45,629 bases of DNA. It comes from Chitinophaga pinensis. Its GTDB lineage: Bacteria > Bacteroidota > Bacteroidia > Chitinophagales > Chitinophagaceae. Position 1 is the first letter of the stretch, and every line of letters begins with the position of its first letter. The stretch lies in assembly GCA_945872085.1 (NCBI GenBank), contig CAMBYG010000007.1:1-45629 (forward strand). The letters run 5' to 3'. Position numbers and translations under genes: made by a program. Below the pieces are notes generated by a model that was not told the DNA's origin, ran no database searches, and worked only from the letters and a program-made list of their open reading frames with translations. Below, in pieces: positions 1 through 45,629 of the stretch.

Positions 1-1068
1 AATTTCTCTATAAAAAATATTTTTAAGCCCAAATTCTGGGATCCACTACCTGTAGGGGATGGTCAGCGCTTGTCTATAAATTATCAATCGAATGGAGCTT
101 TTTTCAATTCGCTTAATTGTTCTTTTACGGAACCTTGGTTAGGCGGCAAGAAACCTATATCGTTGACAACTAGTTTAATCGGAAGTCGATTATCTTCAGT
201 TGGGATAGGAGGTGATGCAAATTCCTCCTATCTAAAAGTGATTGGCGGCGGTGTTTCTATTAGTAAAAGAGTAAAATGGCCAGATGATAATTTTGTGCTT
301 TCCGTAGGGTTAAATTATCAAAACTTTTTCTTGAAAAACTATCAATTATTGAGCGGTTTTGTTGATGGGTATGCAAACAGTTTGTATTTTAAAACAGTTT
401 TATCACGTTATTCTATTGATCAGCCTTTGTATCCAAGAAGTGGTTCTGACATAAGCCTATCCTTCCAATTTACCCCTCCTTGGAGTTTATTGTCGGGTAA
501 AGATTTTACAAATGCTTCAGTTAGTGAAAAATACCAATGGATTGAGTATTTTAAATTTAGATTTAAAGCAGATTGGTACCAAAAAATCATTGGTAATTTA
601 GTATTAAAAGTGTCTGCTAAAATGGGATTTTTAGGATACTACAACAGTACTATTGGTTATGCACCATTTGAGCGTTTTCAATTGGGTGGTGATGGTATGC
701 AAGGCTTCCAAGCCTTTGTTGGTAGAGATATTATATCTCAACGTGGTTATGAAATGTATGCCCAAAATAAAACAATCTTCAATAAATATACTGCTGAGTT
801 GAGATATCCTTTATCGCTTAGTCCTACTTCTACAATTTATGCTTTGGCTTTCTTTGATCAAGCTAATGCATGGGATGACTTTAAGAGTTATAATCCTATC
901 CGTTTAAATAGAGATGCTGGAATAGGGGTGCGTATCTTCTTGCCTATGTTTGGTTTGTTGGGATTGGATTATGGGGTTGGATTTGACCGATATAATAAAG
1001 ACGCTGGCGTAACTAGCTTTAAGGATATGTCTAAATTTACCTTTATGCTTGGTTTTGAACCAGATTAA
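1..1068 (+). CDS. bamA: BamA outer-membrane assembly factor, C-terminal part
   Basis: The frame is open from base 1, so the 5' end lies outside the window; 355 C-terminal residues are visible. They are the 16-stranded barrel half of an Omp85/BamA protein: alternating aromatic strands, a region with LGGDGMQGF that corresponds to the conserved lid-loop (VRGF-like) element of the family, and a short C-terminal strand ending in FEPD. BamA folds and inserts beta-barrel proteins into the outer membrane. The two Skp-like periplasmic chaperones directly downstream fit this role and are a common Bacteroidota arrangement. POTRA domains would lie upstream and cannot be checked. Family identity is firm; no start can be given. 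Confidence 0.9.
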   Translation, partial: NFSIKNIFKPKFWDPLPVGDGQRLSINYQSNGAFFNSLNCSFTEPWLGGKKPISLTTSLIGSRLSSVGIGGDANSSYLKVIGGGVSISKRVKWPDDNFVLSVGLNYQNFFLKNYQLLSGFVDGYANSLYFKTVLSRYSIDQPLYPRSGSDISLSFQFTPPWSLLSGKDFTNASVSEKYQWIEYFKFRFKADWYQKIIGNLVLKVSAKMGFLGYYNSTIGYAPFERFQLGGDGMQGFQAFVGRDIISQRGYEMYAQNKTIFNKYTAELRYPLSLSPTSTIYALAFFDQANAWDDFKSYNPIRLNRDAGIGVRIFLPMFGLLGLDYGVGFDRYNKDAGVTSFKDMSKFTFMLGFEPD

Positions 1069-1102
1069 TAGTTGTTCACTCATTATTTAAAATAAACATA
1101 TC

Positions 1103-1615
1103 ATGAAAAAAATTGTATTTGTCTTATTGTTTTTAGGGATGGCAGCCATTTCTAATGCACAACGTTATTGCGTTATCGACTCTAAGTATATTTTAGAGAA
1201 ACTAGTAGATTATAAAGATGCGCAAACGCGATTGGATCAGGCTTCTCAAAACTGGCAACAAGAAATTGATGCTAAAATGCAAGAGGTAGATAAATTGTAT
1301 AAATCATACCAAGCAGAAAGAGCTATGCTTTCTGATGATATGAGAAAAAAACGTGAAGATGAAATAGTAGCTAAAGAAAAATTAGCAAAAGACCTTCAAA
1401 AACAACGATTTGGTTATGAGGGTGATTTATACAAGCAACGTCAGATATTGGTGAAGCCAATACAAGATAAAGTGTATAATGCTATTCAGAAATATGCTGG
1501 TGTTAAAGGGTATGATTTAGTATTAGATAAGGCAGGAGGGGTTACCATCTTCTTTGCAGACCCTAAATTAGATAAAAGTGAAGAAATTCTTAAATCACTC
1601 GGCCAAATTAAATAA
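1103..1615 (+). CDS. OmpH/Skp family periplasmic chaperone, copy 1
   Basis: The 170-residue product starts with a signal peptide (basic MKK, hydrophobic core, cleavage near SNAQ at about residue 20). It then has the Skp layout: a short beta element (YCVIDSKYILEKL), a long charged coiled-coil arm rich in Lys, Glu and Gln (about 38-120), and a return to a short body segment (GYDLVLDKAGG). Skp-type chaperones are trimeric holdases that carry unfolded outer-membrane proteins through the periplasm to BAM. It lies 34 bases after bamA with no terminator between them, so co-transcription is likely. The family call is strong; which of the two copies is the functional Skp cannot be told from sequence. 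Confidence 0.9.
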   Translation: MKKIVFVLLFLGMAAISNAQRYCVIDSKYILEKLVDYKDAQTRLDQASQNWQQEIDAKMQEVDKLYKSYQAERAMLSDDMRKKREDEIVAKEKLAKDLQKQRFGYEGDLYKQRQILVKPIQDKVYNAIQKYAGVKGYDLVLDKAGGVTIFFADPKLDKSEEILKSLGQIK

Positions 1616-1680
1616 TTCAAAACAAAATATTATTTTTACTAAACTTAATTAACTTTATATCCATCAAACAACAAAAACAC

Positions 1681-2184
1681 ATGAAAAAAATTACGCTATT
1701 AGCAGCCCTTTTCGGAACATTTATAAGTGCTTCATATGCCCAAAATAAATTAGGTTATATCAATTCTCGCGAATTGTTAGAAGTAATGCCAGAAGTGAAA
1801 AAAGCTGATTCTTCTTTACAGATTTATGCTAAATCTTTTCAAGATCAATTAGAATCTATGAGCAAGGAGTATGAATCTAAGGTTAAAGATTTTCAAGCGA
1901 ATGAAAAAACAATGAACGAAGCTGTAAAGGAAGTGAAAGTAAAAGAAGTACAACAATTACAAGAGCGTATGGAAGCGTTGCAACAAAGTGCGCAAGAAAA
2001 AACAGCTAAGAAAAGAGAAGAAATGTATAAGCCTATCTTAGAAAAGGCAGATAAAGCTATCAAAGATGTAGCGAAAGAAAATAAATACGATTATATTTTT
2101 GATGCTTCTGGTGGTGCAATTTTATTTGCAAAAGATAGCGACAATGTTTTATCTCTTGTAAAAACTAAATTAGGAATTAAATAA
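1681..2184 (+). CDS. OmpH/Skp family periplasmic chaperone, copy 2
   Basis: A second Skp-like protein of 167 residues. It has a signal peptide (MKKITLLAALFG..., cleavage near SYAQ, about residue 21), an N-terminal LGYINSRELLEVMPEVKKAD segment typical of OmpH proteins, a Gln/Glu/Lys-rich coiled coil (about 45-120), and a C-terminal YDYIFDASGGAILFA strand. It differs clearly from copy 1 in sequence, so this is an old duplication. The 65-base gap behind copy 1 contains TAACTTTA (1650-1657), one base off the TAnnTTTG box, so a weak internal promoter is possible. A strong terminator follows at 2202-2236 and ends the bamA-skp-skp unit. Confidence 0.9.
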   Translation: MKKITLLAALFGTFISASYAQNKLGYINSRELLEVMPEVKKADSSLQIYAKSFQDQLESMSKEYESKVKDFQANEKTMNEAVKEVKVKEVQQLQERMEALQQSAQEKTAKKREEMYKPILEKADKAIKDVAKENKYDYIFDASGGAILFAKDSDNVLSLVKTKLGIK

Positions 2185-2201
2185 GTATTTAATAACCAAA
2201 T

Positions 2202-2236
2202 AAAAAAACCGAGTAGTTCGCTACTCGGTTTTTTTT
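2202..2236. terminator. Bidirectional intrinsic terminator between skp copy 2 and lysS
   Basis: An 8-bp perfect GC-rich stem (CCGAGTAG/CTACTCGG) closes a TTCG loop and is flanked by seven A's on the left and eight T's on the right. It can stop transcription on both strands. The two genes converge here, which fits. Confidence 0.92.
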
Positions 2237-2258
2237 ATTACTAAATATAGAAAGTTGA

Positions 2259-3776
2259 TTAGTCTTGTTTTTCAGGACGCATTTGAGGAAATAACAATAC
2301 ATCTTGAATAGAAACTTGTCCAGTCAAGAGCATAGCTAATCGTTCGATACCAATACCAATACCCGCTGTTGGCGGCATGCCATATTCAAGTGCTCTCAAG
2401 AAATCATAATCGATAAACATCGCTTCATCGTCGCCGCGTTCTTGTAATTTCACTTGATCTTCAAAGCGATTTCTTTGATCAATAGGGTCATTGAGCTCAC
2501 TATATGCATTGGCAATTTCTTTGCCGTTAATCATCAACTCAAAACGCTCTACAAGTCCTTCTTTACTTCTGTGTTTTTTGGTAAGCGGACTCATTTCTAC
2601 TGGATAGTCGGTAATGAAAGTTGGTTGAATGTAGGTGTGCTCACATTTGCTGCCAAAAATTTCATCAATTAATTTTCCCTTGCCCATACTATTGTCTACA
2701 GGTATGTGCAATGCTTTACAAACTTCTCTTAATCCTGCTTCATCCATTTCGCTAACATCATATCCGGTGTGAGTTTTAATGGCCTCAAAAATAGGTACAC
2801 GTGCATAAGGCGCTTTAAAATTAATTTCTTTGTCGCCCACTAATACGCTAGTGCTTCCATTGGTAGCCATAGCAGTTTGTTCCAATAATTGTTCAGTTGT
2901 CTCCATCATCCACAAATAATCTTTGTAGGCAACGTAAAATTCTAAGATGGTAAACTCAGGATTGTGTGTTCTATCCATACCTTCATTACGGAAGTTTCGG
3001 CTAAACTCATATACCCATTCAAAACCACCAACAATGAGTCGTTTTAGATATAGCTCATTTGCTATACGCATATATAAGGGTATGTCTAAAGCATTGTGAT
3101 GCGTTATGAATGGTCGAGCTGTTGCACCGCCAGGTATTTGTTGCAATACAGGCGTATCCACTTCTAATCCGCCACGCTCATTTAAAAATGCACGAATTGC
3201 ATTTTTCATTTTAGTGATTTTTACAAACGTATCTCTCACACCTGGATTAACAATAAGATCGGCATAGCGCTGACGATATTTAAATTCTAAATCACTAACT
3301 GCATCAAATACTTCCCCTTCTTTTTCTTTTACAACTGGAAGTGGATGTAGTGATTTGGTAAGTAATGTAAAGGAAGTTGCATGAATAGAGGTTTCACCTG
3401 TTTTAGTGGTAAATACATATCCTTTTATGCCAATAATATCGCCTAAGTCTATGAGCTTCTTCCATAAGTTGTCATACAAACTCTTGTCTTCACCCAGACA
3501 AATATCATCTCTTCTAATGTAAGCTTGAATTCTGCCAGAAGCATCTTGTAATAAAGCAAAATTAGCTTTACCCATGTCTCTAACGCTCATGATTCTTCCT
3601 GCTATTGATACATTTGCAAAAGCATCTTTAGTAGTTTCATTAAACTGATCCTTTATTTCTTTTGCTGTATGAGTGATTTCAAATAGGGGCGCAGGAAATG
3701 GGTTGATGCCCATTGCTTCTATTTCTTTTAATTTCTCTCTTCTTAATAGTTCTTGTTCACTTAATGGAGCGTGCAT
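2259..3776 (-). CDS. lysS: Lysyl-tRNA synthetase, class II
   Basis: The 505-residue product charges tRNA-Lys in the cytoplasm. The N-terminal OB-fold anticodon-binding domain covers about residues 55-145 (VSIAGRIMSVRDMGKANF). The class II catalytic domain follows with motif 1 near 202-223, motif 2 as FRNEGMDRTHNPEFTILE (262-279) and motif 3 as GIGIGIERLAMLLTG (472-486). Length is the usual one for bacterial LysS. The ATG at 3776 is preceded by a perfect TATTTTTG promoter box, so the gene is probably transcribed alone. No anomalies were seen. Confidence 0.97.
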   Translation of the reverse strand: MHAPLSEQELLRREKLKEIEAMGINPFPAPLFEITHTAKEIKDQFNETTKDAFANVSIAGRIMSVRDMGKANFALLQDASGRIQAYIRRDDICLGEDKSLYDNLWKKLIDLGDIIGIKGYVFTTKTGETSIHATSFTLLTKSLHPLPVVKEKEGEVFDAVSDLEFKYRQRYADLIVNPGVRDTFVKITKMKNAIRAFLNERGGLEVDTPVLQQIPGGATARPFITHHNALDIPLYMRIANELYLKRLIVGGFEWVYEFSRNFRNEGMDRTHNPEFTILEFYVAYKDYLWMMETTEQLLEQTAMATNGSTSVLVGDKEINFKAPYARVPIFEAIKTHTGYDVSEMDEAGLREVCKALHIPVDNSMGKGKLIDEIFGSKCEHTYIQPTFITDYPVEMSPLTKKHRSKEGLVERFELMINGKEIANAYSELNDPIDQRNRFEDQVKLQERGDDEAMFIDYDFLRALEYGMPPTAGIGIGIERLAMLLTGQVSIQDVLLFPQMRPEKQD

Positions 3777-3798
3777 AGGTTTTATTTATGATTTGTTG

Positions 3799-3806
3799 CA
3801 AAAATA
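3799..3806 (-). promoter_or_regulatory. Bacteroidota -7 box for lysS
   Basis: On the minus strand this reads TATTTTTG, a perfect match to TAnnTTTG, 22 bases before the lysS ATG. No clear TTTG -33 element was found at the expected spacing. Confidence 0.55.
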
Positions 3807-3829
3807 AACTATTTGCTTGAATATACTTA

Positions 3830-4792
3830 TTAGAATTGTTGCAATCGATAAAGACTGCCATAGTCTCCGCCAATTAGTAGGTCGCCGTTGGGGCAAGGAC
3901 TGATAAATCGGAATGTAGCTTTGGGAAAACCGGCTATTGGTTTCCAATTATGACCTCCGTCGGCCGTATACAAAACTATTCCCCCTTCACCTACTGCATA
4001 CCCTTTATTGCTATTGGTAAAATAGATTGCAAGTAAACGATAGCTTTTTTCTTGGAGTGCATTTCCATTTCTAAGACATTCCCAATGATTGCCTCCATCA
4101 ATAGTATGGTAAATACTTCCGTTGTATCCGCATGTATAATATTCGTTACCATTTAGGGCGCAGATAGCTTTAAAATTATCGTTTTTTATAGATTGTGTTT
4201 CCCAAGTAAGTCCATAGTCAATACTTTTCATAAATACGCCATAGCCAGCAACTAAAAGCATTCCATCTCCTAAGTCTTTTAAGTCGTTACACTCAAAATT
4301 GTAAAGGAAATTGTTAAGAATAGTGCCATTGCTATCTAATGTACTTATAATGCCTTGGTCAAAACTAACGCCACCTATTGCAATAAGTAAATTACTTTTT
4401 AAGGGTAATACTTTTTTATAGGGTTGCCAATTATTTATTTGTAAATAATCCCAATGAACACGGTCGAAAGACTTTACTAATTTGGCATCGAAAGCCATAG
4501 CCCAGATGCAATTATTTAACCCTTTAGCAACACCATAAACCGCTTTGGGGATATTGGCAGTAGCAGCAAGCTGAAAATTAAATCCACTATCCTTAGACCA
4601 TAAAATACGAGATCTCAAAAATCGATCGCCACCAACTACTATTATTTCACTATCATTTATTAATTGAGCAGCATGTAAGGGATCTGTTGTATGCGTTTCT
4701 AATTTTGTTAAACGAATAGGAGATAGGGTATCTTTTTTACAAGACGCCAAGCAGGAAAGCAATAAAAGAGAAAAGCCGGCAATTGATTTCAT
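3830..4792 (-). CDS. Lipoprotein with a YCF48/BNR-like beta-propeller
   Basis: The 320-residue product begins with a lipoprotein signal ending in the lipobox LASC (Cys18), so it is probably anchored in a membrane from the periplasmic or cell-surface side. The rest is a repeat-built propeller. Blade signatures of the BNR/YCF48 type occur as YGLTWETQ, GGNHWECL and GGHNWKPI, with GYNGSIYHT, GEGGIVLYT and GDYGSLYRL between them. Such propellers bind proteins or glycans, but the ligand here is unknown. The start lies only 6 bases after the rlmD stop, so it is probably co-transcribed with rlmD; no functional link is evident. It could equally be called a WD40/YVTN-like lipoprotein. Confidence 0.75.
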   Translation of the reverse strand: MKSIAGFSLLLLSCLASCKKDTLSPIRLTKLETHTTDPLHAAQLINDSEIIVVGGDRFLRSRILWSKDSGFNFQLAATANIPKAVYGVAKGLNNCIWAMAFDAKLVKSFDRVHWDYLQINNWQPYKKVLPLKSNLLIAIGGVSFDQGIISTLDSNGTILNNFLYNFECNDLKDLGDGMLLVAGYGVFMKSIDYGLTWETQSIKNDNFKAICALNGNEYYTCGYNGSIYHTIDGGNHWECLRNGNALQEKSYRLLAIYFTNSNKGYAVGEGGIVLYTADGGHNWKPIAGFPKATFRFISPCPNGDLLIGGDYGSLYRLQQF

Positions 4793-4798
4793 ATTGCA

Positions 4799-6214
4799 TT
4801 AAGCAATTAAAGAAAGTAAAACTACATTTTCTATATGGTGGGTATGGGGAAACATATCTACCGGTTGCACTTTTTCAATTTTGTATAGGGTAGTAAGGCT
4901 TTGCAAATCTCTTGCTTGTGTAGCTGGATTGCAACTTACATAAACTATTTTAGGTGATTTTATTTGCAATAATTGATCGATAAGTGCAGGGTGCATTCCC
5001 GCTCTTGGCGGATCAGTAATAATTACATCCGGGAATCCATTCGTTTCAAAAAAGGCTTCGTTAATTAGCTTAGCGGTATCACCAGTATAAAAATGACAAT
5101 TAGAAAGATTATTCCAAGCGGCGTTTTCTTTTGCGTCTAAAATAGCATCTTCAACGGCTTCAATGCCAACGATATTTTTTGCTTTATCCGAAAGAAATAT
5201 ACCAATGCTACCGGTGCCGCAATACAAATCATACACCGTTTCAGTTCCCGATAAGTTAGCGAATTCTCTTACTACCCTGTAGAGATTTTCGGCTTGATAG
5301 GTATTCGTTTGAAAAAAAGATTTAGGGGAGATTTTAAATTTAAAGCGTTCTAAAGTTTCCTCTATAAAGCCTTTTCCATAGTAAGTGATTACAGGGATAT
5401 CATAAATTGTATCATTTACTTTCGGATTGATGGTATAATGAAGTGATGTAATATTGGGAACGGTTGCAATAATAAAATCTAAGAGTTTAATGCGGGCCGC
5501 TTCTTGATCGTGTTTGAAGATTACGTTTACCAATAATTCGTTAGTTCTCGTAATTCGAATAATAATGTTTCGCAACCAGCCAGCTTGTGCTTTAAAGTCA
5601 TAAAATTCTAATTGCTGTTCTTTGCAATAGTTTTTTAAGGCTGTTAAAAGCGTGTTGGTAGGTTCTGCTTGCAAATAACACTGATCTAAGGGCACTACCT
5701 TGTCGAATAAGCCCGGCGCATGAAAACCCATTGCCGGTTCTAGTTCGAATGGGGTGTCATTAGCTAGTTTTAGTTCTTCTGTAGTTCTGTATCTGTGCTT
5801 GGAGAATGTAAATTCAATTTTATTTCTATAATAGGTTTGTATTGGACTTCCTAGAATAGGCAATACGGGCGGTAAGCTCAATTGACCGATTCTTGTAAGT
5901 TGGTCTATGACTTGTTGTTGTTTATATTGAATTTGTAATTCATAGGGGAGCATTTGCCACTTGCAACCACCACACACACCAAAATGACTGCAAAATGCAG
6001 GAATGCGGTTTGGAGATGCTTCAACTAAAGCCGTAATTTTTGCTTCTGCCCATGATTTCTTGTCTTTTACTACTCTAACATTTACTTTGTCGCCTGGAAT
6101 AGCATTTTCAACAAAGAGCACTTTGCCATCTTCGAGTTTGCCAATACTCTTGCCTTCAGCTGCATAGGCTGAAATTTCAAGGTTTTCGTAGGATTGTTTC
6201 TTTCTTCTAGACAA
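4799..6214 (-). CDS. rlmD: 23S rRNA (uracil-5-)-methyltransferase, RlmD/RumA family
   Basis: The 471-residue product methylates a uracil at C5 in 23S rRNA (U1939 in E. coli numbering). An N-terminal TRAM domain (about 8-65) is followed by the iron-sulfur cysteines C75, C81, C84 (in CGGCKW) and C179. The SAM-dependent methyltransferase domain carries DLYCGTG (329-335), DPPRAGM (401-407), the catalytic nucleophile C428 in SCNP, and the C-terminal HHIENV with the general base Glu462. All expected catalytic and cluster residues are present. The family also includes RlmC and TrmA, so the exact target uracil is inferred. A TAAATTTG box lies 29 bases upstream, divergent from the thioredoxin gene. 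Confidence 0.9.
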   Translation of the reverse strand: MSRRKKQSYENLEISAYAAEGKSIGKLEDGKVLFVENAIPGDKVNVRVVKDKKSWAEAKITALVEASPNRIPAFCSHFGVCGGCKWQMLPYELQIQYKQQQVIDQLTRIGQLSLPPVLPILGSPIQTYYRNKIEFTFSKHRYRTTEELKLANDTPFELEPAMGFHAPGLFDKVVPLDQCYLQAEPTNTLLTALKNYCKEQQLEFYDFKAQAGWLRNIIIRITRTNELLVNVIFKHDQEAARIKLLDFIIATVPNITSLHYTINPKVNDTIYDIPVITYYGKGFIEETLERFKFKISPKSFFQTNTYQAENLYRVVREFANLSGTETVYDLYCGTGSIGIFLSDKAKNIVGIEAVEDAILDAKENAAWNNLSNCHFYTGDTAKLINEAFFETNGFPDVIITDPPRAGMHPALIDQLLQIKSPKIVYVSCNPATQARDLQSLTTLYKIEKVQPVDMFPHTHHIENVVLLSLIA

Positions 6215-6243
6215 GGAATGGGATTTAATTCGTTAACAAGATG

Positions 6244-6251
6244 CAAATTTA
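6244..6251 (-). promoter_or_regulatory. Bacteroidota -7 box for rlmD
   Basis: The minus strand reads TAAATTTG, a perfect TAnnTTTG match, 29 bases before the rlmD start. No good -33 TTTG was seen at the expected distance. Confidence 0.5.
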
Positions 6252-6290
6252 CATGCTAAGTATTGCAATTAGACTATCTTGTGGATTATT

Positions 6291-6323
6291 TTTGTGAATA
6301 AACACAACTAATTTTATATTTTG
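6291..6323 (+). promoter_or_regulatory. Promoter of the thioredoxin-foldase operon
   Basis: TTTG (6291-6294) is followed after 20 bases by TATATTTTG (6315-6323), a Bacteroidota -33/-7 pair with one extra base in the -7 spacer. Transcription would start near 6329, downstream of the ATG at 6325. This supports the ATG at 6355 as the real start. Confidence 0.55.
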
Positions 6324-6354
6324 CATGTCTAAAAGGAGTAAAACCGGTAATACT

Positions 6355-7788
6355 ATGAAACAATTTTTATGTGCACTAAGTGCCTTCGTAATTTTTCAAA
6401 CAACAGCCCTATTTGCAAAGGATGGATATAAGATCAAAATTAAGTTCACCGATGTTACGGATTCTACAGTTTTCTTAGCCCATTACTATGGCAAACCCTT
6501 ACCTACTATATACAAGACCGACTCTGCAAAATTAGATCGTAATGGATATGCTGTATTGCAAAGTGAAAAAGAAACCCTAGGAGGTATTTATATATTATTA
6601 TTGTCTGATAAAAAAACCTATTTAGAGTTCTTATTGAACAACGGCGATGATTTTGAAATGACGATTACGACTTCTAAATTACCTTTGGGCGTTGCTTTTA
6701 AAAATTCAACAGAAAATGACGGCTTTATAGGGTATTTAAAATTCTTAAATGATTTTGGGGCTAAGCAACAAGAATTAACTAATCAGTTTAACAATGCAAA
6801 AAATCCATCGGATAGTATAGCTTCAAGAAATAAACTAGTTGCCCATGCTAAATCGCTTTCTGATTTTAGAAAAGATTATGTTGCACAACATCCAAAAGCC
6901 TTATTAACCTCAATTTTTAATGGTTTAGAAGTGCCCGTTGTGCCAGAAAAAGGAGATGTTTTGCCAAGTGGTAAAAAAGATTCCAATTTTGCATATAACT
7001 ATTATAAAACACATTATTGGGATCATTTCAATTTTAAAGATGATCGCATTATTCATACACCTTTATATGATGCAAAGATTGATGAGTATATGAACAAATT
7101 GGTGTTGCCAATACCAGATAGTGTTATTAAAGAAGGTGATGCTTTATTAGCAAAAGCAAGAGGCACTAAAGAAGTTTTTAAATACACCCTGTGGTGGTTG
7201 ACCCATAATGCTGAATCAAGTAAAATAATGGGTATGGATGTGGTTTTTGTCCATTTAGTAGAAAACTATTATATGAAAGGAGATGCTACTTGGTTGTCGA
7301 GAGAAGAATTAAATAAATATTTTGAGCGTGCATCAAAAATAGCTCCAAATTTAATTGGAAATGTAGCGCCAGAAATTGCAATGGAAGATCTTAATAAAGT
7401 GAAATATACCTTAAGCGGTGTAAAAGCTAAATATACGTTGTTGATTTTCTGGGATCCTACTTGCGGTCACTGCACTAAAGAAATTCCAGCAGTAGATTCG
7501 GTATTAAAATCTGCTCTGAAAAATAAAGATATTAAGGTGTTTGCGGTAAAAACGGAAGGGCCAGAAAATAAGTGGACAGAGTTTATTGAAAAAAACAATT
7601 TGAAGAAATGGTTGCACGTATATGATCCAGAGCGAAAATCAAATTACCGTTCGGCATATGATGTATATAGCACTCCTGTGATTTATGTATTAGATGAAAA
7701 GAAAATTATTAAAGCTAAAAGAATAGACCATAGCAACTTAGTAAGTGTATTTGAAATGCTAGAGGCAAAAGAAAAAGAGAAAAAATAA
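6355..7788 (+). CDS. TlpA-like periplasmic thioredoxin with DUF4369-type N-terminus
   Basis: The chosen start gives 477 residues. The first residues form a signal peptide (MKQFLCALSAF..., cleavage near LFA). An earlier in-frame ATG at 6325 would add ten polar residues before it and lies at or before the predicted transcription start. The N-terminal domain (about 25-125: YKIKIKFTDVTDSTVFLAHY) resembles DUF4369, followed by a helical DUF5106-like middle. The C-terminal thioredoxin fold (about 340-477) has the redox motif CGHC at 370-373. Bacteroidota proteins of this layout act as extracytoplasmic thiol-disulfide oxidoreductases. It is 26 bases ahead of a PpiC foldase, and the pair looks like an envelope protein-folding operon. 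The substrate is unknown. Confidence 0.85.
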   Translation: MKQFLCALSAFVIFQTTALFAKDGYKIKIKFTDVTDSTVFLAHYYGKPLPTIYKTDSAKLDRNGYAVLQSEKETLGGIYILLLSDKKTYLEFLLNNGDDFEMTITTSKLPLGVAFKNSTENDGFIGYLKFLNDFGAKQQELTNQFNNAKNPSDSIASRNKLVAHAKSLSDFRKDYVAQHPKALLTSIFNGLEVPVVPEKGDVLPSGKKDSNFAYNYYKTHYWDHFNFKDDRIIHTPLYDAKIDEYMNKLVLPIPDSVIKEGDALLAKARGTKEVFKYTLWWLTHNAESSKIMGMDVVFVHLVENYYMKGDATWLSREELNKYFERASKIAPNLIGNVAPEIAMEDLNKVKYTLSGVKAKYTLLIFWDPTCGHCTKEIPAVDSVLKSALKNKDIKVFAVKTEGPENKWTEFIEKNNLKKWLHVYDPERKSNYRSAYDVYSTPVIYVLDEKKIIKAKRIDHSNLVSVFEMLEAKEKEKK

Positions 7789-7814
7789 ATTAATTAACAA
7801 TAAAAATTCAAATT

Positions 7815-9782
7815 ATGCGATCAGTAATTGCAATTGCGATTTTAAGTATTCTAACACCGAAATTTTCAAATGCTCAAGCCTTATTCACTTATGGAGGTAA
7901 TGAGGTGTCTGTTCAAGAGTTTAAAAGAGTTTACGAGAAAAATAATATTCAGAAAAAAGTTGATTATTCAGAATCAGCTATAAATGATTATTTAAAATTG
8001 TATTCACTTTTTAAAATGAAAGTTAAAGAAGCTGAAGCACTTCATTTAGATACCGTAATTGCTATTAGTAGAGAATTAGATAATTACAGAAAACAATTGG
8101 CTAAAAACTATTTAACTGATGCAGAGGTTGCTAACCGCTTAGTTGTAGAAACGTATAATAGAATGAAAGAGGAAATTAAAGTAGCACATATTTTAGTTTC
8201 TGCATTAAATAATGCTAGTTCTGAAGATACCTTAAAAGCTTATAAAAAAGCGGATAGTATTTACAATGCTTTAATGGGTAAGAAAAAAGCTGATTTTGCG
8301 GCTACGGCTAAAGTGCTCTCTGATGATAAAGGGTCTGCTACTTCTGGTGGTGAAATAGGATATATAACGGCTTTGCAAACAATATATGCTTTCGAGAATA
8401 TTGCATATGCAACACCAGTTGGCTCAATTTCTAAGCCATTCCGAACGATCTTTGGATATCATATAGTAAAAGTACTAGACAGACGTGCTACGCAGGGCGA
8501 AATTCAAGTAGCTCAAATTTTATTATCTACTCCAAAATCGAAAGGGGAAGATGGAGTAAGAGAAGCGAAAGTAAAAGCAGATAGTATCATTAATGCTTTA
8601 AAAGCCGGAGCAGATTTTGCAGCTATGGTACAAAATTTTTCTGAAGATAAATATTCTATTAAAGACAATGGAGTATTAGCCCCATTTACTGCAGGTAAAA
8701 TGGTGCCTGCATTTGAAAATGCAGCCTTTACTCTCAAAAACATTGGAGATATTGCGGCGCCTGTTCAAACAGATTATGGTATTCATATTATTAAACTCAT
8801 CAATAAAACACCTTTAAAACCATTAGATTCCTTACGTGATGTTTTGAAAAGAAAAGTAGAGAATGATTCTAGAGGCACTTTTGCAAGAGAGTCTTATATG
8901 AACAAAGTAAAAGCAGCTAATGGATTTAAGGAATATGCTTTGCATGTAGACGAAGTGATTAATGCGCTCAGTAAAATTGTGGATACTGGTAAAAATGCCA
9001 ATGCTTTTCAAGCATCTAATTATAATACTATGGTTAAGCCTGTATTTGAATTGTCTTCAAAAACGTATTCTCAACACGATTTAATTTCCTATATCGAAAT
9101 GGTTACAAGAGGTAGATTAAATGGCCCTAAAAATGCTGTGGTAAGAGATATTTATAACATGTTTGCAAATGCTATAGTAAATGATTTTCAAGAACATAAA
9201 CTAGTAGAAGAAAATCCTGATTTTAGAATTCTAATGCAGGAGTATAAAGATGGTGTTTATTTATTTGAATTGATGGATCGTATGGTATGGTCAAAGGCTT
9301 CAAAAGATTCTGTGGGTTTAAATGCTTTTTATAAAGACATGCCTAATAAATATACTTGGGCACCTGGTTTTGCAGGTACGCTTTATAAATTCGATTCACT
9401 TTCAGGGGCGAATACGGCCTTAGCAATTTTGAAAAAGAAAAACGCTTCTGACGAAGATGTTGTAAAGGCAGTTAATTCAGAAGCAAATCCAAATGCAGTT
9501 ATTATTCAAACGAGTACTTTTGAGTTTGACAAATTTTCATTTGTGCCAAAAGATCAAATTCTTTCTGGAAAATTAACAAAAGTGTTTAGCCATGAAGGGA
9601 AGCATTATATCGTTAAAACAAAATCACGATTCGATGCTCCTCTGCCTAAAACACTCAATGAATCTAGAGGCTATGTGGTTGCCGCTTATCAAGATTATTT
9701 AGAAAAACAATGGAACGAATCTTTAAAAGCAAAGTATCCAATGCTAATTAACGAGTCGGTTTTAAAATCTATAATAAAATAA
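7815..9782 (+). CDS. Periplasmic peptidyl-prolyl isomerase with two PpiC domains (SurA/PrsA-like)
   Basis: The 655-residue product has a signal peptide (cleavage near SNAQ, about residue 20), a SurA-like helical N-terminal segment (about 30-118), and two consecutive parvulin domains: about 119-228 (IKVAHILVSA ... FGYHIVKVLDRR) and about 229-340 (IQVAQILLST ... YGIHIIKLINKTP). A long helical C-terminal part without recognisable catalytic motifs follows. Such proteins isomerise proline bonds and chaperone outer-membrane or secreted proteins. It is probably co-transcribed with the thioredoxin gene upstream. A clean terminator follows at 9786-9814. The exact SurA or PpiD equivalence is not resolved. 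Confidence 0.88.
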   Translation: MRSVIAIAILSILTPKFSNAQALFTYGGNEVSVQEFKRVYEKNNIQKKVDYSESAINDYLKLYSLFKMKVKEAEALHLDTVIAISRELDNYRKQLAKNYLTDAEVANRLVVETYNRMKEEIKVAHILVSALNNASSEDTLKAYKKADSIYNALMGKKKADFAATAKVLSDDKGSATSGGEIGYITALQTIYAFENIAYATPVGSISKPFRTIFGYHIVKVLDRRATQGEIQVAQILLSTPKSKGEDGVREAKVKADSIINALKAGADFAAMVQNFSEDKYSIKDNGVLAPFTAGKMVPAFENAAFTLKNIGDIAAPVQTDYGIHIIKLINKTPLKPLDSLRDVLKRKVENDSRGTFARESYMNKVKAANGFKEYALHVDEVINALSKIVDTGKNANAFQASNYNTMVKPVFELSSKTYSQHDLISYIEMVTRGRLNGPKNAVVRDIYNMFANAIVNDFQEHKLVEENPDFRILMQEYKDGVYLFELMDRMVWSKASKDSVGLNAFYKDMPNKYTWAPGFAGTLYKFDSLSGANTALAILKKKNASDEDVVKAVNSEANPNAVIIQTSTFEFDKFSFVPKDQILSGKLTKVFSHEGKHYIVKTKSRFDAPLPKTLNESRGYVVAAYQDYLEKQWNESLKAKYPMLINESVLKSIIK

Positions 9783-9785
9783 AAA

Positions 9786-9814
9786 TAAAAACACGGCTTA
9801 GGCCGTGTTTTTTT
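9786..9814 (+). terminator. Intrinsic terminator after the PpiC gene, just before rdgB
   Basis: ACACGGC/GCCGTGT form a perfect stem around a TTAG loop, followed by six T's and preceded by a run of A's. The rdgB ATG is only 9 bases downstream, so the hairpin may act on rdgB expression as well. Confidence 0.88.
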
Positions 9815-9823
9815 ATAGTTGAA

Positions 9824-10396
9824 ATGAAAAAATTAATTTTTGCAACCAACAATAAGGGTAAATTAAAAGAGATGCAACTATTGTTGCCCAACATAGAAAT
9901 TATCTCTTTAAAAGATATTAATTGGACGGAAGAAATCGACGAGCCTTTTGATACCTTTCATGAAAATGCCCTTATTAAAGCCGTAACCATTTTTAAAGCT
10001 ACGCAATTGCCGGTATTGTCAGACGATAGTGGATTGTGTATACATGTGCTTAATGGAGCTCCTGGCGTGCACAGTGCTTATTATGGCGGGCATCCTAGAA
10101 CAGACCAGAAGAATATCAATAAAGTGTTGGAAGAGCTGGATGGCGCAACACAAAGAGAAGCATACTTTAAAGCCGTACTTTGTTTGATATGGGATGGACA
10201 GGTGCATTATTTTGAGGGTAATGTAGATGGCCGTATTGCAAATAGTCCGATGGGCGTGGATGGTTTTGGCTACGATCCAATTTTTGTACCAGTAGGTTAT
10301 CAAGAAAGCTTTGCACAGTTGCCCATGGATATTAAAAATAAATTAAGTCATAGAGCTAAAGCTGTTCAGCAGTTATTAGCTTTTTTGAATGCATAA
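9824..10396 (+). CDS. rdgB: Non-canonical purine NTP pyrophosphatase (RdgB/HAM1)
   Basis: The 190-residue product hydrolyses ITP, dITP and XTP to monophosphates and keeps deaminated purines out of nucleic acids. Conserved elements are TNNKGKLKEM (8-17, phosphate binding), LSDDSGL (65-71, catalytic Asp), NGAPGVHSA (77-85), GFGYDPIF (147-154, base recognition) and SHRAKA (175-180). The length is standard. It directly follows the terminator of the PpiC gene and is 2 bases ahead of the Smr-domain gene, so these two form a unit. No promoter box was found in the 9 bases between hairpin and start. Confidence 0.96.
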   Translation: MKKLIFATNNKGKLKEMQLLLPNIEIISLKDINWTEEIDEPFDTFHENALIKAVTIFKATQLPVLSDDSGLCIHVLNGAPGVHSAYYGGHPRTDQKNINKVLEELDGATQREAYFKAVLCLIWDGQVHYFEGNVDGRIANSPMGVDGFGYDPIFVPVGYQESFAQLPMDIKNKLSHRAKAVQQLLAFLNA

Positions 10397-10398
10397 AT

Positions 10399-11406
10399 AT
10401 GAAATTTTCGATTGGAGATAAGGTATTGCTCAAAAGAACCATGGAAGAAGCTGAAGTATATGGTATCATCAGCTCGTCTATGGTAGAAGTTATTTTTGAG
10501 GATACTATATTTCCAATTTTTACAGACGAAATAGATCATCCCTACTTACATTGGTTTACGCAGAAGAAAAATGTTGAAAAAAAGATTCTCCAAGAGCTAC
10601 CCACTGATAAAGAATTTCAAGTGCAAGTAATACTGGATGGCTTTCACCTTTTATTTATACCTCAATATCAACTGCTTGATATGGATGAGCAAGTAGTGAA
10701 GGTGAAAATTTACTTGTTGAATGGGTTAAAACAGGATGTTTCTTTTCAATATGGCGTTGTAAACAATTACGTAGATTTTAAACATCAAGGTCAACTTTAT
10801 GATAATCAATCTTTTTATGTTCATGATCTTGATTTTGAAGCTATTAGTGCAAATCCTAACTTTTCCATTTTAGTTTCCTACCTCGATGAGTTTAAGCATA
10901 ATGCAAATGCTGAGTTGTTACTAAAATTGAATGCAAAGAAATTTGCGCAACATCTACACGAGAGTAAAATGAAAGGTATTCCTTCTTTTCAGTATGATTT
11001 ATGGCCCCAAAAAAGACAGATGAGAATTGAGGATACACTTCAAAAGCCGTTAAGTTCGAAGACGACTAAGGCTACAACTCCAAATTTAAAACCAGTATAT
11101 CAAAAGGGGTATGAGCATTATTATATACCAGACATAATCGATATACACATTGAAAAATTAGTGCCTAATTATAAAGGCATGAATAATGCGGAGATATTGC
11201 AGTTGCAATTAAAGCATGCCTTGCATGCGGTTGAACATGCCTATGCAGCAAATAAAGAGCGGATTACGATTATTCATGGAGTAGGAGAGGGGGTATTAAA
11301 AGATCGACTACATGACTTGCTCAAAAAACATACCTATGTAAAGCATTTTAATAATAATTGGCAACAGCAGTTTGGCTTTGGTGCTACAGCGATTTATTTA
11401 AAATAA
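10399..11406 (+). CDS. DUF2027 protein with C-terminal Smr domain
   Basis: The 335-residue product starts with an SH3/KOW-like segment (MKFSIGDKVLLKRTMEEAEVYG). A central beta-rich DUF2027-type region follows (about 70-200). The C-terminal Smr domain (about 250-335) contains the HGVGEG loop beginning at His293. Smr domains bind or nick DNA or RNA, and MutS2-like proteins carry them. This DUF2027-Smr fusion is a conserved Bacteroidota protein of unproved function. It lies 2 bases after rdgB, so translation is probably coupled. A bidirectional terminator follows. Confidence 0.85.
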   Translation: MKFSIGDKVLLKRTMEEAEVYGIISSSMVEVIFEDTIFPIFTDEIDHPYLHWFTQKKNVEKKILQELPTDKEFQVQVILDGFHLLFIPQYQLLDMDEQVVKVKIYLLNGLKQDVSFQYGVVNNYVDFKHQGQLYDNQSFYVHDLDFEAISANPNFSILVSYLDEFKHNANAELLLKLNAKKFAQHLHESKMKGIPSFQYDLWPQKRQMRIEDTLQKPLSSKTTKATTPNLKPVYQKGYEHYYIPDIIDIHIEKLVPNYKGMNNAEILQLQLKHALHAVEHAYAANKERITIIHGVGEGVLKDRLHDLLKKHTYVKHFNNNWQQQFGFGATAIYLK

Positions 11407-11436
11407 AAAAAGCGATTCAAAAAGAATCGCTTTTTT
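11405..11436. terminator. Bidirectional terminator between the Smr gene and rpsT
   Basis: The perfect stem AGCGATTC/GAATCGCT around a five-A loop has A's on the left and T's on the right. It serves the convergent Smr-domain and rpsT genes. Confidence 0.9.
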
Positions 11437-11455
11437 AATATATAGTTGAGTTAGC

Positions 11456-11710
11456 TTATGCTAAAACATTCACGCGTTTTACGATACCAGATTTTAAATT
11501 GCCAGCTTTGTTTCTGTGAATAACATTGCGTTTTGCTAATTTGTCAATCATAGATACTACTTTAGGCATAGCTTCAAGTGCTTCTTTTTTATCTTTTAAA
11601 GATAAAAGACTGCGGATGGCATTACGAGTAGTTTTACCATAATAACGATTACGATCACGACGTTTTGCACTTTGACGAATGTCTTTCTTTGTTGCTTTAT
11701 GATTTGCCAT
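11456..11710 (-). CDS. rpsT: 30S ribosomal protein S20
   Basis: An 84-residue basic, helical protein with the S20 pattern: [21 protein letters not shown] at the start, a first helix pair around [21 protein letters not shown], and a C-terminal helix with [19 protein letters not shown]20 binds 16S rRNA early in 30S assembly. It has its own promoter with both consensus elements (11741-11771) and a shared terminator, so it is probably a single-gene unit. Confidence 0.97.
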
Positions 11711-11740
11711 TTAATTTAATTTTTCTATTTTTTTAGTGCA

Positions 11741-11771
11741 CAAAGGTATGCATTTTTATTAAAAATTCAAA
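11741..11771 (-). promoter_or_regulatory. rpsT promoter with -33 and -7 elements
   Basis: On the minus strand TTTG (11771-11768) is followed after 19 bases by TACCTTTG (11748-11741). Both elements match the Bacteroidota consensus TTTG...TAnnTTTG at normal spacing. The -7 box ends 30 bases before the rpsT ATG. This is the best promoter in the window. Confidence 0.75.
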
Positions 11772-11784
11772 AAAATATTGAATT
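11760..11784 (-). terminator. Weak AT-rich hairpin after the lytic transglycosylase gene
   Basis: AATTCAA/TTGAATT form a 7-bp A-T-rich stem overlapping the stop codon of the minus-strand gene, followed on that strand by T's. It is weak and overlaps the rpsT -33 element. Confidence 0.35.
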
Positions 11785-12934
11785 AACTCCTAATTTCTCC
11801 AAAAAACTGCTTAGATCTTCGAATAATCTCTTCTTTATTACTTAAAAAAGCGTCTATTTTATCCTTCGGCAGCCTTAGCCAATAGGTCTTATCGCCAGGT
11901 TTGTTGAGCTGAAGGAATAAATCGTCGTTCCACCGTTCTAGTTGGCGCGCATCTGTTTTAAGCATTTCAGCCATAATTTCTATATTTATGGGCTCTGAAA
12001 TTCGAATCAGCTGCATTTTTTTTAGCTCTTCTTCTGAAAATTTAGATTTTGGAGCTTCCTTTTTGACTGTTTTTGAGTTTTGTTGGTTTAGGCTATCAAA
12101 TATATTTTGAGGTATAGCGCCTTTGGGTATATAGGGGCTCAATTTTTCGAATATACTTGCGGTAGCAATAAACGCCAATACGTGGCCTTGGGTTTCTAAT
12201 GGTAGATGTTTTTTGATATCCCAAAAATTAGCACTACCAGTTCGCTCAATAGCTCTAGACACCGGTGTAGGACCACTATTGTAGGCCGCAACCACTAAAA
12301 GCCAGTCGTTGTATTTTTCGTACAAATAACTTAGATATTTAGCTGCAGCTTCCGATGATTTATACCAGTCTCTTCGATCATCTCTTCTTGCACTTGTTTT
12401 TAGTCCGAATAAATTTGCTGTTGAGCTCATAAATTGCCATGGACCCACTGCTCCAACAGGCGATACGGCTTTGTTATTCAGTGCAGATTCAATTACGGCA
12501 AGGTATTTTAATTCTTTAGGTAAATGGTGTTTGCTAAAAACATGATCAATCAACGGAAATTGTTTCATGCTTCTTGCTTGCACCACACTAAGTGTTTTAG
12601 CATTATAATTAAAGTAATCTATTACAAATTGATTGACAAAAGGGGTTTTGTTGCCAAAATACTCTTTCTGTCCAGCCAATGGTACTCTAACGTAATTTTT
12701 ACTTGAATTTATAGAAGGGGCATATAAAATAAAAGGGGCGCAATAGTTTTTTAATTTTTTTCTATTCTCATTGAGGGTATCCGCCGTTTTTAGCTTCTCT
12801 AGATTTGATTCCTTAGCGAATTGTAGAGAGGGTCTTTTTTTTGTTGTTTTTCTTACTGCATGCTTATTGTTTGCTATTGCAGAAATGCAAAGCAAGCAAA
12901 GAACAACAGTGATGAAGACCTTGTTAAAAGACAT
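11783..12934 (-). CDS. Lytic murein transglycosylase, MltD-like (SLT/GH23)
   Basis: The 383-residue product has a signal peptide (cleavage near ISAIAN, about 20). A family 23 transglycosylase domain spans about 125-255, with the catalytic Glu149 in VIESALN, GPWQFM at 164-169, and AAYNSGP at 216-222. These enzymes cleave the MurNAc-GlcNAc bond of peptidoglycan with formation of 1,6-anhydro ends. MltD proteins usually end in LysM repeats; here the last 60 residues (about 320-380) have only a degenerate LysM-like pattern (ISEPINIEIMAEML ... YWLRLPKDKIDAF). The gene follows the tatA terminator by 18 bases, with no obvious promoter of its own. Confidence 0.87.
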   Translation of the reverse strand: MSFNKVFITVVLCLLCISAIANNKHAVRKTTKKRPSLQFAKESNLEKLKTADTLNENRKKLKNYCAPFILYAPSINSSKNYVRVPLAGQKEYFGNKTPFVNQFVIDYFNYNAKTLSVVQARSMKQFPLIDHVFSKHHLPKELKYLAVIESALNNKAVSPVGAVGPWQFMSSTANLFGLKTSARRDDRRDWYKSSEAAAKYLSYLYEKYNDWLLVVAAYNSGPTPVSRAIERTGSANFWDIKKHLPLETQGHVLAFIATASIFEKLSPYIPKGAIPQNIFDSLNQQNSKTVKKEAPKSKFSEEELKKMQLIRISEPINIEIMAEMLKTDARQLERWNDDLFLQLNKPGDKTYWLRLPKDKIDAFLSNKEEIIRRSKQFFGEIRS

Positions 12935-12952
12935 ATTGGTTATGTAGGTAGG

Positions 12953-12983
12953 AAAAAAAAGCTCTTTACAAAGTAAAGAGCTT
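12953..12983 (-). terminator. Intrinsic terminator after tatA, just before the transglycosylase gene
   Basis: An 11-bp perfect stem (AAGCTCTTTAC/GTAAAGAGCTT) with an AAA loop is followed on the minus strand by eight T's (12960-12953 and into the stem end). The next gene starts 18 bases later on the same strand. Confidence 0.88.
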
Positions 12984-13002
12984 ATAAGATTTATTGAATA
13001 AT

Positions 13003-13221
13003 TTATTTATTTTCTTTTGGCTCTTTCATGCCGTTTTCAATTTCGTTTTTAACCCCTTCTTTAGCATCATTGAATTCGCGAATTCCTTTTCCAATACCTC
13101 TTGCTAATTCTGGGATCTTTTTACCGCCGAATAAAACGATAACGATTACTAATAACCAAATCCACTCACCGCCACTTGGCATAGAGATTAATAATTGCGG
13201 GTTTATATTTGAAAGTATCAT
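13003..13221 (-). CDS. tatA: Sec-independent translocase subunit TatA
   Basis: With the ATG at 13221 the product has 72 residues. It has one membrane helix (about 18-32, WIWLLVIVIVLFGG), the hinge and amphipathic helix KKIPELARGIGKGIREF (33-50), and a charged tail. TatA forms the pore part of the twin-arginine system that exports folded proteins. An in-frame GTG at 13242 would lengthen it by seven residues, but that codon overlaps the promoter box TAAATTTG, so the ATG is preferred. No tatC is in the window. It follows rluD by 69 bases on the same strand. Confidence 0.93.
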   Translation of the reverse strand: MILSNINPQLLISMPSGGEWIWLLVIVIVLFGGKKIPELARGIGKGIREFNDAKEGVKNEIENGMKEPKENK

Positions 13222-13241
13222 AGTAGTATGTTTTTGTAGCA

Positions 13242-13276
13242 CAAATTTACAATATTATTTTATAAAAAACCCCAAA
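13242..13276 (-). promoter_or_regulatory. tatA promoter
   Basis: On the minus strand TTTG (13276-13273) is followed after 23 bases by TAAATTTG (13249-13242). The -7 box is a perfect match; the spacing is at the long end of the usual range. It fixes the tatA start at the ATG 20 bases downstream. Confidence 0.6.
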
Positions 13277-13290
13277 CAGCTTATTTTTTA

Positions 13291-14379
13291 TTATTCGCCA
13301 TTTAATTGATTTTTTAATTGATCGGTCATGCCTTTCACATACGTGTCCCAGCGTTCAATAGCTTGTAGCATATCATTTGGTAAATCAGAATTGAATTGCA
13401 TATATGCTTTAGTGCTCGGATGCACAAAGCCTAGTTCTTTAGCATGCAAAGCATGTCTTGGAATAATTTTAAAGCAATTTTCAACAAATTGCTTGTATTT
13501 AGTAAATACGGTGCCTTTTACAATTCTATTACCTCCGTAGGTGGCATCATTAAATAAGGGGTGCCCTTTAGATTGCATATGTACCCGAATCTGGTGGGTC
13601 CTTCCTGTTTCTAAACGCAATTCTAATAAACTCACATAATTATAGCGCTTGAGAATTTTATAATGCGTAATGGCTTCTTTCCCTAATGATCCATCTGGGT
13701 AGGTGGCCATAATTTTCCTAAATCGTTGGTGCCTACCAACATGTAAATTAACGGTGCCCTCCTCTTCTTCAAAATTACCCCAAACTAAAGCTATATAACG
13801 TCTGTGTACAGTATGGTCTTTAAATTGTTTAGAGAGATCCACCATAGCTTCTGGCGTCTTTGCAATCACTACAATGCCGCTGGTGTCTTTGTCTATTCGG
13901 TGCACTAAACCTACACGAGGAAGACTAGGAATGTCTCCGTCATGATCTTGTAGATAATAGGCTAAACCGTTTACCAAAGTGCCGGAGTAATTGCCACAAC
14001 CAGGATGTATGACCATACCTGCCGGTTTGTTGACAATCATTAATTGATCGTCTTCATATACGATATTTAATGGAATATTTTCTGGAACTACTTCTGTTTG
14101 CTCTGGAGTGCGGTGGTCATAAATTGTGATCTTATCAAAAGGGCGCACTTTGTAGTTAGCTTTAATAGGTTCATTATTGACAAGCACATAATTATCGTCA
14201 ATATTTTTTTGAATTTTATTGCGCGTAGCTCCTTCTATACGAATCATTAAATATTTGTCGATACGCATAGACTCTTGCCCTTTCGTAACCTCCAATTCAT
14301 GCATGATATGTAAAGTGTCGTTCTGATCACCTTCTACATCATCTAATTCTTCCTCGTCCCAATCGGCATTCGTATTCAT
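13291..14379 (-). CDS. rluD: Ribosomal large-subunit pseudouridine synthase, RluD family
   Basis: The 362-residue product has an acidic N-terminal extension (about 1-30), an S4 RNA-binding domain (about 33-95, MRIDKYLMIRIEGATRNKIQ), and the RluA-type pseudouridine synthase domain. The catalytic motif HRIDKDTSG lies at 160-168 with the nucleophile Asp163; GRTHQIRVHM follows further on. In E. coli RluD modifies three uridines of 23S helix 69. The S4 domain and length favour RluD over RluA or RluC, but the exact sites are inferred. Its start is 2 bases after the stop of the MauE-thioredoxin gene, so the two are in one operon. Confidence 0.92.
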   Translation of the reverse strand: MNTNADWDEEELDDVEGDQNDTLHIMHELEVTKGQESMRIDKYLMIRIEGATRNKIQKNIDDNYVLVNNEPIKANYKVRPFDKITIYDHRTPEQTEVVPENIPLNIVYEDDQLMIVNKPAGMVIHPGCGNYSGTLVNGLAYYLQDHDGDIPSLPRVGLVHRIDKDTSGIVVIAKTPEAMVDLSKQFKDHTVHRRYIALVWGNFEEEEGTVNLHVGRHQRFRKIMATYPDGSLGKEAITHYKILKRYNYVSLLELRLETGRTHQIRVHMQSKGHPLFNDATYGGNRIVKGTVFTKYKQFVENCFKIIPRHALHAKELGFVHPSTKAYMQFNSDLPNDMLQAIERWDTYVKGMTDQLKNQLNGE

Positions 14380-14381
14380 AA

Positions 14382-15296
14382 TTAGTTGTTTTTATTAAAC
14401 CATTTTTTAATAGATTTCTCATCCAATTCAAGATAATTTGTTTCTCTTTTTATAATTCCATTTTCGATCCAATAGATACTTGGCACATAGGGCCCGGCCA
14501 TTGCTTGAAAGCCTGAGGGGTCACCATTATAAAATAAATTGGGCAAATTGTTGGCCTTGGTTTCTTCAAAAAAGTCAGTTTTAAGCTCATCTGGTCCGTT
14601 TAAAATCAAAAGAATAGATGCTTTCTTTTCTGTTTTTTGTAATTGCTGAAAAAGTATGGCAGCTTTTCTACAATGAGGGCAACCTAAGCTTAAAAAAGCA
14701 ATAATACGTCTTTCTTTTTTTAGAGAATCTATAAATTTAGGTGCCATTCTAGTAGACAAGGGCGCTAGATTAATAGGTCGTTCATTTAGTGTTTTATGCA
14801 GTGGGTTGCTAATGAAAGGAACGGCTAAACATAGCATAATCAATGCTAGGCTTGTTAATGCATTATTCCAGCTTTTGCAGTTTGATTTTTTAATCCAATA
14901 CAAAAATAGTAGTAGTGCTAAATTTTTGCCTAAGCTAGCTAGCGGACTTAAACTAAAGGCGTTTCCAAAACAACCACAATCTCCATTATTGCCGTAGCTA
15001 ATTATTTCGATAAATAAGTAAATGGAAAATAATAATAATAAAAGTTTACTGATCAGTAGGGTGTATTTTAAATACTGATGGGCTAATAATAAACAACCCA
15101 GTATTAGTTCCATGCCAATTATAAGTCGCGCTAAAATGCTTGATATGGCATAATTGCAGTTAAAAAACTCTATAATAGACCACTCTAATTTATTGATATA
15201 AATGAGTTTGCTAATTCCTGAAAATAAAAAAACTGCTGCACAAGACAGCAGTAATAGTTCTATCAGTATTGCTTTTGTAGAAAAGCGAACTTTCAT
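14382..15296 (-). CDS. MauE/DoxX-like membrane protein fused to a thioredoxin-like domain
   Basis: The 304-residue product has about four N-terminal membrane helices (roughly 10-30, 50-72, 76-100, 120-136) with the DCGCFG motif (Cys107, Cys109) typical of MauE/DoxX-like redox-associated proteins. A further helix (about 145-162) leads to a C-terminal thioredoxin-like domain with CPHC at 206-209 in FLSLGCPHCRKA. Known relatives pass electrons across the membrane or support disulfide formation. The fusion suggests a self-contained relay from membrane thiols to an exported CPHC domain. It sits 11 bases after a small lipoprotein gene with four extra Cys and just before rluD. The substrate is unknown. 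Confidence 0.8.
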   Translation of the reverse strand: MKVRFSTKAILIELLLLSCAAVFLFSGISKLIYINKLEWSIIEFFNCNYAISSILARLIIGMELILGCLLLAHQYLKYTLLISKLLLLLFSIYLFIEIISYGNNGDCGCFGNAFSLSPLASLGKNLALLLFLYWIKKSNCKSWNNALTSLALIMLCLAVPFISNPLHKTLNERPINLAPLSTRMAPKFIDSLKKERRIIAFLSLGCPHCRKAAILFQQLQKTEKKASILLILNGPDELKTDFFEETKANNLPNLFYNGDPSGFQAMAGPYVPSIYWIENGIIKRETNYLELDEKSIKKWFNKNN

Positions 15297-15307
15297 GTAA
15301 TAGTGGA

Positions 15308-15553
15308 TTAGAAAAGTTTACAATCTTCTACACTCGAAATGCCATTGTTGTTATAATTTCCAGAATTGCCTTCACAAAGATTCTTAGCATTTTCTTTAGA
15401 ATCTTTAATGTCGTATTCGTTAATAGTAGTATCGGGCAAGCCAGGTTGGCCTTTATAAGAAATCTTACATTGGCAGATATAAGTGCGGGTACATGCACTC
15501 ATACTGAAAAGTAAAAATAAGACAAGGCTAAAGTAAATAAATTTCATGTTCAT
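15308..15553 (-). CDS. Small Cys-containing lipoprotein, function unknown
   Basis: The 81-residue product has a lipoprotein signal ending in MSAC (Cys21), so it is lipid-anchored. The 60-residue mature part has four more Cys: Cys27 and Cys29 (ICQC), Cys60 and Cys78, enough for two disulfides or for exchange with a partner. I do not recognise the family. A second ATG two codons in (15547) is equally possible. It is directly upstream of the MauE-thioredoxin gene on the same strand (11-base gap). That makes it a candidate partner or substrate, but this is inference from position and Cys content only. Confidence 0.7.
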   Translation of the reverse strand: MNMKFIYFSLVLFLLFSMSACTRTYICQCKISYKGQPGLPDTTINEYDIKDSKENAKNLCEGNSGNYNNNGISSVEDCKLF

Positions 15554-15648
15554 TCTTTAAAGAAGAAATTGATCCTACAAGATAGCAATAAAATTTTAAA
15601 TCCAAAAAGTTTGCCTTGTAAGTATTAAAAAAATAATAACTTTATAGC

Positions 15649-16545
15649 ATGTTAGCATTTCCACCAAGTCAATTAGAGTTTGTCGCCAAGCAATTAGTAG
15701 AGGGATTTTTAATTGGTTTAAATAAAAGTCCTTTTCATGGATTTTCAGTTGAATTCGCCGAACATCGTTCCTATAACATTGGAGACTCCCTAAAACATAT
15801 AGATTGGAAAGTTTATGGCAAAACAGAAAAGTTGTATTCCAGAAAATACGATGAAGAGACAAATCTTCGTTGTTGCCTGCTTATCGACAGTTCTTCCTCT
15901 ATGAATTTTAAAGCCCAACCCGAAGCGTTAAGCAAAAAACAATTTGCTTGTTTATTGTCTGGCGCAATGCTATATATATTGAGAAATCAACTAGATGCTA
16001 CCGCATTAGCCTACCAAGAAACTCAAAATGCCATTTTGACTCCTTGCAAATCAAGCAGTTCTCATTATAATTTTCTATATACCACACTTACAAAATTGTA
16101 TGAAGACTACTCAAATGCATTTAGTGTAGATTTAACAACACAATTAAATGAATTGGCAGAGCGCATGCATAAGCGTTCATTAATTATTGTTTTTAGTGAT
16201 TGTTTAGAAGAAAGCGCTAAAGAAGCCGCATTTTTAGATGCCTTGTGTCATCTAAAATTTAAAGGGCATGAGGTATTGTTGTTCCAACTTTTAGAGTCGG
16301 ATAAAGAAATAAACTTTAGATTTGACAATAAGCCTACGGCTTTTGAAGATATGGAAAATGGATCTTTACTTTATGCCGATGTGCCTCAGATAAAAGAAGA
16401 ATATCGTATTGGTATTCAAGAGTTTGTAAATGCAATTCGATTAGCCTGCTTGGAAGCCCAAATTTCCTATGAATTGATTGATTTACAAACACCTGTACAG
16501 GAGGTTTTGCAGCAATTTTTATTAAAACGTCAAAAAATGCAATAA
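15649..16545 (+). CDS. DUF58 domain protein with a vWA-like fold
   Basis: The 298-residue product has the DUF58 signature YNIGDSLKHIDWKVYGKTEKLYSRKYDEE (from about 42), followed by a von Willebrand A-like metal site DSSSS (80-84, pattern DxSxS). No signal peptide or membrane helix is seen, so it is cytoplasmic. DUF58 proteins normally work with MoxR-type AAA+ ATPases and further vWA proteins, often in chaperone or metal-insertion systems. No MoxR gene is adjacent here, so the partner must be elsewhere. It is divergent from the small lipoprotein gene across 95 bases. Confidence 0.87.
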   Translation: MLAFPPSQLEFVAKQLVEGFLIGLNKSPFHGFSVEFAEHRSYNIGDSLKHIDWKVYGKTEKLYSRKYDEETNLRCCLLIDSSSSMNFKAQPEALSKKQFACLLSGAMLYILRNQLDATALAYQETQNAILTPCKSSSSHYNFLYTTLTKLYEDYSNAFSVDLTTQLNELAERMHKRSLIIVFSDCLEESAKEAAFLDALCHLKFKGHEVLLFQLLESDKEINFRFDNKPTAFEDMENGSLLYADVPQIKEEYRIGIQEFVNAIRLACLEAQISYELIDLQTPVQEVLQQFLLKRQKMQ

Positions 16546-16561
16546 TTTCCAAAATTAGTAT

Positions 16562-16569
16562 TAACTTTG
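16562..16569 (+). promoter_or_regulatory. Bacteroidota -7 box for yceD-rpmF-plsX
   Basis: TAACTTTG is a perfect TAnnTTTG match, giving a predicted start near 16576 and a leader of about 60 bases before the yceD ATG. No clear -33 element was found. Confidence 0.5.
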
Positions 16570-16635
16570 CACCCCTATTTGCCTTATGTTAAGATCATAG
16601 ATACTTAGGGTAGGTTGCTTTCTAAATGGTTGTTT

Positions 16636-17211
16636 ATGAAAAACTCACGAGTGTTTGAAATTGCATGGCAAGGGTTGAAGTTAGGTGAACATGAACTCAT
16701 TTATGATTTAGACGACAAGTTCTTAATTTGGAAATATCCAGAAACCGAATACAAGCAATTAAATGTACAAATTAAAGTTACATTTGATAAGCAAGTTAAC
16801 TTTTTCATGTTTCATTTTAACATTGATGGGTCTTTAGTAGTTCCCTGTGATCGATGTGGTGAAGATTTTGAATTGTCGTTGTGGGATGAATTTGATTTAT
16901 TAGTGAAATTGAATGATGTAGAAGACGAAGATCAAATTGAAGAAGAAGCAGATGTGGTATTTATTTCGAGGTCTGAAACCGTTTTGGATATTAGTGATTG
17001 GTTGTATGAATTTCTGATGTTAAGCATTCCGCTACAGAAAATTCATCCGCAAGATGCCAAAGGAAATGAAACCTGCAATCCAGATGTGTTAGCCTTTCTA
17101 AAACAATCGGCTTTAGCACTAGAACAAGAAAATAAAAATACTATTTGGAAAGGATTAGATTCCATAAAAATAGAAGAAGATAAAAAGAGTAATAAACGAA
17201 GTAAAAATTAA
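16636..17211 (+). CDS. yceD: YceD/DUF177 family protein
   Basis: The 191-residue product has the DUF177 pattern: a C-x2-C pair in [12 protein letters not shown] (about 74-77) with a following acidic stretch ([16 protein letters not shown]), then [15 protein letters not shown] and a later Cys in ETCNPDVL. YceD is linked to 23S rRNA and large-subunit biogenesis in other bacteria and is usually located beside rpmF and plsX, exactly as here. An earlier in-frame TTG at 16615 adds seven residues; the ATG at 16636 (MKNSRVFEI) is preferred. The 5-base gap to rpmF indicates co-transcription. Confidence 0.88.
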
Positions 17212-17216
17212 ATAAA

Positions 17217-17426
17217 ATGCCAAATCCTAAAAGAAGACACTCGCAACAACGTGGAGCTAAACGCCGTACTCACTACAAAGCAGTAGCTGAAACATTTAGC
17301 GTAGATAAAACAACTGGCGAAAGTCATTTGCGTCATCGTGCTCATTGGGTTGAAGGAAAATTATTCTATCGTGGACGTGTAGTGGTGGACAAAAATCCAG
17401 CAACAGATACAGAAACAACAGCTTAA
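17217..17426 (+). CDS. rpmF: 50S ribosomal protein L32
   Basis: A 69-residue basic protein with the L32 start [22 protein letters not shown] and the [22 protein letters not shown] segment. It has no cysteines, so it is the zinc-free form of L32. It is the middle gene of the conserved yceD-rpmF-plsX unit, 5 bases after yceD and 19 before plsX. Confidence 0.97.
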
Positions 17427-17445
17427 TTTCTATTCCATCAAATCC

Positions 17446-18405
17446 ATGAATATTGGTTTAGATATAATGGGAGGTGATTTTGCACCTGAACAAGCAATAT
17501 TAGGTGTACAAATGTACTTGCAACAAAAGCAAGATACAGTTGTACATCTTATTCTTATTGGCGATCCTCAAAAGGCAGCACCCTATATATCTGCAATAGA
17601 AAATTTTAAAGGTAAATGGACTTTAGTGCCAGCTACACAAGAAATTGAGATGGATGAGCATCCAACAAAAGCCCTTAAAGAAAAGCCAGAATCTAGCATT
17701 GCTATTGGTTTTGGTATGTTGATGCATAAAAAAATAGACGCTTTTATTAGCGCCGGTAACACGGGTGCTATGATGGTAGGCGCTATGTATACCGTTAAAA
17801 ATATTGAAGGCGTTATTCGCCCAACTATTGCATCTCCTATTCCTAGAGAAGATGGTCAGTTTAATTTATTAATTGATGTTGGCATTAATGCTGATTGTAA
17901 AGCAGAACATTTAGTGCAATTTGCACAGATGGGATCTATTTATGCGCAAACTGTGTTAGATGTAGCACAACCTAAAGTTGGGTTGTTGAACATTGGTGCA
18001 GAAGAGGGTAAAGGCAATATTTTAGCACAAACCACATTCCCGTTATTGAAAGAGCAAGCTAATATAGATTTCTATGGAAATATAGAAGGAAGAGATGTTT
18101 TTGCTCCTAAAGCTGATGTAATTGTTTGCGAAGGCTTTGTGGGTAATGTAGTATTGAAAATGGCAGAATCTTTCTACCATATTTTCAAAAATAAACGAAA
18201 CATTCAAGATCCGTTTTTAGATAATTTCAATTATGAGATTTATGGTGGTACGCCAATTTTAGGGATTAATGAGCCAGTAATCATTGGTCATGGTATCTCA
18301 AAAGCCGTTGCTTTTTGCAATATGATCAAAATGTCTGAGAAAATAGTTAGTGCAAAACTAATTGAGATTTTCAAAGATACCTTTAAAGAACAAATAGGCG
18401 CTTAG
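17446..18405 (+). CDS. plsX: Phosphate acyltransferase PlsX
   Basis: The 319-residue product transfers an acyl chain from acyl-ACP to phosphate, making acyl-phosphate for PlsY in phospholipid synthesis; it is a peripheral membrane enzyme. Typical motifs are GLDIMGGDFAPEQAI at the start, ISAGNTGAMMVGA near 107-118, LNIGAEEGKGN (about 184-194), and VCEGFVGNVVLK near 226-237. Length is standard. It ends the yceD-rpmF-plsX operon. Its last four bases overlap the end of the convergent gene at 18402, and no terminator is visible between them. Confidence 0.96.
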   Translation: MNIGLDIMGGDFAPEQAILGVQMYLQQKQDTVVHLILIGDPQKAAPYISAIENFKGKWTLVPATQEIEMDEHPTKALKEKPESSIAIGFGMLMHKKIDAFISAGNTGAMMVGAMYTVKNIEGVIRPTIASPIPREDGQFNLLIDVGINADCKAEHLVQFAQMGSIYAQTVLDVAQPKVGLLNIGAEEGKGNILAQTTFPLLKEQANIDFYGNIEGRDVFAPKADVIVCEGFVGNVVLKMAESFYHIFKNKRNIQDPFLDNFNYEIYGGTPILGINEPVIIGHGISKAVAFCNMIKMSEKIVSAKLIEIFKDTFKEQIGA

Positions 18406-19025
18406 TCCTTTTTCTTAAAATCACCCCTTTTCCAAGCTTCGTAAAATTCGCCCCATTTCAGTGGGCTGAATATATTCATAGGTTGTTGCTGACCTTGATA
18501 TTCCAATTCTCTGGTAAGTCTATTCTGTTGGATATGTTGTTGTTCTTTCCCGTCTTTAGCCAACGTATAGGATATAGCTCGCAATCGAAGCATGTTGTTA
18601 TTTTGTCGAGCTATTTCATATTTGTCATCATTGATTCTCCAATGCAAAAATGCGTAATTGAAATAGTCTTTATCCGGCAAAGGTCTAACAAAGGTTTCTG
18701 GAAGATAGAACGTATCTTGAACCATAGTTTGCGTTAGCGAAAAGAAACTCCCTTTTGCATTTGTTGGGATGACAACATCTTTTGGGCGATATCCTAAGCA
18801 TCTAAATTGTAAGGTATCTCCTTTTTCGCATACGATAGTAAAAACGCCCCATTCGCTTGAATAAGTACCTCTGTCTTTGTTTTTAATTAAAACAGTAATG
18901 TCGGGAAGTGTCCTGCTACTGTCGCTACTTAGGATTACTCCGTTTACTTGTATAATACTATGGTCGTTTTGAGCCCAAGTATCGAAAGAGATAAACAAGA
19001 ATAAAATAGCTATGATTATGCGCAT
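18402..19025 (-). CDS. Carboxypeptidase-regulatory-like domain protein, exported
   Basis: With the ATG at 19025 the product has 207 residues: a signal peptide (MRIIIAILFLFISFDTWAQ), then a carboxypeptidase D regulatory-like beta-sandwich (about 27-100: VNGVILSSDSSRTLPDITVLIKN, WGVFTIVCEKGDTLQFRCLGY). The remaining 100 residues (PLPDKDYFNYAFLHWRINDDKYEIARQNN) match a pattern I know from Bacteroidota exported proteins of unknown function. The in-frame GTG at 19043 overlaps the promoter box and precedes the signal peptide, so it is rejected. Role unknown; the regulatory-like domain suggests an envelope or surface location. Confidence 0.75.
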   Translation of the reverse strand: MRIIIAILFLFISFDTWAQNDHSIIQVNGVILSSDSSRTLPDITVLIKNKDRGTYSSEWGVFTIVCEKGDTLQFRCLGYRPKDVVIPTNAKGSFFSLTQTMVQDTFYLPETFVRPLPDKDYFNYAFLHWRINDDKYEIARQNNNMLRLRAISYTLAKDGKEQQHIQQNRLTRELEYQGQQQPMNIFSPLKWGEFYEAWKRGDFKKKD

Positions 19026-19042
19026 AAAAAAGATTACTTGCA

Positions 19043-19050
19043 CAAATGTA
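19043..19050 (-). promoter_or_regulatory. Bacteroidota -7 box for the 18402 gene
   Basis: The minus strand reads TACATTTG, a perfect TAnnTTTG match, 17 bases before the ATG at 19025. Confidence 0.5.
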
Positions 19051-19127
19051 ATTTCTTTGTTTCAACTAAATTGTTAAAATAGAAATTAGCTATCAATAAT
19101 ATCTATAAAAAGACCATGGTTAAATTG

Positions 19128-19135
19128 TATTTTTG
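19128..19135 (+). promoter_or_regulatory. Bacteroidota -7 box for mrp-pyrF
   Basis: TATTTTTG is a perfect TAnnTTTG match, 27 bases before the mrp ATG at 19163. It is divergent from the box at 19043-19050; about 80 bases lie between the two. Confidence 0.5.
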
Positions 19136-19162
19136 TGTTCATTCAGTTCCAATATTTATAAA

Positions 19163-20260
19163 ATGATAACTAAAGAATCTGTATTAGAGGCACTCAGTAA
19201 TGTGCAAGAGCCTGATTTAGGAAAAGATTTGGTTTCCTTAAATATGATTGAGGCCATAGCTATTGACGGAAAGAAAATAAGTTTTAAAGTAATACTTACT
19301 ACACCTGCTTGCCCTTTAAAAGAACATATTGAAAGAGCCTGTATTAATGCCATTCATTTATTGGTAGACAAAGAAGCAGAAGTAACGGTTATTATGGATG
19401 CAAAAGTGGTAAGTCATAGAAATGATAATAAATCGTTTTTGCCTGAGGTAAAAAATATAATCATCGTTGCATCGGGTAAGGGTGGAGTTGGAAAATCTAC
19501 CGTTTCGGTAAATTTAGCTTTAGCTCTTGCAGCGCAAGGTGCACAAGTAGGTCTGCTAGATGCAGATATACATGGCCCATCGGTACCAATGATGTTGGGC
19601 ATTAGAGACGAGCGCCCTAAGATGATGGATGTAAATGGTAAAGGCATGATATTGCCTATAGAAAAATACGGCATCAAAGCCATGTCTATTGGTTTATTGA
19701 TAGATGAAAAGCAAGCTATAATTTGGCGAGGACCACAAGCTAGTTCTGCGCTAAAACAATTTTTATCTGATGTGCATTGGGGTGCTTTAGATTATTTGAT
19801 TATAGACATGCCACCAGGAACGGGTGATGTGCATTTGACCTTAGTGCAAACCGTGCCAGTAACTGGAGCAGTTATAGTTTCAACCCCTCAAGCAGTTGCA
19901 GCTGCGGATGCTAAAAAAGCAATTGTGATGCTGAAGCAAGAACAGATTAATGTACCTATTTTAGGAATCGTAGAGAATATGTCTTATTTCACTCCTGCAG
20001 AATTGCCGGAAAATAAATACTATATTTTTGGTAAGGATGGCGCTAAAAAAATGGCCGAACAATTTGAATTGAATTTTCTTGGTGAAGTGCCATTAGTGCA
20101 ATCGATTAGAGAGGGTGGAGATAGCGGCGTGCCAGCAGTACTAGACGATCATGCAGTGTCTAAAAATAGTTTTATGGATTTGGCCGGAAATGTGGTTCGT
20201 CAATTAGCTATTAGAAATGCGCAGCAATCGAAAACAAAAATTGTAGAAATAAAAAATTAA
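19163..20260 (+). CDS. mrp: Mrp/ApbC/Nbp35 family P-loop ATPase, iron-sulfur carrier
   Basis: The ATG start gives 366 residues. An earlier in-frame TTG at 19133 falls inside the promoter box. The N-terminal MIP18/DUF59 domain (about 1-85) includes TTPACPLKEHIE with Cys50 and Cys60. The P-loop domain has the deviant Walker A GKGGVGKST (105-113), LLDADIHGPS (131-140) and DMPPGTGDVHL. Mrp proteins carry and deliver [4Fe-4S] clusters. The C-terminal CxxC pair found in many family members is absent: where it would follow VENMSYF the sequence is TPAELPENKYYIFGK. pyrF follows after 6 bases, so the two are one operon. Confidence 0.92.
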   Translation: MITKESVLEALSNVQEPDLGKDLVSLNMIEAIAIDGKKISFKVILTTPACPLKEHIERACINAIHLLVDKEAEVTVIMDAKVVSHRNDNKSFLPEVKNIIIVASGKGGVGKSTVSVNLALALAAQGAQVGLLDADIHGPSVPMMLGIRDERPKMMDVNGKGMILPIEKYGIKAMSIGLLIDEKQAIIWRGPQASSALKQFLSDVHWGALDYLIIDMPPGTGDVHLTLVQTVPVTGAVIVSTPQAVAAADAKKAIVMLKQEQINVPILGIVENMSYFTPAELPENKYYIFGKDGAKKMAEQFELNFLGEVPLVQSIREGGDSGVPAVLDDHAVSKNSFMDLAGNVVRQLAIRNAQQSKTKIVEIKN

Positions 20261-20266
20261 TACCCT

Positions 20267-21073
20267 ATGCATCGTAATGAATTGGTTGCTCAGATAAAAA
20301 AGAAAAAATCTGTATTATGTGTTGGTTTAGATACCGATGCTAGTAAAATTCCACAGCAATTGCAAAATGATCCAAATGGAATTTTGCTTTTTAATAAAGC
20401 AATCATAGATGCTACAAAAGATTTTACAGTAGCCTATAAAATTAATACGGCCTTTTATGAAGCTATGGGTATAAAGGGCTGGGAGATTATGCAAGAAACC
20501 TTGGCCTATATTCCCAATGATATCTTTACTATAGCTGATGCAAAAAGAGGTGATATTGGGAATACGGCAACGCAATATGCAAAAACTTTTTTTGAAACCT
20601 ACCCATATGATAGTGTTACCGTTGCGCCATATATGGGTGCAGATAGTGTACAGCCTTTTTTAGCGTTTGAAAATAAATGGGCTATTGTGTTGGGCTTAAC
20701 TTCTAATCCAGGGAGTAAAGATTTTCAAATGCTATCCTTAGATGATCAATCGTATTTGTATGAGCGTGTTTTGAAAACAGTAAGCTCTTGGGGTACTGTC
20801 GAGAATACCATGTTTGTAATAGGTGCTACTAGAGCGGATCAGTTACAAAATGTAAGAAAAATATTACCTAATCATTTTTTATTAATACCAGGTGTTGGTG
20901 CTCAAGGTGGCGATGTAGCTACGGTATGTGAGCACGCATTAACCGAAGATGGCGGTATTCTAATAAATGTGTCGAGAGGAATTATTTATGCTAGTAACCA
21001 AGAAGATTTTGCAAGTAAAGCCCATGATGCTGCTAAAATGTATCAACAAGAGATGCAGCAATTTTTCAAATAA
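20267..21073 (+). CDS. pyrF: Orotidine 5'-phosphate decarboxylase, type 2
   Basis: The 268-residue product decarboxylates OMP to UMP, the last step of de novo pyrimidine synthesis. The active-site motif DAKRGDIGNTA lies at 91-101 with the Asp-Lys-Asp set (91, 93, 96). Other family marks are CVGLDTD near 18-24, and LLIPGVGAQGGD and INVSRGIIYAS near the C-terminus. The length and GDIGNTA variant place it in the longer type 2 subfamily. It is co-transcribed with mrp and ends at a hairpin at 21096-21130. Confidence 0.96.
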   Translation: MHRNELVAQIKKKKSVLCVGLDTDASKIPQQLQNDPNGILLFNKAIIDATKDFTVAYKINTAFYEAMGIKGWEIMQETLAYIPNDIFTIADAKRGDIGNTATQYAKTFFETYPYDSVTVAPYMGADSVQPFLAFENKWAIVLGLTSNPGSKDFQMLSLDDQSYLYERVLKTVSSWGTVENTMFVIGATRADQLQNVRKILPNHFLLIPGVGAQGGDVATVCEHALTEDGGILINVSRGIIYASNQEDFASKAHDAAKMYQQEMQQFFK

Positions 21074-21095
21074 TAGTACTTTATATGCAGTAAAT

Positions 21096-21130
21096 AAAAT
21101 AACTTAGTAGCATCGTTACTAAGTTATTTT
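21096..21130 (+). terminator. AT-rich terminator-like hairpin between pyrF and the DUF2851 gene
   Basis: A 14-bp perfect stem (AAAATAACTTAGTA/TACTAAGTTATTTT) with a 7-base loop ends in a T-rich stretch. The DUF2851 ATG lies only 10 bases further on. The low GC content makes it a weaker terminator than the others. Confidence 0.65.
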
Positions 21131-21140
21131 ATTTTAAGTT

Positions 21141-22370
21141 ATGCAAGAGGATTTACTGCAATTCATTTGGCAATATGGGCTGTTTCAAGCACATTGTTTA
21201 GTTGCCACCAACAATGAAACTATTACTATAATTAACAGGGGGAGTATTAATAAAAATTCAGGCCCCGATTTTTTATCGGCTAAAATAAAAGTGGGAACAA
21301 CCATTTTGGTTGGGAATATTGAAGTGCATATCAAAACCAGCGATTGGTTTAAGCATCAACATCAAAAAGATCCTGCTTATAATAATTTGATACTCCATGT
21401 AGTTTATGAGCATGATGCATCAACCTGGCCCTACCATTTTCCAGTACTAGCCTTGAAGGAACATATAAGCGAAGAAATTCTGCAAACTTATCAGCATTTA
21501 ATGCACCACAAACAAGAGATTGCCTGTTCCAATTTATTAAGTTCAGTAAGTGACCTTGTAAAGTATAATTGGCAACAACGATTACTTTTGGAGCGATGGG
21601 AAATGAAATTGATGGATTGGAAGTTGGAATTAGCAAACAATCAAAACGATTGGCAACAATTACTTATAAAGCGATTAATCATCAATTTTGGGTTTAATGT
21701 TAATGCTGCCGGATTTGAGTTGTTATCCAAATCTATTCCCAATAAACTATTTATGAAAGCTCAAAGCAATCCTCTGGAAATGGAAGCCCTTCTCTTTGGT
21801 CAAGCTGGTTTTTTAGAAGAATCGTTTGCCGACGACTATTATCAACAATTGCAAACGCTTTATAAATTTATTAGGCATAAATATCAATTGCAACCCATTG
21901 AAAAGCATATCTGGAAATTTATGAGAATGCGACCCGTTAATTTTCCAACAATTAGGATTGCTCAATTGGCTGCCTTGTTGTGCAAAACTACCCATTTGTG
22001 TGCTATGCTTTCAAGCATTAGTTCATTGCATGATATACGGTCTATTTTTAAAATTACAGCTTCTCCATACTGGGATAAACATGTAAGATTTGGTAAAGAA
22101 ACAGTCAACTCGAGTGCAAAAAATCTAGGTGAATCGGCAATCGATAGTATATTTATTAATACGCTACTGCCATTCTTATTTTTACAAGCTTCTTATGAAG
22201 ATAACTATGAAAAGAAAATGCTTGTCATAGATTGGCTGCAAAGCATAAAGGCAGAGCAGAATGCTATTGTAGAAAAATGGTCTACTTGTGCTTGGCGGGT
22301 CAACAGTGCTCTTGATCCCAATCGCTATTGCAATTATATAATTATTATTGCCTTCCCAAGAAATGTTTAG
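21141..22370 (+). CDS. DUF2851 family protein, function unknown
   Basis: The 409-residue product matches the Bacteroidota DUF2851 family. It has an N-terminal MQEDLLQFIWQYGLF, a segment NKNSGPDFLSAKIKVG with GNIEVHIKTSDWFKHQH (about 38-75), HVVYEHD, and a long helical C-terminal half rich in Trp and Gln. The conserved GPDF/EVHIKTSDW block with its acidic and His residues hints at a metal-dependent or nucleic-acid enzyme, but no function has been shown to my knowledge. It has no signal peptide. The start is 10 bases after the pyrF hairpin. It converges with the OsmC gene without a visible terminator. Confidence 0.8.
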   Translation: MQEDLLQFIWQYGLFQAHCLVATNNETITIINRGSINKNSGPDFLSAKIKVGTTILVGNIEVHIKTSDWFKHQHQKDPAYNNLILHVVYEHDASTWPYHFPVLALKEHISEEILQTYQHLMHHKQEIACSNLLSSVSDLVKYNWQQRLLLERWEMKLMDWKLELANNQNDWQQLLIKRLIINFGFNVNAAGFELLSKSIPNKLFMKAQSNPLEMEALLFGQAGFLEESFADDYYQQLQTLYKFIRHKYQLQPIEKHIWKFMRMRPVNFPTIRIAQLAALLCKTTHLCAMLSSISSLHDIRSIFKITASPYWDKHVRFGKETVNSSAKNLGESAIDSIFINTLLPFLFLQASYEDNYEKKMLVIDWLQSIKAEQNAIVEKWSTCAWRVNSALDPNRYCNYIIIIAFPRNV

Positions 22371-22399
22371 CATGCGCAATTGGCTTGTCTATATTTACT

Positions 22400-22807
22400 T
22401 TACGGCCATAAGAATTGAATGTCTTTAATGCAATCTGGATGTAAACTCTCCATGACTGGGCAGGTTAGGGCCGCCTTTTCTAAAATCATTTTTTCTTTAT
22501 CACTATACGTTAGGTGTTTTGGTAACTGAATGGCAATTTTAATTATACCAATTCTTCGTGGAGCGGTTTCCATTATTTTTTCAATACTACACTCAGTATT
22601 GGTTATATCAATATGATGCGTATTTGCGGCTATGCCCATGATGGTAAGCATGCAGGAGGCTAAAGCCGTAGCTACTAAATCGGTAGGAGAGAAGCGAGCG
22701 CCTTTGCCTTGATTGTCAATGGGAGCATCTGTTTCTATTATGGATTCAGATTGTATATGTGTGGCACTTGTTCTAAGCTCGCCTAAATAAATAACTTGAG
22801 ATGTCAT
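22400..22807 (-). CDS. OsmC/Ohr family peroxiredoxin-like protein
   Basis: The 135-residue product has the OsmC fold signatures: RFSPTDLVATALASCMLTIMG with Cys52, and the second redox residue Cys116 in ALTCPVMESLHPD. Family members reduce organic hydroperoxides with these two Cys. A third and a fourth Cys (73, 126) are present as well. The sequence is closest to the YhfA-type branch as far as motif order shows, so peroxide specificity is inferred. It is divergent from the outer-membrane protein gene across 46 bases. Confidence 0.88.
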   Translation of the reverse strand: MTSQVIYLGELRTSATHIQSESIIETDAPIDNQGKGARFSPTDLVATALASCMLTIMGIAANTHHIDITNTECSIEKIMETAPRRIGIIKIAIQLPKHLTYSDKEKMILEKAALTCPVMESLHPDCIKDIQFLWP

Positions 22808-22853
22808 TGTTTCAATTTTTTAGTTAAATTTACAAGGTAAATAAAGCACAACT

Positions 22854-23720
22854 ATGCTTTCTAATATAAAGTTATTTAAATTAATACTTGTTTCCTTTTT
22901 ATTATTTACTTCTTTGTTAGTAAATATCAATAATGCTAAGGGGCAAGCTGCCGTTATGCCTAAAACCAAAGTAATACCAAAGTCTAATTTACAACTTTCA
23001 AAACGTTTATTAAAAGCGCCTCCTATTAAGTCAGAATGGAGTGCCGGGTTTCGTTTGCAATCCGATGGCTGGGCTTTATTTGCAGATATTGGTACCGCAG
23101 TAAAATTTAATTCAAAATATCCCAACTACCAATATCAAACTAATTTATTTCAAATAGAGTTTGCCGAGAAAACAGACATTCGTCAGAAATTAACCATCAA
23201 TACTAATAGTTCATCATCCTCTTCCAATGCAATTGGTTATGTTTTTGGAAAGGTGAATAAGTTCTATCAAGCACGTATGAGTTATGGTCAGCGATTAAAA
23301 ATTGCAGGTAAGCCCGATCCGCAAAGTGCATCTATACATTGGCTTTTTGCAGGAGGCTTATCTATTGGAGTCGTTAAGCCTTATAAAATTATTGCTTTAG
23401 TAAACGATCCTATTATGGGTTATGTTGAAAAAACAATACAATACGAACCTGCTTACAGAGAAGTGTTTTTAAATCCTGATTTGATTTTTGGGAGTGCGGG
23501 TTTTGCAGATGGCTTAAATCAATTAAAATACATACCTGGTTTGCACTTAAAGACAGGGATACATTTCGATTTTTCAAAAGAAAAAACAACGATATTGGCT
23601 GCAGAGATTGGAGCTAGTGTTGATTTCTATTCCAACCCTATTCAAATCATGTTGGATGATCAGAATAAAAAAACCTTTGCCAATATGTATGTTTCCTTTC
23701 AATTTGGTAAAAGAAAATGA
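22854..23720 (+). CDS. Predicted outer-membrane beta-barrel protein, function unknown
   Basis: The 288-residue product has a signal peptide (hydrophobic 8-24, cleavage near AKGQ at about 30). The rest consists of alternating amphipathic strands with many aromatics (EWSAGFRLQSDGWALFADIG, RQKLTIN, FYQARMSYGQRLKI, HWLFAGGLSIGVVKPY, LKTGIHFDF) and ends in YVSFQFGKRK, which looks like a barrel. I know similar genes near lipA in Bacteroidota but no function. A Ser run lies near 121-126. It ends 22 bases before lipA. Confidence 0.65.
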   Translation: MLSNIKLFKLILVSFLLFTSLLVNINNAKGQAAVMPKTKVIPKSNLQLSKRLLKAPPIKSEWSAGFRLQSDGWALFADIGTAVKFNSKYPNYQYQTNLFQIEFAEKTDIRQKLTINTNSSSSSSNAIGYVFGKVNKFYQARMSYGQRLKIAGKPDPQSASIHWLFAGGLSIGVVKPYKIIALVNDPIMGYVEKTIQYEPAYREVFLNPDLIFGSAGFADGLNQLKYIPGLHLKTGIHFDFSKEKTTILAAEIGASVDFYSNPIQIMLDDQNKKTFANMYVSFQFGKRK

Positions 23721-23742
23721 TTGAATTAATTTGCACCCAATT

Positions 23743-24633
23743 ATGCAGGAACTTCCAATAATAAATCCGATTTCTTCAGAAGAAATAAGAGTTAAAAAGC
23801 CCAATTGGCTTCGAGTAAAATTACCCATAGGAGAAGAGTATAAACACGTTCGTAATCTTGTTGATACCCATAAGTTGCATACCATTTGCGAAAGCGGCAA
23901 TTGCCCTAATATGGGCGAGTGCTGGGGTGCTGGCACAGCTACTTTTATGATTTTGGGTAATATATGCACCCGATCATGTGGATTTTGTGCTGTAGCTACA
24001 GGCCGTCCGGAGGCAGTAGATTGGGATGAGCCTCAACGAGTTGCCGAAGCCATCCACTTAATGAAAGTAAAACATGCGGTTTTAACATCGGTAGATAGAG
24101 ATGAGTTGGCCGATGGGGGATCTATAATTTGGTATAATACGATCAAAGCCGTAAGAGCTTTGAATCCAGATACTACTATGGAGACTTTAATTCCCGACTT
24201 TAAAGGAGAATGGCATAATCTACAACGTATCATAGATGCGCATCCAGAAGTTGTTTCCCACAACTTAGAAACGGTAGAACGATTGACAAAAAAAGTACGC
24301 ATTCAAGCCAAATACCATAGAAGTTTAGAAGTGATAAGAAGGCTTAAAGACGGCGGTATGAGAACCAAAAGTGGTATCATGTTGGGTTTGGGAGAAGAAA
24401 AAGAAGAAGTTCTTGCCTCTATGCAATCGCTCGTAGAAAACGGATGCGATGTGCTTACTTTAGGGCAATATTTACAGCCCACGCCTAAACATTTACCGGT
24501 AGTGCGTTTTGTACATCCCGACGAGTTTGAAATGTATAGAGAAGAAGGCTATAAAATGGGCTTTGACCATGTTGAAAGTGGCCCCTTAGTGCGCTCTTCC
24601 TATCATGCCGAAAAGCATTTGAAAAAAAATTAA
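23743..24633 (+). CDS. lipA: Lipoyl synthase
   Basis: The 296-residue radical-SAM enzyme inserts two sulfurs into octanoyl groups on lipoyl domains. The auxiliary cluster cysteines are C49, C54, C60 ([12 protein letters not shown]) with the Ser ligand in the C-terminal RSSYHAE. The radical-SAM cluster cysteines are C75, C79, C82 (CTRSCGFC). An upstream in-frame TTG at 23731 gives four extra residues and is rejected for the ATG at 23743. A TAATTTGC sequence at 23727-23734 lies only 9 bases before that ATG. No lipB is adjacent. A strong terminator follows at 24643. Confidence 0.96.
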
Positions 24634-24642
24634 TATGTTAAT

Positions 24643-24674
24643 AAAAAAAGAGGGTGGTTGCACCCTCTTTTTTT
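24643..24674 (+). terminator. Terminator after lipA
   Basis: The stem AGAGGGTG/CACCCTCT closes a GTTG loop, with seven A's before and seven T's after, a textbook intrinsic terminator. Confidence 0.93.
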
Positions 24675-24704
24675 ATTACAAACTACTATTCTTAGCTACT
24701 TGCT

Positions 24705-24721
24705 CGCTTTTTTAAAAAGCG
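24705..24721. repeat. Palindrome in the gap between lipA and the giant gene
   Basis: CGCTTTTT and AAAAAGCG are perfect 8-base arms around a single T. The palindrome sits about 100 bases upstream of the predicted promoter box of the giant gene and could be an operator or a small hairpin. Confidence 0.45.
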
Positions 24722-24822
24722 TCTCAACTATTGCAATAAATACTCCAAACTATTTGAATTTTAAGAAATTATTGCTATACTTGTAGTTGATAAATAGGGC
24801 TTTTTAACGAAAGCCTTAAAGC

Positions 24823-24830
24823 TATCTTTG
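24823..24830 (+). promoter_or_regulatory. Putative -7 box of the first giant adhesin gene
   Basis: TATCTTTG matches TAnnTTTG and predicts a leader of about 75 bases. The only -33 candidate is a T run at 24801-24805. A short inverted repeat (GGCTTT/AAAGCC, 24798-24815) overlaps the region between the two. Confidence 0.45.
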
Positions 24831-24840
24831 ATCTCTTTGA

Positions 24841-24867
24841 AAAGTTCCAACCAATTAGGAACTTTTC
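24841..24867 (+). promoter_or_regulatory. Leader hairpin of the first giant gene
   Basis: AAAAGTTCC (24841-24849) and GGAACTTTT (24859-24867) form a perfect 9-bp stem with a 9-base loop inside the predicted leader, 45 bases before the ATG. No strong T run follows directly, so an mRNA-stability or attenuation role is more likely than full termination. Confidence 0.45.
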
Positions 24868-24912
24868 AAGGTCTTTTAATTAGTAAAGTTTAAAATTTTA
24901 AATAGGTATACT

Positions 24913-27900
24913 ATGCCCAATTATTTACGTTCTGGTAAATTGGTTTTAATTGCTTCCTTGATAGGTATGCAATCTGTTTTCGCATTAGACAAAAAAGTCG
25001 ATGATAAAATTCATGCAAATCATACAGGGTTTGTTGAAAACAGTGGCCAAATCATTGATCAACATCAAAAAGTGAATCCATCTGTACGCTACTTGCTTTC
25101 TTCCAAAGGATTGAATATGCAATTGCGTAATAATGGGTTTAGCTATGATCTTTGGAAACCAACAGCGGCAAAAAAAGGTGCTTATCAATTGCATAGGTTA
25201 GATTTCAATTTCATAAATGCCAATCCTTCTGCAGAAATTGTTACCGATCATCATGCAATAGCAAGTTATACCTATGGTAAAGAGCATTTGAAGGCGTCTT
25301 CATTTGGAAAGGTAACCTACAAAAATGTATGGAAAAATATCGATATCGTATTTCATGAAAATAATGGAAAGCCCAAGTATGACTTTATTGTTAGGCCAGG
25401 AGCTCAGTTGGCTGATATTGCTTTCGCTATCAATGGTGCGCAAGAAATAACAGCTAGTGCAAGCGGTTTGATTTTGAAAAATTCTATTTCAACACTTACA
25501 GAGACTATTCCAGCTAGTTATTTGACAACAAAAGAATCAACTAAGAAAATTATTGTAAATTTTGAAAAGAAAGCAGATGGTTCATTTGGTTTTAAAACCA
25601 ATGAACGTATTCCAGAGAATGCTACGCTGACCATTGATCCTACTCCAAATAGATTATGGGCTACGTATTTAGGCGGTTCGGGTTATGAAGAGATATTTGG
25701 AACGTCTATTGCTACAAGCGGTGATATTTTTGTAACCGGCCAAACAAGTACTATATCTTACATTGCAACAACAGGGGCTGTTATTTCTAGTATCAATGGT
25801 GCGGTAGATGCTTTTGTGGCAAAATATAATGTAGCTGGTAATTTAGTTTGGTTTGAATATTTTGGCGGTAGTGATTTTGATTATGCTACTTCAATTTCAA
25901 AAAACATTACAAATACTTTAGCCATTGCGGGTTATACATCTTCTTCTACTGGATTAGCAACAATGGGTGCTGCATTTGGTGGAGGCATAGATGCATTTGT
26001 TGCTAAATTAGATACAGCCGGTACTGTATTGTGGTCAAGATATTATGGTGATTCAGGAGATGATCAAGCAAATGGTGTAGCGGTAAGTGCTGATGGAAGT
26101 GTATATGTAGGTGGTTTAACTACCTCTACAGCAAATATTGCTACTGCTGGAGCACAACAAACATCGTATGGTGCTGGCGCAGGCGTATCAGATGGTTTTG
26201 TTGCTAAATTCAATGGAGCTTCTGGTGCAACTACTTGGGCAACTTATTTAGGAGGAACTGGTGATGATGCAATTAATGGTATTGCAACAGATGCAATAAA
26301 CAATGTTTATGTAGTAGGTAATACCACATCAACTAATAATATTGCCTCTACCATTCCAGCTGCGCAACAAGCAGCAAATGCTGGATTGCAAGATGCATTT
26401 TTAGTAAAATATGTAGCGGCTACTGGGGTTAGATCTTTTGGTACATTCATGGGTGGAACATTTGCCGACGGTGCTAATGCAGTACATGTAGTAGATTTTT
26501 TAAGCAGCGTATACATTGGTGGTTTCACCAATTCTTCATTTTTAGCAACAGCAGGATCATACAAGTCTACACTTGGTATTGGACAAGAAGCAATTGTTGC
26601 TAGATTCAATATTACAACCGGACTTAGAATTTCATCGAGTTATTTTGGTGGCACTGGGAATGATGAAATTAGAGCAATCAACTCAGATGCGAGTAACAAT
26701 GTAATCATTGCGGGATCTACGAATTCGCCGAATGCGATTGCAAGCGCATCGAGTTTTCAAAATACCTATACTAATGGATTGGACGGATTTGTTGTGAGAA
26801 TGAGTAATACTTTAACGGCATTGCAATGGGGTACTTATGTTGGTGCTTTTGGTAGTGATGTAATTCGCTCAATTGGAGTAGGAACTAATGTAATTGCTGC
26901 AGGTGGTTTTACCACTTCTAATTCTGGAATAGTAACTAGTAATGGAAATCAACAAACTTATGGTGGTACAACCGATGGTATGTTGGTATATATCGACGCC
27001 TTAGGTTGTGTTGCAATTACGAATCCAAATACAGCCACTGCTATTTGCACAGGAGATTCATTGACTATACTAGCTAACACGGGTACAGGTTACCAATATG
27101 TTTGGTTGGTAAACGGAACGGCTAGTTTAAACGATACACTATCAACAATTAAAATTGGTGCAGCTGCAACCTATTCGGTTAAAGTAACAAATGCAATTGG
27201 CTGTATAGAAACATCAACTCCAATTGCTGTTTCCTTAAATCCATTACCAACAGCTACAATCACTCCTGCAAGTGCTACTACTATTTGTAATGGAACTAAT
27301 GTGGTGTTAAATGCAAATACAGGAACTGGTCTTACTTACCAATGGTATAAAGACAGTATATTGATTGCAGGTGCAACTGCTAGTTCTTATGCAGCAACTT
27401 TAGCCGGCAACTATATGGTGAAAGTGACAAATGCAACAAGTTGTTTTGCTTTTTCTTCGCCTGTTGCAGTAGTTGTAATTGCTTTGCCTTCTGCCACTAT
27501 TGGTTTGCTTGGTTCTGCAACAATTTGCGATGGTGATAGTACAGAATTAGTTGCTACTAATGGTTCAGGATATTCTTTTCAATGGAATTTAAATGGCACA
27601 CCTATTAGTGGTGCTATCAATCAAAATTATTTTTCATCAGCTTCAGGTTCTTATACGTGTACGGTTACAGCAAACGGTTGTTCTAAAACATCCACTGCAA
27701 AAGTTATAACTGTAAATGCGGCACCTACTGCTATAATTACACCTTTAAGTGCAACTTCTTTCTGTCAGGGTGGAAGTGTTACCTTAAGTGCTAATTTGGC
27801 TGCAGGTAACACCTATTTGTGGAGAAAAAATGGAGTTATAATTACAGGTGCTTTTGGATCAAATTACACCACCAATTCTTCTGGTTCTTATACTGTAACT

Positions 27901-30900
27901 ATTACCAATGCTAATAACTGTTCGGCTACTTCAGCAGCTACAATTGTAACTGTTAACCCAATTCCAACAGTAAGCATAGTTGCAAATAACATCAATCCTG
28001 TTTGTCCTGGTGATACCATAGCACTTACAGCAACTGCGAGTACTACGGTAACTTATGTATGGTTGCTTAATAATTCAGTGATTGCATCTAATGCATCAGA
28101 TTCAATTTACAAAGCATTTCAAGCGGGTTGGTATAAAGTAATTATTCAAGATGTAAATGGTTGTCAAAAAACATCCGATTCTATACAAGTTCAATTATTG
28201 ACACCTCCACCTGCAACAATAACAACTACTACTACTGCCATATGTCAAAATGATAGTACATTGTTATCTGCAAATGCAGGAACTGGATTTACCTATGAAT
28301 GGAATTTGAACGGTACTCCAATAACTGGAGCTACCAACCAAACTTTATATGTAAAAGTAGCAGGTGCTTATACGGTAAAAGTTATAAACGCAATTGGTTG
28401 CTCAGCTACTTCAGCTCAAACAATAATAACCGTTAATCCTTTACCATCTACTACGATTACTCCTGGTCCGTCTTTAAATCTATGCACAGGAGACTCTATA
28501 ATTTTACACGCTCCAGTAGCTACAGGTAATACCTATCAATGGTATCAAGGCGGTGTTCTTTTGCCTGGCGAAACAAATGATTCTCTAAAAGTATTAAACG
28601 GAGCAACCTACACAGTTAGAATTGTTAGTTCTTTCGGTTGTGTAGATTCTTCAAGTGCTGCAACTGTTACACAATATGCATTGCCTACGGTAACCATATC
28701 TCCAAATATTACTACATATAAATGTGATGGAGATACCTTGGTTTATGCTGCAAGTGGTACTGGTTTGACTTCTTATCAGTGGTATTACAATGGAGCGGCT
28801 ATTACTTTAAATGGTAATGGCACTACCTATGCCGCTACAACCGCTGGTTATTATCAAGTTGCAGCTACCAATTCTATAGGATGTATCGGTTATTCTGATA
28901 TTGATACTTTAATTTATAATCCTTTACCTACATTGCCAACGGCTAATACGCCTATTAACTATTGTTATGGAGCTACAACAGCGCAATTAAGTGCAACGGC
29001 TTCCGGTGTCAATACCTTGTTGTGGTTTACATCGGCAACAGGTGGTGTTGGTTCGGCTATCGCGCCTATACCATCTAATACGGTATCTTCTACCTATTAT
29101 GTAGCAGAAGTTACTCCTGCTGGTTGTGCTGGACCTCGTTTGCCGATTGTAGTAAATATACAGCCTCAAGCAACATTTACTTCTACCTTGATAGATTCGG
29201 TTTGCTCTGGCATGCCGTATTCTTATACTCCATTACCAAACCCAACAGCTACCTTAATTTATACTTGGGTTCGACCAGCTGTTCCAAATATTAGTAATGT
29301 TGCAGTAACTACTCCTATTAATAATAATATCAATGAAATTTTAATCAACACATCAGCAAATCCTGTTAATGTTACGTATATCTATACGATTAATAATTCG
29401 GGTTGTGTGAATACGGTTAATTTAGTAGTAAAAGTAAAACCTACTCCTAACTTAAGCAATCTACCGACAAACGCTAGCATATGTAGTGGTAGTCCATACG
29501 TATATACACCAACTAGTGCAACGGCAGGTACCACTTTCCAATGGACACGTGCAGCAGTAGTAGGGATTACTAATCCAGCGGTAACTACTCCAGTTATAGG
29601 TGGTATCAATGAAACATTAATAAATACTTTCCAAGTAATTAATCCGGTAACGTATTCTTATCAGCTTAATGCCGCTGGATGTATAAACACCATTGGGTTT
29701 ACATTAACTGTCAACCCAACACCAATATCTATTGCTACGGCTGCAGGACCTACAACTTTTTGTGCTGGTGGTAGTGTAGTTCTAAATGACTCTACCAATC
29801 TCACCACTGGATTTACCTATACGTGGAAAAATGGTATAAATACAGTAGGTACATCGGCTAGTTTAACCGTAACTGCTGCTGGTGTTTATACTTGTACAGT
29901 TACAAATACAGCTACAGGGTGTCAAACGGTTTCTAATGCTATAACCGTTACGGTTAATCCAGTTCCAACAATGACATTAAACACTACAACTCCTCTTACA
30001 TTTTGTCCTGGGGGTAGTGTTGTTTTAAATGCAAGTCCTATAACTGGTGTTACTTATCAATGGTATAAAAATTCTAATTTAATAACTGGTGCAAGTGCGA
30101 GTACCTATACCGCTAATCAGTCAGGGTCATATACTGTTGTTGGTACTTATCCTACAGGATGTTTTTCAAATCCATCAACTGCCAAAGTTGTTTTAGTAGA
30201 TACGCCTTATGCTATTATTGCACCGGTAGGTAATGTAAATTTATGTTCGAATGAAGTATTAACTGCAACTGCAAATACGGGTACTGGTTTTACTTACCAA
30301 TGGTTTTTAAATGGAGTTGCAATACCTGTAGCTACGGCTAGTTCTTATACCATTTCACAAACAGCTGTGGGTTCTACATTCCCTTATACTGTAAGAGTTA
30401 CTAATGCAACAGGTTGTTTCACTACATCATCTGCATTGAATGTAACTGTAGTTGCAATTCCTACAGTGAGTATTGTAGCTAATGGGCCAACAACGTTCTG
30501 CTTTGGTAATAATGTATTGTTAACTTCAACAGCTACGGGTGTTAATATAACCTATCAATGGAAATTTAATGGAACAGATATTCCTGGAGCAACAGCGTCT
30601 TCTTATTACGCAACCACAACAGGAACGTATACTTGTCAAGTTTCTAATGTAAACAACTGTAAAGTTATTTCCAATGGTATTCCAATAATAAATAATCAGC
30701 CGGTTGCTACTATTGCTAATACTACATCATTAACCTTCTGCAATGGTGATAGTGTAATATTATATGGTAATAGCGGGGTGGTATCTTATCAATGGAATTT
30801 GAATGGTGCTCCAATCCCAGGCGCTACCAATCAAAACTATGTAGCTTATGTAAGTGGATCATATACATTAACAACAGTTAATACCTCTAACTGTATTCAA

Positions 30901-32118
30901 ACATCTACACCTAAAGTGGTAAATGCAGTGAATGCTCCGATAGCGGTAGTTGCTCCAAGTGGACCAACAAGCTTCTGCCAAGGATTGAATGTTACCTTAA
31001 CAGCTAATTCAGGTGTTGGGTATACTTACCAATGGTTATCGAATGGTGTTCCAATAGCTGGTGCAACAGCAATCAGCTATACAACGGTTAGTGCAGGTAA
31101 TTATTCCGTTGTGGTTAAAAACTCAAATAATTGCAGTACTGTTTCTTCTATTATTGTGGTGACTACTTATGCTAATCCAACAGTTACAATAGCTGCAGGT
31201 GGAACTACTAATATTTGTAATGGAGATAGTGTTTTATTATCGGCTACGGCAACTGCAGGGGTAAGTTATCAATGGTTTTTAGGTAATGTTCCAATTGTTA
31301 ATGCAACGAGTTCTAATTATATGGCTAAAGTAGCTGGTATATATACCGTTAAAGTAACTAATGTGACCAATTGTTCTACAACATCAGCTTCAATTACAGT
31401 AACCGTTAAAGCTAGTCCTACTGCATATATTACTTATAATTCACCGCTTACCTTCTGCGATGGTAGTTTGGTAGTACTTACAGCTGTGGTTGGAAATAAT
31501 GTAACTTATCAATGGAGAAAAAATGGAGTTGCTATTCCAGGAACATCAGCGCCATCTTATAATGCAACTCAAACGGGTACTTACACCTTATTTGCTACCA
31601 ATGTACTAACAGGTTGTTCTGCAAATTCATCTGCGGTACAAGTAGTTGTTTTCCCAATTACAACACCTATAATTGTAAGAAATGGTATCGTATTCTCTAC
31701 CACTACAAATTACGCTTCTTATCAATGGTTATTGAATAGTGTACCTATTCTTGGTGCTACTTCGCAAACCTATACAGCAGTTGCTAATGGTACTTACAGA
31801 GTTAAAGTTAAAGATGCTAATGGATGCGAATCTTTCTCAGATCCAGAATTCTTATATGATTTAGGTGTAAATAATACTTCTAATGTAGCTGCTCAAATTA
31901 AATTATATCCTAATCCTACAGATGGCGTTGTTCATATTGATGCACCATTATCAGTTCAGGTAGTTGTTAGAGATTATACAGGAAGAGTTATTATAGAAAC
32001 AGAAAATACCAATTTAATTGATTTAACTAACCATGCAGATGGTATGTATATGGTATTTATTAATGACTTAAATGGCAATACAATAAAAGTAGAGAAATTA
32101 ATGAAATCTACCAGGTAG
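24913..32118 (+). CDS. Giant SBBP/Ig-repeat surface protein with type A T9SS signal
   Basis: The 2401-residue product starts with an export signal (about 1-25). Residues about 33-245 match the DUF7948-type domain that precedes SBBP repeats in Bacteroidota. Seven SBBP blades follow (about 248-696; YLGGSGYEE, YFGGSDFDY, YYGDSGDDQ, YLGGTGDDA, FMGGTFADG, YFGGTGNDE, YVGAFGSDV). Then come twenty units of about 80 residues (about 697-2322): mostly Ig-like with one Cys before a G-D/G-S turn and another after TNxxGC, one Ig_7-like unit and two PKD-like units. The C-terminal domain from about 2323 (IKLYPNPTDG ... DGMYMVFI) is a type A T9SS sorting signal. It is predicted to be a secreted or surface adhesin. 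Ligand unknown. It probably forms a single-gene unit ended by the hairpin at 32134. Confidence 0.88.
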   Translation: MPNYLRSGKLVLIASLIGMQSVFALDKKVDDKIHANHTGFVENSGQIIDQHQKVNPSVRYLLSSKGLNMQLRNNGFSYDLWKPTAAKKGAYQLHRLDFNFINANPSAEIVTDHHAIASYTYGKEHLKASSFGKVTYKNVWKNIDIVFHENNGKPKYDFIVRPGAQLADIAFAINGAQEITASASGLILKNSISTLTETIPASYLTTKESTKKIIVNFEKKADGSFGFKTNERIPENATLTIDPTPNRLWATYLGGSGYEEIFGTSIATSGDIFVTGQTSTISYIATTGAVISSINGAVDAFVAKYNVAGNLVWFEYFGGSDFDYATSISKNITNTLAIAGYTSSSTGLATMGAAFGGGIDAFVAKLDTAGTVLWSRYYGDSGDDQANGVAVSADGSVYVGGLTTSTANIATAGAQQTSYGAGAGVSDGFVAKFNGASGATTWATYLGGTGDDAINGIATDAINNVYVVGNTTSTNNIASTIPAAQQAANAGLQDAFLVKYVAATGVRSFGTFMGGTFADGANAVHVVDFLSSVYIGGFTNSSFLATAGSYKSTLGIGQEAIVARFNITTGLRISSSYFGGTGNDEIRAINSDASNNVIIAGSTNSPNAIASASSFQNTYTNGLDGFVVRMSNTLTALQWGTYVGAFGSDVIRSIGVGTNVIAAGGFTTSNSGIVTSNGNQQTYGGTTDGMLVYIDALGCVAITNPNTATAICTGDSLTILANTGTGYQYVWLVNGTASLNDTLSTIKIGAAATYSVKVTNAIGCIETSTPIAVSLNPLPTATITPASATTICNGTNVVLNANTGTGLTYQWYKDSILIAGATASSYAATLAGNYMVKVTNATSCFAFSSPVAVVVIALPSATIGLLGSATICDGDSTELVATNGSGYSFQWNLNGTPISGAINQNYFSSASGSYTCTVTANGCSKTSTAKVITVNAAPTAIITPLSATSFCQGGSVTLSANLAAGNTYLWRKNGVIITGAFGSNYTTNSSGSYTVTITNANNCSATSAATIVTVNPIPTVSIVANNINPVCPGDTIALTATASTTVTYVWLLNNSVIASNASDSIYKAFQAGWYKVIIQDVNGCQKTSDSIQVQLLTPPPATITTTTTAICQNDSTLLSANAGTGFTYEWNLNGTPITGATNQTLYVKVAGAYTVKVINAIGCSATSAQTIITVNPLPSTTITPGPSLNLCTGDSIILHAPVATGNTYQWYQGGVLLPGETNDSLKVLNGATYTVRIVSSFGCVDSSSAATVTQYALPTVTISPNITTYKCDGDTLVYAASGTGLTSYQWYYNGAAITLNGNGTTYAATTAGYYQVAATNSIGCIGYSDIDTLIYNPLPTLPTANTPINYCYGATTAQLSATASGVNTLLWFTSATGGVGSAIAPIPSNTVSSTYYVAEVTPAGCAGPRLPIVVNIQPQATFTSTLIDSVCSGMPYSYTPLPNPTATLIYTWVRPAVPNISNVAVTTPINNNINEILINTSANPVNVTYIYTINNSGCVNTVNLVVKVKPTPNLSNLPTNASICSGSPYVYTPTSATAGTTFQWTRAAVVGITNPAVTTPVIGGINETLINTFQVINPVTYSYQLNAAGCINTIGFTLTVNPTPISIATAAGPTTFCAGGSVVLNDSTNLTTGFTYTWKNGINTVGTSASLTVTAAGVYTCTVTNTATGCQTVSNAITVTVNPVPTMTLNTTTPLTFCPGGSVVLNASPITGVTYQWYKNSNLITGASASTYTANQSGSYTVVGTYPTGCFSNPSTAKVVLVDTPYAIIAPVGNVNLCSNEVLTATANTGTGFTYQWFLNGVAIPVATASSYTISQTAVGSTFPYTVRVTNATGCFTTSSALNVTVVAIPTVSIVANGPTTFCFGNNVLLTSTATGVNITYQWKFNGTDIPGATASSYYATTTGTYTCQVSNVNNCKVISNGIPIINNQPVATIANTTSLTFCNGDSVILYGNSGVVSYQWNLNGAPIPGATNQNYVAYVSGSYTLTTVNTSNCIQTSTPKVVNAVNAPIAVVAPSGPTSFCQGLNVTLTANSGVGYTYQWLSNGVPIAGATAISYTTVSAGNYSVVVKNSNNCSTVSSIIVVTTYANPTVTIAAGGTTNICNGDSVLLSATATAGVSYQWFLGNVPIVNATSSNYMAKVAGIYTVKVTNVTNCSTTSASITVTVKASPTAYITYNSPLTFCDGSLVVLTAVVGNNVTYQWRKNGVAIPGTSAPSYNATQTGTYTLFATNVLTGCSANSSAVQVVVFPITTPIIVRNGIVFSTTTNYASYQWLLNSVPILGATSQTYTAVANGTYRVKVKDANGCESFSDPEFLYDLGVNNTSNVAAQIKLYPNPTDGVVHIDAPLSVQVVVRDYTGRVIIETENTNLIDLTNHADGMYMVFINDLNGNTIKVEKLMKSTR
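25655..26990 (+). repeat. Seven SBBP repeats (predicted seven-bladed propeller)
   Basis: Seven units of roughly 60 residues share a Y-x-G-G-x-G-x-D-like start, a central GDIFVTGQT/GSVYVGGLT strand and a DAFVAKYN/DGFVAKFN strand. The last unit is the most divergent. Seven units would close one beta-propeller. Confidence 0.75.
27003..31860 (+). repeat. Twenty tandem Ig/PKD-like protein repeats
   Basis: Units of 78-92 residues each, typically with Cys near residue 12, a YQW core Trp, a SY/NY position, a GxYTV strand and a second Cys. Unit 9 (about 28930-29172) is of the YCxG...APIPS type; units 10-11 (29173-29724) are PKD-like and close copies of each other. Unit 20 (31655-31860) lacks the first Cys. 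Confidence 0.75.
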
Positions 32119-32133
32119 GTTATGATTTTATTG

Positions 32134-32170
32134 AATAACAAAGGCACTCCTTGGAGTGCCTTTGTTATTT
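32134..32170. terminator. Strong bidirectional terminator between the giant gene and the WYL gene
   Basis: Sixteen perfect base pairs (32134-32149 with 32154-32169) enclose a 4-base loop. The GC-rich core is GGCACTC/GAGTGCC. T's continue on the right. The two genes converge here. Confidence 0.85.
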
Positions 32171-32184
32171 TATTTGGTTTTAAA

Positions 32185-33246
32185 CTATTTAAAAAGGTTA
32201 TTATATTTTAAGCTTCTATCATTTAAGTATATAGATTTTATTTCGTCTAGTTGCTTATTAAATAAATTTTTAAGAATTAGGGGATTGCTAATTTTTATAT
32301 TGGTCATCCACATAAATATCCAACCAATGAGCTCTCTGTTGATACCGCAATGCAATTTTAATTGCCAATTGCCGGAAGGGAGTTTTGAGAATTCTTGTGA
32401 GGGATGCCAATGGTACTGTCTTAAAAAATTACCTGTAACTGAAGATATTTCTAAAACGATATCATAGGTTTTTTCGTCTATATTTTGCGTTACTCCAAAT
32501 CGTTTAAGCAACTGTTCTTCTGCTTTTTTGCTAATTTCTTTATGATTAAAACTTTTATCGGTCATTTCGTAAGAATTGATTTTTGATATGTCTATAACCA
32601 TGAATTCGTCTTTTGTTTCAGAAAAACCGGCTACAAAGTGGTTGCCTCTATGGTATATCAACTTAATGCACTTAAATAAAAAAGGGGCTATTTTTTTCAT
32701 AGTAATAGATGTGGCATCACCATCTATGCTGTCAATCCATAGTTTTTTATAATTAGCAATACACCATATAACGGCATCAATTTTATCGTCATATTTTTCA
32801 TCATGCGATACTTCATAAAAATTTGTTCTGGTATTCTGATGGTCTTGCATGAATGTATAGAAGGTGCTATTAGTTTTAATGAAACTATTATACACTTTTC
32901 TAAATTTTAGCATTGAATCAGCTCTGTTTGCCATCAAATATTTTGGAGATGCAGAACGGGTTAGCTGAAAAGCTGCAATATCCCTTTTACTTAAGTTTAA
33001 TTCAGCACTATCTACTATAATTCTGTATGTTTTTCTATTATGTTCACCTACAGCAATGGATAGCTGCTCGGTTGGTCTTAAATAATGTTTTTGTATGCAA
33101 TCCAAATCTCTATATACCTGACGACTACTGCATTCAACATTACGGCTTTTAAATTCGTCAACAATGTTATTTATAGACAATGGTGCTTTATTTATTAATT
33201 CAAATATTAGTTGAATCCGTTCTAATTGAGAAATTGAATTGGGCAT
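32185..33246 (-). CDS. WYL-domain transcriptional regulator with N-terminal HTH
   Basis: The 353-residue product has an N-terminal winged helix-turn-helix (about 5-65, with SSRQVYRDLDCIQ as recognition helix), a linker (about 80-165), and a WYL domain (about 170-260) whose core reads KLIYHRGNHFVAGF in place of a canonical W-Y-L. A WCX-like C-terminal part (about 265-340; YDIVLEISSVTGNFLRQYHWHPSQ) follows. WYL proteins are ligand-sensing DNA-binding regulators, often tied to defence or stress genes. No defence gene is nearby. It stands between two giant adhesin genes and could control either, which is inference. TAACTTTA lies close to its start (33252-33259). Confidence 0.8.
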   Translation of the reverse strand: MPNSISQLERIQLIFELINKAPLSINNIVDEFKSRNVECSSRQVYRDLDCIQKHYLRPTEQLSIAVGEHNRKTYRIIVDSAELNLSKRDIAAFQLTRSASPKYLMANRADSMLKFRKVYNSFIKTNSTFYTFMQDHQNTRTNFYEVSHDEKYDDKIDAVIWCIANYKKLWIDSIDGDATSITMKKIAPFLFKCIKLIYHRGNHFVAGFSETKDEFMVIDISKINSYEMTDKSFNHKEISKKAEEQLLKRFGVTQNIDEKTYDIVLEISSVTGNFLRQYHWHPSQEFSKLPSGNWQLKLHCGINRELIGWIFMWMTNIKISNPLILKNLFNKQLDEIKSIYLNDRSLKYNNLFK

Positions 33247-33475
33247 AATTATAAAGTTATGTTATGAAAATTATATTTGTATAATTCTTTATTATAATTT
33301 ATTTTAATAATAAATATAGTATTGAATATCAACATCATTCAAAATATTTCTTAATAAAGAAATATTGTTATTTATTATTATATATGAGGTGTTTTATTTA
33401 TTTTTACGTAAACAAGCGCAGCAAAACCAAATCGTTTTTTAACCAATATTTAAGAATTTTAAGTAAGCCTCTAAA
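33247..33475. promoter_or_regulatory. AT-rich divergent intergenic region
   Basis: These 229 bases separate the WYL gene and the type B giant gene and must hold both promoters. TATTTTTA (33400-33407) is the best -7 candidate for the plus-strand gene, one base off consensus, giving a leader of about 65 bases. An imperfect AT-rich inverted repeat lies around 33343-33367. No RNA gene or open frame was recognised. Confidence 0.4.
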
Positions 33476-36400
33476 ATGAAGTTTGAAATTTATTATTTGA
33501 AGAGGAGTACTTTGTTATTTCTTTTTTCAATTTGTACAGTTTTTGTTTATGCGCAACAAAATACACCTGCTTATGTGCCTACTTCAGGCTTGGTAGGTTG
33601 GTGGCCATTTAGTGGTAATGCAACAGATAGTTCTGGAAATGGAAATAATGGAACGGTAAACGGAGCAACTCTAACAACCGACCGATTTGGAACCGCTAAT
33701 AAGGCTTATAATTTTAATGGCACAACTGATTTTATCTCTGTACCGCATTCTACCTTTTTTAATTTCCAAAGTATAAATAAATTTACTTTCTCTTATTGGT
33801 TGAAAGCAACTACTTTGTCTAATGCACAAATTAGTTTACTTCTAAGTAAACAAAGTAGCTTTGGTGCAAGTCAACTTGGGTTTAATGCTAATATAGAAGC
33901 AAATTACACTTGTAATTTTAGGATTCAAAATGGTGCATCTTCAAATGCATATTCCATTTCTTCAGTAAGTAATACTTTAAATACAAATACTTGGTATCAT
34001 GTAGTGCAAGTATGGTCAGGTAGTCAGGGTTCTGTCTATATTAATGGAAATCTGGTTGCACAAACCTCTGGCATTTCCGTTGTTGGAGATAACAACCTTG
34101 ATTTATTAATTGGAAAACCGAATTGGGTTGCAGGTAATGTAAAAAATTTTGCTGGTCTTATTGATGATATCGGAATATGGAATAGAGCCCTTTCTTCGTG
34201 TGAAGTTCAAGCATTATATACTGGTGTAACATCATCTAATACGGCTATTCCTACAGCACCTGTGGTTGCTAATATTTCGTATTGCCAAAATACAACTGCT
34301 GTTGCATTGTCGGCAACTGCAGCTGCAACTAATACGCTATTGTGGTATAATACAGCTAGTGGTGGTACCGGTAGTGCTACAGCACCCATACCGTCTACAT
34401 CTACAGTTGGCAATGTGACGTATTATGTTAGTCAAAAAAACACCTGTGGTATTGAAGGGCCAAGAGCCGCCTTGACTGTCACCATACATCCTTTAGCTAC
34501 AGCACCAACAACCGTTAATAGTAGTTATTGTCAAAATGCTACGGCAACTTCACTCGCTGCAACTACTTTATTAGGCGCAACACCCCAATGGTACACATTG
34601 GCAAGTGGAGGTACAGGATCTGCAATAGCACCTATACCTAGTACTAATGCTATTGGATCTACTACTTATTATGTTTCCGCAATTTCTAATTTTAGTTGCG
34701 AATCGGCTACTCGAACTCCAATAACGGTTAGCGTCAATCCAAATCCTATAGCGCCAACAACATCTCCAATAAGTTATTGTCGGTATGCTTCTGCTGTTCC
34801 TTTGGTAGCAACGGCTAGTGCCGGTAATACCTTAAAATGGTATACGGTGTCTACAGCAGGTATAGGATCCGTAATTGCACCAACACCGTCAACCAATACT
34901 GTAGGTGTGTTTACTTATTATGTTTCTCAAATTAATTCCTTTGGTTGTGAAAGCTCTAGAACCCCATTGCCAGTAACTATATTTGCATTGCCTGCAAGTC
35001 CTTCCGTATCTAATTTAAATTACTGCATTGGAGCAACGGCTTCCGTATTAACAGCGGTAGGTTCTGCAATTAAGTGGTATCAATTTTCTGTTGGGGGTAC
35101 TAGTACTTCTACTGCGCCAACACCAAGCACAGCTGGTGTTGGTTCTTTAAACTATTATGTTACACAAACAGATGCTAATAATTGTGAAAGTAATAGAGCG
35201 CAATTAACGGTATTTATCAACCCATTGCCCAATAAACCTACTGTAACCAATGTAATTTACTGCCAAAATGCAAGTACTTCAGCTTTGAATGCAAACCCTG
35301 ATTTAGGAAATACTTTGCAATGGTATATGTCTAATACTGGAGGAGTGGGTAGTGCTTCGGCACCAATACCTACTTCAGTGTCATTGGGTATTACAAATTA
35401 TTATGTTAGTCAGATAGATATTAATAATTGTGAGAGTTTTAGAGAAGTATTGAGTGCAACAATTGTAGCAAATCCATCTGCGCCTACAGTGTCTAATGCT
35501 GTTTATTGTGTCAATGCTACTTCAAGTCCATTGAGTGCAACTGCTAGTTCTGGAAATGCATTGCAATGGTTTTCTAATAACAATGGAACAGGAATTCCTT
35601 CTGCAGCAACGCCTATCCCAAACACAACAAATGCAGGTTTATTTAATTATTACGTCAATCAAATTTCTACTAATAATTGTGTAAGTCCAATAGCTACTAT
35701 CAATGTTCTGGTAAATCCAAATCCGGCACCACCATCGGTATCTAATATTGCTTATTGTAAAGATGCAACTAGTGCACCATTAACAGCAACTGCAACAGCT
35801 AATAACACCTTAAGATGGTATACGCAAGCAATAGGTGGTTCGTTCTCTTCAACTGCTCCAACTCCAAGTACAGCCCTTGTTGGTCAACAAAATTATTATG
35901 TTTCTCAAGTTAACGCGAGTACATGCGAAAGTGCAAGAGCATTAATTACGGTTACTATTAATCCTATTCCAGCTTCGCCTGTAGTTGCTAATGTGTCTTA
36001 TTGTATAGGAGCAACAAATGCAGTAGCGCTATCTATAGCTAATCCATTAAGCCAAGTAGTCAATTGGTATGCACAAGCTAGTGGTGGTGTGGCTTCTAAT
36101 CAAGCACCTATTCCAAGCACTCTTGTAGCAGGTACAACTAATTATTATGTATCCTTTACATCTGGTAATGGATGTGAAAGTGCTAGATCGGTTATCAGTT
36201 CAACTATTTTAAACCTACCCAATAGTCCTGTTGTTACCAATGCAACACTTAGTTATTGTCAAAATGCAATTGCCTCTCCACTAGTTGCCACTGCATTGTC
36301 TAATCATAGTTTGAGGTGGTATACGGCAGCTACAGGTGGTATTGCATCGGCAATTCCGATAACACCAACTACATCTGCTATAGGCACCACAAATTATTAT

Positions 36401-39400
36401 GTATCACAAGTGAATAGTATTGGATGTGAAAGTAATAGAACTGTAATTCCTGTAAATGTTGTTGGCACGCCGGCAGCGCCATCTGTAAGTCCGGTGGTAT
36501 ATTGTCAAAATGCAAGTACTACTTCATTAACAGCAGCTGCATTGGCTAATTTTACTTTAAATTGGTATACTACATTAACTTCTTCGCCTGCATTAAATTC
36601 GGCGCCAACCCCTAGTAGTGTTACTCCTGGTATTACAACATATTATGTTTCGCAGATTGGTAGTAATGGTTGTGAGAGTGTTCGACAACCAATAGTAGTT
36701 ACGATTAATCCAACTCCTTCAGCGCCTGTAACAGCACCGGTTGTATATTGTCAAAATTATGCACCAAGTGTACTAACGGCTATGCCAACTGGCGCTAATT
36801 CGCTCACTTGGTATTTGAGCAATACTACCCAGTTAGGTTCAGCTTCACCATTTACACCCAGTACCACTGTAGTAGGAACGACAACTTATTTTGTAAGTCA
36901 AACAACTAGTTTAGGATGCGAAAGCCCTATGGCTTCTCTATCAGTTACGGTTAATCCTACACCAATTGCACCCATTACAGCTCCTGTGGTATATTGTCAA
37001 AATTCAAGTGCTGTAGCTATTTCAGCGCAAGCACTTGCAGGGCATACGATCAAATGGTATAATCAATTATTAGGCGGTACGCTATATAGCACAACGCCTA
37101 TACCATCTACTGCAACAGTGGGTATTCAACAATATTTTGCAGCTCAAATTTCAAGTTTAGGTTGTGAGGGACCGAGGACTTTATTGACTGTTACCATCAA
37201 TCCAACGCCAAGCGGACCCATTGTTAATCCAATTTCCTATTGTCAGTTTGACAATGCATTGAGTTTGCAATCTACTATTACAGTTGGTAATGCGCAATTA
37301 TGGTATACACAAGCCCTGGGCGGTAGTGGAGTAATTACGGCTCCAATACCAAGCACTGCAGTTGCGGGCACTTTTAGTTTTTATAATACACAGACCAATT
37401 CCTTTGGTTGCGAAAGTCCGAGAGCCCAATTAGTAGTTACGGTAAATCCTAAACCTAGTGCTCCAATAACTTCGAATGCTACCTATTGCCAAATGCAAGT
37501 GCCAGCTAGTATTTTATCATTAGTACAAGCAACGGGTTCGTTAAAATGGTATACATCTTCAACAGCTAATGTTGGTTCTGCCACTACACCGCTAATCAAC
37601 ACTACTGTTGCAGGCACTGTTAGTTTTTATGTTACGCAGACTACTAGTTTTGGATGTGAAAGTGATAAATCGCTTATCACTATCACTGTAAATCCTAAAC
37701 CAGTTAAGCCTATTTTTACCAACAATTATGTGTATTGCCAGGGGCAAACACCAAGTGCAATTGCAGCTACTGCAAGTTCTGCTCATACATTAAATTGGTA
37801 TACTTCCATTAATGGTATTGCCTCGTTAACTACTCCAATTATTAACACATCAATTGCCGGCATTAGTAAATATTATATCGCCCAAGTCAATAGTATAGGA
37901 TGTGAGAGTGATAAAGATTCAATTATAATAACCATCAATCCAACGCCTGCTGCACCTTCGGTAAGTAATAATTCATATTGTCAGTTTTATATTGCAACCC
38001 CATTGACTGCTATACTTGCTCCTAATTGTGCTCCCTTATGGTATGCTGCACAGGCGGGAGGAAGCCCATTAGCTGCTGCTCCTATTCCAAACACATCAAT
38101 CTTAGGCAATCAATCTTTTTATGTAAGTCAAATTACTAGTGCGGGTTGTGAAGGTCCGCGATCGACCATAACTACTTCAATAGTTGCTGTGCCTAATCCA
38201 CCTTTAGTAAGTCCTGTTGTGTATTGTCAGTACGATACAGCAGCGCCATTGCAAGCTACACTTAATGGATCTGGATTAAGCATTAGATGGTATAATAGTG
38301 CAATAGGGGGCAGTTATACGACGATAGCACCCACTCCAAATTCCAATATTTCTGGCATTCAAAATTTTTATCCTTGTCAAGTAAATAGTGTTGGTTGTGA
38401 AAGCCAAAGAGCCAACTTAGCTGTAACAATTAACTATAGGCCTTTAGCGCCAGGCGTTGTGCCAGTTATCTACTGCCAAGGAGATACTGCTCTTGCCTTA
38501 ACCGCATCGTCTTGTTCCAATTGCACCTTGTATTGGTGGGACAATATGACGGTAGTTTCACCCTATGTAACCACACCTATTCCTAGTACCCTAAATGCAG
38601 GAACAAAAACTTATTATGTAAATCAAATTTCTCCTCAAGGATGTGTTGGTCCTAAAACGGGTTTGTTAGTTACTGTTAATCCAACACCTTTAGCACCAAT
38701 AGTGACAAATCCATCTATATGTCAACAAAATAATTCGACGTTAGTGAGTCCCTATGTAGCCTTAAGTGCAAACTGTACTTATCGTTGGTATACCGCTGCT
38801 GTTGGAGGCTTGTATAGTGTTATTGTTCCTTCGGTGAGTTTAACCACGGTGGGCACGTATGTAAATTATGTATCACAGATTAATAATTTTGGATGTGAAA
38901 GCCCACGTGATTTAGAAGCGATTACGGTTTTGCCAACGCCATTAGCTCCTAATTTAAGTAATGTAAATTATTGTCAAGGCGCCACGGTACCAACTTTAAA
39001 TTTCATAGCAGGGCCTGGCAATTATCTTACATGGTATACAAGTGCTAATGGTGGAATGGGTAACACGCAAACACCTTCTTTAAATACCAATACACCAGGC
39101 ATTACAAATTACTATGTAAGTCAAACGACTACAATGGGATGCGAAAGTGCACGTGATACGGTTGTATATCAAGTGGCCCCAACACCTTCTGTTCCGGTGG
39201 TTGCAAACAGTACATATTGTCAAGGTGTTACAGCTAGTCCTTTAAGTGCTACAGCGCAAATAGGATGCACATTAAGATGGTATGCTAATGCAAGTGGAGG
39301 TACTCCTCAATCGGTTACGCCTATACCAAGCACAAACAATAATGGTGTGTTTTATTTTTATGTAAGTCAGATAAATGCTGCTGGATGCGAAAGTCAGCGT

Positions 39401-41179
39401 GCTCAAATTATCGTTACCGTCAATCCAACACCTATGGCGCCGGTAACCAATAATTATGTGTATTGCCAATTTGATAATGTGACGCCCCTTTCGGCTATTG
39501 GAACAAGTGGTGCTACAATGCTATGGTATACGCAAGTAAACGGAACAGGCTCTAATGTTATTCCAAGCTATACAAGCACCGTGCCAAACACGTTTAATTT
39601 TTATGTTTCCCAACTTTCACCCTTAGGTTGCGAGAGTGCTAAGTCTTTATGTTTGGTAACAATTCATCCTAAGCCTAGCATGCCTGTAGTTACTAATTTA
39701 AGCTATTGCCAGGGCGATACGATTCCTCCATTAACTGTGCAAGGAAGTTCAATATCAAATGTAATTAAATGGTATGCTAGCGCATCTAGTGTTTTATATA
39801 ACTCAAATACACCAATGTTGTCAAGTGCAATAGCAGGGAATACCACATATTTTGTTTCGCAAACAAGTGCGAACGGATGCGAAAGTGATCGTGCTTCATT
39901 TACAGTAATCATCAATACCAAGCCGGTATTAGCTATCACACAAGCAGGACCTATTAATTTGTGCGCTGGACAGAGTTCTTTATTGACTACTACTACCAAT
40001 ATTAGTCCATTGGCTTATGCTTGGTATCAACAGTCAACCGGTATTTTAGGGGCAACAAATAGTTCATATTCGGTTTCATCTACTGGAACATTCTTTGTGG
40101 TAGGAACTACAATCAATGGTTGCAAAGACACAAGTCAATTTGTAAATGTTACTGTAAATCCATTGCCAAGTGGTACAATTATAGCGAGAGATCCAATAAG
40201 GTTTTGCTATGGTAAAAAGGCTACGCTAGCTGTTGTAAATCCTAATTTGAATTTTACGTATCAATGGTTATATAATGGATTGCCATTGAGTGGGGCTACG
40301 GATACTATTTATGATGCTACCAATCCGGGATTATATTCCGTAAGTATAAAAAATGCATTTAATTGTATTAAAATTACTAATGCAGTATTAATTATAGTAG
40401 ATACGTTGCCTGCTGTTTCTATTAATATGCCAAGTGCTATTGATGCTTGTGAGGGAACAGAACTTCAACTAGTAGCTAATTTAAATGCCAATTTAAGTTA
40501 TCAATGGTATAATAATTTAATATCCATAAATGGCGCAACAAGCAATATTTTAAAAGTAAGCACATCGGGTATTTACCAAGTAGATGTTGTAAATAGTTAT
40601 GGTTGTAAAAACTCATCAAATACAACAACGGTATCTTATTACCCATATCCTAGTATAACCATAACTAAGGATACTTTTTTGATGCCAGGTACTTATTTTA
40701 CATTAATGCCAAACGTAATCAATTACACCCAATTGGCATGGCAACCCAATACTGTTAATCTATCTTGTTTCAATTGTTTAAACCCCGCATTTACTGTCTT
40801 TGAACCAACCATGTTATATATCATAGCAACCAATACTGGCGGTTGTTCTAGTGTAGATTCTATTAGAGTTAGAACAGGGTGTGATGCTTCTTTGTTATTC
40901 ATACCTAATACATTCACACCTAATGGTGATGCTAATAATGATCGTTTTTATGTTTCTGGAAAAGGGATAAAAGAAGTAGGTAAAATAGTTGTTTATAATA
41001 GATGGGGTGTAAAAGTTTTTGAAAATTTAAATTTTCAAGTCAATGAACCATCTAGTGGTTGGGATGGCAATTTTAATGGTACAGAATTGACAAGTGATGT
41101 ATTTACGTATTATGTAGAAGCAATTTGTACGAACGGCGATAAAATATCAAAATTCGGAGACATTAGTTTAATAAGATAA
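33476..41179 (+). CDS. Giant LamG/Ig_7-repeat surface protein with type B T9SS signal
   Basis: The 2567-residue product starts with a signal peptide (cleavage near VYAQ, about 26). A LamG/concanavalin-like domain covers about 35-247 (GLVGWWPFSGNATDSSGNG ... LIDDIGIWNRALSSCEV). Then come 23 repeats of about 82 residues (about 260-2151; pattern YCQN ... LxWYT ... APIPST ... YYVSQ ... GCES ... VTVNPTP), three different Ig-like units (about 2152-2395), and a linker. The final 99 residues are a gliding-motility/CHU_C type B sorting domain (FIPNTFTPNGDANND, YNRWGVKVFE, WDGNFNG, FTYYVEA). It is predicted to be T9SS-secreted to the cell surface. The PorP/SprF gene begins 2 bases after the stop, the usual partner of type B cargo. 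Confidence 0.9.
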   Translation: MKFEIYYLKRSTLLFLFSICTVFVYAQQNTPAYVPTSGLVGWWPFSGNATDSSGNGNNGTVNGATLTTDRFGTANKAYNFNGTTDFISVPHSTFFNFQSINKFTFSYWLKATTLSNAQISLLLSKQSSFGASQLGFNANIEANYTCNFRIQNGASSNAYSISSVSNTLNTNTWYHVVQVWSGSQGSVYINGNLVAQTSGISVVGDNNLDLLIGKPNWVAGNVKNFAGLIDDIGIWNRALSSCEVQALYTGVTSSNTAIPTAPVVANISYCQNTTAVALSATAAATNTLLWYNTASGGTGSATAPIPSTSTVGNVTYYVSQKNTCGIEGPRAALTVTIHPLATAPTTVNSSYCQNATATSLAATTLLGATPQWYTLASGGTGSAIAPIPSTNAIGSTTYYVSAISNFSCESATRTPITVSVNPNPIAPTTSPISYCRYASAVPLVATASAGNTLKWYTVSTAGIGSVIAPTPSTNTVGVFTYYVSQINSFGCESSRTPLPVTIFALPASPSVSNLNYCIGATASVLTAVGSAIKWYQFSVGGTSTSTAPTPSTAGVGSLNYYVTQTDANNCESNRAQLTVFINPLPNKPTVTNVIYCQNASTSALNANPDLGNTLQWYMSNTGGVGSASAPIPTSVSLGITNYYVSQIDINNCESFREVLSATIVANPSAPTVSNAVYCVNATSSPLSATASSGNALQWFSNNNGTGIPSAATPIPNTTNAGLFNYYVNQISTNNCVSPIATINVLVNPNPAPPSVSNIAYCKDATSAPLTATATANNTLRWYTQAIGGSFSSTAPTPSTALVGQQNYYVSQVNASTCESARALITVTINPIPASPVVANVSYCIGATNAVALSIANPLSQVVNWYAQASGGVASNQAPIPSTLVAGTTNYYVSFTSGNGCESARSVISSTILNLPNSPVVTNATLSYCQNAIASPLVATALSNHSLRWYTAATGGIASAIPITPTTSAIGTTNYYVSQVNSIGCESNRTVIPVNVVGTPAAPSVSPVVYCQNASTTSLTAAALANFTLNWYTTLTSSPALNSAPTPSSVTPGITTYYVSQIGSNGCESVRQPIVVTINPTPSAPVTAPVVYCQNYAPSVLTAMPTGANSLTWYLSNTTQLGSASPFTPSTTVVGTTTYFVSQTTSLGCESPMASLSVTVNPTPIAPITAPVVYCQNSSAVAISAQALAGHTIKWYNQLLGGTLYSTTPIPSTATVGIQQYFAAQISSLGCEGPRTLLTVTINPTPSGPIVNPISYCQFDNALSLQSTITVGNAQLWYTQALGGSGVITAPIPSTAVAGTFSFYNTQTNSFGCESPRAQLVVTVNPKPSAPITSNATYCQMQVPASILSLVQATGSLKWYTSSTANVGSATTPLINTTVAGTVSFYVTQTTSFGCESDKSLITITVNPKPVKPIFTNNYVYCQGQTPSAIAATASSAHTLNWYTSINGIASLTTPIINTSIAGISKYYIAQVNSIGCESDKDSIIITINPTPAAPSVSNNSYCQFYIATPLTAILAPNCAPLWYAAQAGGSPLAAAPIPNTSILGNQSFYVSQITSAGCEGPRSTITTSIVAVPNPPLVSPVVYCQYDTAAPLQATLNGSGLSIRWYNSAIGGSYTTIAPTPNSNISGIQNFYPCQVNSVGCESQRANLAVTINYRPLAPGVVPVIYCQGDTALALTASSCSNCTLYWWDNMTVVSPYVTTPIPSTLNAGTKTYYVNQISPQGCVGPKTGLLVTVNPTPLAPIVTNPSICQQNNSTLVSPYVALSANCTYRWYTAAVGGLYSVIVPSVSLTTVGTYVNYVSQINNFGCESPRDLEAITVLPTPLAPNLSNVNYCQGATVPTLNFIAGPGNYLTWYTSANGGMGNTQTPSLNTNTPGITNYYVSQTTTMGCESARDTVVYQVAPTPSVPVVANSTYCQGVTASPLSATAQIGCTLRWYANASGGTPQSVTPIPSTNNNGVFYFYVSQINAAGCESQRAQIIVTVNPTPMAPVTNNYVYCQFDNVTPLSAIGTSGATMLWYTQVNGTGSNVIPSYTSTVPNTFNFYVSQLSPLGCESAKSLCLVTIHPKPSMPVVTNLSYCQGDTIPPLTVQGSSISNVIKWYASASSVLYNSNTPMLSSAIAGNTTYFVSQTSANGCESDRASFTVIINTKPVLAITQAGPINLCAGQSSLLTTTTNISPLAYAWYQQSTGILGATNSSYSVSSTGTFFVVGTTINGCKDTSQFVNVTVNPLPSGTIIARDPIRFCYGKKATLAVVNPNLNFTYQWLYNGLPLSGATDTIYDATNPGLYSVSIKNAFNCIKITNAVLIIVDTLPAVSINMPSAIDACEGTELQLVANLNANLSYQWYNNLISINGATSNILKVSTSGIYQVDVVNSYGCKNSSNTTTVSYYPYPSITITKDTFLMPGTYFTLMPNVINYTQLAWQPNTVNLSCFNCLNPAFTVFEPTMLYIIATNTGGCSSVDSIRVRTGCDASLLFIPNTFTPNGDANNDRFYVSGKGIKEVGKIVVYNRWGVKVFENLNFQVNEPSSGWDGNFNGTELTSDVFTYYVEAICTNGDKISKFGDISLIR
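34252..39930 (+). repeat. 23 tandem Ig_7-like repeats of about 82 residues
   Basis: I counted 23 consecutive units by the YC and GCES positions. Each has two Cys about 55-60 residues apart (first in YCQ, second in GCES; a few units have GCEG, GCVG or NCVS). The DNA is well diverged between units, so the array is old and does not look like recent slippage. Confidence 0.8.
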
Positions 41180-41181
41180 AT

Positions 41182-42213
41182 ATGAAGAGGATTTTATTAA
41201 GTATAGGTTTTATTTTTTCTGCTGCGCAATTTGCGTCAGCACAAGATCCTAATTTGTCTCAGACCAATGAGATTGCTTTATTGCGAAATCCCGCATTGCT
41301 TGGAATGTTTTCTTCAGATTTTATAATCGGTATACAACATAGAAATCAATGGAATCAATATAATTCGCCTTATGTCACGTCAGGTTTAATATCAGAATCT
41401 AGGCGATATGTGGGAAGCACAAAAGGAGATTATTTTAGTTATGGGTTAACCATATTAAATGATAAGTCGGGTAGTATTGAAATGAATCGTTTCTCTTTTA
41501 ATGCTTCATTGGCTTATAATAAATTATTGAATGCATATAGCAATACTTACCTTACCGTAGGCAGTGGTTTGGCATGGGTAGATCAAAGTTTTGACGCTAC
41601 TAAAATGACTTTTTCAAGTCAATATGTAAATGGTTTATTTGTATCTACTAACCCGAGTGGAGAGTCTTTTATTGTTAACAAGAAATCTTATGTAAGCTTG
41701 AATGCAGGCGTGAGCTTACTTACCAGTTTAAATAAAGAGCATAGTTCGAAAATGTATATTGGTGCGGCTATGTTTCATTTAAATAGACCTGTGGTGCAGG
41801 GCAATAAATCTACTGAAGATTTTAGAATCCAGTCTAGAATGGTAGCAAGTATTGGGCTGCAATTACATGCTTCAGATTTTATTTCCTATTCATTTTTCGG
41901 AAATTATCAAAACCAATTACCTTTTGATGAGCTTTTAGTTGGTGGAATGATACATCGTGCATTTAAAGACAAAAAACAAAATACAAGATGTACCCTTGGT
42001 TTAGGATTAAATTGTAGAATAAACGATGCATTCATTCCTGTTATTAAATATGAAAATGACGGTTTTAAATGTACGCTTTCTTATGATCATAATACCAAAT
42101 TTGCAGCTTTTGATAAGAATAGATTTGGCGCAATAGAGTTTTCATTTTATGTAAAGGGTATGTTTAAAGACAATCCAGCAATTGTTAGCCCTGAAATTAA
42201 TCCATCGTTTTAA
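41182..42213 (+). CDS. PorP/SprF family T9SS outer-membrane protein
   Basis: The 343-residue product has a signal peptide (MKRILLSIGFIFSAAQF..., cleavage near ASAQ) and the family start QDPNLSQTNEIALLRNPALLGMF, followed by IGIQHRNQWNQYNSPYVTSG. The rest is a predicted 14-strand-like barrel with many aromatics (YFSYGLTILNDKSGSIEMNRFSFNASLAYN). PorP/SprF proteins are T9SS components; the SprF type is needed for export or attachment of the neighbouring type B cargo such as SprB. Position right after a type B giant gene and in an overlap (TAATG) with the next adhesin gene supports this role. Confidence 0.92.
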   Translation: MKRILLSIGFIFSAAQFASAQDPNLSQTNEIALLRNPALLGMFSSDFIIGIQHRNQWNQYNSPYVTSGLISESRRYVGSTKGDYFSYGLTILNDKSGSIEMNRFSFNASLAYNKLLNAYSNTYLTVGSGLAWVDQSFDATKMTFSSQYVNGLFVSTNPSGESFIVNKKSYVSLNAGVSLLTSLNKEHSSKMYIGAAMFHLNRPVVQGNKSTEDFRIQSRMVASIGLQLHASDFISYSFFGNYQNQLPFDELLVGGMIHRAFKDKKQNTRCTLGLGLNCRINDAFIPVIKYENDGFKCTLSYDHNTKFAAFDKNRFGAIEFSFYVKGMFKDNPAIVSPEINPSF

Positions 42214-45200
42214 TGGCTAAAAGATTTATATATATTATTGCATTTATGCTATTGCAGCTGGTTTCTTTTGCACAGACACCGGTTTGGTTACCTATTTCAA
42301 ATCTAATAGCATGGTATCCGAATGCGGGTAATTTTATAGATAGTAGCAATAACGGATTTAATGGGACTAATTACGGAGCAGTAGCAACAACAGATAGATA
42401 TAATGTTAGTAATAGAGCATTTTCTTATGGCTTATCAAATTGCAATACGTATGCTCAAGCAAGCATAAATACAAATGCAATTACCAATGCTTCGTCTATA
42501 TCTTTTTGGTTTTACTTAAATCCAGCTGTTTGTTCTTCGCCTACTATTTTGCAATTGCATAATGGTTGTTCATCTTGTATTGGAAATTTTGATGCATCAT
42601 GGAATACTACTTTAAATAGTTTTATTATTAAACATAAATTAACGGCTGCTATTACTGTTGCAGACACTGTTTCCACAATGGCTTCGGGTATTTGGTATCA
42701 TGTGGCTTATGTAAATAATGGCATTAATGCTAAATTTTACATAAATGGTGTGCTCCATAAAACTACGCCTAGTTTAACAAGCTTTAGTCTAGGCAGTTCT
42801 TTGGTTTTTGGTAAAAATTCATTTATACCCAATTCTAGTTTTAATGGCAAACTTGATGATGTTGCTGTTTGGAGTCGTGCTTTAACACCTTGCGAGGTAA
42901 ATACTTTATACGAAAGTATTTCTCAACCTTTTGCTAGTTTATATAGAATTGCTGGTTCTACAGCTTCGGCAATTGCTGCAAATAATGGTATGCCCTGGAT
43001 GGTCGATTCCACTATAACAGTAAATACAACTATAGTCCATACGGCTGCTCGCGTTGCTATTAATACTAATTTTAACGCTGGCGATGTATTAAGTGCAAAC
43101 AATCTGCCTACAGGTGTATCGGGATCATTTAATACGACTAGTGGTATACTTACTTTTACGGGTAATTTAACGCCATCTAATGTACAGGCAGCTTTTAGAG
43201 CGGTTAAGTTTGCTACTACCTCTTCTGTATTGTTACCAAGATTTTTGACGTTCAGTTTAGGTGATGTTTATTCAAATGCAAATGGTCATTTTTATAAAAT
43301 AAATGTTTCCAATCAAGATTGGCAAAGTGCAAAATTAGCAGCTCAAAGTACAGCCTATTTTGGTATGCAAGGATATTTAGCAACAGTTACCTCGGCATTA
43401 GAAAATAATTTCATTAAAAATATTACGCCTTATACCTCTGCATGGTTAGGTGGAAGTGATGAGTTTAATGCTATTAATTCTGTTTTGGGTACTTCCTTAT
43501 ATGCCAATCAATCTGTATCAGAAAATAAATATTACTGGGTAAATGGTCCGGAAGCTGGTTTGCAATTTTCCCAAAATAATTTTCCTTCAACTACGCAACC
43601 TGGCATGTATGCCAATTGGATGAACGGTGAACCTAATAATGCAGGTGCCAATGAGCATTATGTGCAATTACAAACTGCTGCAGGTCAATGGAATGACATG
43701 CCGAATTCGAGTATTTTAATGCCTTCTGTTGTTGAATATGGAGAGATGGGTTTGGATAGTTGTATTATTGCTGCGTTTACTAAGCGCGTTAATGTTATTG
43801 TCAATACTGCTCCTACAATAACTCCGGGATATGTAGTTTATAACTGTGCCGGGGCAACAACACAATTTACTATTACCGTAAAAGACCAGGAGACAAGTGC
43901 ATCTGGTTTAATGCTAAGCCTTGCGCATACCAATCCAGGAATTGTAGTTACTAATTCATTGCAAAGTAGTGGAATAGACACCCTTCGCACTATAACCTTT
44001 ACATCATATAATGCCCTCAGTGGATTAGATACATTAATCATTACAGTTGTTGATTCTTCTGGTTTATCAACAACAACCAATTTCCCAATTGTAGTCGACT
44101 TTATTACAAATAATAACCCAATTATTGAAGATACCATAAGAGCATGCGGTAGTGTTGTGCAAGTTACAGCAGCAAGTAATTTAGGAACTTATTTGTGGAA
44201 TTCGGGGCATACTACAAATAGTTTTAATGCTGTAATAACTAATAAATATACCTTGCAAATAACAAAAGGTGCTTGTATTGTTAACGACACCGTTATAGTA
44301 GGGCTTACAAAAGCTAATATTCTGCAAGGTGATACCATGGTAATTTGTAGTGGTTCAACAGCTGGTATAAGTGTTGAATTACCAACTTGTTCTTATTTGC
44401 AAAATACAATAATTGCTGGCTATCAGTATAAGGGTTCATTCAATGGAAGTTATTATTACATGGCAGATGTTCCAACTTGTTGGGTAACGGCTAAAAATAA
44501 TGCGCAAAATGCATACCCTTGTGCCTATTTAGTTTGTATTGATAATAATGCCGAACAACAATTTGTTCAAAATTTAAGTGCTAATAATATCTGGATTGGT
44601 TATTATTTAGATGCATTTAATAATTGGAAATGGGTTAATGGTCAGGCAACTTCTTATACTAATTGGAGAGTGGGATCTCCCAATGGTGGTAGTATAGAAC
44701 CTTATGCACATATTTTGACAGATAGTTGTGTGGGGCCAAATCAATGGGATGATTTTAAAAACTGTGCGGTCAATAGTGTTTGTGATTCTAATATTTATGG
44801 AGTATTAGAAATTAAACCAGGAAATTATATTACCCAATTAGTTGCGCCAATTACATATTTATGGTCGAATGGCGCTACAAGCGCTACTATAAATGTTTCA
44901 CCTACACAAACTACTACCTATTGGGTAAAGGTGAGTAATGGGATTACTTATTGTATGGATACCATTGTGGTAGTGGTGAAACCATCCCCTTCAGCAGTTA
45001 TACAATCAATTAATGCGCCAATTTTCTGTCAAGGCAATTCAGTGGTTATGACAGCAAGTACGGGTTTGAATTATACCTATCAATGGTTTTACAACAATCA
45101 AATAATACCTAATGCTACTGCGAGTACATACAGTGCAACTCAATCGGGTAGTTATTTTGTAAAAGTTAACTTAAATGGATGCGTTAAAAATTCAAATGTT

Positions 45201-45629
45201 ATAACAACAACATTATTAGCTTGGACGAATCCAATTATCAATGCTACAGGTAATACCTCTATTTGTTTTGGCGATAGTGTTTTGTTATATTCCAATACCA
45301 ATCCTTCATTTATTTATAAATGGTATAGAAATGGAGTGCTTGTACCTGGTGCAACTACATCTCAGTATAAAGCATACCAATCTGGCGATTATAAAATTGA
45401 GATTTCTAATGCGGCTAATTGTTCTTTATTTTCCAACGTAATCAGCGTAGTGGTGGCGCAGCCAATTTTAAATAGTACACAGCCTAGTGGTCCAATAATC
45501 AATATCTGTAAAGACAATTCTTTAATTCTAACGGCAGCCCTAACACCTAATGTAAGCTACCAGTGGTATCAGAATAATGTACCAATAAGCGGAGCTACCA
45601 GTAATCTATTTAGTATCACATTGCCGGGT
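42213..45629 (+). CDS. Giant LamG/C-type-lectin/Ig-repeat surface protein, N-terminal part
   Basis: The ATG overlaps the stop of the PorP/SprF gene (TAATG) and the frame stays open to the window end, so 1139 residues of a longer protein are visible. Order: signal peptide (MAKRFIYIIAFMLLQLVSFA, cleaved before or after Q21); LamG domain (about 28-235, ending LDDVAVWSRALTPCEV); a beta module (about 240-350); a first C-type-lectin-like domain (about 358-510) with EPN at 473-475 and WND at 493-495; two further beta modules (about 528-705); a second lectin-like domain (about 735-868) with SPN at 822-824 and WDD at 845-847; then Ig-like repeats from about 927. EPN with WND is the calcium- and mannose-type sugar site in this fold, so glycan binding is plausible for the first. 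A C-terminal T9SS signal is expected beyond the window. Confidence 0.85.
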   Translation, partial: MAKRFIYIIAFMLLQLVSFAQTPVWLPISNLIAWYPNAGNFIDSSNNGFNGTNYGAVATTDRYNVSNRAFSYGLSNCNTYAQASINTNAITNASSISFWFYLNPAVCSSPTILQLHNGCSSCIGNFDASWNTTLNSFIIKHKLTAAITVADTVSTMASGIWYHVAYVNNGINAKFYINGVLHKTTPSLTSFSLGSSLVFGKNSFIPNSSFNGKLDDVAVWSRALTPCEVNTLYESISQPFASLYRIAGSTASAIAANNGMPWMVDSTITVNTTIVHTAARVAINTNFNAGDVLSANNLPTGVSGSFNTTSGILTFTGNLTPSNVQAAFRAVKFATTSSVLLPRFLTFSLGDVYSNANGHFYKINVSNQDWQSAKLAAQSTAYFGMQGYLATVTSALENNFIKNITPYTSAWLGGSDEFNAINSVLGTSLYANQSVSENKYYWVNGPEAGLQFSQNNFPSTTQPGMYANWMNGEPNNAGANEHYVQLQTAAGQWNDMPNSSILMPSVVEYGEMGLDSCIIAAFTKRVNVIVNTAPTITPGYVVYNCAGATTQFTITVKDQETSASGLMLSLAHTNPGIVVTNSLQSSGIDTLRTITFTSYNALSGLDTLIITVVDSSGLSTTTNFPIVVDFITNNNPIIEDTIRACGSVVQVTAASNLGTYLWNSGHTTNSFNAVITNKYTLQITKGACIVNDTVIVGLTKANILQGDTMVICSGSTAGISVELPTCSYLQNTIIAGYQYKGSFNGSYYYMADVPTCWVTAKNNAQNAYPCAYLVCIDNNAEQQFVQNLSANNIWIGYYLDAFNNWKWVNGQATSYTNWRVGSPNGGSIEPYAHILTDSCVGPNQWDDFKNCAVNSVCDSNIYGVLEIKPGNYITQLVAPITYLWSNGATSATINVSPTQTTTYWVKVSNGITYCMDTIVVVVKPSPSAVIQSINAPIFCQGNSVVMTASTGLNYTYQWFYNNQIIPNATASTYSATQSGSYFVKVNLNGCVKNSNVITTTLLAWTNPIINATGNTSICFGDSVLLYSNTNPSFIYKWYRNGVLVPGATTSQYKAYQSGDYKIEISNAANCSLFSNVISVVVAQPILNSTQPSGPIINICKDNSLILTAALTPNVSYQWYQNNVPISGATSNLFSITLPG

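Follow-up and report, generated by a model that had tools for sequence, protein, structure and literature searches.

A PorP/SprF gene between two giant adhesin genes in Chitinophaga pinensis: a probable mixed-class T9SS operon

The 45,629-base stretch of Chitinophaga pinensis DNA analysed here (the window) is the entire contig C7 of an assembly of 1.9 Mb in 95 contigs (G000). At its right-hand end, a PorP/SprF carrier gene stands between two giant genes in the same orientation. This raises the question of whether a single carrier serves cargo on both sides, as a sequence-only reading of the window had proposed, or whether the second giant belongs to a different class of T9SS substrate.

The three genes and their junctions

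Gene 1 (33476–41179, + strand) encodes a giant type B T9SS adhesin of 2567 aa, built from a LamG head, an Ig_7 array and a CHU_C tail. The N-terminus, judged by eye, resembles a Sec signal peptide. The LamG/concanavalin-like lectin domain covers residues 81–245 (33716–34210, + strand; Laminin_G_3, 83.3 bits), the array comprises 25 Ig_7 stretches, and the CHU_C/type B sorting domain lies at residues 2475–2555 (40898–41140, + strand). The type B assignment follows from both CHU_C (47.1 bits, cut-off 27) and TIGR04131 (46.9 bits, curated cut-off 35). After a spacing of 2 bases, read directly in the sequence, gene 2 (41182–42213, + strand) encodes a PorP/SprF family carrier of 343 aa, P0002. This protein scores 106.1 bits against TIGR03519, where the curated cut-off is 90.55, and its gene occupies the position characteristic of the family, directly 3' of a type B gene; a Pfam search of gene 2 returned no match. 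The stop codon of gene 2 and the start codon of gene 3 overlap by 1 base in the string TAATG (42211–42215, + strand). The visible part of gene 3 (42213–45629, + strand) encodes the first 1139 aa of a protein with a LamG domain at residues 79–229 (42447–42899, + strand; Laminin_G_3, 72.9 bits), a C-type-lectin-like module at about residues 239–543 (42927–43841, + strand), a Lectin_C match at residues 771–825 (44523–44687, + strand; 52.9 bits) and Ig repeats, with a sub-threshold match to Ig_2. The frame is open at its 3' end, and no secretion tail is visible because C7 ends inside the gene.

The analysis thus recovered the three open reading frames as previously described, together with the 2-base spacing and the overlapping TAATG, and the pairing of a type B cargo with a PorP/SprF partner was borne out by the profile matches and the spacing. 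The co-orientation of the genes and the two tight junctions likewise support the proposed operon-like order, and suggest that genes 1–3 are co-transcribed, with translation of gene 3 coupled to that of gene 2. A promoter search before gene 1, where the intergenic stretch runs from 33247 to 33475 (+ strand), gave no convincing candidate. On the left, the block is flanked by a gene of 353 aa on the opposite strand (32185–33246, − strand), presumably encoding a WYL-like regulator, which is conserved in the genome G002 and serves below as the synteny anchor. Beyond it lies another giant gene (24913–32118); its 2401-aa product combines DUF7948 with Ig repeats and carries a type A tail. We also considered whether the LamG heads of genes 1 and 3 arose by recent duplication, and found no support for this: the two are 31% identical, and LamG domains from G007 and G199 score higher against gene 3.

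Neighbourhoods of PorP genes in the family

How ordinary this arrangement is was assessed with home-made models of PorP and of both tail types, A and B, applied to the window and 100 fetched loci. Removal of one duplicate (L160) left 61 PorP genes, a set picked mainly by similarity to P0002 rather than at random. A same-strand type B gene lies directly upstream of PorP in 49 of the 57 cases with a visible upstream gene, and the gap amounts to 0 to 38 bases in 37 of these 49. The type B–PorP pair and its 2-base spacing are, consequently, typical. The downstream side was visible for 57 PorP genes as well; 37 have a same-strand follower, within 50 bases in 7 instances. Followers of at least 1000 aa on the same strand occur three times (in the window, G027:C31 and G013:C51), and only in the window does such a giant gene overlap the end of PorP by 1 base. 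As claimed in the sequence-only reading, the layout is unusual, at 1/57 in this similarity-chosen sample; its composition, however, is most likely type B, PorP and type A rather than two type B cargoes around one carrier, for the reasons given below. A literature search for a type A/type B operon in Chitinophaga found nothing, from which we do not conclude that the layout is unpublished.

The loci G027:C31 and G013:C51 resemble the present one in that PorP stands between two giant co-oriented T9SS genes. They differ in that the second cargo is a type B protein followed by a PorP of its own, and in the gaps after the first PorP, 243 and 63 bases as opposed to an overlap. Other followers of PorP were observed in the same survey. 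At L144 (G002:C29, 1–3220), a gene with a secreted-looking product begins on the same strand 98 bases after a type B tail and PorP and is truncated where the contig stops, possibly a second case of the layout. A family of 109–129-aa proteins, with a signal-peptide-like N-terminus and a type A-like tail, is encoded 110–213 bases 3' of PorP in four genomes (L167, L170, L180, L184). A related 155–176-aa protein, which we take to be peroxiredoxin-like, is found 3' of PorP in eight genomes (L169, L172, L174, L175, L179, L188, L191, L192).

The missing end of gene 3

The tail of gene 3 was approached via a DNA search of two genomes of the same genus, which returned a match on G002:C32. This contig carries, in order, the end of an ortholog of the upstream giant (93% over the last 628 aa of the gene at 24913–32118), a run of 100 N, an ortholog of the 353-aa gene (69% over 331 aa) and a gene that we assume to be recD-like; the stretch from the 353-aa-gene ortholog to the recD-like gene contains no N. 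In the G000 assembly, the counterpart of the latter, presumably recD-like as well, lies on contig C44 (73% over 599 aa). Window positions 32255–33293 correspond to G002:C32 12460–11422, and C44:4433–13403 to G002:C32 11269–2316, so that the two matched stretches lie about 150 bases apart in G002, with no N between them. Since the anchor and the recD-like gene are adjacent in G002, C44 emerges as the right-hand side of the block in G000. Neither genes 1–3 nor the frame at the start of C44 were found at the corresponding site in G002, where similarity to the window stops near position 33293, at the left boundary of the missing block. The block absent from G002 spans window position 33294 to C44:4432, with both edges intergenic.

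C44 starts in a same-strand, 5'-open frame of 1394 aa (C44:1–4185) that consists of Ig repeats and closes with a type A tail (TIGR04183, 34.1 bits, curated cut-off 23; PF18962, 35.2 bits, cut-off 27). TIGR04131 did not match this frame at E 0.01, and no PorP was found between the frame and the recD-like gene. A terminator-like hairpin of 14 pairs lies 3' of the frame (C44:4200–4230); the number of terminator-like matches in C44:1–5000, three, is not above that in shuffled sequence (mean 3.2). Taken together, the synteny that leads to C44 and the tail on its first frame indicate that gene 3 most likely continues into C44, across an unsequenced gap, and make a type A ending, and hence the PorV route, probable. 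In the sequence-only reading, the third protein was expected to end in a CHU_C/type B domain, and a type A signal was named as evidence to the contrary; it is the type A signal that the C44 frame carries, and the expectation therefore probably fails, insofar as the two contigs hold one gene.

The join itself was examined from both sides. The ends of C7 and C44 share no overlap (longest common string 9–10 bases), and the last 200 bases of C7 gave only short matches, and no second copy, on other contigs. The Ig repeats at the visible end of gene 3 are 41% identical to those on C50 and C27, as against 36% for C44. Because the C7–C44 gap is unsequenced, gene 3 could end within it, its tail unread, with a fourth, independent T9SS gene of the block already under way where C44 starts, a reading that the repeat similarity, which does not favour C44, leaves room for. 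We nevertheless consider it unlikely: a tail and a new start would both have to fit in the gap, and a comparable break in the same assembly lost little. The ends of C42 and C27 could be compared with a 1678-aa protein of G002 (G002:C40), the first 423 residues of which match C42 at 86%, and the loss at this break amounts to only about 49 residues.

Contig ends other than C44 were also weighed. Of the T9SS frames left 5'-open by a contig end, four are similar to the final 310 aa of visible gene 3 (C27, C44, C59 and C69). C27 was rejected as the continuation, because over 1206 aa it shares 89% identity with the end of the same 1678-aa protein, and C59 and C52 were rejected in view of matches of 82% and 93%, respectively, to the ends of other G002 proteins. 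The 5'-open frames with type A-like tails on C20, C41 (start), C84 and C86 did not match this 310-aa stretch; C41 has another open frame at its opposite end, as judged from the coordinates.

C69 bears on the proposal that gene 3 is also a type B gene and that the single PorP serves both giants. It carries an Ig-bearing, 5'-open type B tail, left dangling at the contig end and followed by PorP, and could thus in principle supply the ending which that proposal calls for; the position of gene 3 and its overlap with PorP are in line with it, as is the precedent of Fjoh_1677, discussed below. However, C69 is 86% identical over 595 aa to the C-terminal end of a G002 protein of 3516 aa, and a PorP follows in G002 too, which disfavours C69 as the continuation of gene 3. 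The 1000 aa that precede the C69-like part of the 3516-aa protein were not found in the G000 assembly, so that a small probability remains for C69. Apart from the synteny with C44, relatives of gene 3 argue against the proposal. A scan of genome contigs with P0003, the gene 3 product, yielded one distant locus (L120, 32%). Across 195 family genomes, the C-type-lectin-like module turned up outside the own genome in 15 proteins, from 14 genomes including G153, G115 and G013, at 32–47% identity. The tail is visible in 14 of the 15, the exception being a G155 protein cut by the fetched stretch, and is of type A in all 14 (13 passing TIGR04183 and one PF18962). These type A proteins share the module with gene 3, but most are about 520–1930 aa in length, and the home-made model found no PorP in their fetched surroundings, whereas gene 3 has a PorP just upstream. 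Matches to the LamG domain of gene 3 only came from three further genomes; two of these proteins are complete and without a T9SS tail in Pfam, and the third is cut by a contig end. The shared-carrier proposal is thus probably wrong, and we regard it as quite improbable. Highly improbable, finally, is a tandem arrangement in which gene 3 is a type B gene with its own PorP behind, for which G027:C31 and G013:C51 as well as the type B tail and PorP on C69 offer models, since the stretch that separates the C44 frame from the recD-like gene contains no PorP and the contig chain would need C69 or an unseen contig.

Carriers, anchoring and the role of the overlap

The routes that the two giants would take can be projected from Flavobacterium johnsoniae. 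As described in PMC12618676, PMC9143113 and PMC12635249, PorV takes type A substrates in this organism and cognate PorP/SprF carriers take type B substrates; the carriers stay on as anchors of their cargo, and accept other type B tails only when these are similar. The genome analysed here encodes PorV (NF033710, 470 bits, cut-off 250). On these grounds P0002 most likely carries the gene 1 product, and PorV that of gene 3. Sharing of one PorP/SprF protein by several type B cargoes is already on record: PMC12618676 describes Fjoh_1677 as the carrier of three orphan type B substrates. It is a precedent for several clients per carrier; those clients are, however, type B proteins with tails more than 44% identical, whereas the likely tail of gene 3 is of type A. 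Among the type B tails of the own genome, the closest to that of gene 1, at 50% identity, comes with a PorP of its own. The second closest (42%; C19, at 27 kb) has no PorP beside it and might, speculatively, be a further client of P0002.

The combination of genes 1 and 2 resembles SprB–SprF of F. johnsoniae, where, in the account of PMC12618676, a giant, repeat-rich type B cargo is likewise encoded immediately upstream of its carrier; here, unlike there, another giant gene follows the carrier. A second difference lies in the carrier itself. According to PMC12635249, the C-tail of SprF contains a Cys-X-Cys motif that bonds to GldK for gliding, its cysteines being required for movement and not for export. 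The last 40 residues of P0002 (C-tail, 42160–42210) contain no cysteine. In the set of 61 PorP proteins, selected mainly for their resemblance to P0002, a cysteine occurs within the last 40 residues of 57 and within the last 25 of 55, and 49 show the pattern CP..[FYW]; P0002 is one of the four that lack a C-tail cysteine. Most surveyed proteins have one such cysteine, as compared to two in SprF. Given that the SprF cysteines serve movement, the gene 1 product (P0001) may be anchored on the surface but not moved.

Our preferred interpretation, which we hold to be probable, is thus that of an adhesin operon in which type B gene 1 is paired with its own PorP/SprF gene and gene 3 continues into C44, ending in a type A tail and using the PorV route. 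Gene 2 would carry the gene 1 product out and anchor it on the surface. Gene 3 would be translated from the same message through the stop–start overlap, giving a second giant LamG/C-type-lectin adhesin of at least 2533 aa including the C44 part, which would leave by the same translocon with the general carrier PorV. The overlap with PorP may accordingly set the expression of gene 3 rather than its choice of carrier. Considerably more tentative, and in our estimate doubtful, is the extension of this interpretation to function, i.e. that a single message yields two giants whose LamG heads are similar and which act jointly on one ligand, the first retained by its dedicated, cysteine-less PorP and so kept off the moving track, the second by the PorV/type A machinery.

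The cysteine-less P0002 offers a test of the recent claim that carrier cysteines tether adhesins to the gliding track. If the join of C7 and C44 is right, the locus also cautions against taking a gene adjacent to PorP as a client of that PorP, and would provide a natural case in which to probe whether translational coupling to PorP matters for cargo of the other class.
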